A DNA stretch of 46,487 nucleotides from Rhodoferax sp. GTDB lineage: Bacteria; Pseudomonadota; Gammaproteobacteria; Burkholderiales; Burkholderiaceae_C. Under the pieces are notes generated by a model. It was not told the origin of the DNA, ran no database searches, and worked only from the letters and a program-made list of their open reading frames with translations. The position numbers were made by a program, and so were the translations under genes. Shown here one piece after another: positions 1-46,487 of this stretch (positions within the stretch are counted from its first letter, which is position 1; each line of letters begins with the position of its first letter). The stretch spans positions 1 to 46,487 of the forward strand of contig JARLJH010000029.1 of NCBI GenBank assembly GCA_031291305.1, given 5' to 3'.

Positions 1-140
1 TGCGCAGTTTGGCCTCGTCCATATTGATCACCATCCTTGGATGATCAAGCAACCAGTTCAACCGTAAATTCGTCGACTCAGGCTCACTCCTGGGTGGAAA
101 TACGCAAACCGTTCAGGCTCATACCTCATTGGACAAGGCT
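1..140. repeat. left arm of 140-bp terminal inverted repeat
   Basis: Bases 1-140 are the exact reverse complement of 46348-46487; identity stops at 141 (g here, t in the other arm). The arm carries the first codons of the DUF4263 gene that is complete at the right end; here that frame (from TTG at 37) runs into unrelated sequence after 140 and stops near 178. The junction falls just inside the start of the S53 peptidase gene. It may be a genuine repeat or an assembly-graph overlap, because the length is close to common assembler k-mers and both arms lie exactly at the sequence ends. Confidence 0.95.
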
Positions 141-2744
141 GTGGCTTTGCTCGCTTCTATGCTGCTAAGCGCCTGCGGTGGCGGCGACGCTGTAAACAGT
201 GGTGCAACGGCGAACGAACAAATGGCTGCACCTTTGGCCAGCGGTACGACGACCTTACAAATCGATATGGCGACTCTGCCGGTTGAAGTCGCAGCACAGT
301 TGGTGCAGCCCGCATTCCACATGGCACCGGTATTGCTGGATACGCCTGATGACGCTGACAGCTCCGGCGACGAATTGTCTGCCCACCGCCATCCCCATCG
401 GCATGCACTGCCAGCAAACTCCGAAGGCATCTCTACGCGGCAATTGACACCGCAATTGCTGGAAGCAGCTCAACGCGAGCACAGACGCGGTTCACATCAT
501 GCGGTTTTGGATATCACTTCCCCAGATGGAGTGATCACACCGATGGCAACCAGTAGCTCAGTCTTGACCTATTCGCCAGCTCAGATTCGCGCTGCCTATG
601 GTTTGTCCGCACTGCCAGCGGCAGGTGCCAATCTAAACACCACGCAAGCCGCGCAGTTGGGCGCCGGACAGACTATTTACATAGTGGATGCCAAACACAA
701 CCCGAATGTGGCGGCAGAACTGGCAGCTTTCAATCAGAAGTTTGGTTTACCCACTTGCACCACTCAGAGCATCGCTGCAAGCTCCAAATTGCCCTTGTCG
801 TCCGCGCCTGTGACTGGCTGCCAATTGTCGATCGTTTACAACACGGCTGCTGGCGCCATGACCAGTGCAGCACCAGCTTACGACTCTGGTTGGGCTACTG
901 AAATTTCGCTGGATGTGCAATGGGCCCACGCCACTGCACCGATGGCGCGCATCATCCTGATTGAAGCGGCTGACGCTTCCATCAATAACCTGTTGGGTGG
1001 TGTCCTGTTGGCCAATGCGATGGGCCCAGGCGCTGTGTCCATGAGCTTTGGCTCCATGGAAGGGAGTTGGACGTCATCCGTAGATTCTGCGTTTGCCGCG
1101 AGTAACATGACCTATCTGGCCGCCACAGGAGACTCAGGTGCGGCTGTGTCCTGGCCTGCTGTATCGGCCAAGGTGGTTGCCGTGGGAGGCACCAGCCTGA
1201 CCTACTCCGGCACCGGGACACGTTCAGAAACCACCTGGTCGGGAACTGGCGGAGGCACCAGCCTGTACACGCTCAAGCCTACCTACCAGACCAACGCCGT
1301 TCCGGGCATGGGCAGCTACAGCGGTCGCGCAGTGGCGGACGTTGCCTTCAATGCGGACCCCGCGACTGGCCAGTATGTGGCCGTCATGGCACCTGGAAGC
1401 ACCGCTGTAAGTTGGATCAGCGCTGGCGGTACCAGCCTGGCTACCCCTCAGTGGGCCGGTTTGATTGCCATCGCCAACGCCTCGCGCGCCTTGTCAGCCA
1501 AGTCGGCGCTAGGAACACCCCACGCCGTGTTGTACAACCAGATTGCAACAGTGCCCGGCACTTACGCCAATGTCTTCGCAGATATCACTAAAGGAATGAA
1601 CGGCACCTGTGCTGTCTGTGTCTCAGGCATTGGGTACGACATACCTTCTGGATTGGGTACGCCCAATGTAAGCAGCCTGGTGAACACGCTCTCAGGGGTG
1701 ATCAATACCGCGAGTGCACCCGTTGTGTCCTCCGCCAGCGTCAGCGGTCAAGTGGGTACGGCTTTGACCTTTACCGCCTCTGTGACAGCACCCAATGCGG
1801 TGACCTACACACTGACAGGTGCACCCTCAGGTATGAGTATCAGCACCGCAGGTATTGTGAGTTGGGCTACACCAGTGGCAGGCAGCTATAGCGTGACAGT
1901 CACGGCCAAGGATAGCAAGACCGGGCTGAGTGGTCAGGGTGTCTACACCGTGACCATTGCCGCAGCTGCGCCGCCCGTGGTGGGTTCGGCCACGATCAGT
2001 GGCAAGGTTGGCACTACTTTGTCATTTGTCGCGACGGCGACGTCGGCGAATGCCGTGACCTACACGCTGACAGGCGCGCCATCGGGTATGACCGTCAGCA
2101 CCACAGGCATTGTGAGTTGGGCCGCGCCGGTGGCTGGCAGCTATAGCGTGACAGTCACGGCCAAGGACAGCAAGACTGGGTTGAGTGGAAAAGGCATCTA
2201 CACCGTGGTGATTGCAGCCCAACTGCCGCCAACAGTGGCAGCGGCCACCGTGAACGGCAAACCGGCCGTCGCGTTGTCATTCACGGTGTCGGTCTCGGCA
2301 CCCAACCCCGTGACATACGGGTTGACGGGCGCGCCCAGCGGCATGAGCATCTCCAGCACCGGCGTTGTCAGCTGGGCCAAGCCCGTGCTGGGTACCTACA
2401 ACGTTACAGTCGTTGCCAAAGACAGTAAAACCGGTCTGAGCGGCCAGGGCGTCACTACCGTGAAGATCGCCAATGCAGGCCCGGTGATTACCGCGCCTGC
2501 CACAACAGGCGTGGTTGGCAAGATCCTGCGTGGTTCGATCACCATCGCTGACCCTGGTGCCACGTCGCTGTCGATCTCGATTTCCGGCGCCCCACTGGGG
2601 ATGAGTTTCTCCGCCAGCGGCCAGACCATCAGCTATGTTTGGAACAGCCCGGTGGTGGGTAGTTACAACTTGAAGGTATCGGTGGTGGATTCTGCCGGTC
2701 TGACCTCCCAAACCACTGTGCCCGTCACGGTTACTGCGAAATAG
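129..2744 (+). CDS. S53 family (sedolisin-type) secreted serine peptidase with Ig-like repeats
   Basis: Predicted secreted or lipid-anchored acid serine peptidase. The N-terminus reads as a short lipoprotein signal ending in a LLSAC lipobox. A prodomain-like region occupies about residues 40-150, then an S53 catalytic domain follows with the characteristic E258-xxx-D262 pair, the oxyanion Asp of GDSG (D335) and the nucleophile Ser of GGTSLATP (S436). Residues about 530-870 hold three near-identical Ig-like (He_PIG type) units of about 88 residues plus a divergent fourth, probably a surface or substrate-binding stalk. The TTG start at 129 lies in the terminal repeat, so the first four residues come from repeat sequence and the native start and promoter may be missing. 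A strong hairpin follows the stop. It is not obviously linked to the nif genes downstream. Confidence 0.85.
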   Translation: MDKAVALLASMLLSACGGGDAVNSGATANEQMAAPLASGTTTLQIDMATLPVEVAAQLVQPAFHMAPVLLDTPDDADSSGDELSAHRHPHRHALPANSEGISTRQLTPQLLEAAQREHRRGSHHAVLDITSPDGVITPMATSSSVLTYSPAQIRAAYGLSALPAAGANLNTTQAAQLGAGQTIYIVDAKHNPNVAAELAAFNQKFGLPTCTTQSIAASSKLPLSSAPVTGCQLSIVYNTAAGAMTSAAPAYDSGWATEISLDVQWAHATAPMARIILIEAADASINNLLGGVLLANAMGPGAVSMSFGSMEGSWTSSVDSAFAASNMTYLAATGDSGAAVSWPAVSAKVVAVGGTSLTYSGTGTRSETTWSGTGGGTSLYTLKPTYQTNAVPGMGSYSGRAVADVAFNADPATGQYVAVMAPGSTAVSWISAGGTSLATPQWAGLIAIANASRALSAKSALGTPHAVLYNQIATVPGTYANVFADITKGMNGTCAVCVSGIGYDIPSGLGTPNVSSLVNTLSGVINTASAPVVSSASVSGQVGTALTFTASVTAPNAVTYTLTGAPSGMSISTAGIVSWATPVAGSYSVTVTAKDSKTGLSGQGVYTVTIAAAAPPVVGSATISGKVGTTLSFVATATSANAVTYTLTGAPSGMTVSTTGIVSWAAPVAGSYSVTVTAKDSKTGLSGKGIYTVVIAAQLPPTVAAATVNGKPAVALSFTVSVSAPNPVTYGLTGAPSGMSISSTGVVSWAKPVLGTYNVTVVAKDSKTGLSGQGVTTVKIANAGPVITAPATTGVVGKILRGSITIADPGATSLSISISGAPLGMSFSASGQTISYVWNSPVVGSYNLKVSVVDSAGLTSQTTVPVTVTAK
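1722..2480 (+). repeat. three tandem ~265-bp coding repeats (Ig-like domains)
   Basis: Within the peptidase gene, three consecutive units share long near-identical stretches, for example the block encoding TLTGAPSGM and the block encoding VTAKDSKTGLSG. The first two units are most alike, which suggests recent unequal duplication. A fourth, more divergent unit follows to the stop codon. Confidence 0.85.
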
Positions 2745-2848
2745 GCCGGGTCGGATGTATGCCCAGCATGAGGTCGCTACTTCAACCCATCTGCTGCTAT
2801 CCACAATCATTGCGCAGCGGAGGCTTAGCCTTGTGATTAACCGTGCGT

Positions 2849-2893
2849 CAAAGCCGACACTGCGGCTTTCATAAAACCGCAGTGTCGGCTTTG
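2849..2893 (+). terminator. strong hairpin, probable terminator of the peptidase gene
   Basis: A perfect 17-bp stem (2849-2865 with 2877-2893) encloses an 11-nt loop and lies about 105 bp after the peptidase stop. There is no clear T-tract, so it may be a factor-assisted or bidirectional terminator. It would also insulate the nifB promoter, whose distal NifA-like site begins at 2892. Confidence 0.7.
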
Positions 2894-2907
2894 TCGCATC
2901 ACTGACA
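2892..2907 (+). promoter_or_regulatory. distal NifA upstream activator site for nifB
   Basis: The sequence is TGTCGCATCACTGACA, a perfect TGT-N10-ACA match to the established NifA activator site. It lies 84 bp upstream of the -24 element, within the usual spacing for loop activation of sigma54 polymerase. Confidence 0.7.
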
Positions 2908-2945
2908 ACCCGCCGGGAGGCTGCGTCACGTGGTGGTTGCTCTCA

Positions 2946-2961
2946 TGTGTCACAACCGACA
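2946..2961 (+). promoter_or_regulatory. proximal NifA upstream activator site for nifB
   Basis: The sequence is TGTGTCACAACCGACA, again a perfect TGT-N10-ACA. It lies only about 30 bp upstream of the -24 element, closer than typical, and 54 bp downstream of the distal site (about five helical turns), so the two could bind NifA on one DNA face. Confidence 0.6.
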
Positions 2962-2990
2962 AAACCCAGACAAAAGCCCGTGTTTTCGGG

Positions 2991-3006
2991 TGGCATGGAT
3001 ATCGCT
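2991..3006 (+). promoter_or_regulatory. sigma54 (-24/-12) promoter of the nifB operon
   Basis: TGGCATGGATATCGCT matches the sigma54 consensus with the invariant GG and GC ten bases apart; the only core deviation is C for T beside the -12 GC. It lies 45 bp upstream of the nifB ATG and downstream of two NifA-type sites, so NifA- and RpoN-dependent transcription under nitrogen-fixing conditions is inferred. Confidence 0.75.
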
Positions 3007-3050
3007 AATAAAGCCCTGAGTGGTCACTGTCGACTGCATAAAGGATTTCC

Positions 3051-4661
3051 ATGCAAACAAGCGCGCTCACCGGTTCCACCCCCGGCACGACCTATGTCGG
3101 CATGGGGCAACTCAAGCCTCTGAAGATCAAGATTGAAGCGGCATCCACTGCAGGAGGCGGCTGCAGTACATCGGGCGGCGAGGGCAAGGCCAGTTGTGGC
3201 TCGTCCGACGGCCCCGAAGATATGCCCAAAGCCATTTGGGACAAGGTCAAAGACCACCCTTGTTACTCCGAAGAAGCGCACCACCACTTTGCCCGCATGC
3301 ATGTGGCGGTCGCCCCGGCCTGCAACATTCAGTGCAACTACTGCAACCGCAAATACGACTGCTCCAACGAGTCGCGCCCCGGTGTGGTGTCGCAAAAGCT
3401 CACGCCTGAGCAGGCCGTCAAGAAAGTAGTGGCCGTGGCCAGCGAGATTCCGCAAATGACGGTGCTGGGCATTGCCGGCCCAGGTGATGCGCTGGCCAAC
3501 CCCAAGAAAACCTTTGACACCTTCCGCATGCTGCAAGAGCAGGCTCCGGATTTGAAGCTGTGCATTTCCACCAACGGCCTGGCACTGCCAGACCTGGTGG
3601 ATGAAATCTGCAAGTACAACGTCGATCACGTCACCATCACCATCAATATGGTGGACCCGGCCGTGGGCGAAAAAATCTACCCCTGGATTTTCTGGGACCA
3701 CCGGCGTGTCAAAGGCTATGAGGCTGCCAAGATCCTGCATGAGCGCCAAATGTTGGGTCTGGAAATGCTCACCGCACGCGGTGTGCTGACCAAGATCAAC
3801 TCGGTGCTGATTCCTGGCATCAACGACGAGCACCTGATTGAAGTGAACCGCGAGGTGAAAAAACGCGGTGCTTTCCTGCACAACATCATGCCGCTGATCT
3901 CCGAGCCCGAGCACGGCACCGTGTTTGGCCTAACCGGCCAGCGTGGCCCAACGGCTTCTGAGTTGAAAGCTGTGCAGGATGCCTGCATGGGCGGCGCCAA
4001 CCTGATGCGCCATTGCCGCCAGTGCCGTGCCGATGCGGTGGGCCTGCTGGGTGAAGACCGCAGCGACGAATTCACACTCGACAAGCTGGAGCAAATGGAT
4101 GTGGTCTACGACCTGGACAAACGCCGCAGCTACCAAGAAAAGGTTGAACTCGAACGCAACGCCCAACAAGCCGCCAAACAAGAAGCCCTGGCCGCCGCCA
4201 GCGCCGTGCCCGCAGCTGACGACCTGACCGTGCTGGTGGCCGTGGCCACCAAGGGCGGCGGCAAAGTCAATGAGCACTTTGGCCACGTGACCGAGTTCCA
4301 AGTCTTTGAAGTGTCCGCCACCAAGGCGCTGTTTGTTGGTCACCGCCGTGTCGATCAGTATTGCCAGGGCGGCGAGGGTGATGACGAGCAACTGCCCTCG
4401 GTCGTGCGCGCCATCAACGACTGCCACGCCGTGCTGGTGGCCAAGATCGGCGCCTGCCCGAAGGATGAGCTGACCGCTGCCGGGGTGGAGCCGGTGGATG
4501 CTTATGTGGGAGAGTTCATTGAGAAAGCCGCCCTGAGCTGGTTCAACGACTACCGTGCCCGAATTGCCAGCGGCGCCGTTGTGCATCAAAACCGTGGCGA
4601 TGCCCAGATTCGCCAGGGTGCCTTCACCCATGTTTCAGACAGCGTTGCGTTGGCTGCCTGA
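3051..4661 (+). CDS. nifB: NifB, FeMo-cofactor biosynthesis radical SAM protein
   Basis: NifB fuses two [4Fe-4S] clusters with insertion of carbide to make NifB-co, the precursor of the nitrogenase FeMo-cofactor. The radical SAM motif is C91-xxx-C95-xx-C98, preceded by the conserved HHxFARMH region. After the radical SAM barrel (to about residue 340) comes a charged linker and then a NifX/NafY-like cofactor-binding domain (about residues 390-510) that includes the HFGH motif. The 536-residue length fits the long, NifX-fused form common in proteobacteria. It is the first gene of a long plus-strand nif operon and is preceded by a sigma54 promoter with NifA sites; the A/G-rich AAAGGA upstream of the ATG is a suitable ribosome site. 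Confidence 0.97.
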
Positions 4662-4694
4662 GTTTAATTTCGTCAACCTCATTGGAGAAACACC

Positions 4695-4889
4695 ATGGTC
4701 CAAAAGATCAACACCGAAACCTGCACCAGCTGCGATGCTTGCCAACCCGAATGCCCCAACGCCGCCATCAGCGTCAAGAAGGGTCTCTACGTTGTCAACG
4801 CCAGCCTGTGCACCGACTGCGAAGGCCACTTTGATGAACCTCAGTGCGTGGCCGTCTGTCCGGTAGACGATTGCATCACTGAAGTTTGA
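4695..4889 (+). CDS. fdxN: FdxN-type 2[4Fe-4S] ferredoxin
   Basis: A 64-residue ferredoxin with two cluster motifs: C10-x2-C13-x2-C16-x3-C20 and C39-x2-C42-x8-C51-x3-C55, plus an extra C60. The enlarged spacing of the second motif is typical of the FdxN/YfhL-like ferredoxins encoded next to nifB. It lies 33 bp after nifB with a GGAGAAAC ribosome site. The family role is to supply electrons to NifB and/or nitrogenase; its position supports a NifB-related role here. Confidence 0.92.
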
Positions 4890-4918
4890 CTTTCATTCAT
4901 CCAAGAAAGACCGCCATC

Positions 4919-5326
4919 ATGTTGCCCAACCTCACCATCACACCCGCAGCTGCGAAATTCATCAACCGCATCGTGCGCTTTTCTGGTCTGGCTGCTGGCG
5001 CTGGCTTGCGCCTGGCCGTCAAGCCGGGTGGCTGCTCGGGCTACTCGTCGGAGTTCAGCCCCGAGCAAGCGCCACAGGACGGTGAGCAGCTGCTCGAAGT
5101 CGGTGGCGTGCGTCTGTTCCTGGCGGCTGAGAGTCGCCTGCTGCTCAATGGACTGATCGTTGACTTCGTTGAAACCGCCACACAGTCCGGGCTGACGTTC
5201 ACTGACCCCAACAAGGAAGCCTGCGCCTGCAGCAGTGCCGACACAGCTCCCAAGGTCGGTGTAACCCGGATCGATGTTGGGTCGATTGGCCGAGGCCGCC
5301 CGGCGGCCTCCGTGCTCTCATCCTGA
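4919..5326 (+). CDS. nif-type HesB/IscA iron-sulfur assembly protein
   Basis: An A-type Fe-S carrier of 135 residues. The three family cysteines are present: C39 (in GGCSGY), C102 and C104 (in CACSS). The start at 4919 (ATG, encoding MLPNLTI) is chosen over the upstream in-frame GTG/TTG codons because it aligns with the family N-terminus and follows an AAGAAAGA ribosome-like sequence. It probably accepts or transfers clusters for NifB or nitrogenase maturation, working with NifS downstream. The C-terminal tail of about 25 residues after the CxC motif is longer than usual and of no recognised function. Confidence 0.9.
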   Translation: MLPNLTITPAAAKFINRIVRFSGLAAGAGLRLAVKPGGCSGYSSEFSPEQAPQDGEQLLEVGGVRLFLAAESRLLLNGLIVDFVETATQSGLTFTDPNKEACACSSADTAPKVGVTRIDVGSIGRGRPAASVLSS

Positions 5327-5342
5327 CCCGCCCCGTTGCGCC

Positions 5343-5906
5343 ATGAATGCGGACAGCCAGCGCTTTGCCAATGACCTTGCGGCGTTTGCCGACGGTGCCA
5401 TTGGCGGCGGCTTGGCGCCGCAGGTTGAGGCGCTGCTCATGGAGGCCGGGAAATGGCGTCATGTGCCCGGCAAGGCGCTGCCCTTGCTGGAGCAGGCCCG
5501 TGCGGCTGCACCGCGTCACCCGGCGCCGTTGATTGCCCTGTATCGCTTTTACTTTTATGGTCACCAGTTGGCGCAGGCGCGCGCCGTGGGCGAAGACGCT
5601 CTGGCCATTGCCCGCACCGCTCTCGGGGCGGACTTTGGTGACCTCCCTCCGGGTGACGACGCCACCCGAAACGACCCCGCCGTGCGTTTCTATCTGTTCA
5701 CGCTCAAGGGTCTGGCCTATCTGAACATGCGCCTGGACGACATGGATGAGGCGCGGCTGATGCTGGGTGAATTGCGCCGTCTGGACCCGCAAGACCATGT
5801 GGGCGGAGCCTTGCTGTTGCATGTGCTCAACCGCCGCGACAACGGATACCCCGCCGATGCGCCCGCCGATTACCCGGTGCGCGGCTGGGGGGCGCCAGGC
5901 TCATGA
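5343..5906 (+). CDS. nif-associated TPR-like helical protein
   Basis: A 187-residue, helix-rich, Ala/Leu-rich soluble protein. The pattern of paired helices (about residues 45-80 and 115-155) with small residues at TPR-consensus positions suggests two or three degenerate tetratricopeptide repeats, hence a protein-binding role. ATG at 5343 is chosen because the longer frame upstream overlaps the IscA gene and is rich in Pro and Arg. Its stop overlaps the LRV start by 4 bp, implying translational coupling. Proteins of this kind recur near nifB in betaproteobacteria, but I know of no established function. Confidence 0.75.
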   Translation: MNADSQRFANDLAAFADGAIGGGLAPQVEALLMEAGKWRHVPGKALPLLEQARAAAPRHPAPLIALYRFYFYGHQLAQARAVGEDALAIARTALGADFGDLPPGDDATRNDPAVRFYLFTLKGLAYLNMRLDDMDEARLMLGELRRLDPQDHVGGALLLHVLNRRDNGYPADAPADYPVRGWGAPGS

Positions 5907-6745
5907 ACGCGATTACTGCATCGCCAGGCACTCGCGACACGATTCGCCTGGCCTGCGTGCGAGCGCCCGAGGACGACATTGCGCCGCAACATTGGCAAGG
6001 CGGGGAGATCCATTGCGAGACCTGTGTGCACGCAGCGATGCGGCATCTGCCAGAGCAACAAGGGTGTGAGCCAGGCTACGCCTGTTTGCAAGACGTCTAC
6101 GCGCGTCGCATCGACCGATTCTTCCGTTGGCACCCGACGCTGGCGGACGCCCACATCACCCACCCGTATTTCGAGGTGCGCGCCATTGCTGCGCGCTATG
6201 TCAACGTGTTTCGGCTGGGCAGCCTGATCAGTGACCCGGATGAAACTGTGCGGCTGCAAGTGGCACTGCGCCTGCCGCCGACCCAACTCACCGCGCTGGT
6301 GGCAGACCCGCACCGCGAGGTGCGCATCCGCGTGGCACAACGCTTGTCTGCCACCGAACTGGCCAGCCTTCGACATGACCCCGACTATGGCGTGCGTGAG
6401 CTGGTCGCGCAAAGGCTGTCGCTGGCGATCTTGCCCACCATGGCCAATGACCCGGATCGGGCAGTGCGCATGCGGGTGGCGCAACGCTTGGAGATGCCCG
6501 CGCTGCTGCGTATGGTTGACGATAGCGAGCCCGAGGTCCGGCGCATGGTGGCTGAGCGCCTGCCTGTGGCACTGCTGTCGCGCTTGGCCCATGATGAGGA
6601 CTGGCGTGTGCGCTGGGAAGTTGCCCAGCGGGCTGATGCCAACCTGCTCAAAGCCATGTGGCAAGACCCCGAACCCGAAGTGCGCGAGGCCGTTCAGGCG
6701 CGCCACGCGCATACCGTCACGCCACTAGGAGTAGCCCATGGCTGA
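5903..6745 (+). CDS. LRV (leucine-rich repeat variant) [4Fe-4S] protein
   Basis: The N-terminal domain contains C38-x2-C41-x13-C55-x5-C61, the cluster ligands of the LRV_FeS4 domain first described in the Azotobacter vinelandii LRV protein, which is encoded among nif genes. From about residue 75 on there are eight or so short repeats of about 24 residues with the pattern DPxxxVRxxVAxRLxxxxLxxL, forming a right-handed alpha/3-10 superhelix. The function is unknown; a redox- or cluster-sensing scaffold for nitrogenase maturation is an inference. It is coupled to genes on both sides (4-bp overlap upstream, 8-bp overlap with nifZ). Confidence 0.9.
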   Translation: MNAITASPGTRDTIRLACVRAPEDDIAPQHWQGGEIHCETCVHAAMRHLPEQQGCEPGYACLQDVYARRIDRFFRWHPTLADAHITHPYFEVRAIAARYVNVFRLGSLISDPDETVRLQVALRLPPTQLTALVADPHREVRIRVAQRLSATELASLRHDPDYGVRELVAQRLSLAILPTMANDPDRAVRMRVAQRLEMPALLRMVDDSEPEVRRMVAERLPVALLSRLAHDEDWRVRWEVAQRADANLLKAMWQDPEPEVREAVQARHAHTVTPLGVAHG

Positions 6746-7100
6746 TATCAACCGCGACGATGTCGAGATCGAGCTGGCTTATCCACCCCGCTTCAGCTAC
6801 GGTGAACGGGTGATCGCTCGCTCCGTGGTGCGCAACGATGGCACCTACTGCGGTCGCGACATTGGCGACGTGCTGGTCCACAAGGGCGACATTGGCTATG
6901 TGATCAACATCAACACTTTTTTGCAGCAGTACTACATCTACGCCGTGGACTTTGTCGAGTCCGGCCACCGCGTGGGCATGCGCGCCAAGGAACTGTGCAC
7001 GCTGGACAACCTGCCCGGGGAGGTGCTGGCCCAACTGGGCGACAAGGCCAGTGCGCTGCCCATGCTCGGCTCTGCCAAACCTCTGGAGGAAACATCATGA
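6738..7100 (+). CDS. nifZ: NifZ family protein (first copy)
   Basis: A 120-residue NifZ-family protein. NifZ assists formation of the second P-cluster in the MoFe protein. Visible family features are the SYGERVIARSxVRNDGTY block, the VxxGDxGYVxxIxTFLQ(Q)YYIYAVDF block and a C-terminal acidic tail. The start is an ATG with a GGAGTAGCCC ribosome site inside the LRV gene. The stop overlaps the next gene in an ATGA arrangement. Confidence 0.93.
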   Translation: MADINRDDVEIELAYPPRFSYGERVIARSVVRNDGTYCGRDIGDVLVHKGDIGYVININTFLQQYYIYAVDFVESGHRVGMRAKELCTLDNLPGEVLAQLGDKASALPMLGSAKPLEETS

Positions 7101-7390
7101 CCACCAACGCCATGCCCGGTCTGGAACCCCGCGAACCTGCTTATGCCTGGGGTCAGCGTGTTATTGCGCTGGATGATTTGATCAACGACGGCAGCTACCC
7201 CGAGCGCGACGAAGACGCCTTGCTGGCCGCACGTGGCACCGTGGGCGAGATCGTCAACATTGGGCAGGCACCCGACTTGAATGAGCCGGTGTATCTGGTG
7301 CAGTTCCCCGACTGTGTGGTGGGCTGCCTGGAGATTGAGCTGGCGCCCGCGCCGCTGGGTTTGTTGCCGGAAACCGAGGATCTGATGTGA
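7097..7390 (+). CDS. NifZ-like protein (second copy)
   Basis: A 97-residue paralogue of NifZ: the WGQRVIALDDLINDGSYPE and GTVGEIVNIG blocks align with the NifZ SH3-like fold, but the sequence is shorter and lacks the tyrosine-rich segment. ATG at 7097 overlaps the stop of the first nifZ (ATGA) and follows GGAGGAAA, an excellent ribosome site. Tandem NifZ genes suggest a heteromeric NifZ or specialised client proteins; both are inference. Confidence 0.88.
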   Translation: MTTNAMPGLEPREPAYAWGQRVIALDDLINDGSYPERDEDALLAARGTVGEIVNIGQAPDLNEPVYLVQFPDCVVGCLEIELAPAPLGLLPETEDLM

Positions 7391-7737
7391 ACACGGCGGC
7401 CCGCAGCGTTGCCCCCACTAGCGCCCAGGTGCTGGACTTGGTGGTGCGCCGCGTGGAGCGTGCACTGAAAGAGCGTGTGCGCTACCGCTACGTGAAACCG
7501 CTGGTGCTGCGCGAGGGCGAGAGCTATCGCATTCAGAGCCCCTGCTGCTCGCGCAAGGTGGACCCCAGCGGCGGCTTGATTGACATCGCCCTGCTGGTGC
7601 CCCATGCGGGCGGCCACTGGTGCCTGTGCTCGCGTGATCATGCCAACAGTACCTGGGTCGCCCAACATCAGAATGAGCCGTTGGACGTGATGCTGGACTT
7701 GCTGTGTGTGGACAGCGAACACCAGTTCTGGGTCTGA
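7387..7737 (+). CDS. nif-operon small cysteine-containing protein, function unknown
   Basis: A 116-residue protein starting at GTG 7387, overlapping the stop of the second nifZ-like gene. The N-terminal third is Arg-rich and helical; the middle contains a CC pair (SPCCSRKVDP) and a CxC (HWCLCSRDH), which could bind zinc or an Fe-S cluster. The C-terminus is acidic with VDSEHQFWV. I do not recognise the family; placement between nifZ and nifS suggests a maturation role. Confidence 0.7.
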   Translation: MNTAARSVAPTSAQVLDLVVRRVERALKERVRYRYVKPLVLREGESYRIQSPCCSRKVDPSGGLIDIALLVPHAGGHWCLCSRDHANSTWVAQHQNEPLDVMLDLLCVDSEHQFWV

Positions 7738-7756
7738 CGCCAAGGGCTGCACCATC

Positions 7757-8908
7757 ATGATCTACCTCGACCACAACGCCACCACAGCGCCCGCACCTGA
7801 GGTGATAGCGGCCATGCTGGCGGTGTTGTCCAACGGGTGGGCCAACAGCTCGTCACAACACGCGGCGGGGCAAGAGTCCAAACGCACCCTGGCCGCAGCC
7901 CGTGCCACGGTAGCCCGGGTGCTGGGCTGCAAGCCGGTCGAGGTGATCTTTACCAGCGGCGCCACCGAGGCCAACCACCTGGCGGTGCGCGGCCTGCTGG
8001 CTGCGGCCAGCCCCGAGCGCAAACGTGTGCTGTTCAGCAGCGTGGAACACGCCGGGCACTTGCGCCTGGCGCGCGCCCTGGCCGCTGCAGGTGTGGCTGT
8101 GGACTGGTTGCCGGTGCGGCCCGACGGCACGCTGGACCTGACCGCTGCGCAGGCCTTGATCGGCCCCAATGTGGCATTGGTGTCGCTCATGGCGGCCAAC
8201 AACGAAACCGGCGTGCTGATGCCCGTGGCCGAAGTGGCGGCACTGACGCACGCGGCAGGCGCTGTTCTGCACGTGGATGCCACCCAGTTCATCGGCAAGT
8301 TGCCGTTCAACTTCGCTAGCTTTGGGGCCGACGCCGTGTCGCTGTCCGCCCACAAGTTTCAAGGCCCCAAAGGGGTTGGCGCGCTGTTGTTGCGCCAAGG
8401 TGTGTCGCTGACGCCGCAAACATTGGGCAGCCAGGAGCGTGGTCGCCGCGGTGGTACGGAGAATTTGCCCGGCATTGTCGGCATGGCCGCGGCGCTGGAC
8501 TTGCTGGGCAATCTTGGCGCACAAGCCGCGCGTATCGCTGGCTTGCGTGACGCGCTGGAAAGCGGCCTTAAAAACGCGCTGCCAGACACCCACGTCTGGT
8601 GCCAGAACGTGCCACGCCTGCCGGGCACCACCTATGTGCGCTTTGGGCAACTCTCGGTCGATGTGGTGCTGCAGCGGTTGGACCGTCTGGGTGTGGCCGC
8701 CTCCAGCGGCGCGGCTTGCTCTTCTGGCGGCAGCGAGCCATCCCACGTATTGACCGCCATGGGCGTGCCTGCGGACGAGGCGCTGGCTGCCGTGCGCTTT
8801 TCCCTTGGCAGCACCACAACCGCCGACGAGATCGCCTACCTGTTGCAGGAGTTGCCGCCCTTGCTGGCGCCGCTGCTCTGTGAAGAAGAACTACTGACTG
8901 CTCCTTAA
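7757..8908 (+). CDS. nifS: NifS cysteine desulfurase
   Basis: A PLP-dependent enzyme converting cysteine to alanine with transfer of sulfur for nitrogenase Fe-S clusters. Visible residues are the YLDHNATT start, the SVEHAG substrate loop, the PLP lysine K200 in SAHKFQGPKG, and the persulfide cysteine C321 in SSGAACSSGG. ATG at 7757 gives 383 residues and the canonical NifS N-terminus; the longer frame upstream overlaps the preceding gene. No nifU was seen adjacent, so the sulfur acceptor here may be the IscA-type protein or an unlinked NifU. Confidence 0.96.
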   Translation: MIYLDHNATTAPAPEVIAAMLAVLSNGWANSSSQHAAGQESKRTLAAARATVARVLGCKPVEVIFTSGATEANHLAVRGLLAAASPERKRVLFSSVEHAGHLRLARALAAAGVAVDWLPVRPDGTLDLTAAQALIGPNVALVSLMAANNETGVLMPVAEVAALTHAAGAVLHVDATQFIGKLPFNFASFGADAVSLSAHKFQGPKGVGALLLRQGVSLTPQTLGSQERGRRGGTENLPGIVGMAAALDLLGNLGAQAARIAGLRDALESGLKNALPDTHVWCQNVPRLPGTTYVRFGQLSVDVVLQRLDRLGVAASSGAACSSGGSEPSHVLTAMGVPADEALAAVRFSLGSTTTADEIAYLLQELPPLLAPLLCEEELLTAP

Positions 8909-8949
8909 AGCAAACCTGAAATCCAAACTTACCCAACCAGGAGCCGACG

Positions 8950-9168
8950 ATGAAATTAATGATCCGCAAAGACAGCAAAGGTGTCCTGACCGGCTATGTA
9001 CCCAAGAAAGACTTGGAAGAGCCCATCACTGCCATGGCCAACCCCGGCATGTGGGGCGGGTTGGTGACGCTGGGCAACGGCTGGCAGTTTGAGCTGCCCG
9101 ACATGCCTGCTGACACGCCGCTGCCCATCACTGTCGAAGCCCGTCGCCTCGCGGTGACGGAGGAATAA
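8950..9168 (+). CDS. nifT: NifT/FixU family protein
   Basis: A 72-residue protein with the NifT signature: N-terminal MKLMIRK, a KKDLEEPI segment, GMWGGLVTLGNGWQFELP and a VEARRL C-terminus. NifT is usually found beside nifHDK and is not essential; its biochemical role is unresolved. Here it sits 41 bp after nifS with an AGGAGCC ribosome site. Confidence 0.93.
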   Translation: MKLMIRKDSKGVLTGYVPKKDLEEPITAMANPGMWGGLVTLGNGWQFELPDMPADTPLPITVEARRLAVTEE

Positions 9169-9179
9169 GAAAGCCGACC

Positions 9180-9440
9180 ATGCCCGTCACCCCCGACTAC
9201 CTGCGCAGCGCTGCTGAAGTGATCAGCAGCGCTGCGTCACTGCGTGAAGCCGCCACGCTCTGGCGCACCCGCGACCCCGCCATGCGCGTCGTGGTGGTTG
9301 ACGCCATGGACATGCGTGACGAAACACCCGCGCTGCGCCAAGGTTCACGCAGTATTTACCTCGCCACCTCCGACGGCCACTGCTGGTCCATCACCCAAAA
9401 GCCTGAAGAAGCGACCGCGCTGATTCTGGCCGAAGACTGA
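9180..9440 (+). CDS. small nif-associated protein, function unknown
   Basis: An 86-residue protein 11 bp after nifT and 7 bp before the DegT-like gene. It begins with a helix (YLRSAAEVISSAASLREAA), followed by a strand-rich region (MRVVVVDAMDMRD) and a hydrophobic end, with one Cys (C64). I do not recognise the family with certainty; similar small proteins follow nifT in several betaproteobacterial nif clusters, as far as I recall. No catalytic motif is evident. Confidence 0.7.
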   Translation: MPVTPDYLRSAAEVISSAASLREAATLWRTRDPAMRVVVVDAMDMRDETPALRQGSRSIYLATSDGHCWSITQKPEEATALILAED

Positions 9441-9447
9441 TACTGCT

Positions 9448-10608
9448 ATGGAAGTGGACGTTATCTCCCTGTTCGAGCCAGAGTGCGGCGAACGCGAACT
9501 GGCCCTGGTGACCGCTGTGCTGCAGTCCTCCCGCTGGGGCGACGGCCCGATGGTGGAGTCATTCGAGCGCGCCTTTGCCGGTTGGGCTGGGCGCAAACAT
9601 GCGGTGGCGGTGGGCAGTGGCACGCTGGGAGTCTGGATCGCGCTGCGCGCCATGGGCATTGGCCCCGGTGACGAGGTGATTTGCACCTCGCACACCTGGC
9701 ATCAGGTGGCGCAAGCCATCACCCTGACAGGTGCCACGCCGGTGTTTGCCGACATCAATTACTGGACTGGCAGCTTGAGCCCCGAGAAGGCCGCGCTCAA
9801 GATCACCCCCAACACCCGTGCCATGCTGGCCGGCAACACCAATGGCCATCCAGCGGCGTGGGAGCCTTTGCGCAAACTGGCTGATGCGCATGGCCTCAAA
9901 CTGATCGAAGACAGCACCGAATCCTTTGGCTCGCGCTACCAGGGCCAGACCGTGGGTACGTTTGGCGACGTGTCGGTGTTTGACTTTTCCGCACCCTCTG
10001 CACTGTGCACGGGCGAGGGCGGCATGCTGGTCACCGATGACGATGCCTTGGTGCACGAGCTGCGCTACCTGCGCCAGCGCCGTCTGGCAGATCGCTCCTC
10101 GGTATCCGTGGGCTCGCGGGTGCCGTTGCAGGCCGGTATGAGCGAAATGACGGCGGCGCTGGGTCTGGCACAACTGGCCGGGCTGGATGATCGTCTGGCG
10201 GCACGCAGACAAGTGGTGAGCTGGTACCACGAGCAGATGCAGAGTTTTGAAGGCATCAAGCCGCCCTACATCGGTCAGGATGTGGATGAGGTGCATTGGA
10301 TGCTCTACGTGGTGCATCTGGGTAAGCGCTTTTCAGGCAGCGCGCGTGCGCAAATGATTGACGACCTGCTCTCCTGCGGCATTGAAACAGCCCCCTACAG
10401 CCACCCGTTGCACCAGCAGTTTTATTACATGAATGCGGGTGACGCCGCTGGTCAGCGCCGCGGTGTGCTGATCGACACCGACCGCATTGGTGACCGCGCA
10501 CTGGCGCTGCCTTTGCACACCTTGCTCGATGAGTCCCAGGTTGAGTACATCGTGAAAACGCTCAAAGACACCGCCTCCAATGTTGGCGCCGGTGCGGCTA
10601 TTTATTAA
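9448..10608 (+). CDS. DegT/DnrJ/EryC1-like protein lacking the PLP lysine
   Basis: A 386-residue fold-type I aminotransferase-like protein of the sugar aminotransferase (DegT/DnrJ/EryC1/StrS) family. It keeps the N-terminal WG(D)GPxVxxFE region, the GSGTLGVWIAL segment, the cofactor-binding Asp region (LIEDSTESFGS) and the GEGG motif. At the position where the family has the Schiff-base lysine (FSFxPxKxLxxGEGG) this protein has Ser184 (FSAPSALCTGEGG). It therefore cannot be an ordinary PLP transaminase and may be a pseudoenzyme, a binder, or an unusual enzyme comparable to the lysine-less dehydratase ColD, which uses His. It sits inside the nif operon, 13 bp before the SIR2-like gene. Confidence 0.88.
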   Translation: MEVDVISLFEPECGERELALVTAVLQSSRWGDGPMVESFERAFAGWAGRKHAVAVGSGTLGVWIALRAMGIGPGDEVICTSHTWHQVAQAITLTGATPVFADINYWTGSLSPEKAALKITPNTRAMLAGNTNGHPAAWEPLRKLADAHGLKLIEDSTESFGSRYQGQTVGTFGDVSVFDFSAPSALCTGEGGMLVTDDDALVHELRYLRQRRLADRSSVSVGSRVPLQAGMSEMTAALGLAQLAGLDDRLAARRQVVSWYHEQMQSFEGIKPPYIGQDVDEVHWMLYVVHLGKRFSGSARAQMIDDLLSCGIETAPYSHPLHQQFYYMNAGDAAGQRRGVLIDTDRIGDRALALPLHTLLDESQVEYIVKTLKDTASNVGAGAAIY

Positions 10609-10620
10609 CAAGGAAACACC

Positions 10621-11466
10621 ATGGATAACCAAGATTTGATCCAAGAAATTGCCCGCAGCCTGGCTACCGGCGTGGTTATTCCATACATGGGGCCAGAGAT
10701 GCTGTCGCTGTGCGCAGACGTCGCTGTGCCAGCCACGCCGCTGGCGCTGGCCGAAAGCATGACGGCCAAGGTCAGCGTGCCGCACAAGATCCGCAAGCGT
10801 CTGACCCAGACCGCGCAGTTCATCGAGAACTTCAAACACCGCAAATCGGTGGTGCACCTGATGAACGAGGCCTTTGCGACCTCGCCCGCACCTTCGGCCC
10901 TGCAACTGGCCCTGGCCAACAGCGGCGCCAAGTTGTGGGTGGACACCTGGTACGACGACAGCTTCTCCAAGGCGCTGGCGCAGGGCGGTGACGCCTGGGT
11001 GCAGGTGCAGGGTTTGTCGCAATCCGAACACTTTGGCCAATGGACCGGCGCCTACGCCGCCGACGGCACGCCGCTGGCCGAGTTGTCCGCTGAGCCCGGA
11101 CGCATCCTCTACAAACCCTGGGGTGCCCACAGCCCGGCGGGCAATTACCTGGTGTCGGACAGCGACTATGTCGAAGTGCTCACCGAAATCGACATTCAGA
11201 CCCCCATCCCGGCAGCGGTGCAAGCCTGGCGCAGCGGGCGCAACTTCCTGTTTTTGGGCTGCCGGTTTGACGACCAGCTCACGCGCAGCTTTGCCCGCCA
11301 GATCATGAAACGCTCCAGCGACCGCCATTGGGTTGTGATGCCCAACGAGCCCACCCGCATGGAAGCGCTGTTTCTGGCGCAACAAAACATCACCCGCATC
11401 AGCCTGTCGCTGGCGGAGTTTGCACCGCTGCTGATGGGCGCCATGCAACCCGCATTGGCCGCCTGA
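10621..11466 (+). CDS. SIR2-like NAD-binding protein, nif-associated
   Basis: A 281-residue protein with a SIR2-like Rossmann arrangement: an N-terminal VVIPYMGPEML segment in place of the GAG(x)S NAD loop and a C-terminal FLFLGCRFDDQLTR segment resembling the strand-loop of SIR2_2-type proteins. The catalytic His of sirtuin deacylases is not obvious. Proteins of this group may bind or hydrolyse NAD. Its location between the DegT-like gene and a ferredoxin suggests nicotinamide-linked regulation of or electron supply to nitrogenase, which is inference. An AAGGAAACACC ribosome site precedes the ATG. Confidence 0.8.
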   Translation: MDNQDLIQEIARSLATGVVIPYMGPEMLSLCADVAVPATPLALAESMTAKVSVPHKIRKRLTQTAQFIENFKHRKSVVHLMNEAFATSPAPSALQLALANSGAKLWVDTWYDDSFSKALAQGGDAWVQVQGLSQSEHFGQWTGAYAADGTPLAELSAEPGRILYKPWGAHSPAGNYLVSDSDYVEVLTEIDIQTPIPAAVQAWRSGRNFLFLGCRFDDQLTRSFARQIMKRSSDRHWVVMPNEPTRMEALFLAQQNITRISLSLAEFAPLLMGAMQPALAA

Positions 11467-11524
11467 GCGCCCTTTTTAGATCACCTTTTTCTTCAACCCC
11501 CACGGCGCTACGCCTTTGACAACC

Positions 11525-11815
11525 ATGACCACATTGACCGTTCTTCCCTCTGGCAAATCCTATGAAGTTGCCGCTGGCACCACCTTGCTCAAAGCCTTGC
11601 AAGATGCGGGTGAGCCCATCATCAGCAAATGTGGCGGTGAAGCCAAGTGCGAAAGCTGCCACGTCTTTGTGCCCGCCGGACGCAAGAGTCTGTCCAAAAT
11701 CCAGCGTGTGGAGAACGAAAAGCTTGACGGCATTGTGGGCGTCAGCTCCGCCTCCAGGCTGGCTTGCCAGGCCATTCTGGGTGAGGAACCTGTTACGGTT
11801 GAAATACCCAAATAG
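11525..11815 (+). CDS. [2Fe-2S] plant-type ferredoxin, nif-associated
   Basis: A 96-residue ferredoxin with ligands C36-x5-C42-x2-C45-x35-C81, the spacing of adrenodoxin/plant-type [2Fe-2S] ferredoxins. ATG at 11525 is preferred over TTG at 11516. It is 58 bp after the SIR2-like gene and 54 bp before a flavoprotein, so it may exchange electrons with that flavoprotein and with nitrogenase or its assembly factors. A dispersed repeat lies right after the stop. Confidence 0.9.
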   Translation: MTTLTVLPSGKSYEVAAGTTLLKALQDAGEPIISKCGGEAKCESCHVFVPAGRKSLSKIQRVENEKLDGIVGVSSASRLACQAILGEEPVTVEIPK

Positions 11816-11860
11816 GCCTCTAGCCCTTTAGATACCCGGGTTAACAACTATCTTTAATGA
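11816..11860 (-). repeat. dispersed GGGCTAGAGGC repeat, copy 1
   Basis: Read on the minus strand this contains ATAG..TGTTAACCCGG and ends AAAGGGCTAGAGGC, matching the other copies of the family. It lies between the ferredoxin and flavoprotein genes, inside the nif operon. Confidence 0.65.
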
Positions 11861-11869
11861 AGCACTGAC

Positions 11870-13486
11870 ATGACAAGCCCCATACCCTTTCCCTCGGATC
11901 GGGTGGTCGATGTAGTCATCGTCGGGGCGGGTGTGTGCGGCTTGGCGCTGGCCCGCCAGCTGAACGCACGCGGCTTGCAGGTGCAGGTCATTGAGGCCCG
12001 CGAACGCTTGGGCGGGCGGGTGTTAACCCAGCTTTGCCCGGCCACCGGCCAGGCGCTGGACCTGGGCCCCCGATGGTTCTGGCCTGACACCGAGCCGCGC
12101 ATCACCACGCTGCTGACCGAGCTGGGTCTTGCCAGCACGCCGCAGCACGACCCAGGCGATGCGCTGTGGTTGACCGACCCCAACCGTGAACCCGAACGTC
12201 GTAGCGAGCCTGGAGGAGTCCATGCGGGTGCGCGCTGTATCGAAGGCGGCAGCGCCCGGCTGATCGACGCCTTGGCCGCGCAATTGCCAGCAGGTTGCAT
12301 TCGTACCGGTGTGGCGGTGCAAGCGCTGCGCGACAAAGGGGCGTGGATCGAGTTGTCGCTGTCTACAGGACGCCCGCTGCGGGCACGCCAAGTCGTGCTG
12401 GCTTTGCCACCGCGTCTGGTCCATGAAAAAATCGAATTTGCGCCGCCGTTGCCCGCTGCCATCGACGCCGCGCTGGCGCAGACCGCCACCTGGATGGCGG
12501 CACAGGCGCGCTCGGTGACGACGTTCGCCCAGCCGTTCTGGCGCGAAGCGGGTCAGTCGGGTAACGCCTTTGTGCGTCATGCCCAAGCGGTGCTGGCAGA
12601 GGTGTTTGACAGCAGCCAGGCTGACGAAGGTGGCGCTCTGGGCGGCTTTGTCGCACTGAATGTCGAGCAACGTGAGAGCTTCCAGCGTGGCCTGCCGCTG
12701 CTGATTGACAGCCAACTGGCCCAGCTGTTTGGCGCCAAGGCGCAGGACGGCCATATGAGTCTGCAAGACTGGGCCAACGAACCGTGGACCTGCAGCGCCA
12801 TCGACCGTGCCAGCCCACCGGAGCTGCCCGTTAACCAACCGTTGCTGCGTCAGCCGCTGTGGACGGGCAGGATCTTTTTGGGTGGCACAGAGACCGCGGC
12901 CCACGGCGCCGGACACATGGAAGGTGCGCTGGAGGCGGCCGACCGCATCGCCCACGCCATCTGCCGCCCACGCAGCGCGGCAGCCAGCGTTCCTGCGCCA
13001 GACGATGCCCCCGATTCACGCCAGACGGCGCTTGGCCAATTTGCAGCAGCTGTGCTGGCGCTGCGCGGAACGGCACCAGAGCGGTATCGTCAGCACCTTA
13101 CCCAATTGCTATCCAACCAGCAGACCGAACTGCTCACGCAGCGCGCCCTGCTGGCCACCGCTGATCAGGTGTACAGCGAGTCACTGGCTCGGCTGGACGG
13201 CCTGCTGCCCGCGCTGGATGTCACCCATGCCGAGGTGGTCAATGGCCGCCACGCCCTGAGCCCGGCGCTGTTGGCGGCGTTTGATGGCTGGAACAAAGGC
13301 CTGCTGGACGCAGCGCTGAGCTTTAACAGCAGCTCGTGCGCGCTATCCAACTTTGCACAAGACCACCACCCCGACGCCGACACGCTGCGCGCCATCACCC
13401 TGGACTTGGCAGCCGCGTGGCGCGAATTTGCGCTGGAGCTGAACACTCGCCTGCTGAGCGCCAGCGGGCATGCAGAACTGGTTTGA
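11870..13486 (+). CDS. amine-oxidase-like FAD flavoprotein, nif-associated
   Basis: A 538-residue FAD protein. The N-terminus has the dinucleotide-binding GxGxxG (VVIVGAGVCGLALA) followed by EARERLGGR, the GR(V/I) hallmark of flavin monoamine oxidases. Near residues 340-360 the FAD-closing motif GTETAAHGAGHMEGALEAAD is present. Beyond about residue 380 there is a helical extension of about 150 residues that is unusual for the family and ends with SASGHAELV. Its substrate is unknown. Linkage to a [2Fe-2S] ferredoxin upstream and a helical partner 7 bp downstream suggests an electron-transfer module serving nitrogen fixation. Confidence 0.85.
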   Translation: MTSPIPFPSDRVVDVVIVGAGVCGLALARQLNARGLQVQVIEARERLGGRVLTQLCPATGQALDLGPRWFWPDTEPRITTLLTELGLASTPQHDPGDALWLTDPNREPERRSEPGGVHAGARCIEGGSARLIDALAAQLPAGCIRTGVAVQALRDKGAWIELSLSTGRPLRARQVVLALPPRLVHEKIEFAPPLPAAIDAALAQTATWMAAQARSVTTFAQPFWREAGQSGNAFVRHAQAVLAEVFDSSQADEGGALGGFVALNVEQRESFQRGLPLLIDSQLAQLFGAKAQDGHMSLQDWANEPWTCSAIDRASPPELPVNQPLLRQPLWTGRIFLGGTETAAHGAGHMEGALEAADRIAHAICRPRSAAASVPAPDDAPDSRQTALGQFAAAVLALRGTAPERYRQHLTQLLSNQQTELLTQRALLATADQVYSESLARLDGLLPALDVTHAEVVNGRHALSPALLAAFDGWNKGLLDAALSFNSSSCALSNFAQDHHPDADTLRAITLDLAAAWREFALELNTRLLSASGHAELV

Positions 13487-13492
13487 ACCCCT

Positions 13493-13858
13493 ATGACAAC
13501 CCTGATTGACACTGCCTTGCTGGGTCTGATTGAAGAGGCCGGTACCTCCGTCGCCATTCTGATCGAGGGCTTGGAGCGGGCAGAACTGCTGCGCTCGCGC
13601 CTGACCCGCGCACAGGTGTTGCAACAGTTGAAGACCTTGGCGAGCAGCATGGCGCAGGTGGCGCCTGCCGCTCGCCAAGAGTTGCCCGAACTCGACTGGT
13701 CGGGCTGGGACGCGCTGAACCCGCGACTGAACGCCCCACCGGGCGAGGTGCTGGACGAAGCGCTGTGGTTTGCCTGCGAAGCCATGGTGCCCGCCACCCT
13801 GCTGTGGCTGCGCGTCTACCGGCAGAACCAGCCCGAGCTGTTTCGCATGGCACCGTGA
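13493..13858 (+). CDS. small helical protein, last gene of the nifB operon
   Basis: A 121-residue, all-helical, Leu/Ala-rich acidic protein starting 7 bp after the flavoprotein stop. No Cys motif, signal peptide or membrane segment is visible. It is probably a partner of the flavoprotein, whose helical C-terminal extension has similar composition. I do not recognise the family. Its 3-prime end (encoding QPELFRMAP) is duplicated twice downstream as non-coding fragments at 15048-15080 and 16314-16350. Confidence 0.7.
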   Translation: MTTLIDTALLGLIEEAGTSVAILIEGLERAELLRSRLTRAQVLQQLKTLASSMAQVAPAARQELPELDWSGWDALNPRLNAPPGEVLDEALWFACEAMVPATLLWLRVYRQNQPELFRMAP

Positions 13859-13920
13859 TGCTATTTGAAATGTAGCTTCTTGCGCTTGATTGATAAGGGC
13901 TAGAGGCTGTTTTTATATAT
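13859..13920 (+). repeat. dispersed GGGCTAGAGGC repeat, copy 2
   Basis: Starts with GATGCTATTTGAAATGTAGC and contains GCGCTTGATTGATAAGGGC then TAGAGGCTGTTTTTA, one of the best-preserved copies. The partly self-complementary GCGCTTGAT..ATAAGGGC and the T-run immediately after the operon's last stop suggest it serves as its terminator. Confidence 0.75.
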
Positions 13921-14207
13921 AGATGTTGCCAGCCTCCCAGGCATGCAAGCCGGATGCTAGTCGACTGGTCACTTGCGCCAAAGTTGCGCTGCCTGCGGGT
14001 TATAGTGACCGCTCAACCAACCACTAGGCAGCCGGATTGACTTGGCCATCGGCATGCTGGTATTTCTGGAATTGTGATGACCCTTGACCTTGAACAGAAG
14101 TCGCCGGTAGCCCTGATTGCATGCGGTTTTCTGAATGTTTTTGATGCCTGTGTTGGGGAGGCGATGGGCATGTTTTGGAGACAGAAGACTGTCTTCATTT
14201 ATTGAGT
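13921..14207. other. intergenic stretch without a convincing gene
   Basis: Between the nif operon's terminal repeat and the 254-aa hypothetical gene. A minus-strand frame (reading ...RRLLFKVKGHHNSRN...) spans 13969-14190 but has no start or family resemblance I can recognise, so I leave it uncalled. Base composition drops here toward AT, marking the edge of the nif block. Confidence 0.4.
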
Positions 14208-14972
14208 ATGTCCCAAGACGCTGACCCCAACGACCTCGCTGTGCCGATGTTTGAGATCCTCCGGTCCATCGGTTTCGGAGATCATGGGAACCCACACCAC
14301 TTCAACATTGGCACTTTGTTCTGGTCACTCACCAGACTCTTTGGCTGCTATGAGCGGATCATTTCGACGCTTGAGTTTCCCTTTAGTGAGCGGCCGTTCC
14401 TAGAGGCCGACATCGAGAATTTCATAGTTCGCTTTCGCATCGTTTTGAACGACATTGCTTACGTTCTGTGGCAGTTACTACCGCAGAATGCGCGGGGCCT
14501 CAAAGGACCAAAGGGAGGTACGCATCCGAAGAACAAGGAGGTTTCTATCGTCGCCATCTCTGACTATCTAAAAGCGAATCCAACCTTATATCCGGAATTG
14601 GCCGACGCTCTCGCCAGAGCGCAGCCCTGGATTTCCAGGCTCAAGAACGACCGAGACAATGTCGTTCACTACAAATCCAAGGCGCTGGTCTTCGATACGC
14701 AGCCGCCCTCCTTCGCTCTGGTCAATGCCGCGGGCACTGAGCGGTCGGAAACAACTCCGGACGGCGGGTCCCGATTGGTTCTTGAGCCCATCCCGGGCTT
14801 TGTGAACGGTCAGCTACTTGCGCTACACAACTTCATGCACACAGATCTTGCGCCAGCCATTCGTGCATATGCCGTTAGGTCAAACTTCAAGTTGATGACA
14901 GTAGGCTGGAATGAACGAATACGGTGCATCGGCACCCGGACCTTCAAGACGCAGAACGGAGTTGTGGCATAA
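14208..14972 (+). CDS. hypothetical protein
   Basis: A 254-residue soluble protein, start ATG 14208 (an upstream TTG at 14175 is also in frame). Helical N-terminal half with SLTRLFGCYERI and an ERPFLEADIENFIVRFRIV segment; the middle has ISRLKNDRDNVVHYKSKAL, whose RDNVVHY is reminiscent of HEPN-like or MAE_28990-type domains where Rx4-6H is catalytic, but this is only a resemblance. The gene is less GC-rich than its neighbours and lies between two copies of a duplicated 30-bp sequence (13828 and 15048), suggesting insertion. Function unknown. Confidence 0.65.
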   Translation: MSQDADPNDLAVPMFEILRSIGFGDHGNPHHFNIGTLFWSLTRLFGCYERIISTLEFPFSERPFLEADIENFIVRFRIVLNDIAYVLWQLLPQNARGLKGPKGGTHPKNKEVSIVAISDYLKANPTLYPELADALARAQPWISRLKNDRDNVVHYKSKALVFDTQPPSFALVNAAGTERSETTPDGGSRLVLEPIPGFVNGQLLALHNFMHTDLAPAIRAYAVRSNFKLMTVGWNERIRCIGTRTFKTQNGVVA

Positions 14973-15047
14973 CGAGTAAGGTTAACGTGAAAGACACCAC
15001 CAACAAGACGCGACTGACCCTGCGGATATTGGCTCATCCTACCTCCC

Positions 15048-15080
15048 GCCAGCCCGGGCTGTTCCAAATGGCACCGTGAT
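15048..15080 (+). repeat. duplicate of the 3-prime end of the 13493-13858 gene (copy B)
   Basis: CCAGCCCGGGCTGTTCC then AAATGGCACCGTGAT closely matches the coding end at 13828-13860. It has no upstream coding frame here. A third copy is at 16314-16350. Confidence 0.8.
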
Positions 15081-15090
15081 TCACGTGAAT

Positions 15091-16185
15091 TTAGCCCCGA
15101 CTGCGAGCCGGCGCCAACTGGCGCAGCCATCGCCCCAGGCTGGCGCGCAGACGAGGGCTGTGCAAAAACACGCCGCCCAACAAGCCCACCACCGAGCCCA
15201 ACACGCTGTCCCACAACCGCGCCTGCAGCATCACGGTCGATGAACCCTGTCCCAGATAGGCCGCTTCGGCCAGAAAAATCGTCAACGGCGTGATGAAAAT
15301 CACCGCCAGTCCGTAGTGCCGCACGATCAGCACCTCAATGCAAAAGGTCAGCGTCATCATCAGCAAGGCCACACGCCACGGGTCCAGCACCAGTTGCAGC
15401 AAGGCCCACGCCAGCAGCAGGCCCACTGCTGTGCCCACAATGCGCTGCACCTGCTTGTGCCACACCGCCCGTAGGGTTGCACCCTGCATCACCGCCATGC
15501 AGCTCATCGGCACCCAGTAGGCCCGCTCCATGTGCAAAACCTGCGCCACGACCAGTGACAGGCCGACAAAGCCGCCGATCACCACCGAGTCGTAGATGAC
15601 AAAGTCAAAGCTCGCTGGCGGCAAAGGCCGTACCGGCTCAGCAGCTTGTTGTCGCAGGTGATACAGGCTGTAGAAGAACGCAATCAGGCAGGCCAGCAGC
15701 GCCCCCAGGGTCAACAAACCGACGGATTGCGGCATCTGCAGCAGCTCCCCCGGCGCATACGCACCAATGGCAGCCGCCATGATAAAAAACAGGCTACCCG
15801 GCGGCCCGACGGCATAAAACCGGCACACCATCGTCACCAGAATGGCAATAAAGGTCAGCACAGGCACCAGCAACAAGGGCCAAAAATGGGTCATCACCCC
15901 CAGCGCAAAACAGGCGCTCATGCCAAAGGCACACGCCATCAACACCACCATGCGATGCGACAGCGGCGTTTTGGGCGTGTAAACAAACACCAGCCCGCCC
16001 AGTGATGACACCAGCCCGAAATTCAAATGCTTCCAGTAAGCCCCCAGCAGCAGCGGCAAGCCGGTTGCCAGTGCCGCACAAAACGGCATGGCCCAACGCC
16101 GGTCACTGGTGTTGATCGCCGTCAGGTGGCGTATTTCGGTTTGCACCAGCGCAACGACATCACGCCAGTTTCGCCCGTTCATCAT
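15091..16185 (-). CDS. FUSC family inner-membrane transporter
   Basis: A 364-residue membrane protein with two blocks of about four to five hydrophobic helices (about residues 30-175 and 205-345) separated by a short cytosolic linker (LYHLRQQAAEPVRPLPP). This is the duplicated layout of the fusaric-acid-resistance/aromatic acid exporter (FUSC) family. The GTAVGLLLAWAL and FITPLTIFLAE segments match the family. It probably exports aromatic or weak organic acids. The start is ATGATG at 16185/16182. The cluster is monocistronic; the gene is flanked by duplicate fragments of the nif operon end. Confidence 0.85.
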   Translation of the reverse strand: MMNGRNWRDVVALVQTEIRHLTAINTSDRRWAMPFCAALATGLPLLLGAYWKHLNFGLVSSLGGLVFVYTPKTPLSHRMVVLMACAFGMSACFALGVMTHFWPLLLVPVLTFIAILVTMVCRFYAVGPPGSLFFIMAAAIGAYAPGELLQMPQSVGLLTLGALLACLIAFFYSLYHLRQQAAEPVRPLPPASFDFVIYDSVVIGGFVGLSLVVAQVLHMERAYWVPMSCMAVMQGATLRAVWHKQVQRIVGTAVGLLLAWALLQLVLDPWRVALLMMTLTFCIEVLIVRHYGLAVIFITPLTIFLAEAAYLGQGSSTVMLQARLWDSVLGSVVGLLGGVFLHSPRLRASLGRWLRQLAPARSRG

Positions 16186-16313
16186 GGATCAGTCTTTCTC
16201 ATCAATGGGTTGGCTGGCCACGCTTGTGCCAGCCCTTGGAGGGGGGTGAATGTACCGCACCTTGCCATTGCAAGCCGGTCAACTGGCACGCACAGCTGGG
16301 GCCTGCCCGCAAA

Positions 16314-16350
16314 GCCAGCCCGAGCGGCTGTTTGGCATGGCACCGCGATG
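16314..16350 (+). repeat. duplicate of the 3-prime end of the 13493-13858 gene (copy C)
   Basis: GCCAGCCCGAG..CTGTTT then GGCATGGCACCGCGATG matches the end of the small helical nif gene, with a 3-bp insertion. As in copy A, a dispersed GGGCT(T)GAGGC repeat follows shortly downstream. Confidence 0.8.
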
Positions 16351-16374
16351 GTTGGGCGCCAGATGGTCGCGTTT

Positions 16375-16435
16375 GATGCTATTCGTTAGATAGCTGTATA
16401 CCAAGGTGATACCTGGGCTTGAGGCGCTTTTGATG
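16375..16435 (+). repeat. dispersed repeat, copy 3
   Basis: GATGCTATTCGTTAGATAGC then ACCTGGGCTTGAGGCGCTTTT, a diverged copy located just past the stop of the minus-strand gene 16448-16891. Confidence 0.6.
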
Positions 16436-16447
16436 GTGCAAGCGTGT

Positions 16448-16891
16448 TTACGGCAAGCCAGCTCCAACAATCAGGTTGAACACCTCGCGCAGCAAGAGCA
16501 GCTCGCTCATCGCGCTGCCGCGCAGCAGACTGATGGGTTTGAATTCGCCGCCCAGGGTCTGGATGGCGGCTTTGGGGGCTTCGAAGCAGGTGAATCGCAG
16601 CAGGTGGATGCGCACCGGGCCGGTTGCGGTTTGCGCCCAATGGTTGAACTCGTTGACGCGCTCCAGCGTCTCGGGGTCGAAGCCGCAGCGATCAATCACC
16701 GCTTGGCGCACCGCCTGACCAGAAAACTCCGGCGTGATGACGGCGGGCGAGGGCATGGGCTCAGCACCCAAGGGCAGAGCGGCGGGCCACAGCAGTGTCT
16801 CACCCCAACGTGGAAACAGCAGTGCCGCGCTGTAGCTGTCAAAGTGCGTAAGGATGACGCGGTTGTGGGTAAAGATGTCTGGCGTGGTCAT
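16448..16891 (-). CDS. hypothetical protein
   Basis: A 147-residue soluble protein; ATG at 16891 is preferred because AAGGAAACC precedes it, whereas the longer frame reads through a dispersed repeat. It begins MTTPDIFTHNRVILTHFDSY and continues with mixed alpha/beta content; no Cys motif and no membrane helix are visible. I do not recognise the family. It precedes no other minus-strand gene before the FUSC gene and is downstream of an ABM-domain protein in the same direction. Confidence 0.65.
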   Translation of the reverse strand: MTTPDIFTHNRVILTHFDSYSAALLFPRWGETLLWPAALPLGAEPMPSPAVITPEFSGQAVRQAVIDRCGFDPETLERVNEFNHWAQTATGPVRIHLLRFTCFEAPKAAIQTLGGEFKPISLLRGSAMSELLLLREVFNLIVGAGLP

Positions 16892-16904
16892 GCTGGTTTC
16901 CTTT

Positions 16905-16963
16905 AATAAAATCACCTTGTAGCCCCCGTGGAATATGCACAAGTAGCTATCAAAACCATTGCT
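16905..16963 (-). repeat. dispersed repeat, copy 4
   Basis: On the minus strand: GCAATGGTTTTGATAGCTAC then GGGGGCTACAAGGTGATTTTA. It fills the gap between the ABM-domain gene and the 147-aa gene. Confidence 0.55.
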
Positions 16964-16965
16964 TT

Positions 16966-17268
16966 CTACAACACCACCTCAAAACCCTCAAACTGCGGCG
17001 GCCCCAGATACAAGCCGCGTTGCTGTCCGGCGCTGGCATGGGCGGCGCGAAACGACTCCGAGCGTGTCCAGGCTTCAAACGCGGCGGCGCTGTCCCAGGT
17101 GGAATGCGAGATGAACACCGTGGCCTGCGCGTCGCTGGCGCCTTGCAACATGTTGAAGGTCTTGAAGCCCGGCACCTCGGCCAGGCGGCTGTCGCGCTGG
17201 CGCCAGACCTCGATGAATTCAGCCTCACGGCCCGGGGCGATGCGAAAACGATTCATGGCGATGAACAT
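16966..17268 (-). CDS. antibiotic biosynthesis monooxygenase (ABM) domain protein
   Basis: A 100-residue ferredoxin-like dimeric alpha/beta barrel protein. MNRFRIAPGREAEFIEVW, the VPGFKTFNML strand and the FISHSTWDSAAAFEAWTRS block are typical of the ABM superfamily, which includes quinol monooxygenases and IsdG-type heme-degrading enzymes. The W..AFxxWxxSxxFR pattern is close to the heme-degrading subgroup. It may act in heme or quinone metabolism. It lies upstream of the 147-aa unknown gene in the same direction and downstream of the GST gene. Confidence 0.85.
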   Translation of the reverse strand: MFIAMNRFRIAPGREAEFIEVWRQRDSRLAEVPGFKTFNMLQGASDAQATVFISHSTWDSAAAFEAWTRSESFRAAHASAGQQRGLYLGPPQFEGFEVVL

Positions 17269-17327
17269 GGGGTCAGCCTTTCAGGAATGGAATGTCGATA
17301 GGGGGATGCCTGCTGCAAAAAGTTCCT

Positions 17328-17972
17328 TCAGCGGTAGCCTTCCTCACGCAACACGCGTTGCACCACGGGCCGGGCGCGGACCAGCTGATAGTGCGCGGCG
17401 CAACGTGGCGGCAGCGTGATGCCGGTTTTGTCGGCCCAGAATTCAACATAAAACAGCGCCGCGTCGGCGATTGAGAAGTCAGCGCCCATGGCGTAGCCGG
17501 ACTCGGGCAGTCGCGCTTCAATCACCGCGAAGGCTTCGGTCACCATCTCGCGCCCACGCGCCTGAATGCTGGCTAGCCAGGCCGTTTTGTCGGCATCTGC
17601 CAGACCGGCAGGCAGGTAACGATCCGTGGTGAAGACGCGGGTGTAACCCTGGCCGTGCACCGTGCCCACCACGTAGTCCATCAGCTCCAGCGTTTGGGTG
17701 GCCAGCAGCACATCGTCAGGCAGCAGGCGTTTGCGCGGGTAAGTGCGTGCCAGCCAGTAGGCGATGGCCTGGAATTCGGTCAGCGCCCGGCCATCGTCCA
17801 GCGCCAGCGTCGGAATCGTGCCTTTGGGGTTCAGCGCCAGGTACTCGGGCCGCCGATGGTCGCCAGCGGGCATGTTGACGATGGTCACTTCAAACGGCAA
17901 GTCCAGCTCTTCGAGCAAGATGTGAATGCCGGTCGAGCACGAGCCGGGGGTCATGTAGAACTTGAGGGTCAT
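17328..17972 (-). CDS. glutathione S-transferase family protein
   Basis: A 214-residue GST. The thioredoxin-like N-terminal domain has MTLKFYMTPGSCSTGIHILLEE, with S/C near the beta-class catalytic position, the cis-Pro motif KGTIPTLALDDG and the TEFQAIAYWLA segment binding glutathione; the C-terminal helical domain has the N-capping motif SIADAALFYV. ATG at 17972 matches the family start; the upstream extension is discarded. It probably conjugates or reduces electrophiles. It is near a glutathione reductase gene (gor) but not co-transcribed with it. Confidence 0.9.
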   Translation of the reverse strand: MTLKFYMTPGSCSTGIHILLEELDLPFEVTIVNMPAGDHRRPEYLALNPKGTIPTLALDDGRALTEFQAIAYWLARTYPRKRLLPDDVLLATQTLELMDYVVGTVHGQGYTRVFTTDRYLPAGLADADKTAWLASIQARGREMVTEAFAVIEARLPESGYAMGADFSIADAALFYVEFWADKTGITLPPRCAAHYQLVRARPVVQRVLREEGYR

Positions 17973-18163
17973 GCGGCCTGTCAAGCAAGATACGTGACAG
18001 CTCGGCTTGCCGCAATAGCACGCTGTGTGAGGTGCGGTTGGATTTCTCTGTGTGGCGAGAGCTTGCACGGCATTTGCTAACTGTGGCTCATCGCCAGCGC
18101 AATGCGGATTGCACTTGGCCGAGTGTGTCTTTTGTCGTGTGCGCTTGTCATCTTTGTCTGCTT

Positions 18164-19708
18164 ATGTCCATGGTTTTAAATCCTTTGTTGAACCACGACG
18201 ATTTGCGCCGTTGGCGCGCCTGCTCGCGGCGTTTTTGGCTCTACCGGCGGCGCGACCCGGCGGCGGATAGCACTGACCGAAAGGCACCGGCAGCAGATGC
18301 CAGCGCCGAGGCGGCCGTGGTGCATGGGCCTGACGCTGATGCGGCTTTGCGCGCCTCGTTTCCGCTGGCCGACACCATCGCGCGCCCCAAGACCCAGGCC
18401 GAGTGGGTGCAGGCCATGCACCACACCCTGACTTGCCTGGATGTCGAGCACATGCTGGTCGAAGGCTGGGCCATCCTGGGCGCCTGCCTGACCAGCGAGG
18501 ACCGGGCGCAAGTGCGCATTGACGTGCTGACCCGTGGCACCCGTGGCCTGTGCCTGTACAAGGTGCGTTACGCCACCGTGGGTGAGGATTCGGACGTGGA
18601 TGATGTTGCGCTGTGGACCCATGTGGCCGCTCGCTGCGGCTTGCGTATTCAAAGCGTGGGCCTGCTGCTGGTGAACACCGACTTCATCTACCCCGGGCAT
18701 GGGTGTTACGCGGGTGTGTTTCGCGAAGTGGACTTGGCCCCCGTGTTGGGTTCGCGCCCGGTGGCAGCTTGGCTCACGGCCATGCGCGACTGTGCGCGTG
18801 GTTCAGAGCCGCCAGCCACACCGGGCGAGCATTGCACCCAAGGGGGCGGGTGCGAGTTTGCCCACAGTTGCCAGGCACGCACGCTGCCAAAACGGGCGCT
18901 GTTGGCTGATCCGCAAGCCAGCCTGGAAGTTGTGGGGCGCGAATTAGCTGCCGAGTTGCGCGTAGCAGGCCATGTGGATCTGCGCAGCGCTGCGCCTGCC
19001 AGTTTTGAGAACGCCCGCCACCGCCGCGCCGTGCGCGCCATCCAGCAAGGCGCACCCGTGCTGGAGCCAGAAGCCGCTGCTCTGATCCAGGCGCTGCCTT
19101 ACCCGCGCCACTATTTGCGGTTTGACACCATCGGCTTTGCTGTGCCGATATGGTCGGGTACGCGGCCTTACCAGGTGATGCCGTTTCAGTGGACCTGCGA
19201 CGTGCAAGCTGCCGACGGGCAATGGCAGCACCACCACTTTCTGGCGGACGCCCAAGGCGGCGACCCAAGGCGTACTTTCGCCAGCACGCTGCTGCTGGCG
19301 CTGGGCAGCAGCGGTGCCGTGCTGGCCTACAACGCGGGCTTTGAAGGCAACCGCATTCGCGAACTGGCACGCCAGTTTGACGACCTGGCCCCGGTGCTGG
19401 AAGCCGTCTTGCCGCGTATCGTCGATCTGTTTCAGCTGGCCCGGGCGCACTACTACCACCCGGTGATGGCAGGCTCCTGGTCGTTCAAATCCATCAGCCG
19501 CGCGGTGGCGCCAGACCTTGCGTTGGGCATGGAAGACCCCGATGGTGCGGGTGAGTCTTCGGCTCAAGCTGCGTTTTCACGTTCTTTGCAACGCGGTCTG
19601 GATGAGGCCACTCGCCAGCAACTGCGCGCTGCACTGCATGCCCACGGCCAGCGAGAGACCGAGGTGCTGTGCCGCTTGGTGATGGTGTTGGAAGGGTGCA
19701 GTGATTGA
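18164..19708 (+). CDS. DUF2779 domain protein with degenerate nuclease motifs
   Basis: A 514-residue protein. The central region has the Cys pattern of this family (CTQGGGCEFAHSC), and the C-terminal half is a clear DUF2779 domain (GTRPYQVMPFQWTCD, LAYNAGFEGNRIREL, HYYHPVMAGSWSFK). DUF2779 proteins normally join a PD-(D/E)XK nuclease and a DEDD-exonuclease-like fold; here the family DFET reads RFDT (about nt 19117-19130), and the EVK near the N-terminal nuclease core reads KVR (about nt 18559-18567). Catalysis is therefore doubtful. ATG 18164 (or 18170) is chosen; the longer frame reads Cys-rich non-family sequence. Function unknown. Confidence 0.8.
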   Translation: MSMVLNPLLNHDDLRRWRACSRRFWLYRRRDPAADSTDRKAPAADASAEAAVVHGPDADAALRASFPLADTIARPKTQAEWVQAMHHTLTCLDVEHMLVEGWAILGACLTSEDRAQVRIDVLTRGTRGLCLYKVRYATVGEDSDVDDVALWTHVAARCGLRIQSVGLLLVNTDFIYPGHGCYAGVFREVDLAPVLGSRPVAAWLTAMRDCARGSEPPATPGEHCTQGGGCEFAHSCQARTLPKRALLADPQASLEVVGRELAAELRVAGHVDLRSAAPASFENARHRRAVRAIQQGAPVLEPEAAALIQALPYPRHYLRFDTIGFAVPIWSGTRPYQVMPFQWTCDVQAADGQWQHHHFLADAQGGDPRRTFASTLLLALGSSGAVLAYNAGFEGNRIRELARQFDDLAPVLEAVLPRIVDLFQLARAHYYHPVMAGSWSFKSISRAVAPDLALGMEDPDGAGESSAQAAFSRSLQRGLDEATRQQLRAALHAHGQRETEVLCRLVMVLEGCSD

Positions 19709-19735
19709 TCGGGGAAACCATTTCCTGGCGCGCAG

Positions 19736-21112
19736 TCAAGCTGTCCTTTTGCGCACCACCTTGTCGCGCAGCGTCACAAACTCTTCCGCCGCTGAGGGGT
19801 GCAAGGCCACCGTGGCATCAAAGTCGGCTTTGCTGGCCCGCATGTGAATGGCGACTGCCAGCGCCTGGATGATCTCGGGCGCATCCGCCCCCACCATGTG
19901 CGCGCCCAGCACACGCTGGCTGGCGCTGTCCACAATCAGCTTGATCAAGGTCCGCTCATCGCGCCCCGACAACGTGTGGCGCATATTGCGAAACGTGCTG
20001 CGGTAGACATCGATCTCGCCAAACTGCTCCAGCGCCTGCGCCTCGGTCAGCCCGACGGTGCCGATGGGCGGCTGGCTGAACACGGCGGTGGGCACGGTGC
20101 GCAAGTCCGCGCTCACAGGCGCCGGGCCAAACAAGGTGTTGGCCAGCGCCGCGCCTTCCCGAATCGCCACCGGCGTGAGTGAAATGCGGTCGGTCACATC
20201 GCCCACCGCGTGAATGCTGGCCACGTTGGTCTGGCCAAAGGCATCCACCTTGACACCGCCCTTGTGGTCCAGCTCCACCCCAAGCTCGGCCAAGCCCAGG
20301 CCCTGGGTGTTGGGCACTCGGCCCGTGGCGTACAACACCGCATCGACGGCCAGCGTCCGGTTTTCGGCGCCAGTCAGCTCAACCGCCAAGGAAGCATCGG
20401 CCAACTGGCTGATTTGCGCCACGTGCTGGTTCAACAGCACCGTGATCCCTTTTTTGACCAACTCGGCCTGCAAGTGCGCCGCCACCTCTTCATCAAAGCT
20501 GCGCAAGATGCACTGGCCCCGGTAGCACAGGGTGACTTGTGCGCCCAGACCATTGAGGATGCCCGCAAACTCCACGGCGATGTAGCCGCCACCCACAATC
20601 AACACCCGCTTGGGCAACTGCGGCAAGTTAAACACCTCGTTGGAGGTGATGGCGTGTTCAATGCCGGGAATGTTTGGCAAATACGGCCTGCCGCCCGTGG
20701 CAAGCAAGATGTGTTCGGCACGGATGCGCTCGCCGTTCACCTCCACGGTATGCGGGTCCAGCAGACGGGCATGGCCGTGCAACACCGTCACCTTGGAGCC
20801 CAACAGGTTGTTTTCGTAAATGCTGCTCAGGCGGGAAATCTCTTTGTCTTTGGCCGCAATCAGTTGCGGCCAGGAAAACTCGGCAGGCGGCACCGTCCAG
20901 CCAAAACCCTTGGCATCTGCAAAGTCTTCAGAAAAATGGGCGGCGTAGACCAGCAGTTTTTTGGGCACACAACCCCGAATGACACAAGTGCCTCCATAAC
21001 GAAATCCCTCGGCAATCGCCACCCGCGCGCCCAGGCCGGCGGCGATGCGCGCCGCACGCACACCACCTGAGCCACCGCCGATGACGAAGAGCTGGTAGTC
21101 GTATGAAGTCAT
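19736..21112 (-). CDS. gor: glutathione-disulfide reductase
   Basis: A 458-residue FAD disulfide reductase regenerating glutathione with NADPH. Features are the FAD-binding GGGSGGVRAARIA, the redox disulfide C43-xxxx-C48 in GGTCVIRGCVPKK, the NADPH-binding GGGYIAVEFAGI followed by R residues (YRGQCILR), the ATGRVPN motif and the C-terminal HPSAAEE containing the catalytic His-Glu pair from the partner subunit. ATG at 21112 fits the family start. It is divergent from the Acg-type nitroreductase gene. Confidence 0.95.
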   Translation of the reverse strand: MTSYDYQLFVIGGGSGGVRAARIAAGLGARVAIAEGFRYGGTCVIRGCVPKKLLVYAAHFSEDFADAKGFGWTVPPAEFSWPQLIAAKDKEISRLSSIYENNLLGSKVTVLHGHARLLDPHTVEVNGERIRAEHILLATGGRPYLPNIPGIEHAITSNEVFNLPQLPKRVLIVGGGYIAVEFAGILNGLGAQVTLCYRGQCILRSFDEEVAAHLQAELVKKGITVLLNQHVAQISQLADASLAVELTGAENRTLAVDAVLYATGRVPNTQGLGLAELGVELDHKGGVKVDAFGQTNVASIHAVGDVTDRISLTPVAIREGAALANTLFGPAPVSADLRTVPTAVFSQPPIGTVGLTEAQALEQFGEIDVYRSTFRNMRHTLSGRDERTLIKLIVDSASQRVLGAHMVGADAPEIIQALAVAIHMRASKADFDATVALHPSAAEEFVTLRDKVVRKRTA

Positions 21113-21195
21113 GGGGGTTCCTCGGGTTGAAGCCTGTGGCCTGGTAGCACTTGGCTTGGCAATGTACAAGCTTAGGTGAGACCTTGCAGGCGAAC

Positions 21196-21305
21196 GGGTG
21201 CTGGTTTGGCGATGCGCATTTGCCTGTGCGCTCTACAGAGATCGCGGTGTCCATGCTCTGGCGAACCACGCCGCATGTCTGTTGCCGCACATCGCTCTTA
21301 AACAG
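21196..21305 (+). pseudogene. remnant of a LysR-type regulator C-terminus
   Basis: A plus-strand frame reads GDAHLPVRSTEIAVSMLW, closely matching the C-terminal segment of the LysR regulator at 24202-25119 (LPVPSPEITVSMLWHPR). The nucleotide match around GTGTCCATGCTCTGGC (21248-21263 against 25008-25023) is nearly exact. The rest of that gene is absent, so this is a decayed fragment left between gor and the nitroreductase gene. Confidence 0.6.
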
Positions 21306-21373
21306 GCCAGGCGCACAATCCTCCAAAGCACGTCCTCGGTTTGTAGGCCGTTGCCAGGCAGGAAATCAACATC

Positions 21374-22477
21374 ATGGCCACACGCAGACAGTTCAACACC
21401 TCGGCACTCCTAAGCAGCTCACTGGCTCTCTCAAGCTGCTCCAAAGAACCTGCAGCCGACAGTTACGAGGTAGTGGCCGATCAAACCTGGCGGCTGGGTG
21501 CGCTGAACGGGTTCCAGGGCGCAGCGCTTGGCCAGGAGCTGGTGCGCTACGCCACGCTGGCGCCGTCCAGTCACAACACGCAGTGCTGGAAGTTTGCTCT
21601 GGAGGGCAGCGGCCAGGCCATCAGCATCCAGCCCGATTTGGCGCGGTTGTGCCCTGCGGTGGACCCGGACCAGCACCATGTGTTTGTGTCGCTGGGTTGC
21701 GCAACTGAGAACCTGACCCAGGCCGCGCTGGCCCACGGGCTCAAGGGCGAGGTGGCGTTCGACCCGGCCACCAACGCGGTGCGGGTGTCGCTGAGCCCCA
21801 CGGCGGCCCAGCCCAGCGATTTGTTCAAAGCCATTCCCCTGCGGCAAAGCACGCGGGGCGACTATGACGCCAAGCCGCTGACCAATGCGGAGCTGGCACT
21901 GTTAGAGCGCGCGGGCAGTTCCGACAGCGTGCAACTGCTGCTGTTGACCGATCAGTCCGCAATGGCGCAGGTGCTGGACTACGTGGTGCAAGGCAACACG
22001 ACCCAGATGGCCGACCCAGCCTTCGTCAAGGAGCTCAAGACCTGGATGCGCTTCAACGGCCAGGAAGCGGTGCGCACACGCGACGGCTTGTACAGCGCGG
22101 CATCGGGCAACCCGACTGTGCCGACCTGGATCGGTGAACGGCTGTTTGACTGGTTTTACACGCCCAAAAGCGAGAACGACAAATATGCGCGGCAGCTGCG
22201 CAGCTCGGCGGGCATCGCGGTATTTGTCGGGCAACGCGCCAACAAGGCGCACTGGGTGGAGGTGGGGCGCTGTTACGAGCGTTTTGCGCTGCAGGCCACC
22301 GCCTTGGGCATCCGCAACGCGATGCTGAACCAGCCGGTGGAAGTGTCAGCCCTGCGCCCGCAGTTTGCGTCGGCGCTTGGTTTGGGTGAGCAGCGCCCGG
22401 ACCTGGTGCTGCGTTTTGGCCGTGGCCCGACGCTGCCCAGGTCTTTGCGGCGCCCGGTGGAGGCAGTGTTGATCTGA
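21374..22477 (+). CDS. Acg-type FMN-binding nitroreductase-like lipoprotein
   Basis: A 367-residue protein starting MATRRQFNTSALLSSSLAL with a twin-arginine-like RRQF and a lipobox LSSC, suggesting export and lipid anchoring. The mature part has the double nitroreductase fold of the Acg family (mycobacterial Rv2032 relatives): APSSHNTQCWKF for FMN binding, IPLRQSTRGDYDAKPL and a C-terminal LRFGRGP. Acg proteins sequester flavin rather than reduce nitro compounds. It is divergent from gor and downstream of a decayed LysR fragment. Confidence 0.85.
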   Translation: MATRRQFNTSALLSSSLALSSCSKEPAADSYEVVADQTWRLGALNGFQGAALGQELVRYATLAPSSHNTQCWKFALEGSGQAISIQPDLARLCPAVDPDQHHVFVSLGCATENLTQAALAHGLKGEVAFDPATNAVRVSLSPTAAQPSDLFKAIPLRQSTRGDYDAKPLTNAELALLERAGSSDSVQLLLLTDQSAMAQVLDYVVQGNTTQMADPAFVKELKTWMRFNGQEAVRTRDGLYSAASGNPTVPTWIGERLFDWFYTPKSENDKYARQLRSSAGIAVFVGQRANKAHWVEVGRCYERFALQATALGIRNAMLNQPVEVSALRPQFASALGLGEQRPDLVLRFGRGPTLPRSLRRPVEAVLI

Positions 22478-22489
22478 GTGGCAGCGCGC

Positions 22490-22565
22490 TGGATGCTAAG
22501 GTTTATATAGCTGTTAGCCCTTTGTTTATCTGGGCTAGAGGCACTTTTTATCAATATTTTTCTTA
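22490..22565 (+). repeat. dispersed repeat, copy 5
   Basis: GATGCTAAGGTTTATATAGC, then GTTTATCTGGGCTAGAGGCA and a CTTTTTATC tail. It sits between the converging nitroreductase and MFS genes and could terminate both. Confidence 0.75.
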
Positions 22566-22615
22566 GGTAGATGCCTGAAATTCGGTAGCAGAACATCAGG
22601 CCGTACAAGCCCACG

Positions 22616-24079
22616 TCAGACCTTGTGAGCGCAAATGGCGCTTGGTGCACGCCGACTGCCCACCGCAATGGTCAGCGCGACAACCATCAACCCCGCCGCC
22701 ACGGCGAAGGTGAAACGCATGCCAGCCGCAACCGCCTGCGGACTCGCCGTTGCAACGTCTGCCTCAGCCGATCCGAACGCAAACACCGCGCCCATCACCG
22801 AAGCCCCGGTGACGAGCCCCAGGTTACGCGACAGGCTAAGCAGTCCGGAAGTGACGCCGCGCTGGTCAGGGCGTGTATCACTCATCACTGCGGTGTTGTT
22901 GGCGGCCTGAAACAGCTGATAACCGGGCGTCAAGACAACGATGGCAGCCATGTAGCCCGCCAAGCCAAACCATGACGCCAGCACGGACAGCGCGATGGCA
23001 CCCACTATCATTTCAACGAGCCCAAGCATGACGATCAATGGCGCACCCCAGCGGTCAACCAGGCGGCCAGCAATCACACCGCTCAGCGCAGAGATACATG
23101 GGCCAATCGACATCACGATGCCCACCTGTGTTGCGTTCAGCCCGAGCGCACGCGAGAGGTAAAACGGCCCGACCAACAGCGTTGCCATCATCACCGTTGA
23201 GACCATCGCGTTGGTGGTCAGGCTGGCACTGAAGCCCGGGTCGCGGAACATGCTCAATCGGATCAAAGGTGATGCGGCCCGCGCCTCAACCAATACAAAC
23301 AGGCCCATGCCGAAGACCGCCACCACCAACAACGCCGCATTGAACGCGCCAAAACGACCATGCCCCATCGTCATGGCCAGGGCATAAACCGCCAGCGTCA
23401 GGGCCAGCAGCAGGGTGCCCAACGCATCAAAACCGGCTCGCTGGCTTGTTGGCTCCAGACGGGCGATGGGCAAGAAGCGATAGGCGAACCCCAAGCTCAG
23501 CATGCCCAAGGGGATGTTGACCAGGAAGATGGCCTGCCAGCCCAACCTGGCGATCAACACGCCACCCAGCGTTGGCCCCAGTGCCGTGCCCACGGCCGAC
23601 ATCGTGCCCAGCAGCCCCATCGCGCTACCCGTCTTCTCTTTGGGCACCGCTTCACCCACCAGCGCCATGGTGAGCGCCATCATGATGGCGGCGCCCAGAC
23701 CCTGCACAGCGCGGGCCGCAATCAACAGCCTAAGCGAGGGCGCCGCACCGCACAGGACGGAGGCCACGGTAAACAGCGCAATACCTGCCAGCAACAGCCG
23801 CCTGCGCCCAAGGATGTCACCCAGCCGCCCGACTCCCACAATCAGCGCGGTGATGGCCAGCAGGTAAGCCAGCACCACCCATTGCACCGACTGAAACGAC
23901 ACATGGAACACCTGCGCCAAGGTCGGCAGCGCCACATTGGTGATGCTGGTGCCCAATGAGGACAGCAACATTGACAAGGACAGGCTCAGCAGAACCCATC
24001 GAATAGCAGGCTTTTGCACCACCCCATCGGGCTGCGCTGGGTGACTATTGGCATCGGGTGGTTTTGATTGGGAAAGCAT
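22616..24079 (-). CDS. MFS transporter, DHA2 (14-TM) drug exporter type
   Basis: A 487-residue major facilitator with about 14 predicted transmembrane helices. Motif A is seen as GVGRLGDILGRRRLLLAG (loop 2-3) and motif C-like GPTLGGVLIARLGWQAIFLVNIPLG, the pattern of DHA2-family exporters such as QacA/EmrB. ATG 24079 gives the usual short cytosolic N-terminus. It is probably a proton-driven efflux pump. It is divergent from a LysR regulator gene 122 bp away, which probably controls it. Confidence 0.9.
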   Translation of the reverse strand: MLSQSKPPDANSHPAQPDGVVQKPAIRWVLLSLSLSMLLSSLGTSITNVALPTLAQVFHVSFQSVQWVVLAYLLAITALIVGVGRLGDILGRRRLLLAGIALFTVASVLCGAAPSLRLLIAARAVQGLGAAIMMALTMALVGEAVPKEKTGSAMGLLGTMSAVGTALGPTLGGVLIARLGWQAIFLVNIPLGMLSLGFAYRFLPIARLEPTSQRAGFDALGTLLLALTLAVYALAMTMGHGRFGAFNAALLVVAVFGMGLFVLVEARAASPLIRLSMFRDPGFSASLTTNAMVSTVMMATLLVGPFYLSRALGLNATQVGIVMSIGPCISALSGVIAGRLVDRWGAPLIVMLGLVEMIVGAIALSVLASWFGLAGYMAAIVVLTPGYQLFQAANNTAVMSDTRPDQRGVTSGLLSLSRNLGLVTGASVMGAVFAFGSAEADVATASPQAVAAGMRFTFAVAAGLMVVALTIAVGSRRAPSAICAHKV

Positions 24080-24201
24080 GTTTGGCTCACTTCTGAATGA
24101 TGGATGTCTGAATCGTAGGGAGGGGCGCGACAAAGCGGAAGGCGCTACATTTGCACTTTGTCATTGCGTCTGACGCCATGTGTCAGTGCCACGGTTCACC
24201 C

Positions 24202-25119
24202 ATGTCGACACCTGATCTGAACTTACTCATCACCCTGGACGTACTGCTGGCGGAAGGCAATGTGTCGCGCGCGGCACAGCGCTTGCACCTCAGCCCGTCG
24301 GCCATGAGCCGCGCACTGGCGCGCCTGCGTGAAACCACCGGCGACCCGCTGCTGGTCCGGGCCGGGCGCGGCTTGGTGCCCACCCCGCGCGCGCTGCAAC
24401 TGCGCGCGCAAGTCAGCCAACTGGTGCAAGACGCCCAAGCCGTGCTGCGCCCCGCCGAAAAGCTGGACCTGCAACAACTTGTGCGCACCTTCACCCTGCG
24501 GGTCAGCGACGGCTTTACCGAGAACTTTGGCCCCAGCCTGATCGCCCGCGTCAGCCAGGAATCACCCGGCGTGCGGCTGCGTTTTGTGCAAAAGCTGGAC
24601 AAAGACAGTGCCGCGCTGCGTGACGGTAGCGTTGACCTGGAAACCGGCGTGATTGCCGACGAGACCGGCCCGGAAGTGCGCACCCGCATGCTATTTCGCG
24701 ATCATTTTGTCGGCGTGGTGCGCACCGGCCACGCGCTGAGCCAGGGCGAGATCACCCCCGCCCGATATGCCGCAGGCACCCACGTGCTGGTATCGCGCCG
24801 CGGCCTGGACAAAGGGCTGATGGACGAAGCCTTGCAAGCGTTTGGGCTGGAGCGGGTGATTGGCACCTATGTCGGCGGCTTTTCAGCCGCGCTGGCGATA
24901 GCCCGCGCCTCCGACCTGATCGCCACGGTGCCCGAACGCCACACCGGCAAGCTGCGCGATGCTATGTTCAGCTTTCCCCTGCCTGTGCCCTCGCCAGAGA
25001 TCACCGTGTCCATGCTCTGGCACCCGCGCATGGATGGCGATGCCGCGCATCGGTGGTTGCGGGGGTGTGTGTGGGAGGTTTGTGGGGTGCCTGTCGGCGA
25101 TTCTGTGGGGTCGAGGTAA
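24202..25119 (+). CDS. LysR-type transcriptional regulator
   Basis: A 305-residue regulator with an N-terminal winged HTH (LNLLITLDVLLAEGNVSRAAQRLHLSPSAMSRALARLR, about residues 5-45) and a periplasmic-binding-like effector domain. ATG 24202 is chosen as the canonical LTTR start; ATGs at 24151 and 24178 are also in frame. It is divergent from the MFS exporter and presumably regulates it from the shared 122-bp intergenic region. Its C-terminal region has a decayed relative at 21196-21305. Confidence 0.92.
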   Translation: MSTPDLNLLITLDVLLAEGNVSRAAQRLHLSPSAMSRALARLRETTGDPLLVRAGRGLVPTPRALQLRAQVSQLVQDAQAVLRPAEKLDLQQLVRTFTLRVSDGFTENFGPSLIARVSQESPGVRLRFVQKLDKDSAALRDGSVDLETGVIADETGPEVRTRMLFRDHFVGVVRTGHALSQGEITPARYAAGTHVLVSRRGLDKGLMDEALQAFGLERVIGTYVGGFSAALAIARASDLIATVPERHTGKLRDAMFSFPLPVPSPEITVSMLWHPRMDGDAAHRWLRGCVWEVCGVPVGDSVGSR

Positions 25120-25153
25120 AAGACACGCTGTGATGATTGCAATTTCTTCGGAA

Positions 25154-25175
25154 ATATCCCCCATTTGGGGGATAT
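25154..25175. promoter_or_regulatory. perfect 22-bp palindrome after the LysR gene
   Basis: ATATCCCCCA-TT-TGGGGGATAT, a perfect 10-bp inverted repeat 35 bp past the LysR stop. No T-run follows. It may be a terminator stem or an operator. Confidence 0.5.
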
Positions 25176-25392
25176 CCAACCTGGGTGGCTGCATTGAAAA
25201 TGGGGTGTAAAGTGATGCATATCAAATATGCGGCCGTGTGGGGTTTGCGGCTATTTTTTGCAGAGCGAAATCATTCAAATGGAACATAGTTTGATGTCGC
25301 ATTTTTAACAAGTTGCCAAGTCATGTCGCAACATCCCGCAGTGTGAATTACGTAGTGCGTCAGAAATTTTGTAAAACTTTTGGGGGCTGACA

Positions 25393-26127
25393 TTGAATTC
25401 AGGATTCAGCGAGAGGACATTTGAGTTCTGCTTTAACGCGGAATACTGCAGCATCAACACGGCGCTGCTGGCGTCGCATCCACACATTCCGACTCAGCGG
25501 GCTGAAAAAGATCTCGGATATGACGTCGAATTCAGAATCAAACAAGGAGGGTTCACTCGCTCTCTCTTTCTTCAACACAAGGTTACGGCGTTCGCGGAGG
25601 TCCGTGCTGGTCGCAATGGTCGGTTTTATGATGCACATGGCGGCCCATACTTTCGCTTTCAGGTTGACAACGAGCAGCACAACACGCTTTGTGAGTTGAG
25701 CAGAACGAAGGGCAATGCCTTCTATTGCGCACCTCGGTTCAATTGCAGTCACGAACTGGAGCAACACTTCAGAGCCCAGTCCATCTGCGCGAACTCAATT
25801 CGCTTGAATCCTCTAGATGTCGGTGACATCGTTGACAACGAGCATCACAACATAACGTACAAGCCTAACGGACAAGATCCGACGCTGCATTCTGATGCTC
25901 GCCGCTTTAAGAAGGCATATTCTGGGCTTGAGGAAGGCATTGAGCTCAGGCGCCAGCAAGTCAACATGCAATATGTCGAGGCGCTGAGCCAAGAGCTAGT
26001 GACCCGCACCCGCGACTCGAAATTCAAATCAGCAGTAACCAAGGAGGTCGAACGTGCGACACCCATTGAGAGGGTACAACTCCTATTGGGGCGCGTTTAC
26101 CAAGTCTCTTGGCTGCTGCTACCGTGA
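25393..26127 (+). CDS. hypothetical protein with PD-(D/E)XK-like pattern
   Basis: A 244-residue protein with a TTG start at 25393 that is uncertain. It is clearly less GC-rich than flanking genes. The N-terminal part contains INTALLASHPHIPTQ, then E-K-DLGYD, and 25 residues on FLQHK; this spacing of Glu/Asp with QxK recalls PD-(D/E)XK nuclease-like cores. The C-terminal half is charged and helical (LRRQQVNMQYVEALSQELV). I do not recognise a named family. It starts an AT-richer island, so acquisition by transfer is likely; a defence role is only a guess. Confidence 0.6.
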   Translation: MNSGFSERTFEFCFNAEYCSINTALLASHPHIPTQRAEKDLGYDVEFRIKQGGFTRSLFLQHKVTAFAEVRAGRNGRFYDAHGGPYFRFQVDNEQHNTLCELSRTKGNAFYCAPRFNCSHELEQHFRAQSICANSIRLNPLDVGDIVDNEHHNITYKPNGQDPTLHSDARRFKKAYSGLEEGIELRRQQVNMQYVEALSQELVTRTRDSKFKSAVTKEVERATPIERVQLLLGRVYQVSWLLLP

Positions 26128-26221
26128 CGCCAAGCCATTGGTCCGGTAAGCGTGCCGCAGCGGGCTTCGCCAGCCTGCGCGCGTGGTCGAACTCAATTGG
26201 TAGTTTTCACAATTATCCACC

Positions 26222-26590
26222 ATGAATCTTTACTTTTTCATGATCCACGCGTTTATTCCTAGTGTCGTCTCACTACGCGTCCCGCTCTATATTCAGGAGC
26301 CTACTCAAGCCGGCGCACAGCAACAGGCCAACGCTTTGAGTGCTGCTTTTTTACACCAGTTCCAAGTTCTTTTCTCGCCACCAGATCCGAGCCTTTTGGT
26401 GCCGAGCGTAAATGGACCGACCTTTGATGCACTCATTGGTGAACTGCGGTTGTCTCCCCCTGTTACGCTTAACTTGCCTATCAACTCCGGTTTCACTCTT
26501 TATCAACATCGACCTCATACGTCGCCTCTAGTTGCGCTTGAGGCTAGGTCGCTCATTCCCGGAAACCACAGCATGGTCTATGCGCTGTGA
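26222..26590 (+). CDS. possible small hypothetical protein
   Basis: A 122-residue frame from ATG 26222, without a clear ribosome site, in an AT-richer island. The translation shows no family I recognise; it has two hydrophobic stretches (LYFFMIHAFIPSVVSL and LPINSGFTLY) and many Pro residues. It could be a fragment of an inactivated gene rather than a functional one. Confidence 0.35.
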   Translation: MNLYFFMIHAFIPSVVSLRVPLYIQEPTQAGAQQQANALSAAFLHQFQVLFSPPDPSLLVPSVNGPTFDALIGELRLSPPVTLNLPINSGFTLYQHRPHTSPLVALEARSLIPGNHSMVYAL

Positions 26591-26703
26591 ACGCCAACCG
26601 GTCAGCTGATGGGCGTCACCGTGAAATAGCGCCTCTTGATTCCCAACTTGACATCGCTGCTATGGCGCGCACTCTCGCATATTAGTCACCTTCGGTCATC
26701 ACT

Positions 26704-27657
26704 ATGAATAACATCAATCACGAAGAGATCGGTTTTATGAAATTCTCCGGTGAAGCCGTGCCATCGGGAATCATTGATGCGGGAACTGCTGGAATGGCTC
26801 TGGTTGGACTTGACGAGGCTGTGCGCTTTTTCAATGAAAAACAATCGCCAGAATTCGGAAAGCTTGAGTATCAAATTCCAGTGCGCACAACAGAAGGTTC
26901 CTGGATAGCTTGGGTACTCGGTACAGCAGGTACTGGCGTGGGGGTATTTGCTCTCAGCTATCTCAAAAAAGCTGGAGAGAAAATGGCTGAAAATGATTTC
27001 CGAGAAGTCGGGCTGAAGGACGTTTTGAAAAAGTCAGTTGATGCAATTCAATGCCTGGTAAAGCTCGTGAAGCACACTAAACGTTCTCGCGGTTGGGACA
27101 CCCAGAAAGTTCTATGGAGACACAACAACGCAGAAATTGGAATTCTCAACGCGCAAAACGAACCGATATTTCTTCCTGTTGAGTATCTTCGCTGGTACTT
27201 ATCTCTCCCGCCCCGTCTTATCTCTAAGATAACTGGCGCGGTTGCACATCAACGAACCCTTTCAATTGGCGTAAACCGTGATGGAAAATTTGAAGAAATT
27301 TCAGTTAGTGTTGAAGAAAAAATCTACTTCATTGATGACGATGTTGAACCAGAGGAAGACTACCTCTTTCCAGAACTGAAGCATGGTGAAGAGGTAAGGC
27401 TTGAGGGCAGGCTTACGCGAGGAAACGCGTCGTCTAATTCAATTGGCCTTGAATATGAGGGACATGTTCTAAATTGCATTCCTGAGGGGGGAAGTATTCG
27501 CCGTTTCAAACCTGCACTTTTTTTGCGTTGTGTCGTAGATGGAACAATCAGCCGCCTTTCAAAGCAGCGGATGGTTGCGGAGAAGCGGCCAACGATTGTT
27601 GTCCGTAACATAGTTCCCCTTGAGCGTGATGACCAATATGAACTGTTCGGGGGCTGA
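26704..27657 (+). CDS. hypothetical protein with one membrane-like segment
   Basis: A 317-residue protein. About residues 67-87 form a glycine-rich hydrophobic segment (SWIAWVLGTAGTGVGVFALS), flanked by a charged helix (KKAGEKMAENDF). The C-terminal half is beta-rich and charged with an acidic patch (DDDVEPEEDY) and an RLEGRLTRGNASSNS segment. ATG 26704 is the first codon with possible initiation; a second Met is at 12. Base composition is unlike the surrounding chromosome. The function is unknown; a horizontally acquired accessory or defence gene is possible. Confidence 0.65.
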   Translation: MNNINHEEIGFMKFSGEAVPSGIIDAGTAGMALVGLDEAVRFFNEKQSPEFGKLEYQIPVRTTEGSWIAWVLGTAGTGVGVFALSYLKKAGEKMAENDFREVGLKDVLKKSVDAIQCLVKLVKHTKRSRGWDTQKVLWRHNNAEIGILNAQNEPIFLPVEYLRWYLSLPPRLISKITGAVAHQRTLSIGVNRDGKFEEISVSVEEKIYFIDDDVEPEEDYLFPELKHGEEVRLEGRLTRGNASSNSIGLEYEGHVLNCIPEGGSIRRFKPALFLRCVVDGTISRLSKQRMVAEKRPTIVVRNIVPLERDDQYELFGG

Positions 27658-27961
27658 TCAATCATTCGTATGATCATGCGCGATAAAGCTGAGCCAGTCA
27701 GCTAGTTCAGATGTTGAGCCTCTTTTGTTGCTGTGCAAATGCAAGAGGCAGCAGCGGAGCCTAATAGTCCCCCGCATCCAGACATGTTGAAGGCAAGTGG
27801 TGGGGTTCGCATGCGCAGGCCCCATTCGCGTGGTGTGGTTGTCGGGCGTACCCATGCGCAAGAGATGTCGCGATGCTGGCGTGTCCAGCGCCGTCTCCCG
27901 CGAGGTGGGCCGGAGCAGGCGAACCACGCCGCTCGCCTGGTGCCGAACTTCCCTCTGAATC

Positions 27962-27979
27962 GGGTTGAGCGCTCAACCC
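27962..27979. promoter_or_regulatory. perfect 18-bp palindrome
   Basis: GGGTTGAGCGCTCAACCC, perfectly self-complementary with no loop, as expected of a dimer-binding operator more than of a terminator. No neighbouring regulator gene is obvious. Confidence 0.45.
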
Positions 27980-28019
27980 CGAAAGCACCACCTCGGTTTG
28001 CGAGTCTCGGTAACGGACG

Positions 28020-28080
28020 CTATGCTGTATATAGCTGCTTGACCATGATCTATAAGGGCTAGAGGTCAATTTGTCATAAA
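28020..28080 (+). repeat. dispersed repeat, copy 6
   Basis: TATGCTGTATATAGCTGCTT, then TATAAGGGCTAGAGGTCAATT. Intergenic, upstream of the DUF255 gene. Confidence 0.7.
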
Positions 28081-28287
28081 TCGAAGTAGGGCCAATGGGG
28101 CAAAGGCCAATATGTGCCGTACACGCAACCAGCCCCCTAAATCCAACATGGCATGCTTCCTGCGCGCAATCCGCCTGATTGGCCCGTGAACGTGGCGGCG
28201 TCGGCACATTTGCGACAAAGCCAACAAACCCGCCTGCCCGCTGACTGACCTCTTGCCTCACCGTCCCTTGCCCAGCCAACGATCACC

Positions 28288-30111
28288 ATGACCAAGCGCT
28301 TAGCCACCGAACCGTCGATCTACCTTCAGCAGCATGCCGATCAGCCGGTGGACTGGTACCCCTGGGGGCCGGAGGCGCTGGCGCTGGCGCGGCGGCTGGA
28401 CAAGCCGATTCTGTTGTCGATTGGTTATGCCGCCTGCCACTGGTGCCATGTGATGGCCCGGGAATCGTTTTCTGATGCGGCCACGGCGGCGTTGATCAAT
28501 GAAGGTTTTGTCGCCATCAAGGTCGACCGCGAAGAGCGCCCCGACCTTGACGCGGTCTACCAGATGGCGCACCAGCTGCTGCGCCGCACGGGCGGTGGCT
28601 GGCCGCTGACGATTTTTCTCTCGCCGCAAGGCATGCCGTTTTACAGCGGCACCTATTTCCCCAGCGAGGCACCGCAGGGGCAGGCCACTTTCAAGGGCGT
28701 GCTGGGCTCGGTCAGCACCGTCTGGAGCGAGCAGCGCCCGGCGCTGGCGCGGCAAGACCAGGCCTTGCGCGCGGCCTTTGCCGCCAGCCTGCCGCAGGTG
28801 GACGACAAGGCGGTGCTGGATGCCGCCGTGTCCACGCAGGCTTGCCAGCAACTCTGCGCGGCGTTTGATGCCAAATACGGCGGCTTTGGTGCCGCGCCCA
28901 AGTTTCCGCACCCCAGCGACCTGGCGTTTTTGCTGCAGCGTGGCGCGCAAGAGGGCGACACCCAGGCGCGTGACATGGCGCTGTTCACCTTGCGCAAGAT
29001 GGCCGAGGGCGGGGTGGTTGACCAGATTGGCGGCGGCTTTTTCCGCTACAGCGTGGATGCGCAGTGGCAGATTCCGCACTTTGAGAAGATGTTGTGCGAC
29101 AACGGCGTGCTGCTGGCGCTCTACGCCGATGCGCTGGCGCTGACTGGCGAGCCGCTGTTTCGCCGCGTGGTGGAAGACACTGCCGATTGGGCGCTGCGCG
29201 AGATGCGGGCCGACAGTGGCGGCTTTCATGCCTCGCTGGCGGCGGACGACGGTCAGGGGCGCGAAGGCTACTTTTACGTCTGGCAGCTTGATGCGCTGCG
29301 CCTGGCGCTGTCACCGTTTGAGTGGGACACCTGCGCCGCCCATTGGGGTCTGGTGGATGCGCCCAACTTTGAAGGGCCGAGCTGGCATTTGCGCGTGGCG
29401 CGTTCTGCCGAGAAGCTGGCCGCGACGCTGGACCGGCCTGTGGGGTTGGTGCAAGAGTTCATCGACAGTGCCCGCGCCAAACTGCTGGCCGAGCGCGACA
29501 AGCGCGACCGCCCCGCGCGTGACGCCAAAGTGCTCACCGGCTGGACGGCGCTGATGGTCACCGGTCTGGCGCGCGCCGCCAGCGTGTGCCAGCGCCCGGA
29601 CTGGCTCCAAGCCGCCCGTGCCGCGCTGCAGTTTTTGCGCAGCCAGCGCTGGTCGGAGGATGGCCGCAGCTCAGGGCGGCTGCTGGCCCTGCCGAATCAG
29701 GATGCGTTTCTGGACGACCACGCGTTTTTGCTGCAGGCGGTGCTGGCGCTGCACCAGACCGACCCGCAGCCTGATGATCTGCCGTTTGCCGAGTCCATCG
29801 CCCAAGCCATGCTGGCGCAGTTTGAAGACCGCGATGTCGGTGGTTTCTTTTTCACTCGGCACGACGCACCCGCGCTGATCCACCGCATCAAGACCGGCAT
29901 GGACGCGGCCACGCCATCGGGCAACGGCGTGGCTGCACAAGCTTTGCTCCAACTCAGCGGACAAGTCGGCGCCCCCAACGCCATCAGATACCAGAAGGCG
30001 GCACAGCGTTGTGTGCGTGTGTTTGCTGGTGCAGCGTGCGCTGACCCGGCCAGCTATCCGAGTTTTTTGCAAGCGGCTGAAGCTATAAACATAATAGCTA
30101 CTAATGCATGA
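28288..30111 (+). CDS. DUF255 thioredoxin-domain protein (YyaL/SSP411 type)
   Basis: A 607-residue protein with an N-terminal thioredoxin-like DUF255 domain: YLQQHADQPVDWYPWG and CHWCHVMARESF carrying the Cys pair, then KVDREERPDLD and GGWPLTIFLSP. The remainder is an (alpha/alpha)6-barrel like N-acylglucosamine epimerases and glycosidases (GGGFFRYSVDAQWQIPHFEKML). The family occurs from bacteria to mammals (SPATA20); its activity is not settled. The last few residues and stop are encoded by a dispersed repeat, so the C-terminus was remodelled. Confidence 0.93.
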   Translation: MTKRLATEPSIYLQQHADQPVDWYPWGPEALALARRLDKPILLSIGYAACHWCHVMARESFSDAATAALINEGFVAIKVDREERPDLDAVYQMAHQLLRRTGGGWPLTIFLSPQGMPFYSGTYFPSEAPQGQATFKGVLGSVSTVWSEQRPALARQDQALRAAFAASLPQVDDKAVLDAAVSTQACQQLCAAFDAKYGGFGAAPKFPHPSDLAFLLQRGAQEGDTQARDMALFTLRKMAEGGVVDQIGGGFFRYSVDAQWQIPHFEKMLCDNGVLLALYADALALTGEPLFRRVVEDTADWALREMRADSGGFHASLAADDGQGREGYFYVWQLDALRLALSPFEWDTCAAHWGLVDAPNFEGPSWHLRVARSAEKLAATLDRPVGLVQEFIDSARAKLLAERDKRDRPARDAKVLTGWTALMVTGLARAASVCQRPDWLQAARAALQFLRSQRWSEDGRSSGRLLALPNQDAFLDDHAFLLQAVLALHQTDPQPDDLPFAESIAQAMLAQFEDRDVGGFFFTRHDAPALIHRIKTGMDAATPSGNGVAAQALLQLSGQVGAPNAIRYQKAAQRCVRVFAGAACADPASYPSFLQAAEAINIIATNA

Positions 30112-30150
30112 TTATCGGGGGCTATGGACCGATGCTTATGGGTAAATACA
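30078..30150 (+). repeat. dispersed repeat, copy 7, overlapping the DUF255 gene end
   Basis: GAAGCTATAAACATAATAGC, then TGATTATCGGGGGCTATGGA. It supplies the last codons and the stop codon of the upstream gene. Confidence 0.6.
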
Positions 30151-30276
30151 ACATAAACAATATGTCACCGTGACTAGAATGAAAACCATAATAAATAGGA
30201 TCACTCAACAGGGAGTGTCGTTTTTCTTCGCTATCGGCGACGGACGTACTGTTGCTGCGATCTCCGAGGTTTCCCC

Positions 30277-31932
30277 ATGAAATCATTACGAAACACCCTG
30301 ACCTTGCTGACGGTCTGCGGTCTGCTCACTGCGGCTATTTTGACCATTGCCTCCTATTGGGGCAGCCTGCGAGCCGATGGTGCTGTGCAGCGTACTTTTG
30401 TCTCCAAAGATGTCACCGCCGACATTTTGCCGCCGCCCATGTACTTGATTGAATTACGCCTGGTGCTGTCGCAAGGCATTGAGGGCAGCATGCCAATGGA
30501 TCAGGTTCAGAGTGAAGCGGCGCGCCTGATCAAGGAATATGGTGACCGCGTGACGTATTGGCGTGAGCATCCCCCGTATGGGCTGGAGGCGCAGTTGCTG
30601 GGCGCACAACACCAGGCGGGTCAGGCATTCATTGCGAGTGCGCAGGTGGTGCTCAAAGCCTTGGCGGCGGGTGATGTGCCTGCGGCCCAGGCGGCGCTCA
30701 AGGACGCCCATGCGCTGTACCTCAAACACCGCGAGGGCGTGGACGCGACTGTCAAGGCATCCGTGGACTTTGCCACGCAGGCCAGCGCCAACTACGACAG
30801 CACCGTGAGCCAGGTTGGCTGGTTTCAATGGATCGTGCTGGGGCTGGCAACGGTGTTGTTGAGCGCATTGGGTTATTGGGCGCGGCGTAGCGTGTGGGCC
30901 GCGACGGGCGGTGAGCCTTCGTCGGCAGCGGCCATTGCCAGTGCGGTGGCCGAGGGTGATTTGAGTGTGGATGTGCCGGTGATGGCGGGTGATCAGGTCA
31001 GCATGATGGCGAAGTTGGAGGTCATGCGTGCGTCACTGACCCACCTCGTGACTGAAGTGCGTGAAGCCTCCCAAGGTTTGGCCACCGCATCGGCCGAAAT
31101 TGCCGCCGGCAACAACGATCTGAGCACCCGCACCGAGCGGCAAGCCAGCGCGTTGGAGCAAACCTCTGCCTCAATGGCGCAACTCAGCGCCGCCGTCAAA
31201 CAGAATCTGGACAGTGCCCGCCATGCCAATCAGCTGGCGATGAACGCGTCTGCTGTCGCGTTGAAGGGCGGCGAGGTAGTCGGTCAGGTGGTGGACACCA
31301 TGCGACACATCAACGACAGCTCACAAAAGATATCCGACATCATCAGCGTCATTGATGGCATTGCGTTTCAGACCAATATCCTGGCGCTAAACGCAGCTGT
31401 GGAAGCGGCCCGTGCGGGCGAGCAGGGTCGGGGCTTTGCGGTGGTGGCCAGTGAGGTGCGCAGCCTGGCCGGACGCTCGGCCCAGGCCGCCAAAGAAATC
31501 AAGACTCTGATCAATGCCAGTGTGGCACGAGTGGCACACGGCAATCAGCTGGTCGATCAAGCCGGGGTCACCATGAATGAGGTGGTCAGCAGCATTCGCC
31601 AGGTGACCGATATCATGAATGAGATCAGTTCGGCCGGCGGTGAGCAAGCCGCAGGTGTGGCTGAAGTCGACCAAGCCGTTTCACAAATGGACCAGGCCAC
31701 CCAGCAAAACGCCGCCTTGGTTGAAGAAATGGCAGCTGCTGCCAATGGCCTGAGTTCCCAGGCCAAGGCGCTGGTGGGCACGGTGACGGTGTTCAAGCTG
31801 CGACATGATCCGTTGAGCTATGCGGCCACCCCATCTCGCCCGCCTCAAAGAGTTGCCCAGTTACCGGCCAGAGCATCGGTCCGGAAAGTGGGTCAGTTGA
31901 ACCAGCCAAAACTGTTATCCAATGCCAAATAA
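30277..31932 (+). CDS. methyl-accepting chemotaxis protein
   Basis: A 551-residue chemoreceptor: transmembrane helix at about residues 8-30, a periplasmic four-helix-type ligand domain to about residue 180, a second helix at about 183-203 ([15 protein letters not shown]), a short linker, and a signalling domain with the hairpin-tip signature [20 protein letters not shown]. Glu/Gln-rich heptads at both ends are methylation regions. The ligand domain carries no motif I can assign. GAGG precedes the ATG. Its last 11 bp overlap the start of the SEC-C gene. Confidence 0.95.
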
Positions 31933-32692
31933 CCCACCCCTGCAGCCGCTGAGTGCCGACGAGTTTGCGGCGCTGGAAGACATCCTGAGCTATTTGCGTA
32001 GCCGTACTAGCGCGATACCCGTTTGGGAGTTTTGCGAAGGCTTTATGGCGGCGCTGATTTGTTGCCGCCGCCCCATTGACGCCAACGAATACATGCCGGT
32101 GTTGGTGACTGTGCCGTTTGCCAATGCGGTTCAGCGAAAGCATTTCATGGCCTTGTGGCGGCGCCGTTGGCACCAGGTCATGCTGGCGCTGGACACCAAA
32201 GTTGCCGCGCTGGACGACCCCGCCGCCTACCAACCCGAGGTGAAAGACGCCCGTGCAGCCCACGCCGCTTTGCCCGAAAACGCTCGGGCGGCGATGCAAG
32301 GCAAGCACATCCCGTCTTTTGGCCAGGTGTGGGCCCAGGGTTTCATGGCGGCCACCCAAGCCTGGTCGCTGGAATGGGCAGCCCCGCGCAACAAGGAAGC
32401 CGCCACCTGGCGCAATGCGGCGGTGGAGGTGGTCGAGCGGCTCACGCAGGACGACCTTGATCCACCCACGCTGCACGCTTTTGAAGACGATGGCGGTGCA
32501 CCCACCGTCAGCGCTGCGCGTATGAAGGCGTTTGGCGATGCCATCTGGGCTGTCTACAACATGCGCGAGATGTGGCGCACCTTGGGGCCGCGCATCGAGA
32601 CCGTGCACAAGGCCGACACGCCAGGCCGTAACGACCCGTGTAGCTGCGGGAGTGGCAAGAAATACAAGAAATGCTGCGGCGTAAATCTATAA
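31922..32692 (+). CDS. UPF0149/YecA-like protein with C-terminal SEC-C zinc motif
   Basis: A 256-residue protein. The N-terminal two-thirds resemble the helical UPF0149/YecA domain ([14 protein letters not shown]). The C-terminal motif [19 protein letters not shown] is the zinc-binding SEC-C motif (CxC-x8-CC) also found at the end of SecA, which binds SecB or ribosomes. A role in protein quality control or as a SecA-like adaptor is inferred from YecA. The gene overlaps the chemoreceptor end by 11 bp, so it may be co-transcribed without functional connection. Confidence 0.9.
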
Positions 32693-32745
32693 AAAATATA
32701 GCTTTATGCCAAGGTGTTAAAGGAGCTAGAGGCAGTTTTTCCTTG
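32688..32745 (+). repeat. dispersed repeat, copy 8
   Basis: TATAAAAAATATAGCTTTAT then AAAGGAGCTAGAGGCAGTTTTTC. Between the converging SEC-C and nifQ genes; begins in the last codons of the SEC-C gene. Confidence 0.75.
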
Positions 32746-32824
32746 TAAGAACCCCAATCGATGCAGATGATGAAAGTGGCAGGCCTACAAACATCATTTC
32801 AATCGCGATGACTGCTCTTTTGCG

Positions 32825-33391
32825 CTAAACCTCGGGTGAAAAGCACTTGTCATGGTCTGCGCACTCACCGCACGACGGCGCGGGGCAGACGTAGATGCCC
32901 TCTCGGCTGCAGTAGTGACGGTAGATGAACTTCTTCCACTTCATGTCGCCCGTGTTCTGCTCGGACAGCGATGGGAAGACCTGAGTCATCAGGGTGGAGA
33001 GTTCACCCCGGTCAGCCAGGCCCAGGTCTTGCCACAGGTGGTTGCGCCCACTGCAACCATAGGCCACGATGTGCGCCATCCAGACCTCGGAGTCGTTCAC
33101 GCCTGCACGGTATTCCAGCAGCAGCTTGCGCAGGTCGTCGAGTTCGAGCATGTCCAGGATGGGACCACCCTGCAAGTTCAGGCGTTCGCCGGGAAAGTAG
33201 CTGGCCCACAGCGACTGGAAATCTGCCTCTGACAAACCCAGCGTGGCACTGAGTACGCCTTGGTGCAGGCTGCGCCCGGCGAGCATGCTGGCCAAAACCG
33301 GACGCAGCGGGTCGGCAGCGGCAGTTGGCGGCACGGGCCGATTCAGCAGTTCGGCCTGCAACAACACCCGGCAGTTATGTAATGGGTTCAC
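32825..33391 (-). CDS. nifQ: NifQ, molybdenum donor for FeMo-co synthesis
   Basis: A 188-residue NifQ. The C-terminal cysteine motif conserved in the family is present in the segment HYCSREGIYVCPAPSCGECADHDKCF, here spread over about residues 158-184 (C160, C168, C173, C176, C182). NifQ carries a [Mo-3Fe-4S] cluster and delivers molybdenum to the NifEN/NifH cofactor assembly. The start overlaps the modD stop (ATGA). It is the last gene of the minus-strand modE / nifX-like / modD / nifQ set. Confidence 0.95.
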   Translation of the reverse strand: MNPLHNCRVLLQAELLNRPVPPTAAADPLRPVLASMLAGRSLHQGVLSATLGLSEADFQSLWASYFPGERLNLQGGPILDMLELDDLRKLLLEYRAGVNDSEVWMAHIVAYGCSGRNHLWQDLGLADRGELSTLMTQVFPSLSEQNTGDMKWKKFIYRHYCSREGIYVCPAPSCGECADHDKCFSPEV

Positions 33392-34224
33392 GGCGCTGTC
33401 CTGAAAGTGACCTGAACATCTTTGGGGGGTGCCCAGTAGGGTGACGAGGTGACCAGAAAGTCTGCCCCGGCCGCCACATAGGCCGCTGCGTTGTCAGCGC
33501 GAATGCCGCCTGCGGCGGCCAGCAAAGGGTGGGGCGTTGTCGGGCTATCACGCAACGCTTGCCGACAGGCCGCGACGGCGTCGGGCGTGAATTTTTCGAG
33601 TTGCAAAACATCGGCACCAGCCTGTGCCCACAGCACCGCCTCGGCCACGTCAGCGACTTCAACGGCCAGTTTTTTCTCGGGTTGGGCTTGGCGCAGCCGC
33701 TGCAGGGTGTCTGCGGGTGACGCGTTCAGAAACAGCCGGTGTTCGGCAAAAACGAGCATGCTTTCCGACAGACCCAGCCTGTGCATGATGCCGCCGCCAG
33801 CTTTTACCGCCTTGACCGACAAGGCTTTGGTGCCAGGGGTGTTCTTGCGCGTGCAGGCCACGGCGACGCCATTGGCCGCCGCCACGATGGCTGCCGTGGC
33901 GGTGGCGATGCCACTGGTCCATTCGACCAAGGTCTGGGCGACCTTCCAGGCCCGGTGCAGGCTGGCTGCCGTGCCCTGCGCCTGCAGCAGCACGTCACCC
34001 GCCGCCACGCTGGTGCTTGAGGGAACCACCAGCAGCGCGTGGGCACCCGCCAGCTCGAACAAGCGGCAGGCTTCTTCGGTGGCGCAGACGGTCATCGGTT
34101 GGCGGGCGCGAAATGTCAGTTGGGCCGCCTGTGGACCAATGCCCAGGGTGTGTGTGGTCAGGTCGCCATGGGGGGCATCGTCGTGCAGCAGGCTCTGTAG
34201 ATAAGCGTCGTTTGAGGTGTGCAT
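33388..34224 (-). CDS. modD: ModD, nicotinate-nucleotide pyrophosphorylase-like protein
   Basis: A 278-residue protein related to quinolinate phosphoribosyltransferase (NadC): DDAPHGDLTTHTLG at the N-terminus, RKNTPGTKALSVKAVKAGGG in the core, VEVADVAEAVLWAQAGADVLQLEKF and AAAGGIRADNAAAYVAAGADFLVTSS. ModD is encoded in molybdenum operons of nitrogen fixers; its reaction is unknown. ATG 34224 follows the NifX-like stop almost directly (1-bp gap), indicating coupling. The upstream extension in frame overlaps the NifX-like gene and is discarded. Confidence 0.9.
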   Translation of the reverse strand: MHTSNDAYLQSLLHDDAPHGDLTTHTLGIGPQAAQLTFRARQPMTVCATEEACRLFELAGAHALLVVPSSTSVAAGDVLLQAQGTAASLHRAWKVAQTLVEWTSGIATATAAIVAAANGVAVACTRKNTPGTKALSVKAVKAGGGIMHRLGLSESMLVFAEHRLFLNASPADTLQRLRQAQPEKKLAVEVADVAEAVLWAQAGADVLQLEKFTPDAVAACRQALRDSPTTPHPLLAAAGGIRADNAAAYVAAGADFLVTSSPYWAPPKDVQVTFRTAP

Positions 34225-34225
34225 G

Positions 34226-34612
34226 TCAATGGCGCGAGAACAGGTCGCGCAGTTTGCAGAGCGTGGTGGTGATGTCAAAGCGGGTGTCCGCCAGAGCTTC
34301 ACCCGCCAGGACCTTTTTCAGAGCAGTCAGAGGCTCGGTTTCGCCGGTCAGCAGCACCTGCGCGCCCCACTTTTCCATGTGGCGAATGTAGCCGTCGCCC
34401 GCGCTGGCCGCCACCACGACTTCCACGCCGTGAAGTGGGTGCGGGCCGTCGTCTTTGAAGTGGTGCGGTAGCTGCGCCTTGGTGAGTTCAATGCGCTGTG
34501 GCTCTGGCAAGGTTTGGCCGGGCTGGCAGTCGTATACCAGCCAGTCGGTGGTCTGGCCCGCATGGCCCGACACCTGCGACCAGTCGGCTTTGGTGGCAAT
34601 GGCGATCTTCAT
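34226..34612 (-). CDS. NifX/NafY-family FeMo-co-binding-like protein
   Basis: A 128-residue member of the dinitrogenase iron-molybdenum cofactor (NifX/NifB-C) family: MKIAIATK start, SGHAGQTTDWLVYD (the ribonuclease-H-like fold's cofactor-binding GHxG region), and VEVVVAASAGDGYIRHMEKWGAQVLLTGE. It probably binds cofactor precursors or molybdenum clusters. ATG 34612 fits the family; a longer frame upstream is discarded. Its place beside modD and nifQ suggests a molybdenum-handling chaperone. Confidence 0.88.
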   Translation of the reverse strand: MKIAIATKADWSQVSGHAGQTTDWLVYDCQPGQTLPEPQRIELTKAQLPHHFKDDGPHPLHGVEVVVAASAGDGYIRHMEKWGAQVLLTGETEPLTALKKVLAGEALADTRFDITTTLCKLRDLFSRH

Positions 34613-34685
34613 GGTTGGTACGGCAGGGGAACCTGCGACACGGGAATCAGGCGGCATGGTTTCATGACAACTTTCTTTTTGAAAA

Positions 34686-35513
34686 TCAATCTGTGCTGGC
34701 CAGGAACACGCTGGAGGCCTTGAACACCGCTGTCAGCGGCTGGCCCGCTTCCAGGCCCAGGCGTTTGACGCTTTGTTCGGTCACGACCGCCGTCAGCACA
34801 TGTTGCCCGCCGGGTAGCGAGAGCGTTACCTCCGAATTCACCGGCCCCTCATGGATGCTGGCAATGGTGCCGGCAAAGCGGTTGCGCGCTGAAATGTGGG
34901 CATCTTCACCGGTGAGCAGCAGAATGGATGACGCTTTGACAAACGCCACCACGTCGCGGCCCACGGCCAGGCCCATGTTTTCGGCAGATTCGCGGGTGAC
35001 GATGGCCGTCAACGCCAGATCAGGCCCGAGTTGAAGGGTGATCTCAGCGTCCACAATGCCCTCTTTGATGGTGGCAATCGGCCCGGCGAACTGATTTCTG
35101 GCACTGGTTTTCATGGACATCCTTTTCAATACTTGCCTGAAGTCGGCGATATCGGCCACGCCGTTTTGCTCCAGGTTGCCGGTGAGGCGCTCCAGCGCCA
35201 CCTGGGACTCTTTCTCCAGCGCGCGGTAAAACGCAATCAAGCGCCGGGCGAAGGCGGTGAGTTCGGTGCCGCCGCCATGCCGACCCCCGGCAGAGCGATG
35301 CACCAGTGCCTCTGTGGCCACGTTGTTCATGTCGTCCACCGCGTCCCACGCTGCCTTGTAGGACATGGGCACGGCCTTGGCCGCTTGTGAGATGGAGCCA
35401 GTTTTATCGATGGCCTCCAGCAAACGGATGCGCTTGTCACCCAGAAAGCTACCCATGGCCGTGTCGATGTGCAGCTTGCCAGTGAGTTTGGTGGGGGTTG
35501 CCGTGGCCTTCAT
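34686..35513 (-). CDS. modE: ModE, molybdate-responsive transcriptional regulator
   Basis: A 275-residue ModE: N-terminal winged HTH (KRIRLLEAIDKTGSISQAAKAVPMSYKAAWDAVDD, residues about 25-60), the MNN..VHRSAGGRHGGGTELTAF dimer segment, then two Mop/TOBE domains (ARNQFAGPIATIKEG and ARNRFAGTIASIHEG) that bind molybdate. ModE typically represses molybdate uptake when Mo is sufficient. It is divergent from modA with a ModE-like box in between. Confidence 0.95.
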   Translation of the reverse strand: MKATATPTKLTGKLHIDTAMGSFLGDKRIRLLEAIDKTGSISQAAKAVPMSYKAAWDAVDDMNNVATEALVHRSAGGRHGGGTELTAFARRLIAFYRALEKESQVALERLTGNLEQNGVADIADFRQVLKRMSMKTSARNQFAGPIATIKEGIVDAEITLQLGPDLALTAIVTRESAENMGLAVGRDVVAFVKASSILLLTGEDAHISARNRFAGTIASIHEGPVNSEVTLSLPGGQHVLTAVVTEQSVKRLGLEAGQPLTAVFKASSVFLASTD

Positions 35514-35666
35514 GCGGTGCCTTGTGGTGGGTTCGTTGCTGGGTCACTTGCAAACAGCGTGCCAGAAGCCGTCTGGCTGCATGGGACGCGTCGTTTGCTT
35601 GGGTTCATAGCGTCCCGGTTCTCTGCGGGACTTGACGCTGATTTTGCCATGTGTCGTTTGCGACAG

Positions 35667-35690
35667 CGATGTGTACTTGGTAACATAACG
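35667..35690. promoter_or_regulatory. candidate ModE box between modE and modA
   Basis: CGATGTGT-N8-ACATAACG: the right half equals the ACATAACG half-site of the Escherichia coli modA operator, and the left half matches its inverse at 6 of 8 bases with the same 8-bp spacer. It lies 154 bp upstream of modE and 117 bp upstream of modA. Confidence 0.6.
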
Positions 35691-35806
35691 ACATCGAAAA
35701 AGTGTGTACTATGCAACAAAAATGGCCGACGTGTGGGACTGGCGGGCATGGCATCCAACTTGCTGAAGCTTGATGGTCGTCCCTCACACACCATTCCTCA
35801 CTCCTC

Positions 35807-36703
35807 ATGAAACACCTCACACCTGTATTAACCGTACCGGCCATTGGCCGACCCGGCATGGTCACGGCCCGTACTGCGCCAGACGACGCCAGCGCTGCAA
35901 CAGTCACGATGCGGGGCACCCGGCGGCGAGTGTTGGCCAGCTTCGCCTGTGCGGGCTTGTCCTTGTGGCTGGCTCCCGTGGCACAGCTGTACGCCCAGAC
36001 CACCCCCGCGCTGTTGCTGATGGCCGGGGCGGGTTACAAGCGGCCCGTGGAAGCCTTGTGTGCCGCGTTCACCCAAGCCACGGGCGTGGCGGTGGAGCGC
36101 AGTTACGGCAATTTGCAGCAGGTGTTCGCACAGGCCAAAGCCAGCGGACGGGTGGACGTGCTGGTGGGCGATGCTGATTTCATCGACAAGGCGCAAGATT
36201 TGAAATTGCCGCAGCGCGTCCTTTTGGGGCATGGCATTCTGGCCCTGGCCTGGCGGCGTAACTTGCCGGTGCCCGGTGGGTTAAGCGGACTTGCCGGGGT
36301 GCGTGAGCTGCTTGCCACCCCCACGTACTCGGTGACGCTACCCAACCCCCAGCAGGCCATTTACGGCAATGCCACCCGGCAGCTGTTGCAGGCCCAGGGC
36401 CTGTGGGACGGTTTGCAGGAGCGCCTGAAGGTGGTGGGCACGGTGCCGCAGGTCAGCGCTTATCTGACGGCCGGTGAAGTCGATTTCGGCTTCATGAACC
36501 TGACCGAGGCGCTGGCGGTGAAAGACAAGCTGGGTGGTTTCATTCAGGTGCCCAGCGGTGCCGGGTCGTATGCTGCGGTGAACATCGTAGCGGCTATGCC
36601 TGATGTATCAAAATTGCCTGAAGCCCCTGTCAATCAAGCACAGTTTGCTCATTTTTTAGGAACGCCTGTGGCGCAGGACATCTTGCGGCGAGCTGGGTTG
36701 TGA
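35807..36703 (+). CDS. modA: ModA, molybdate ABC transporter substrate-binding protein
   Basis: A periplasmic molybdate-binding protein. A twin-arginine-like signal (MRGTRRRVLASFACAGLSLWLAP) starts at residue 36 and ends around YAQ; the first 35 residues are unusual, so translation may really begin at ATG 35912. The mature part has the GAGYKRPVEAL and GRVDVLVGDADFIDKA segments of ModA and the anion-binding SYGNLQQ. The C-terminal portion (about residues 264-286) is encoded by a dispersed repeat sequence. It overlaps modB by 4 bp. Confidence 0.88.
   Translation: MKHLTPVLTVPAIGRPGMVTARTAPDDASAATVTMRGTRRRVLASFACAGLSLWLAPVAQLYAQTTPALLLMAGAGYKRPVEALCAAFTQATGVAVERSYGNLQQVFAQAKASGRVDVLVGDADFIDKAQDLKLPQRVLLGHGILALAWRRNLPVPGGLSGLAGVRELLATPTYSVTLPNPQQAIYGNATRQLLQAQGLWDGLQERLKVVGTVPQVSAYLTAGEVDFGFMNLTEALAVKDKLGGFIQVPSGAGSYAAVNIVAAMPDVSKLPEAPVNQAQFAHFLGTPVAQDILRRAGL
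36601..36665 (-). repeat. dispersed repeat, diverged copy inside modA
   Basis: The modA segment GCCCCTGTCAATCAAGCACA lines up with the minus-strand form of copy 2 (GCCCTTATCAATCAAGCGCA), with an A/T-rich flank on each side. It is in frame and encodes PDVSKLPEAPVNQAQF. Confidence 0.5.
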
Positions 36704-37374
36704 TGCTGTCAGGCGACGCGCTGGCCGCACTGTGGCTGAGCGTGCGTCTGGCGTTATGGGTGCTGCCAGCCTATGTTCTGGCAGGTTCTTTGCTGGCGTG
36801 GGCGTTGGTGTTTGGCCTGAAGCGTCCCGGCTGGCTGGATGCCTTGGTGACGCTGCCGATCGCCTTTCCGCCTGTGGTGATTGGTTTTGTCCTGCTGTGG
36901 TTGCTGGGTCGCCAGACGGCGCTGGGCCAGCTGTTGGCGACGATGGACATCAGCTTTGTGTTCAGCTTTGCGGGCCTGTGGCTGGCAGCCTTCATTTCCG
37001 GTGTGCCACTGGTGGTCAAAACCCTGCAAGCCGCCTTGGAAATGCAGTCGCGGGACATGCACGAGACCGCACTTACACTGGGGTGCACGCCGTTTGCAGC
37101 GTTTTGGCTGGTGCATTTGCCCATTGCCCGTTCAGCCTTGCTGACTGGCGTCTTGCTGGCGCTGGCGCGGGGCATGGGCGAGGTCGGCATCAGCCTGATG
37201 CTGGGCGGCAATATTCTGGGGCGCACAGAAACCTTGTCGCTGTCGATTTTCAACTCGGTGACCACCGGCGACTACCGCCAGGGCGCGGTTCTGAGTGGCC
37301 TGCTGGGCGGTGTCTGCCTGAGTCTGTTGGCTTTGGTGCGCTGGCTGCAACCCAGAGGTCCGAGAACGGCTTGA
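36700..37374 (+). CDS. modB: ModB, molybdate ABC transporter permease
   Basis: A 224-residue integral membrane protein with five or so transmembrane helices. The binding-protein-dependent transport loop is visible (SRDMHETALTLGCTPFAAFWLVHLPIA, the EAA motif that docks the ATPase). Family members form dimers with ModC. Start ATGATG at 36700 overlaps modA. No modC follows in the window. Confidence 0.93.
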   Translation: MMLSGDALAALWLSVRLALWVLPAYVLAGSLLAWALVFGLKRPGWLDALVTLPIAFPPVVIGFVLLWLLGRQTALGQLLATMDISFVFSFAGLWLAAFISGVPLVVKTLQAALEMQSRDMHETALTLGCTPFAAFWLVHLPIARSALLTGVLLALARGMGEVGISLMLGGNILGRTETLSLSIFNSVTTGDYRQGAVLSGLLGGVCLSLLALVRWLQPRGPRTA

Positions 37375-37423
37375 TGAGGTCAGCCGCGGCGACGTGTCGT
37401 CAAGAAGATAAGGGTTTACCCCG

Positions 37424-37447
37424 CGTTATGGTTGAGAAATCCGTACG
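37424..37447. promoter_or_regulatory. weak candidate ModE box upstream of the molbindin gene
   Basis: CGTTATGG-N8-TCCGTACG has one good half-site and one poor half-site; it lies 71 bp before the molbindin ATG in the 143-bp gap after modB. It would suit molybdate control of the storage protein. Confidence 0.35.
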
Positions 37448-37517
37448 CTTTGATGCATCATGGTGATCTCGCCGTTTTGGCGATACTTTGTTCATCATCC
37501 AAAAAGGGAAATCAGCC

Positions 37518-37946
37518 ATGGCTATCAGCGCAAGAAACGTCTTCACCGGCAAAGTCACCAGCCTCAAAGAAGGTCCCATCAACGCGGAAGTTGAAATCAC
37601 CACGCCCGGCGGCGACAAGATCGTGGCCATGGTGACCGACAACAGCATCAAATCCTTGGGGCTGGCCGTTGGCAAGGAAGCTGTGGCCGTGGTCAAAGCT
37701 CCCTGGGTCACCCTGCTGACCGGCACACCAACCTACCGTTTCAGCGCCAGAAACCAGCTGAGCGGCAGTGTCTGCGGCATGGTCAAGGGCGCAGTGAATT
37801 GTCAGGTCAATGTCGCCTTGCCAGGTGGCACCATCGTCACCGCCGTCGTTACCGCAGGAGCGGCAGCCGATCTGGGCTTGGCTGAAGGCAGCTCCGTGGT
37901 GGCCCTGTTCAAAGCCAGCCAAGTTCTGTTGGGCGTACCTGTCTGA
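37518..37946 (+). CDS. molbindin with two Mop domains
   Basis: A 142-residue protein made of two tandem Mop/TOBE domains, each beginning SARN(V/Q)(F/L)(T/S)G and ending with the VVKAxW or LFKASQ strand. Tandem Mop proteins form trimers that bind several molybdate ions and act as cytosolic storage or buffer for the FeMo-co pathway. ATG 37518 follows AAAAGGGAAATC, a good ribosome site. Its domains resemble those of ModE encoded nearby. Confidence 0.92.
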   Translation: MAISARNVFTGKVTSLKEGPINAEVEITTPGGDKIVAMVTDNSIKSLGLAVGKEAVAVVKAPWVTLLTGTPTYRFSARNQLSGSVCGMVKGAVNCQVNVALPGGTIVTAVVTAGAAADLGLAEGSSVVALFKASQVLLGVPV

Positions 37947-37977
37947 CAGGAAAACCAGGGCGCTGTATGCCGCTCGC

Positions 37978-38382
37978 TCAGCGCGGCATGGCGTTGCTGA
38001 TTGACAGTTGGGTGTGACTGCCGTCAGCCGCCAGCCGGTCAACGGTGGTGCGACACACTAACCAGCGTTCATCAATCAATCGCCACGAAGTGAGCGTCTC
38101 GGAATAGATTGGGGTCTCAAAAAAGACCTCATCGTCGTCTGAACGCAGTTGCGTCATGACGAAGTGAAATTCACAAAAACAGGGCCGATTGGCCGCATCA
38201 CACCCGTCAATGTGTTTTGCCAGCATTTCGTAATCGCGGTGCACATGAAAACTCACCGGCGCTACCACCAAATGTTTGAGCGGTGTCGGCAGGTCGTCTG
38301 ACCACGCCACCGCAGTGTCCGGAGCATGCGGGCAGTGGGATGGCTTGGCGTTAGGTGAAAAGTTATATAGCGCTGCACCCAT
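37978..38382 (-). CDS. hypothetical protein behind a sigma54-like promoter
   Basis: A 134-residue acidic protein with five Cys residues (PSHCPH, DGCDAANRPCFCEF, LVCRTT) and conserved-looking aromatic patches. No family is recognised. ATG 38382 follows AAAGGACAAGAC; a longer frame is discarded. A sigma54-like element at 38534-38549 directs transcription toward it. Given the neighbours (molbindin, cowN), involvement in nitrogen fixation is plausible but unproven. Confidence 0.65.
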   Translation of the reverse strand: MGAALYNFSPNAKPSHCPHAPDTAVAWSDDLPTPLKHLVVAPVSFHVHRDYEMLAKHIDGCDAANRPCFCEFHFVMTQLRSDDDEVFFETPIYSETLTSWRLIDERWLVCRTTVDRLAADGSHTQLSISNAMPR

Positions 38383-38533
38383 GTCTTGTCCTTTCGCATC
38401 GTCAAATTTGTTGAGAACACCACACACTGGGGCTGAAAATTACCCGCGATTTGTCGCACTGGCTACAAAAGCCGCGGCAAACAGTGCGGCATGTGAAACA
38501 AACAGAGCAAACGCTGGTGTGACGTCTTGACTA

Positions 38534-38549
38534 GGCAAATAGCATGCCC
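38534..38549 (-). promoter_or_regulatory. sigma54-like promoter of the 134-aa gene
   Basis: On the minus strand: GGGCATGCTATTTGCC, with GG and GC correctly spaced and TTGC at the -12 element. It is about 150 bp upstream of the ATG at 38382. No TGT-N10-ACA activator site was found upstream. Confidence 0.5.
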
Positions 38550-38577
38550 GGTTTGCAAGCTGTGTTCAGGACATTAA

Positions 38578-38645
38578 CTGAAAAATAGCCCGTTAGCCCT
38601 TTGAGAGCAATGAGTAGTAGCTCTACTATTTGTAGCTATTTGCCT
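38578..38645 (-). repeat. dispersed repeat, copy 9
   Basis: On the minus strand GCAAATAGCTACAAATAGTA, then CAAAGGGCTAACGGGCTATTTTTC. It lies downstream of cowN and could terminate the dra operon. Confidence 0.6.
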
Positions 38646-38697
38646 GTCCCAAGGTTGATCACGGGTCGGTCACGGCTGGCCGAATTGACGCAGCAGG

Positions 38698-38970
38698 TTA
38701 GAAACATTCGGCTTCAAGTTGGTCCAGCCAGGCGATGCCCTGATCGTCACCGCGCGCCTCCAGCAGCTCTCGAATCTGGTTGACAAAACTTGACAGCAAC
38801 AGTTGGTCATCGCAACGCATGCCCTGGGTGGCGTTGCGACGTTTGAAGAAATAGGCCCAGAAAGGGTCGTCCGTGCCTTGGGTAAGTGCCTCGATGCGCG
38901 CCAACATCCTGTTGGCCTGCCCGTCGAAATCGATGCCCTTGAAGGTTCGGTAGCGGTCAACAGTGGTCAC
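38698..38970 (-). CDS. cowN: CowN, CO-protective nitrogenase protein
   Basis: A 90-residue CowN: residues TVDRYRTFKGIDFDG near the start, MLARIEALTQGTDDPFWAYF, and C-terminal NQIRELLEARGDDQGIAWLDQLE. CowN sustains nitrogenase activity in the presence of carbon monoxide by interacting with the MoFe protein. A GTG at 38970 is the likely start; the longer frame is a shadow of the zinc-ribbon gene. It is the last gene of the dra operon, 1 bp after the FmdB gene. Confidence 0.9.
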   Translation of the reverse strand: MTTVDRYRTFKGIDFDGQANRMLARIEALTQGTDDPFWAYFFKRRNATQGMRCDDQLLLSSFVNQIRELLEARGDDQGIAWLDQLEAECF

Positions 38971-38971
38971 G

Positions 38972-39223
38972 TCAGATACCTTTTTTTCCCTGCAGTAACT
39001 TGGCTTTGTCAGAGGGGCTGTAGTGGTCAAAAAGGCCTTGTGCAGCAGCCACCCGGCGGTGGGCCATGCGGATGGCCTCAATCTTCCCAGCGGGCGCCAG
39101 GGTCGACACGCATTTCTCCAGCTCGGTGCTGGCGCATTGGGGGCAGGCGGGCGTGTCGCCTGAGCGCACCAGGGCCTCAAAGGCGTGGCCGCAGGCTTTG
39201 CAGTTGTAGTCGTAAATGGGCAT
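38972..39223 (-). CDS. FmdB-family zinc ribbon protein
   Basis: An 83-residue protein beginning MPIYDYNCKACGHAFEAL, with C8-x2-C11 and a second pair in ACPQCAS forming a zinc ribbon, followed by a charged helical tail (KIEAIRMAHRRVAAAQG). FmdB-type ribbons are putative regulators; function in nif clusters is unknown. ATG 39223 is chosen by homology and the GGAGATCACC upstream. Confidence 0.88.
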   Translation of the reverse strand: MPIYDYNCKACGHAFEALVRSGDTPACPQCASTELEKCVSTLAPAGKIEAIRMAHRRVAAAQGLFDHYSPSDKAKLLQGKKGI

Positions 39224-39240
39224 GGTGATCTCCTGATGGC

Positions 39241-39669
39241 TCAAGTGGGGGCGGCGCAGTGCTCGGTGGGTGAGGCGCAGCCTTCCAGTGTGCGGGGAGA
39301 TGCAGGGTTCGTGCCAAGGCCTATCCAGGCATCGACTGCAGCGGTCTCAAAGCCGACATGGCGCGTGCCATTGTCGCTGCGCTGCATCAGTGGGCGGCGG
39401 ATCAGCAGCGGCTCTTGCAGCAGCAGTGTGATGGCCGCTGCTGCATCGAGTGCGTCGGGCTGGACTTCACCGCTTTTGACACGTGGCGCGGCGCGGTTGA
39501 ACCAGTCAGCCACCGGCAACGGCTTCAAAAATGAGAGCAGGCTGTCTTCTGTCCAGTGGGCGGTGAGCAGGTTGCGCTGCTCCAGCGTGTGACCTGCCGC
39601 AGTGAGCGCGGCGCGCTGGCGCGCGTTGCCGCCGCAGCCGGGTTTTTCATAAAAAATGATGTGGGTCAT
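39241..39669 (-). CDS. ArsC-family nitrogenase-associated protein (NifO-like)
   Basis: A 142-residue thioredoxin-fold protein of the ArsC/Spx family: IIFYEKPGCGGNARQRAAL (single active-site Cys region CGGN), ...LSFLKP..., and RRPLM in the second half. This is the nitrogenase-associated subgroup, which includes Azotobacter NifO. NifO is tied to nitrate effects on nitrogenase and molybdenum allocation. The start overlaps the stop of the rhodanese-ankyrin gene (ATGA). Confidence 0.9.
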   Translation of the reverse strand: MTHIIFYEKPGCGGNARQRAALTAAGHTLEQRNLLTAHWTEDSLLSFLKPLPVADWFNRAAPRVKSGEVQPDALDAAAAITLLLQEPLLIRRPLMQRSDNGTRHVGFETAAVDAWIGLGTNPASPRTLEGCASPTEHCAAPT

Positions 39670-40544
39670 GCGACTTCCTTTTCATGATCGGCAGGCAATT
39701 GGGTTTGACGACGCGTGGCGGCCCGAAGCAGTTGCAGGCATTCCAAGCTGGCAGCCATGTCCAGCGCACTGAAATCGTCTTGCGACAGCAGATGCGAATT
39801 GGCTCCGAGTTCCAGCAGCGTGGCCACGACTTCATGCTTGCCTGACGATGCGCCATACATCAGCGCGGTGGCGCCCGCCAGATTGGCATGGTCGATGGGC
39901 ACGCCCGCGGCGACCAAGGTGCGAATCAGCTCGGGGTCGCCGTTGACGCAGGCCAGCCACAGGGCGTTGTTGCCGTCGTTGTTGACAGCATCCAGCGGCA
40001 CGCCAAAGGCCAACAGCGCGTTCACGGCGTCAGCAGCGCCGCGCCAGGCGGCGTGCATCAGGGGCGTGTTGCCATGTTGGCCGGGTGCCTCGGGCTGGGT
40101 CGGGTCGAAGCCTTCGGCGATGAGCCAGGCCGCCAGCTCGGGTGGCGTGGGGGCTACGGGTAAGGTGGCGGGTTGGGCGGGCGCGCTTGACAACGCAGGC
40201 AGCACATCTACCGCTAGTTGCGGGCCTTGCAGCTGGCCCTGACGGTCAATGGCCGCCCAGCCGCCGATCAGATCGGCCACATCGGAGAAGCCAAAGTCGG
40301 CAAACATGCTGGCATAGGTCTGGCTGGCGTTGCCGTGGTAGCAATAGATCAGCACCGGGCGACTCTTGGGCTCGCGCATCAGCAGACGCTCATGGTTGCG
40401 ACCGTCCAGACGGGTGCTACCTGCCAAGTGACTGGCCTCGTGGTGGCGCGCCTCGCGCGCGTCCAGCAACAAGGCGTTGGGTCGCTCAGCCAGCCAGGCG
40501 CGAACTTGTTCGGGTTGCAGGCGCTGGAAAGTTTTTTCAGCCAT
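39666..40544 (-). CDS. rhodanese-ankyrin repeat fusion protein
   Basis: A 292-residue two-domain protein. Residues about 1-105 form a rhodanese domain with active loop CYHGNAS, where the Cys would carry persulfide sulfur, plus LLDAREARHHEASHLAGS. Residues about 150-285 contain four ankyrin repeats (GNTPLMHAAWRGAADAVNALL and so on). The rhodanese part is reminiscent of the nif-linked RhdN. The ankyrin part suggests docking to a partner protein. ATG 40544 follows AAGGAG; it overlaps the SagB-like gene by 8 bp. Confidence 0.9.
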   Translation of the reverse strand: MAEKTFQRLQPEQVRAWLAERPNALLLDAREARHHEASHLAGSTRLDGRNHERLLMREPKSRPVLIYCYHGNASQTYASMFADFGFSDVADLIGGWAAIDRQGQLQGPQLAVDVLPALSSAPAQPATLPVAPTPPELAAWLIAEGFDPTQPEAPGQHGNTPLMHAAWRGAADAVNALLAFGVPLDAVNNDGNNALWLACVNGDPELIRTLVAAGVPIDHANLAGATALMYGASSGKHEVVATLLELGANSHLLSQDDFSALDMAASLECLQLLRAATRRQTQLPADHEKEVA

Positions 40545-42231
40545 GATCAACTCCTTTTTTTGGGGAAATCAAGTGAGCGTAGGGTGGCTCGGTGGTGATG
40601 CGGTCATCCAGCACGGGTGCACCGATGGTGAAGTGGTAAACCGATTGCAGGGGTGCGCTGGCAGCAGGCTGGGGCAGGCCGATCAACTCATGCAGCGCGT
40701 CGTCAAAAAAGCAGCCGATGCCCGTGCCAGCAAGGCCCAGGGCCTCTGCCTCCAGGTACAGCACCTGGCCGATCAAACCCGCTTCCTGAAAGCGTTGACG
40801 ATAGGCCGCTGCGTCGGGCAAGGGGTTGAACTCGGCCAGCAGCGCAAAGCCAAGAATCGCATCCGAGCCCAGGGCCTGGTGGCAATTCAGGGTGCGCAGG
40901 GTGCCAGCCAAGGCCGGGTTCTCGCTGAGCAGCAGCAGTGGCGCATCTGCCGGGGCATCCGCTACGGGGCTCAAGTCAAGGGCCGCTGGTAGCGTCTGGC
41001 GCAACAAGTCTGCCCCGGCCGCACTGCGTGGCAGCAGGTAAGCACCTGGCGCCAGACCGTCCACCCGATGCGCAAACAGCAGAACGTGCACCCTTGCATC
41101 CATGGGCCAGACATCAAAAGGCAAGCGGGCAGGGTGCAGGGCCTGCAACAGGAGCCAGAGTTGTGCGACCGGTATGCGCGCACGCGCCTCAAAGCGCTGG
41201 GCGCTGCGGCGCTGGCGGATCAGCGTGGCGGCAGGCTGGGTGCTGCGCGCCAGGGCACGGTCTTGGTCAAACCTCAGTGGGTAACTTATATGATGGTTTT
41301 GCCCGCTAGCCCTTATGTAATCTGGGCATGTAGCTGTAATATTTGTAGTATTTGTTCGGGTCGCCGAGGCGACTGCATCAATCACAGGCCAGCGGTACAT
41401 AGGGTGGCGGTCCAGCCGGTTGGCAAGGCCTTGCCAATTGATGGGTGTAGGCCAGTCAAATGGGCTTGTGTTGGCCGCAGTGAGGTTGCCTGGCAGTAGC
41501 TCATACAACACATCGGGTTCTTCGCGTTCGGCAGCGCCAAAGTCCGCGTCGCGGTCCAGCCCCAGCAACGCCGCCAGCTGATCGGTGCTGCAGGCCACGG
41601 GCTGCAGCTGCCAGCCCAGCGCGGCGGCGGCATAGCGCAGGGCACCGATGGCATGGCCCACATCAAGCTGGCAGTAGCGAAAGGCGCGCTCACCGTATTT
41701 CCAGGCCTCGCGCCACTGGATGCTGGTCAGGGCGATAAAGGCACGCGCTGTGGCCGACGCATCTGGCTGTGGCGCGAAGCTGGCACGCTGTTCCAGCGCG
41801 TGTTCGCGCGGCGCGTAGTGGTGGATACCGTCGTTGATGTTGTCGACACCGAGACAAACCAGCCAGGCTTCCGTCGGGTGCAGGTTGCCACTGGAGGGGT
41901 TGACGCGCACCGCCCAGCGATCCGGCCCGTATTGCTTCCAGGCCGACAGCGCCATGCTCAGTTCAAACAGCAGGCCGATGGCATCAACGTTCAAAGCATG
42001 GGGTGCAATTCGGCCAGGCTCGAACAAATCAGCCCAGCGGGTGGTCAGTTCGTCTGCCTTGAGCGGTAGCGGGGTCAATGGCGCACCGGCGTAGCGGCGA
42101 AATGGGTCGGGCTGGGCGTCCCAGTCCAGGGTGTCGGGGCCAGCTGCGTACTTTGTGAGGCGGTGTTTGGTGCGCTCGTGGTAGGCCTGGACGGTGGCAA
42201 CATCGTCTTCAGAATGGCTGGTTTCAGACAT
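40537..42231 (-). CDS. SagB/ThcOx-type FMN dehydrogenase, nif-associated
   Basis: A 564-residue protein with two nitroreductase-like halves. The N-terminal half has RVNPSSGNLHPTEAWLV (FMN-binding) and a YHERTKH start; the second half has IRQRRSAQRFEARARI and a C-terminal GIGCFFDDALHELIGL. The SagB/ThcOx group oxidises azoline heterocycles in modified peptides, but stand-alone members of unknown substrate exist, and the nif linkage suggests a redox role. Residues about 293-315 are encoded by a dispersed repeat (41290-41356) inserted in frame. It overlaps draG by 8 bp. Confidence 0.87.
   Translation of the reverse strand: MSETSHSEDDVATVQAYHERTKHRLTKYAAGPDTLDWDAQPDPFRRYAGAPLTPLPLKADELTTRWADLFEPGRIAPHALNVDAIGLLFELSMALSAWKQYGPDRWAVRVNPSSGNLHPTEAWLVCLGVDNINDGIHHYAPREHALEQRASFAPQPDASATARAFIALTSIQWREAWKYGERAFRYCQLDVGHAIGALRYAAAALGWQLQPVACSTDQLAALLGLDRDADFGAAEREEPDVLYELLPGNLTAANTSPFDWPTPINWQGLANRLDRHPMYRWPVIDAVASATRTNTTNITATCPDYIRASGQNHHISYPLRFDQDRALARSTQPAATLIRQRRSAQRFEARARIPVAQLWLLLQALHPARLPFDVWPMDARVHVLLFAHRVDGLAPGAYLLPRSAAGADLLRQTLPAALDLSPVADAPADAPLLLLSENPALAGTLRTLNCHQALGSDAILGFALLAEFNPLPDAAAYRQRFQEAGLIGQVLYLEAEALGLAGTGIGCFFDDALHELIGLPQPAASAPLQSVYHFTIGAPVLDDRITTEPPYAHLISPKKGVDHG
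41290..41356 (-). repeat. dispersed repeat, copy 10, inside the SagB-like gene
   Basis: On the minus strand: ACTACAAATATTACAGCTAC, then ATTACATAAGGGCTAGCGGG. It encodes TNTTNITATCPDYIRASGQN, a polar stretch foreign to the family, without breaking the frame. Confidence 0.8.
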
Positions 42232-43153
42232 GGGCTGATCCTTTCTGGCTGGGTGCCAGCGCCATCAGGCCATAGGTCTGGTCGGTGATGGCGCGCATCA
42301 CGTCAGGATTCAACCGGCGCAGCCATCGGTTGGGCAGCCGGGAGGCGCCGCAGCGGGCGCCCGCCAGCATGCCCACCAGCGCACCCGTGGTGTCGGCATC
42401 GTCACCCTGGTTCACGGTGGCCACCATGGCTGCCTCGAAGTCTTCATACAAGGTCAGATAGTGCAACACAGTTTGCACCGTATCCACCACATAGGCCGTG
42501 GCACGGCCACGGTAGGGGGTGAAGCGAAAGCTCGGGTTGTCGGCCACCCATTGCGACACCCAGGCTTGGCACGCGGCATGGTCGGCACCGGCCAGCAGCA
42601 GGCGCAGCAGGTGGCCAAGCCCGAGCGTGGCGGCATCGGACAAAGGGTGGTGGTGTGTCAGGCGCGCCTGGGCGAGGGACAGTTGCTCAAAATGGGCCTG
42701 GTTGTCTAACGTGACCAGGACGGCAGGCAGATTGCGCATCAGGGCACCGTTGCCGCCGTCGCCCGGGTTGGGCTGCCCCTGCAGCGTGCCTTCGTGCATG
42801 AAGCGCAAGATGCCACGCCGACAAGTGTTGCCGCAGTCCACTGGTTTGGATTTGAACCACGTCACATAAGCCTGACCGATGCTGCGGATCAGGGTGTCAT
42901 CGCCGTTCATATGGTTGATCAAGGCAGGGTGGCCACCTTGCAGCAGTGCTTCACCGAGCGCCAAGCTCATGGTGGTGTCGTCGGTGACCTGACCCCGTGG
43001 CAGCTTGAGCCAGCCGCCACCGATGATGTCGCGGTGCACGCCGTATTGCAGTTTGATCTCGCGTGGGCGCATGAACTCCACGGTGGCGCCCAGTGCATCA
43101 CCGATGGCAAAACCAAGATAGGCGCCCAGTGCGCGATCCAGCAGTTCACGCAT
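42224..43153 (-). CDS. draG: DraG, dinitrogenase reductase activating glycohydrolase
   Basis: A 309-residue ADP-ribosylglycohydrolase. Metal-binding motifs are visible: GDALGATVEF near the N-terminus, TDDTTMSLALGEALL, and GDDADTTGALVGML near the C-terminus. DraG removes ADP-ribose from the nitrogenase Fe protein (NifH) and reactivates it when ammonium is depleted. It is coupled to draT upstream and to the SagB-like gene downstream by 8-bp overlaps. Confidence 0.95.
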   Translation of the reverse strand: MRELLDRALGAYLGFAIGDALGATVEFMRPREIKLQYGVHRDIIGGGWLKLPRGQVTDDTTMSLALGEALLQGGHPALINHMNGDDTLIRSIGQAYVTWFKSKPVDCGNTCRRGILRFMHEGTLQGQPNPGDGGNGALMRNLPAVLVTLDNQAHFEQLSLAQARLTHHHPLSDAATLGLGHLLRLLLAGADHAACQAWVSQWVADNPSFRFTPYRGRATAYVVDTVQTVLHYLTLYEDFEAAMVATVNQGDDADTTGALVGMLAGARCGASRLPNRWLRRLNPDVMRAITDQTYGLMALAPSQKGSAHV

Positions 43154-44003
43154 AACGCGCCGTTACTTCAAAATTGCCACCCAGGGCCAGCACTTCCTGC
43201 TCGCCCTGCAGCACCTGACCGGGCAACAGGCCGGGAAACACCAGGACCTTGCAAACGGGGACCTGCACTTCAAACACCCAGTCGCCAAAGCAGGAGGCCT
43301 CTTCGGCAGACCGGCTGAACGACACCAGGTTGTTCAGCCGCACCGTGCAGCGCCGGTTTTGCAGGCTTCCGGCAATGACTTGTTCCTCGCACCGGTTGCT
43401 GCCACGCCAGAGCAGCAGGTGTTTGTCAAATGGCCTGACGCCCGGCAGCAGGGCGCGGCGCAGCGCCCATTGGCAAAACTCGTAGAGCAGATCAAGCTGC
43501 TGATGGATGTTGTTATTGTTGTGGCGGCTTGCCGCTTTTTCCTGCAGGTAGTTCACCCACGCGGGTGACGGAAAGCGCGCCAGCGGTGCCTTGTGAAAGC
43601 TGGGGACCATGCCAAAGCGGCTCTCCACCCAGCCTTTCAGGACCGCGCCCGCCAAGCCATTGGAGTCCATGCCCCAACCCTGCAACAACTTGCGCCAGCT
43701 GCTGTGCCAGCGCCGTTGCTCGGCTGCGCCCATGCTGCGTAATTCATCGGCATCAGGCTTTCGCAAGCCGAAGGCAATGCCCATGTAATGTTCAAACATT
43801 TCATGGGCCTCGGTCATGCTCTGGCTGCGTTCCAGCAGCGCAAACAATCCATGGTGCGACGCACGCGCGCCGGCAATCGACAGCGGAACCGGGTTGGCGT
43901 TGAATGCGGTGCTGGCCAGCAGGGGTGCAGGCACCCCGACCAGGTTGGTGCCGTACCAGCGGTGAGGCTGATCGAATTCATCAGCGTCAACTGCTATTGA
44001 CAT
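43146..44003 (-). CDS. draT: DraT, NAD+-dinitrogenase-reductase ADP-ribosyltransferase
   Basis: A 285-residue DraT: RWYGTNLVGVPAPLLAS near the N-terminus, the SHHGLFALLERS..AHEMFEHYMGIAFGL region, a mid-region LLYEFCQWALR and FSRSAEEASCFGDWVFEVQVP near the C-terminus. It inactivates NifH by ADP-ribosylation on ammonium or energy shock. ATG 44003 is preferred; the ORF upstream is spurious because it reads through a large hairpin (44013-44136). No clear ribosome site precedes the ATG, consistent with hairpin-controlled expression. Confidence 0.93.
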   Translation of the reverse strand: MSIAVDADEFDQPHRWYGTNLVGVPAPLLASTAFNANPVPLSIAGARASHHGLFALLERSQSMTEAHEMFEHYMGIAFGLRKPDADELRSMGAAEQRRWHSSWRKLLQGWGMDSNGLAGAVLKGWVESRFGMVPSFHKAPLARFPSPAWVNYLQEKAASRHNNNNIHQQLDLLYEFCQWALRRALLPGVRPFDKHLLLWRGSNRCEEQVIAGSLQNRRCTVRLNNLVSFSRSAEEASCFGDWVFEVQVPVCKVLVFPGLLPGQVLQGEQEVLALGGNFEVTARYA

Positions 44004-44012
44004 GAACGAGGT

Positions 44013-44136
44013 GTTTGATCGGATGGATTGCGTCGCGAGCAGCCCGAGGTCAATGCGAGAAGCGCAGCCGTACTCCCGTACGGCGAGCATCGCAGCGTTG
44101 AGATCGGGTTGCGCAGCAGCAAGCCACCGATCAAAC
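44013..44136. repeat. large imperfect hairpin between the unknown gene and draT
   Basis: Two arms of about 60 bases (44013-44072 and 44077-44136) pair with outer stem GTTTGATCGG/CCGATCAAAC and a perfect inner stem GCCGTAC-tccc-GTACGGC. The structure starts at the stop codon of the 202-aa gene and ends 10 bp before the draT start. It could be a processing site, attenuator, terminator or mobile palindromic element. Confidence 0.8.
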
Positions 44137-44739
44137 CGGGCGGTTTTCGTTGGGGTTGCGTACCGGCCCCATCAGCGCCAGACCTTCGTCATAGGTGATG
44201 TTGTCAAAGGTGACGTCGTACTTCAACGCGGCATTGGCCACAGCGTCGAGCTTGCCAGCGGTGTCTTTCTTTTTCAGGTCGTTCTTTTCGAGGTACAGCA
44301 GGTCCAGGATCTCGTTGTACACGGTCGATTCGAGGATCGGCAGCACATAGAACATCGCGCCCTTGTAGGGCACCTGGTACTTTTTGGACAGGTCGATGTT
44401 GTCGCAGAACAGAAAGTACTTGCCCCCGGCGGTCAAGCCCTCACCAAGCACTTCAGCGACGTCTTTCAGGTATTCAAAGCTCAACAGATAACCGGCAAAG
44501 AACGGAATCGTTTTCTCGCCAACATTGGCAATGGCCATGGCCTGAGGGCACATCAGTTCAGGGGGGCGGGCCTCGTCAGCCAGCTTCGGGGCAAAGCGCA
44601 GGGCCAGTTCACCGCGAAACCCGACACGGCCGGGTTTGCCGGTCAGCCCCTTGAGCAACGGGTTGAGCAACCGCCCCTCACTTTCCAGGCGCGCCAGTGC
44701 GGTGTCGTCGATCTCGGTGCGGGTCAGGGTGGCAGTCAT
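44131..44739 (-). CDS. first gene of the dra operon, function unknown
   Basis: A 202-residue protein (ATG 44739, AAAGGAATTTTC upstream). The first half has LLNPLLKGLTGKPGRVGFRGELALRFAPKLADEARPPELMCPQ, the second a conserved-looking FLFCDNIDLSKKYQVPYKGAMFYVLPI. Two Cys are in possible ligand positions. No family is recognised; it is soluble and has no signal peptide. It is preceded by a near-consensus sigma54 promoter and NifA site, and followed by the hairpin and draT. A role in nitrogenase control or in Fe-protein ADP-ribosylation is inferred from position only. Confidence 0.75.
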   Translation of the reverse strand: MTATLTRTEIDDTALARLESEGRLLNPLLKGLTGKPGRVGFRGELALRFAPKLADEARPPELMCPQAMAIANVGEKTIPFFAGYLLSFEYLKDVAEVLGEGLTAGGKYFLFCDNIDLSKKYQVPYKGAMFYVLPILESTVYNEILDLLYLEKNDLKKKDTAGKLDAVANAALKYDVTFDNITYDEGLALMGPVRNPNENRPV

Positions 44740-44791
44740 GAAAATTCCTTTGTGTTGGTTGAGACGGTGAATGGAAGGCTGACCTTCTATT

Positions 44792-44807
44792 TGCAATGAC
44801 CGTACCA
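44792..44807 (-). promoter_or_regulatory. sigma54 promoter of the dra operon
   Basis: On the minus strand: TGGTACGGTCATTGCA, matching TGGCACG-N4-TTGCA with one deviation. It lies 53 bp upstream of the first gene and 92 bp downstream of a TGT-N10-ACA site. Confidence 0.85.
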
Positions 44808-44899
44808 GCCCAAAATCAGGCAGAACACGCGGCAAATACGACACAAACAGGTGTTGATCAGGCTGGATCAGGGGGTATTTGCGACACCTCATGCGGTTT

Positions 44900-44915
44900 T
44901 GTCGGGAAGCCTACA
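44900..44915. promoter_or_regulatory. NifA upstream activator site for the dra operon
   Basis: TGTCGGGAAGCCTACA, a perfect TGT-N10-ACA palindromic site about 92 bp upstream of the -24 element, the canonical distance for NifA. Confidence 0.75.
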
Positions 44916-44954
44916 AAGTCGAAGAACGGCTCGGGCTGGTATCGCCAAGCCAGA

Positions 44955-45035
44955 ATGACTTATAAAGGTTTTTGGCTTCTGGCCATTGTATTTACTTGGC
45001 TAGGTGCTATTAAAGTTATAAATTCCCGATGGCTG
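44955..45035 (-). repeat. dispersed repeat, diverged copy 11
   Basis: On the minus strand TTTATAACTTTAATAGCACC, then CAATGGCCAGAAGCCAAAAACC. This is a weaker match than the others, in the gap right of the dra operon promoter. Confidence 0.4.
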
Positions 45036-45134
45036 GCTGGAATTTGAATCTAAGCTCTTTGAGTCCCACGCATGTCCAGAATCCCGGTGATCAACCAAGC
45101 CATTTCCAACGCTGAGCGCTGAGGCTCCAACAGT

Positions 45135-45370
45135 GCCTGCGCACTGGTGGACAGCGCGAAGAGGCCACGCCTGTGGCGTGGGCGCGGCCTGCAAGACTGG
45201 TTAAGGGATCAAGGTTTGCTCAGCGTGAAAGACCTGTGGTGCAAGGCACAAGGCTACACGGGAAAGAAGAGAAATACTCCGTCGAGCGCGCCGACTTGTT
45301 GAACCGCCCACTGCGGACCCGCAAGGTGGGTGGTGTAGGTGCTGGGAGTTAGAAGCTCCCGGCTACCCGA
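45135..45370 (+). mobile_element. group II intron remnant (RT tail plus domain V/VI)
   Basis: A plus-strand frame reads RGRGLQDWLRDQGLLSVKDL then WCKAQGYTG, typical of a group II intron maturase C-terminus. It is followed by GAACCGCC..GCGGACCCGC..GGTGGTGT at 45301-45337, which resembles a domain V helix, and the GGGAG-CTCCC stem ending CTACCCGA resembles domain VI. The 5-prime part of the element and most of the ORF are absent. A perfect hairpin at 45165-45181 lies upstream. Confidence 0.5.
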
Positions 45371-45377
45371 ATGGGCG

Positions 45378-46451
45378 TCATTGCCGTCGCAGCTTTCTCA
45401 ACCAGGTATCCCAGGATTCGATCTTTATTGGCGGGGAAACACCGTGTTCAAACTGGTGCCGCTTCTTGCTCTCAACAAGATCATCTCGTGTTCGTCCTCC
45501 GATCACTACGGTTCTGATCGTGATGTCCTTGTTCGGATCGACCCCAATTGGGCAATACGGGCTGAGAAAAGCGCCATGAATTTTTTCGCCCGCCTCCGCA
45601 CGCGCCCGAATCTCATGTACGCGCTTGCGAAACATCGGTAAGTTTTCATAGATATCCCCGATCCTTCGCCGTATCTGACCGGCGGCGCGGTTCATGGATT
45701 GCGCCACCTCACCATAGTGGTCGTCGTTCACCAGAAAGAAGTCAGCCCCCTTAACCTCTATGAGAACAATCTCCATTCTTGATGTGCTTGTAAACAAGGT
45801 GAAATCGACAAATCCATCGGCTAGCGGGAACTCGGAGAACGCTAGGTAATGTTCGTGGGGACTCGCGTAGAGTTCACCAAAAAGCGATAGATCGCGCTTC
45901 AACAGGGACAAGAGTTCACGTTCAGAGGCGCCTCTTTCGACGAGTTCTTGGATCGCTGCTTTCGAAACCATGTTTGCTGCGATGCGGGCGCGACGGTTTA
46001 CAACTTCTGGAGCTTCCAGCCAGGGAGAGCCAGCGAATGGGTCTATGGCCGTACGCATGCGGTCCGCTTCTTCTGCTAGACGGGGTATCGATAGGGTAAC
46101 AGTGCTGAGTTCGACCACATCGCAATCGAGCATTTGCGCTGCCTGCTGAAGCGAAATTGACTGCCAGTTCGGCGAACCACTTTCGCTAAATGTCACCAGA
46201 TCAAAAGTCGGCTGTCCGTGGTTGATGTCTTCGTAATGCTCTATTAGTTGTGCACCGGGCAGAACAGTGCCGCGACTTAGCAGCGTCGCGTTGACGCGTT
46301 CGATTGAGTTCGTGATCGACTGCCCAGGATTCATGTCTCCAAGATCAAGCCTTGTCCAATGAGGTATGAGCCTGAACGGTTTGCGTATTTCCACCCAGGA
46401 GTGAGCCTGAGTCGACGAATTTACGGTTGAACTGGTTGCTTGATCATCCAA
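45378..46451 (-). CDS. Shedu-like DUF4263 anti-phage nuclease
   Basis: A 357-residue protein with the DUF4263 nuclease core in its C-terminal half: FPLADGFVDFTLF, then IVLIEVKGADFFL, giving the D and ExK of a PD-(D/E)XK fold, followed by QIRRRIGDI and a C-terminal GGRTRDDLVESKKRHQFEHG. The single-gene Shedu (SduA) system protects against phage. The start is TTG 46451, the first in-frame start after a stop at 46461-46463. The first third lies in the 140-bp terminal repeat. A group II intron remnant directly follows its stop. Confidence 0.85.
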   Translation of the reverse strand: MDDQATSSTVNSSTQAHSWVEIRKPFRLIPHWTRLDLGDMNPGQSITNSIERVNATLLSRGTVLPGAQLIEHYEDINHGQPTFDLVTFSESGSPNWQSISLQQAAQMLDCDVVELSTVTLSIPRLAEEADRMRTAIDPFAGSPWLEAPEVVNRRARIAANMVSKAAIQELVERGASERELLSLLKRDLSLFGELYASPHEHYLAFSEFPLADGFVDFTLFTSTSRMEIVLIEVKGADFFLVNDDHYGEVAQSMNRAAGQIRRRIGDIYENLPMFRKRVHEIRARAEAGEKIHGAFLSPYCPIGVDPNKDITIRTVVIGGRTRDDLVESKKRHQFEHGVSPPIKIESWDTWLRKLRRQ

Positions 46452-46487
46452 GGATGGTGATCAATATGGACGAGGCCAAACTGCGCA
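46348..46487. repeat. right arm of 140-bp terminal inverted repeat
   Basis: Exact inverted copy of 1-140. It contains the 5-prime end of the DUF4263 gene (46451 downwards) and about 36 bases upstream of its start. Confidence 0.95.

Follow-up and report, generated by a model that had tools for sequence, protein, structure and literature searches.

On balance, we favor the view that the nifB operon of a Rhodoferax sp. encodes, at its 3′ end, nitrogenase accessory factors built on enzyme folds that have been stripped of their catalytic residues. The window, that is, the whole stretch of DNA analyzed, comprises 46,487 nt of contig JARLJH010000029.1, and the cassette under study occupies positions 9448–13858 on the + strand. 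Its five genes form two layers rather than one module: a core layer that ends the nifB operon and encodes a lysine-less DegT-like protein, a SIR2-like protein and a [2Fe-2S] ferredoxin, and an optional layer, often located elsewhere in nif islands, that encodes a flavoprotein and a 121-aa protein. The SIR2-like protein is the core of the set and occurs nearly one-to-one with Mo-nitrogenase in this order. Judged from their sequences, three of the folds (DegT, SIR2 subfamily A and the 121-aa protein) appear disarmed.

The five ORFs were all found on the + strand where the sequence-only reading had placed them, and its operon-like spacing of 8–58 bp is nearly accurate, with gaps of 7, 12, 58, 54 and 6 nt, the first of which separates the preceding 86-aa ORF from the DegT-like gene. 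Upstream on the same strand (3051–9440) lie, in this order, nifB, fdxN, an iscA-like gene, genes for a TPR protein and an LRV FeS4 protein, two nifZ genes, h116, a nifS-like gene, nifT and the 86-aa ORF (p86). NifT, NifS, LRV and TPR were assigned via Pfam/NCBIfam; the remaining upstream genes were identified by their resemblance to genes in annotated loci of Paraburkholderia aromaticivorans and Methylococcus. The nifB operon promoter (2892–3005, + strand) is probably NifA-dependent according to its match to the consensus: two NifA-type TGT-N10-ACA sites (2892–2907 and 2946–2961) precede a −24/−12-like box, TGGCATGGATATCGC, at 2991–3005. Among 11 relatives checked, nine carry both NifA-type sites at the same distance and two carry one site, while a loose pattern recovers the −24/−12 box in four, all of them close Rhodoferax-type. 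No RNA family reached gathering level in the window, counts of internal promoters and terminators in 4600–14300 did not exceed those of shuffled sequences, and nifH, nifD, nifK, nifE and nifN were not found in the window's own assembly.

Pfam matches uphold the proposed family calls for the DegT-like, SIR2-like, ferredoxin and amine-oxidase-like proteins. The accompanying statement that none is a standard nif gene holds by name only; SIR2-like genes are listed in passing in published nif clusters, at least in the parts of those papers cited below. Redundant sequences, near-identical pairs among them, were kept in the family sets used here (92 DegT, 119 SIR2, 54 121-aa and 38 flavoprotein sequences).

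The SIR2-like protein (10621–11466, + strand; 281 aa) belongs to subfamily A and matches Pfam SIR2_2 at 1.8e-20. Its AlphaFold model (pLDDT 93.2) adopts the SIR2 fold, with ThsA as the top Foldseek match (E 9.3e-11). The NADase Asn and His are replaced by Trp110 and Trp167, respectively. Throughout subfamily A, the Asn position of TTNYD is Trp in 118/119 sequences and Gly in the remaining one. At the His position of the HG motif, 117/119 carry I, L, W, M or F and 2/119 carry His, as mapped from YKPxG followed by SDSDY and from TPHG in two rhizobial copies, a mapping from which HMMER departed by placing the KomC His elsewhere (residue 148). No member keeps both residues (0/119); an identity as a true sirtuin or NADase was rejected on these residues, and sensing or turnover of NAD or nicotinamide is unsupported. 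The only PADLOC defense model to respond was LmuA (0.0028), which is not a good match. The six aligned subfamily B sequences retain the Asn and have L or M at the His position. The two subfamilies never share a genome (0/299 genomes of the order); subfamily A sits in the nifB operon and subfamily B often near nifHDK or rnf.

The DegT-like protein (9448–10608, + strand; 386 aa) has the DegT/DnrJ/EryC1/StrS fold, and its domain, spanning residues 14–372, accounts for the whole protein (Pfam PF01041, DegT_DnrJ_EryC1, 3.7e-91). Alignment to perosamine synthetase 3bn1 places Ser184 at the Schiff-base lysine position that precedes GEGG, whereas the PLP-type Asp155 and the SGT stretch are kept. The loss of the lysine noted in the sequence-only reading extends to the family: none of the 92 members has a Lys anywhere in residues 178–193, and the position is occupied by S (64), G (20), L (6) or C (2). 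An identity as a PLP aminotransferase was rejected on these residues. ColD and E1 (CDP-4-keto-6-deoxyglucose-3-dehydrase) carry His where aminotransferases have lysine; His occurs at this position in 0/92 members, which leaves no conserved base there and speaks against a ColD/E1-type dehydrase as well. With neither the lysine nor a histidine in its place, pyridoxal chemistry is unsupported. Past the end of the Pfam domain, the protein carries a conserved C-terminal tail, KD...N.GAG.AIY, with the family consensus NxGAGxAIY and a final Leu that is present or absent. In the literature searched, which included few subscription journals, no publication dealing with the DegT-like gene in nif clusters was found.

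The ferredoxin (11525–11815, + strand; 96 aa) is of the ISC/adrenodoxin [2Fe-2S] type (Pfam Fer2, 5.3e-10). Its start was taken as the ATG at 11525, and the ORF list begins at a TTG at 11516. The cluster cysteines C36, C42, C45 and C81 are invariant in 16/16 sequences. It misses the cut-off of the ISC equivalog TIGR02007 (NCBIfam), scoring 66.7 of the 132.1 bits required.

The optional layer begins with an amine-oxidase-fold flavoprotein (11870–13486, + strand; 538 aa; Pfam Amino_oxidase PF01593, 1.6e-37), in which G19, G21 and G24 of GxGxxG are invariant. At the position that we take, from MAO-B, to be that of the flavin-near lysine, 37/38 sequences have K and the window's copy has R. Its helical-looking C-terminal extension (approximately residues 370–538) had been described as novel but is not peculiar to this genome, as 37 other copies measure at least 480 aa; profile-profile comparison revealed no relation between this extension and the 121-aa protein (probability 0.1%). 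Among the 299 other genomes of the order, full-length copies occur in six and short copies in seven. Of the 73 loci with enough sequence, 29 have the gene no more than 1.8 kb downstream of sir2, and it is fragmented in some Paraburkholderia (L204, L211). In loci L141, L143, L144, L153 and L156 it stands behind a Rieske ferredoxin gene at another site in the nif island, which suggests a ferredoxin partner.

The 121-aa protein (13493–13858, + strand) is all-helical and probably HepT-like. The window's copy has no Pfam match, 13/42 relatives have weak Pfam HepT/HEPN matches, and the predicted model is helical with structural matches to HEPN/HepT toxins. The RNase motif RX4-6H is absent from its expected region (residues 60–95) in 52/54 sequences; it occurs there in 2/54 and anywhere in 12/54, and none of these occurrences is conserved. 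The family profile retrieved nothing under E 0.1 among solved structures, and the protein matched no PADLOC defense model.

To place the cassette in its genomic context, we used a sample of 299 genomes of the order, the window's own excluded, divided into 47 nifD+ (45 above the cut-off and two, G030 and G201, with fragments) and 252 nifD−; the genome lists for this and the phylum count were compiled by hand. A SIR2-like relative was detected in 46/47 nifD+ versus 1/252 nifD− genomes (Fisher p 6e-52, uncorrected for shared ancestry), the exception among the former being G132. The claimed nif linkage exceeds chance, and it withstood the refuting condition set by the sequence-only reading, under which the genes would be scattered independently of one another and mostly through non-diazotrophs. 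In the phylum sample, the relative is present in 12/36 nifD+ versus 2/222 nifD− genomes. Because it is absent from 24/36 phylum nifD+ genomes, where no relative was detected, and from G132, the SIR2-like protein is not needed everywhere. The 121-aa protein occurs in 17/47 nifD+ versus 2/252 nifD− genomes of the order, and close flavoprotein relatives (E<1e-90) in 12/47 versus 1/252. Among 80 chosen genomes, 32 of them nifD− (31 and G135) and picked by hand rather than at random, nif-type DegT proteins scoring above 600 bits were confined to the window, G135 and 25 nifD+ genomes. Every remaining DegT protein scored at most 251 bits, save one 259-bit fragment at a contig edge in a nifD+ genome. 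The nif-type DegT was found only with SIR2 subfamily A in these genomes and was absent from 8/34 nifD+ subfamily A genomes. Core nif genes, identified without the nifD labels, are present in 76 of 80 named loci, and in the other four sir2 lies near a contig end; these loci are the best 80 of at least 531 relatives and therefore lean to near kin. The proposal of a single five-gene module did not survive this comparison: among the 67 loci whose flanks are long enough on either side, SIR2 is accompanied by all four companions (degT, ferredoxin, flavoprotein and the 121-aa gene) in only 19, the rest lacking one to four of them.

SIR2-like genes appear in the published nif clusters as Rhodobacter capsulatus Rcc03262, Pseudomonas stutzeri PST1325, Zymomonas mobilis ZMO1821 and a member of a Rhodovulum nif operon, and in the literature searched, with few subscription journals, only in lists and tables. 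Rcc03262 is tabulated at 7.3 and 6.6 fmol in the wild type and as undetected in a nifA1-A2 double mutant (PMC6925177), and a PST1325 mutant is listed with 23% of nitrogenase activity left (PMC2820453). From its annotated name and gene order, we infer that PST1325 is a subfamily B counterpart. Both data sets, as given in those tables, fit a nitrogenase accessory role; the tables and lists mention neither a DegT partner, nor a division into two subfamilies, nor the loss of the NADase residues.

The reading of the cassette as a redox module, in which electrons pass through the ferredoxin and flavoprotein, NAD is sensed or consumed by the SIR2-like protein, and the set as a whole couples nicotinamide or flavin redox state to the maturation or electron supply of nitrogenase, draws on a four-cysteine [2Fe-2S] ferredoxin, an FAD-type flavoprotein and the frequent position of the latter behind a Rieske ferredoxin gene in relatives. 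A redox role for these two proteins is possible from their sequences, but the link to NAD and flavin state is unsupported when 0/119 subfamily A proteins keep both NADase residues, and with the flavoprotein close to sir2 in only 29/73 loci and in pieces in some Paraburkholderia we consider the module unlikely. Alternatively, the DegT-like protein could be a PMP-dependent deoxygenase resembling E1 or ColD that is supplied by the ferredoxin and synthesizes a nitrogenase ligand or cofactor. The fold, Asp155, the SGT stretch, the adjoining ferredoxin and the presence of ColD and E1 among its solved relatives agree with such an enzyme; S, G, L or C, and never His, at the lysine position in 92/92 members makes it quite improbable.

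That the genes are passengers, carried along with the nifB operon through shared descent and transfer while contributing little, also appears rather unlikely. Intact operons exist that lack the DegT, the ferredoxin, the flavoprotein or the 121-aa gene, and the co-occurrence counts are uncorrected for shared ancestry, but residue conservation across families is very high (mean column identity 58% in A1 and 72% in A2), subfamilies A and B replace each other, SIR2 is kept where DegT is lost, and the listed PST1325 mutant has a phenotype. A remnant of defense, with the SIR2-like and HepT-like proteins as relatives of defense NADases and RNases riding in nif islands, would account for the structural matches to ThsA, DSR2 and KomC and to HEPN/HepT toxins; with the catalytic motifs gone, no good PADLOC match, strict nif linkage and the published mutant phenotype, as listed, we regard it as highly improbable.

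We therefore return to the accessory-factor reading, in which the SIR2-like and DegT-like proteins, apparently deprived of their catalytic residues, probably assist by non-enzymatic means in building or protecting nitrogenase. Here, "non-catalytic" reflects the absence of the catalytic residues known for these folds; a conserved pocket may bind or turn over some other ligand. The nifB, fdxN, nifZ, nifS and nifT families are established and tied to cluster assembly, and these companions point to such a role. In this order, the two SIR2 subfamilies replace each other, and in subfamily A genomes the SIR2-like protein is usually joined by the lysine-less DegT-like protein and the ISC-type [2Fe-2S] ferredoxin. 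The SIR2-like and DegT-like proteins could serve as non-catalytic scaffolds or ligand-gated adaptors that help to deliver metalloclusters to nitrogenase or to protect it; in this scheme, the tail of the DegT-like protein would be a docking peptide, perhaps for SIR2-A, and the ferredoxin would feed electrons to the delivery or protection step. The flavoprotein and 121-aa protein constitute a separate optional layer, appended to the operon in this genome. More speculatively, and with considerable doubt on our part, the set may represent an overlooked near-core nif factor of proteobacteria of this and related groups: a pseudo-sirtuin derived from a defense NADase fold, complexed with a pseudo-aminotransferase docked via its invariant NxGAGxAIY tail and, in some lineages, with a pseudo-HEPN protein, that gates or delivers metalloclusters in nitrogenase assembly. 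If true, this would be a clear case in which folds of defense proteins and sugar enzymes, having lost catalysis, were put to new use as assembly factors. Moving nitrogen fixation to new hosts requires the full list of proteins that nitrogenase needs, and a SIR2-like protein found in 46 of 47 nitrogenase genomes and nearly absent elsewhere, with a probable counterpart whose mutant phenotype is listed, is a testable missing part.

Compared with known systems, the SIR2-like protein shares its fold with ThsA, DSR2 and KomC (Foldseek E 9.3e-11 to 1e-8, TM about 0.67), to which its profile matches are weak; unlike them, SIR2-A has Trp for the Asn of TTNYD, mostly non-His at HG and Leu for the Ser of GAGxS. 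Perosamine synthetase 3bn1, ArnB, ColD and E1 are homologous to the DegT-like protein over the whole domain, but the nif-type proteins lack Lys or His at the critical position, bear the extra conserved tail and form a separate high-scoring clade. The predicted model of the 121-aa protein appears to share the helical fold of HepT/HEPN toxins, without RX4-6H in its expected region (52/54); no MNT antitoxin gene was noted next to the 121-aa gene. The nearest solved relative of the ferredoxin is the E. coli ISC ferredoxin 1i7h (profile 6.7e-19), which shares its fold and four cysteines, whereas the cassette protein reaches half of the equivalog cut-off score; Azotobacter FeSII also shares the fold and four cysteines but appears distant, with a profile match (5.3e-5) below those of ISC ferredoxins and adrenodoxins. 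Finally, the published SIR2-like nif genes are likened here by name and position rather than by sequence: as listed, those of R. capsulatus and Rhodovulum follow nifT, like the window's gene, and P. stutzeri PST1325 bears the same SIR2 name and lies beside nifH.

The five ORFs of the sequence-only reading were confirmed on the + strand of the window: a DegT-like gene (9448–10608), a SIR2-like gene (10621–11466), a ferredoxin gene (11525–11815), a flavoprotein gene (11870–13486) and a gene for a 121-aa protein (13493–13858). They form the 3′ end of an operon that starts with nifB at 3051 and continues through fdxN, an iscA-like gene, genes for a TPR protein and an LRV FeS4 protein, two nifZ genes, the ORF h116, a nifS-like gene, nifT and p86, an 86-aa ORF lying 7 nt before the DegT-like gene. 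The gaps within the cassette are 12, 58, 54 and 6 nt, and all 16 operon genes are still open. Two NifA-type sites lie upstream of nifB at positions conserved in 9 of 11 relatives checked, and a −24/−12-like box, sought with a loose pattern, is present in the window and in 4 of the 11.

Scanning 84,980 species genomes yielded at least 531 relatives, of which we kept the best 80, spanning Rhodoferax, Polaromonas, Hydrogenophaga, Paraburkholderia, Derxia, Zoogloea, Azoarcus and others. Core nif genes adjoin SIR2 in 76 of these best 80 loci; in the remaining four (L164, L172, L182 and L229) SIR2 is close to a contig end. Among the 67 of the 80 loci with sufficient sequence on either side, nifT is followed by degT, ferredoxin, flavoprotein and 121-aa genes in 19, by degT and ferredoxin in 14, by these two with the 121-aa gene in 12 or with the flavoprotein gene in 8, by degT alone in 7, by ferredoxin alone in 2, and by none of the four in 5. 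Two regions of rhizobial symbiosis plasmids run nifB, fdxN, nifZ, nifT, SIR2, with no degT. SIR2 is therefore the constant element, degT and ferredoxin come second, and the flavoprotein and 121-aa protein are optional. The nifB operons of L161, L165, L173, L176 and L189, in which SIR2 directly follows p86 or nifT and the four partner genes are absent there, are natural deletions of these partners.

Other arrangements were also seen. A small Rieske ferredoxin gene lies immediately 5′ of the flavoprotein gene in five loci (L141, L143, L144, L153 and L156); the window itself gave no Rieske match. In two Paraburkholderia loci (L204 and L211) the flavoprotein gene matches as several short pieces 3′ of the ferredoxin gene, which suggests that it is decaying. 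A recurrent nif accessory set in L140, L142, L145, L149, L150 and L136 (a Methylococcus plasmid) comprises a zinc ribbon, the 121-aa protein, an ATP-binding protein, GST, SelO, a fumarylacetoacetate hydrolase-like protein and small unknown proteins.

We compared SIR2-like with NifD matches in 299 genomes drawn evenly from the order Burkholderiales, the window's own genome excepted. Close relatives (SIR2-A, identity at least 49%) occurred in 35 genomes and remote ones (SIR2-B, identity 25–29%) in 12, never both in one genome; together they were found in 46 of 47 nifD-positive versus 1 of 252 nifD-negative genomes (Fisher p = 6e-52, ignoring shared ancestry). SIR2-B lies near nifHDK or rnf in other genomes of the order (L073–L078). 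One nifD-positive genome (G132) lacks a SIR2-like gene. The sole nifD-negative carrier, G135, may be a diazotroph whose assembly is incomplete, since nif-type DegT, ferredoxin and 121-aa genes accompany its SIR2-like gene. The link holds at phylum level: a profile built from both SIR2 groups and run on 258 other Pseudomonadota genomes detected SIR2 in 12 of 36 nifD-positive versus 2 of 222 nifD-negative genomes, leaving two thirds of the nifD-positive ones without a detected relative.

The host assembly (99.99% complete, 69 contigs) contains NifA and the intact nifB operon. Neither NifH, above cut-off, nor NifD or the NifDKEN domain was matched in it, so that nifH, nifD, nifK, nifE and nifN are all unseen. 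In L161 (Rhodoferax sp. U2-2l), nifH begins about 240 bp past the stretch aligned with the window. On the window side the similarity breaks off at 44917, and the place expected for nifH is taken by a gene of the Shedu defence system (SduA; 45378–46451, − strand), which runs up to the contig end. Either nifHDKEN have been lost or they lie within an unassembled part; the status of this genome was left out of the evidence because all 16 operon genes are open. The nif island of the window also carries, on the − strand, genes for CowN (38698–39180), a NifO/ArsC-like protein (~39253), a rhodanese-ankyrin protein (39666–40550), a SagB-type nitroreductase (40537–42231), DraG (42224–43153), DraT (43146–44090) and a conserved hypothetical protein (44134–44892). 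Three TGT-N10-ACA sites (35650, 35670 and 35703) and a −24/−12-like box (35749) precede a modA-like gene (35807), near which lie ModD (33388–34302) and a NifQ-like gene (~32831).

A nif-type DegT profile was run on 80 chosen genomes. Scores of at least 600 bits were confined to 25 nifD-positive genomes, G135 and the window; G236 has a fragment at a contig edge (259 bits), and all remaining DegT proteins score at most 251 bits, a clean separation. Every carrier also has SIR2-A, and eight SIR2-A genomes lack nif-type DegT. Across 92 DegT-like sequences, the residue at the site of the Schiff-base lysine is S in 64, G in 20, L in 6 and C in 2, and none has a lysine anywhere in residues 178–193. 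Asp155 and an SGT stretch are conserved, as is a nearly invariant C-terminus outside the Pfam domain (N-x-G-A-G-x-A-I-Y, with an additional Leu in some), which may serve as a docking peptide.

SIR2-like genes have been reported in other nif clusters. Rhodobacter capsulatus Rcc03262, a SIR2 family protein closing nifB1-rcc03265-nifZT-rcc03262, is described as detected in the wild type and not in a nifA1-A2 mutant (PMC6925177). Pseudomonas stutzeri PST1325 was named a "conserved hypothetical protein" in 2010 (PMC2820453) and had been placed in the SIR2 family by 2024 (PMC11332353). Its gene adjoins nifH and shows 9.68-fold induction, and a non-polar mutant is reported to keep 23% of wild-type nitrogenase activity (PMC2820453); PST1325 is probably a SIR2-B member, judged by its name and a gene order like that of L073 and L078 rather than by sequence. 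SIR2-like genes are also listed for the nif clusters of Zymomonas mobilis (PMC8594446) and Rhodovulum (PMC9412634).

The predicted structure of the SIR2-like protein (pLDDT 93) resembles the defence NADases ThsA (E 9.3e-11), DSR2 and KomC. In HMMER alignments, the catalytic Asn of TTNYD aligns with Trp110, and 118 of 119 SIR2-A sequences have Trp at this position. The HG-motif His was placed at SIR2-A residue 167 (YKPxG) from the SDSDY helix after it and two rhizobial copies with TPHG; 117 of the 119 sequences have I, L, W, M or F there. This mapping is less sure, as HMMER instead set the KomC His at residue 148. Six SIR2-B sequences retain the Asn and have Leu or Met at 167; catalytic Asn and His occur together in none of the 119 SIR2-A and six SIR2-B sequences examined.

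A protein that has lost its catalytic residues but retains its fold and a strongly conserved surface usually acts by binding. The sequence-only reading took the five genes as a module coupling nicotinamide or flavin redox state to nitrogenase maturation or electron supply; such a role is possible for the ferredoxin and flavoprotein; for the SIR2-like and DegT-like proteins it lacks support. We lean slightly towards the SIR2-like protein, together with the DegT-like protein where present, being a non-catalytic adaptor or scaffold for nitrogenase maturation or protection, with the ferredoxin supplying electrons to their step, because the operon companions assemble nitrogenase metalloclusters and the folds are conserved while catalytic residues are lost.
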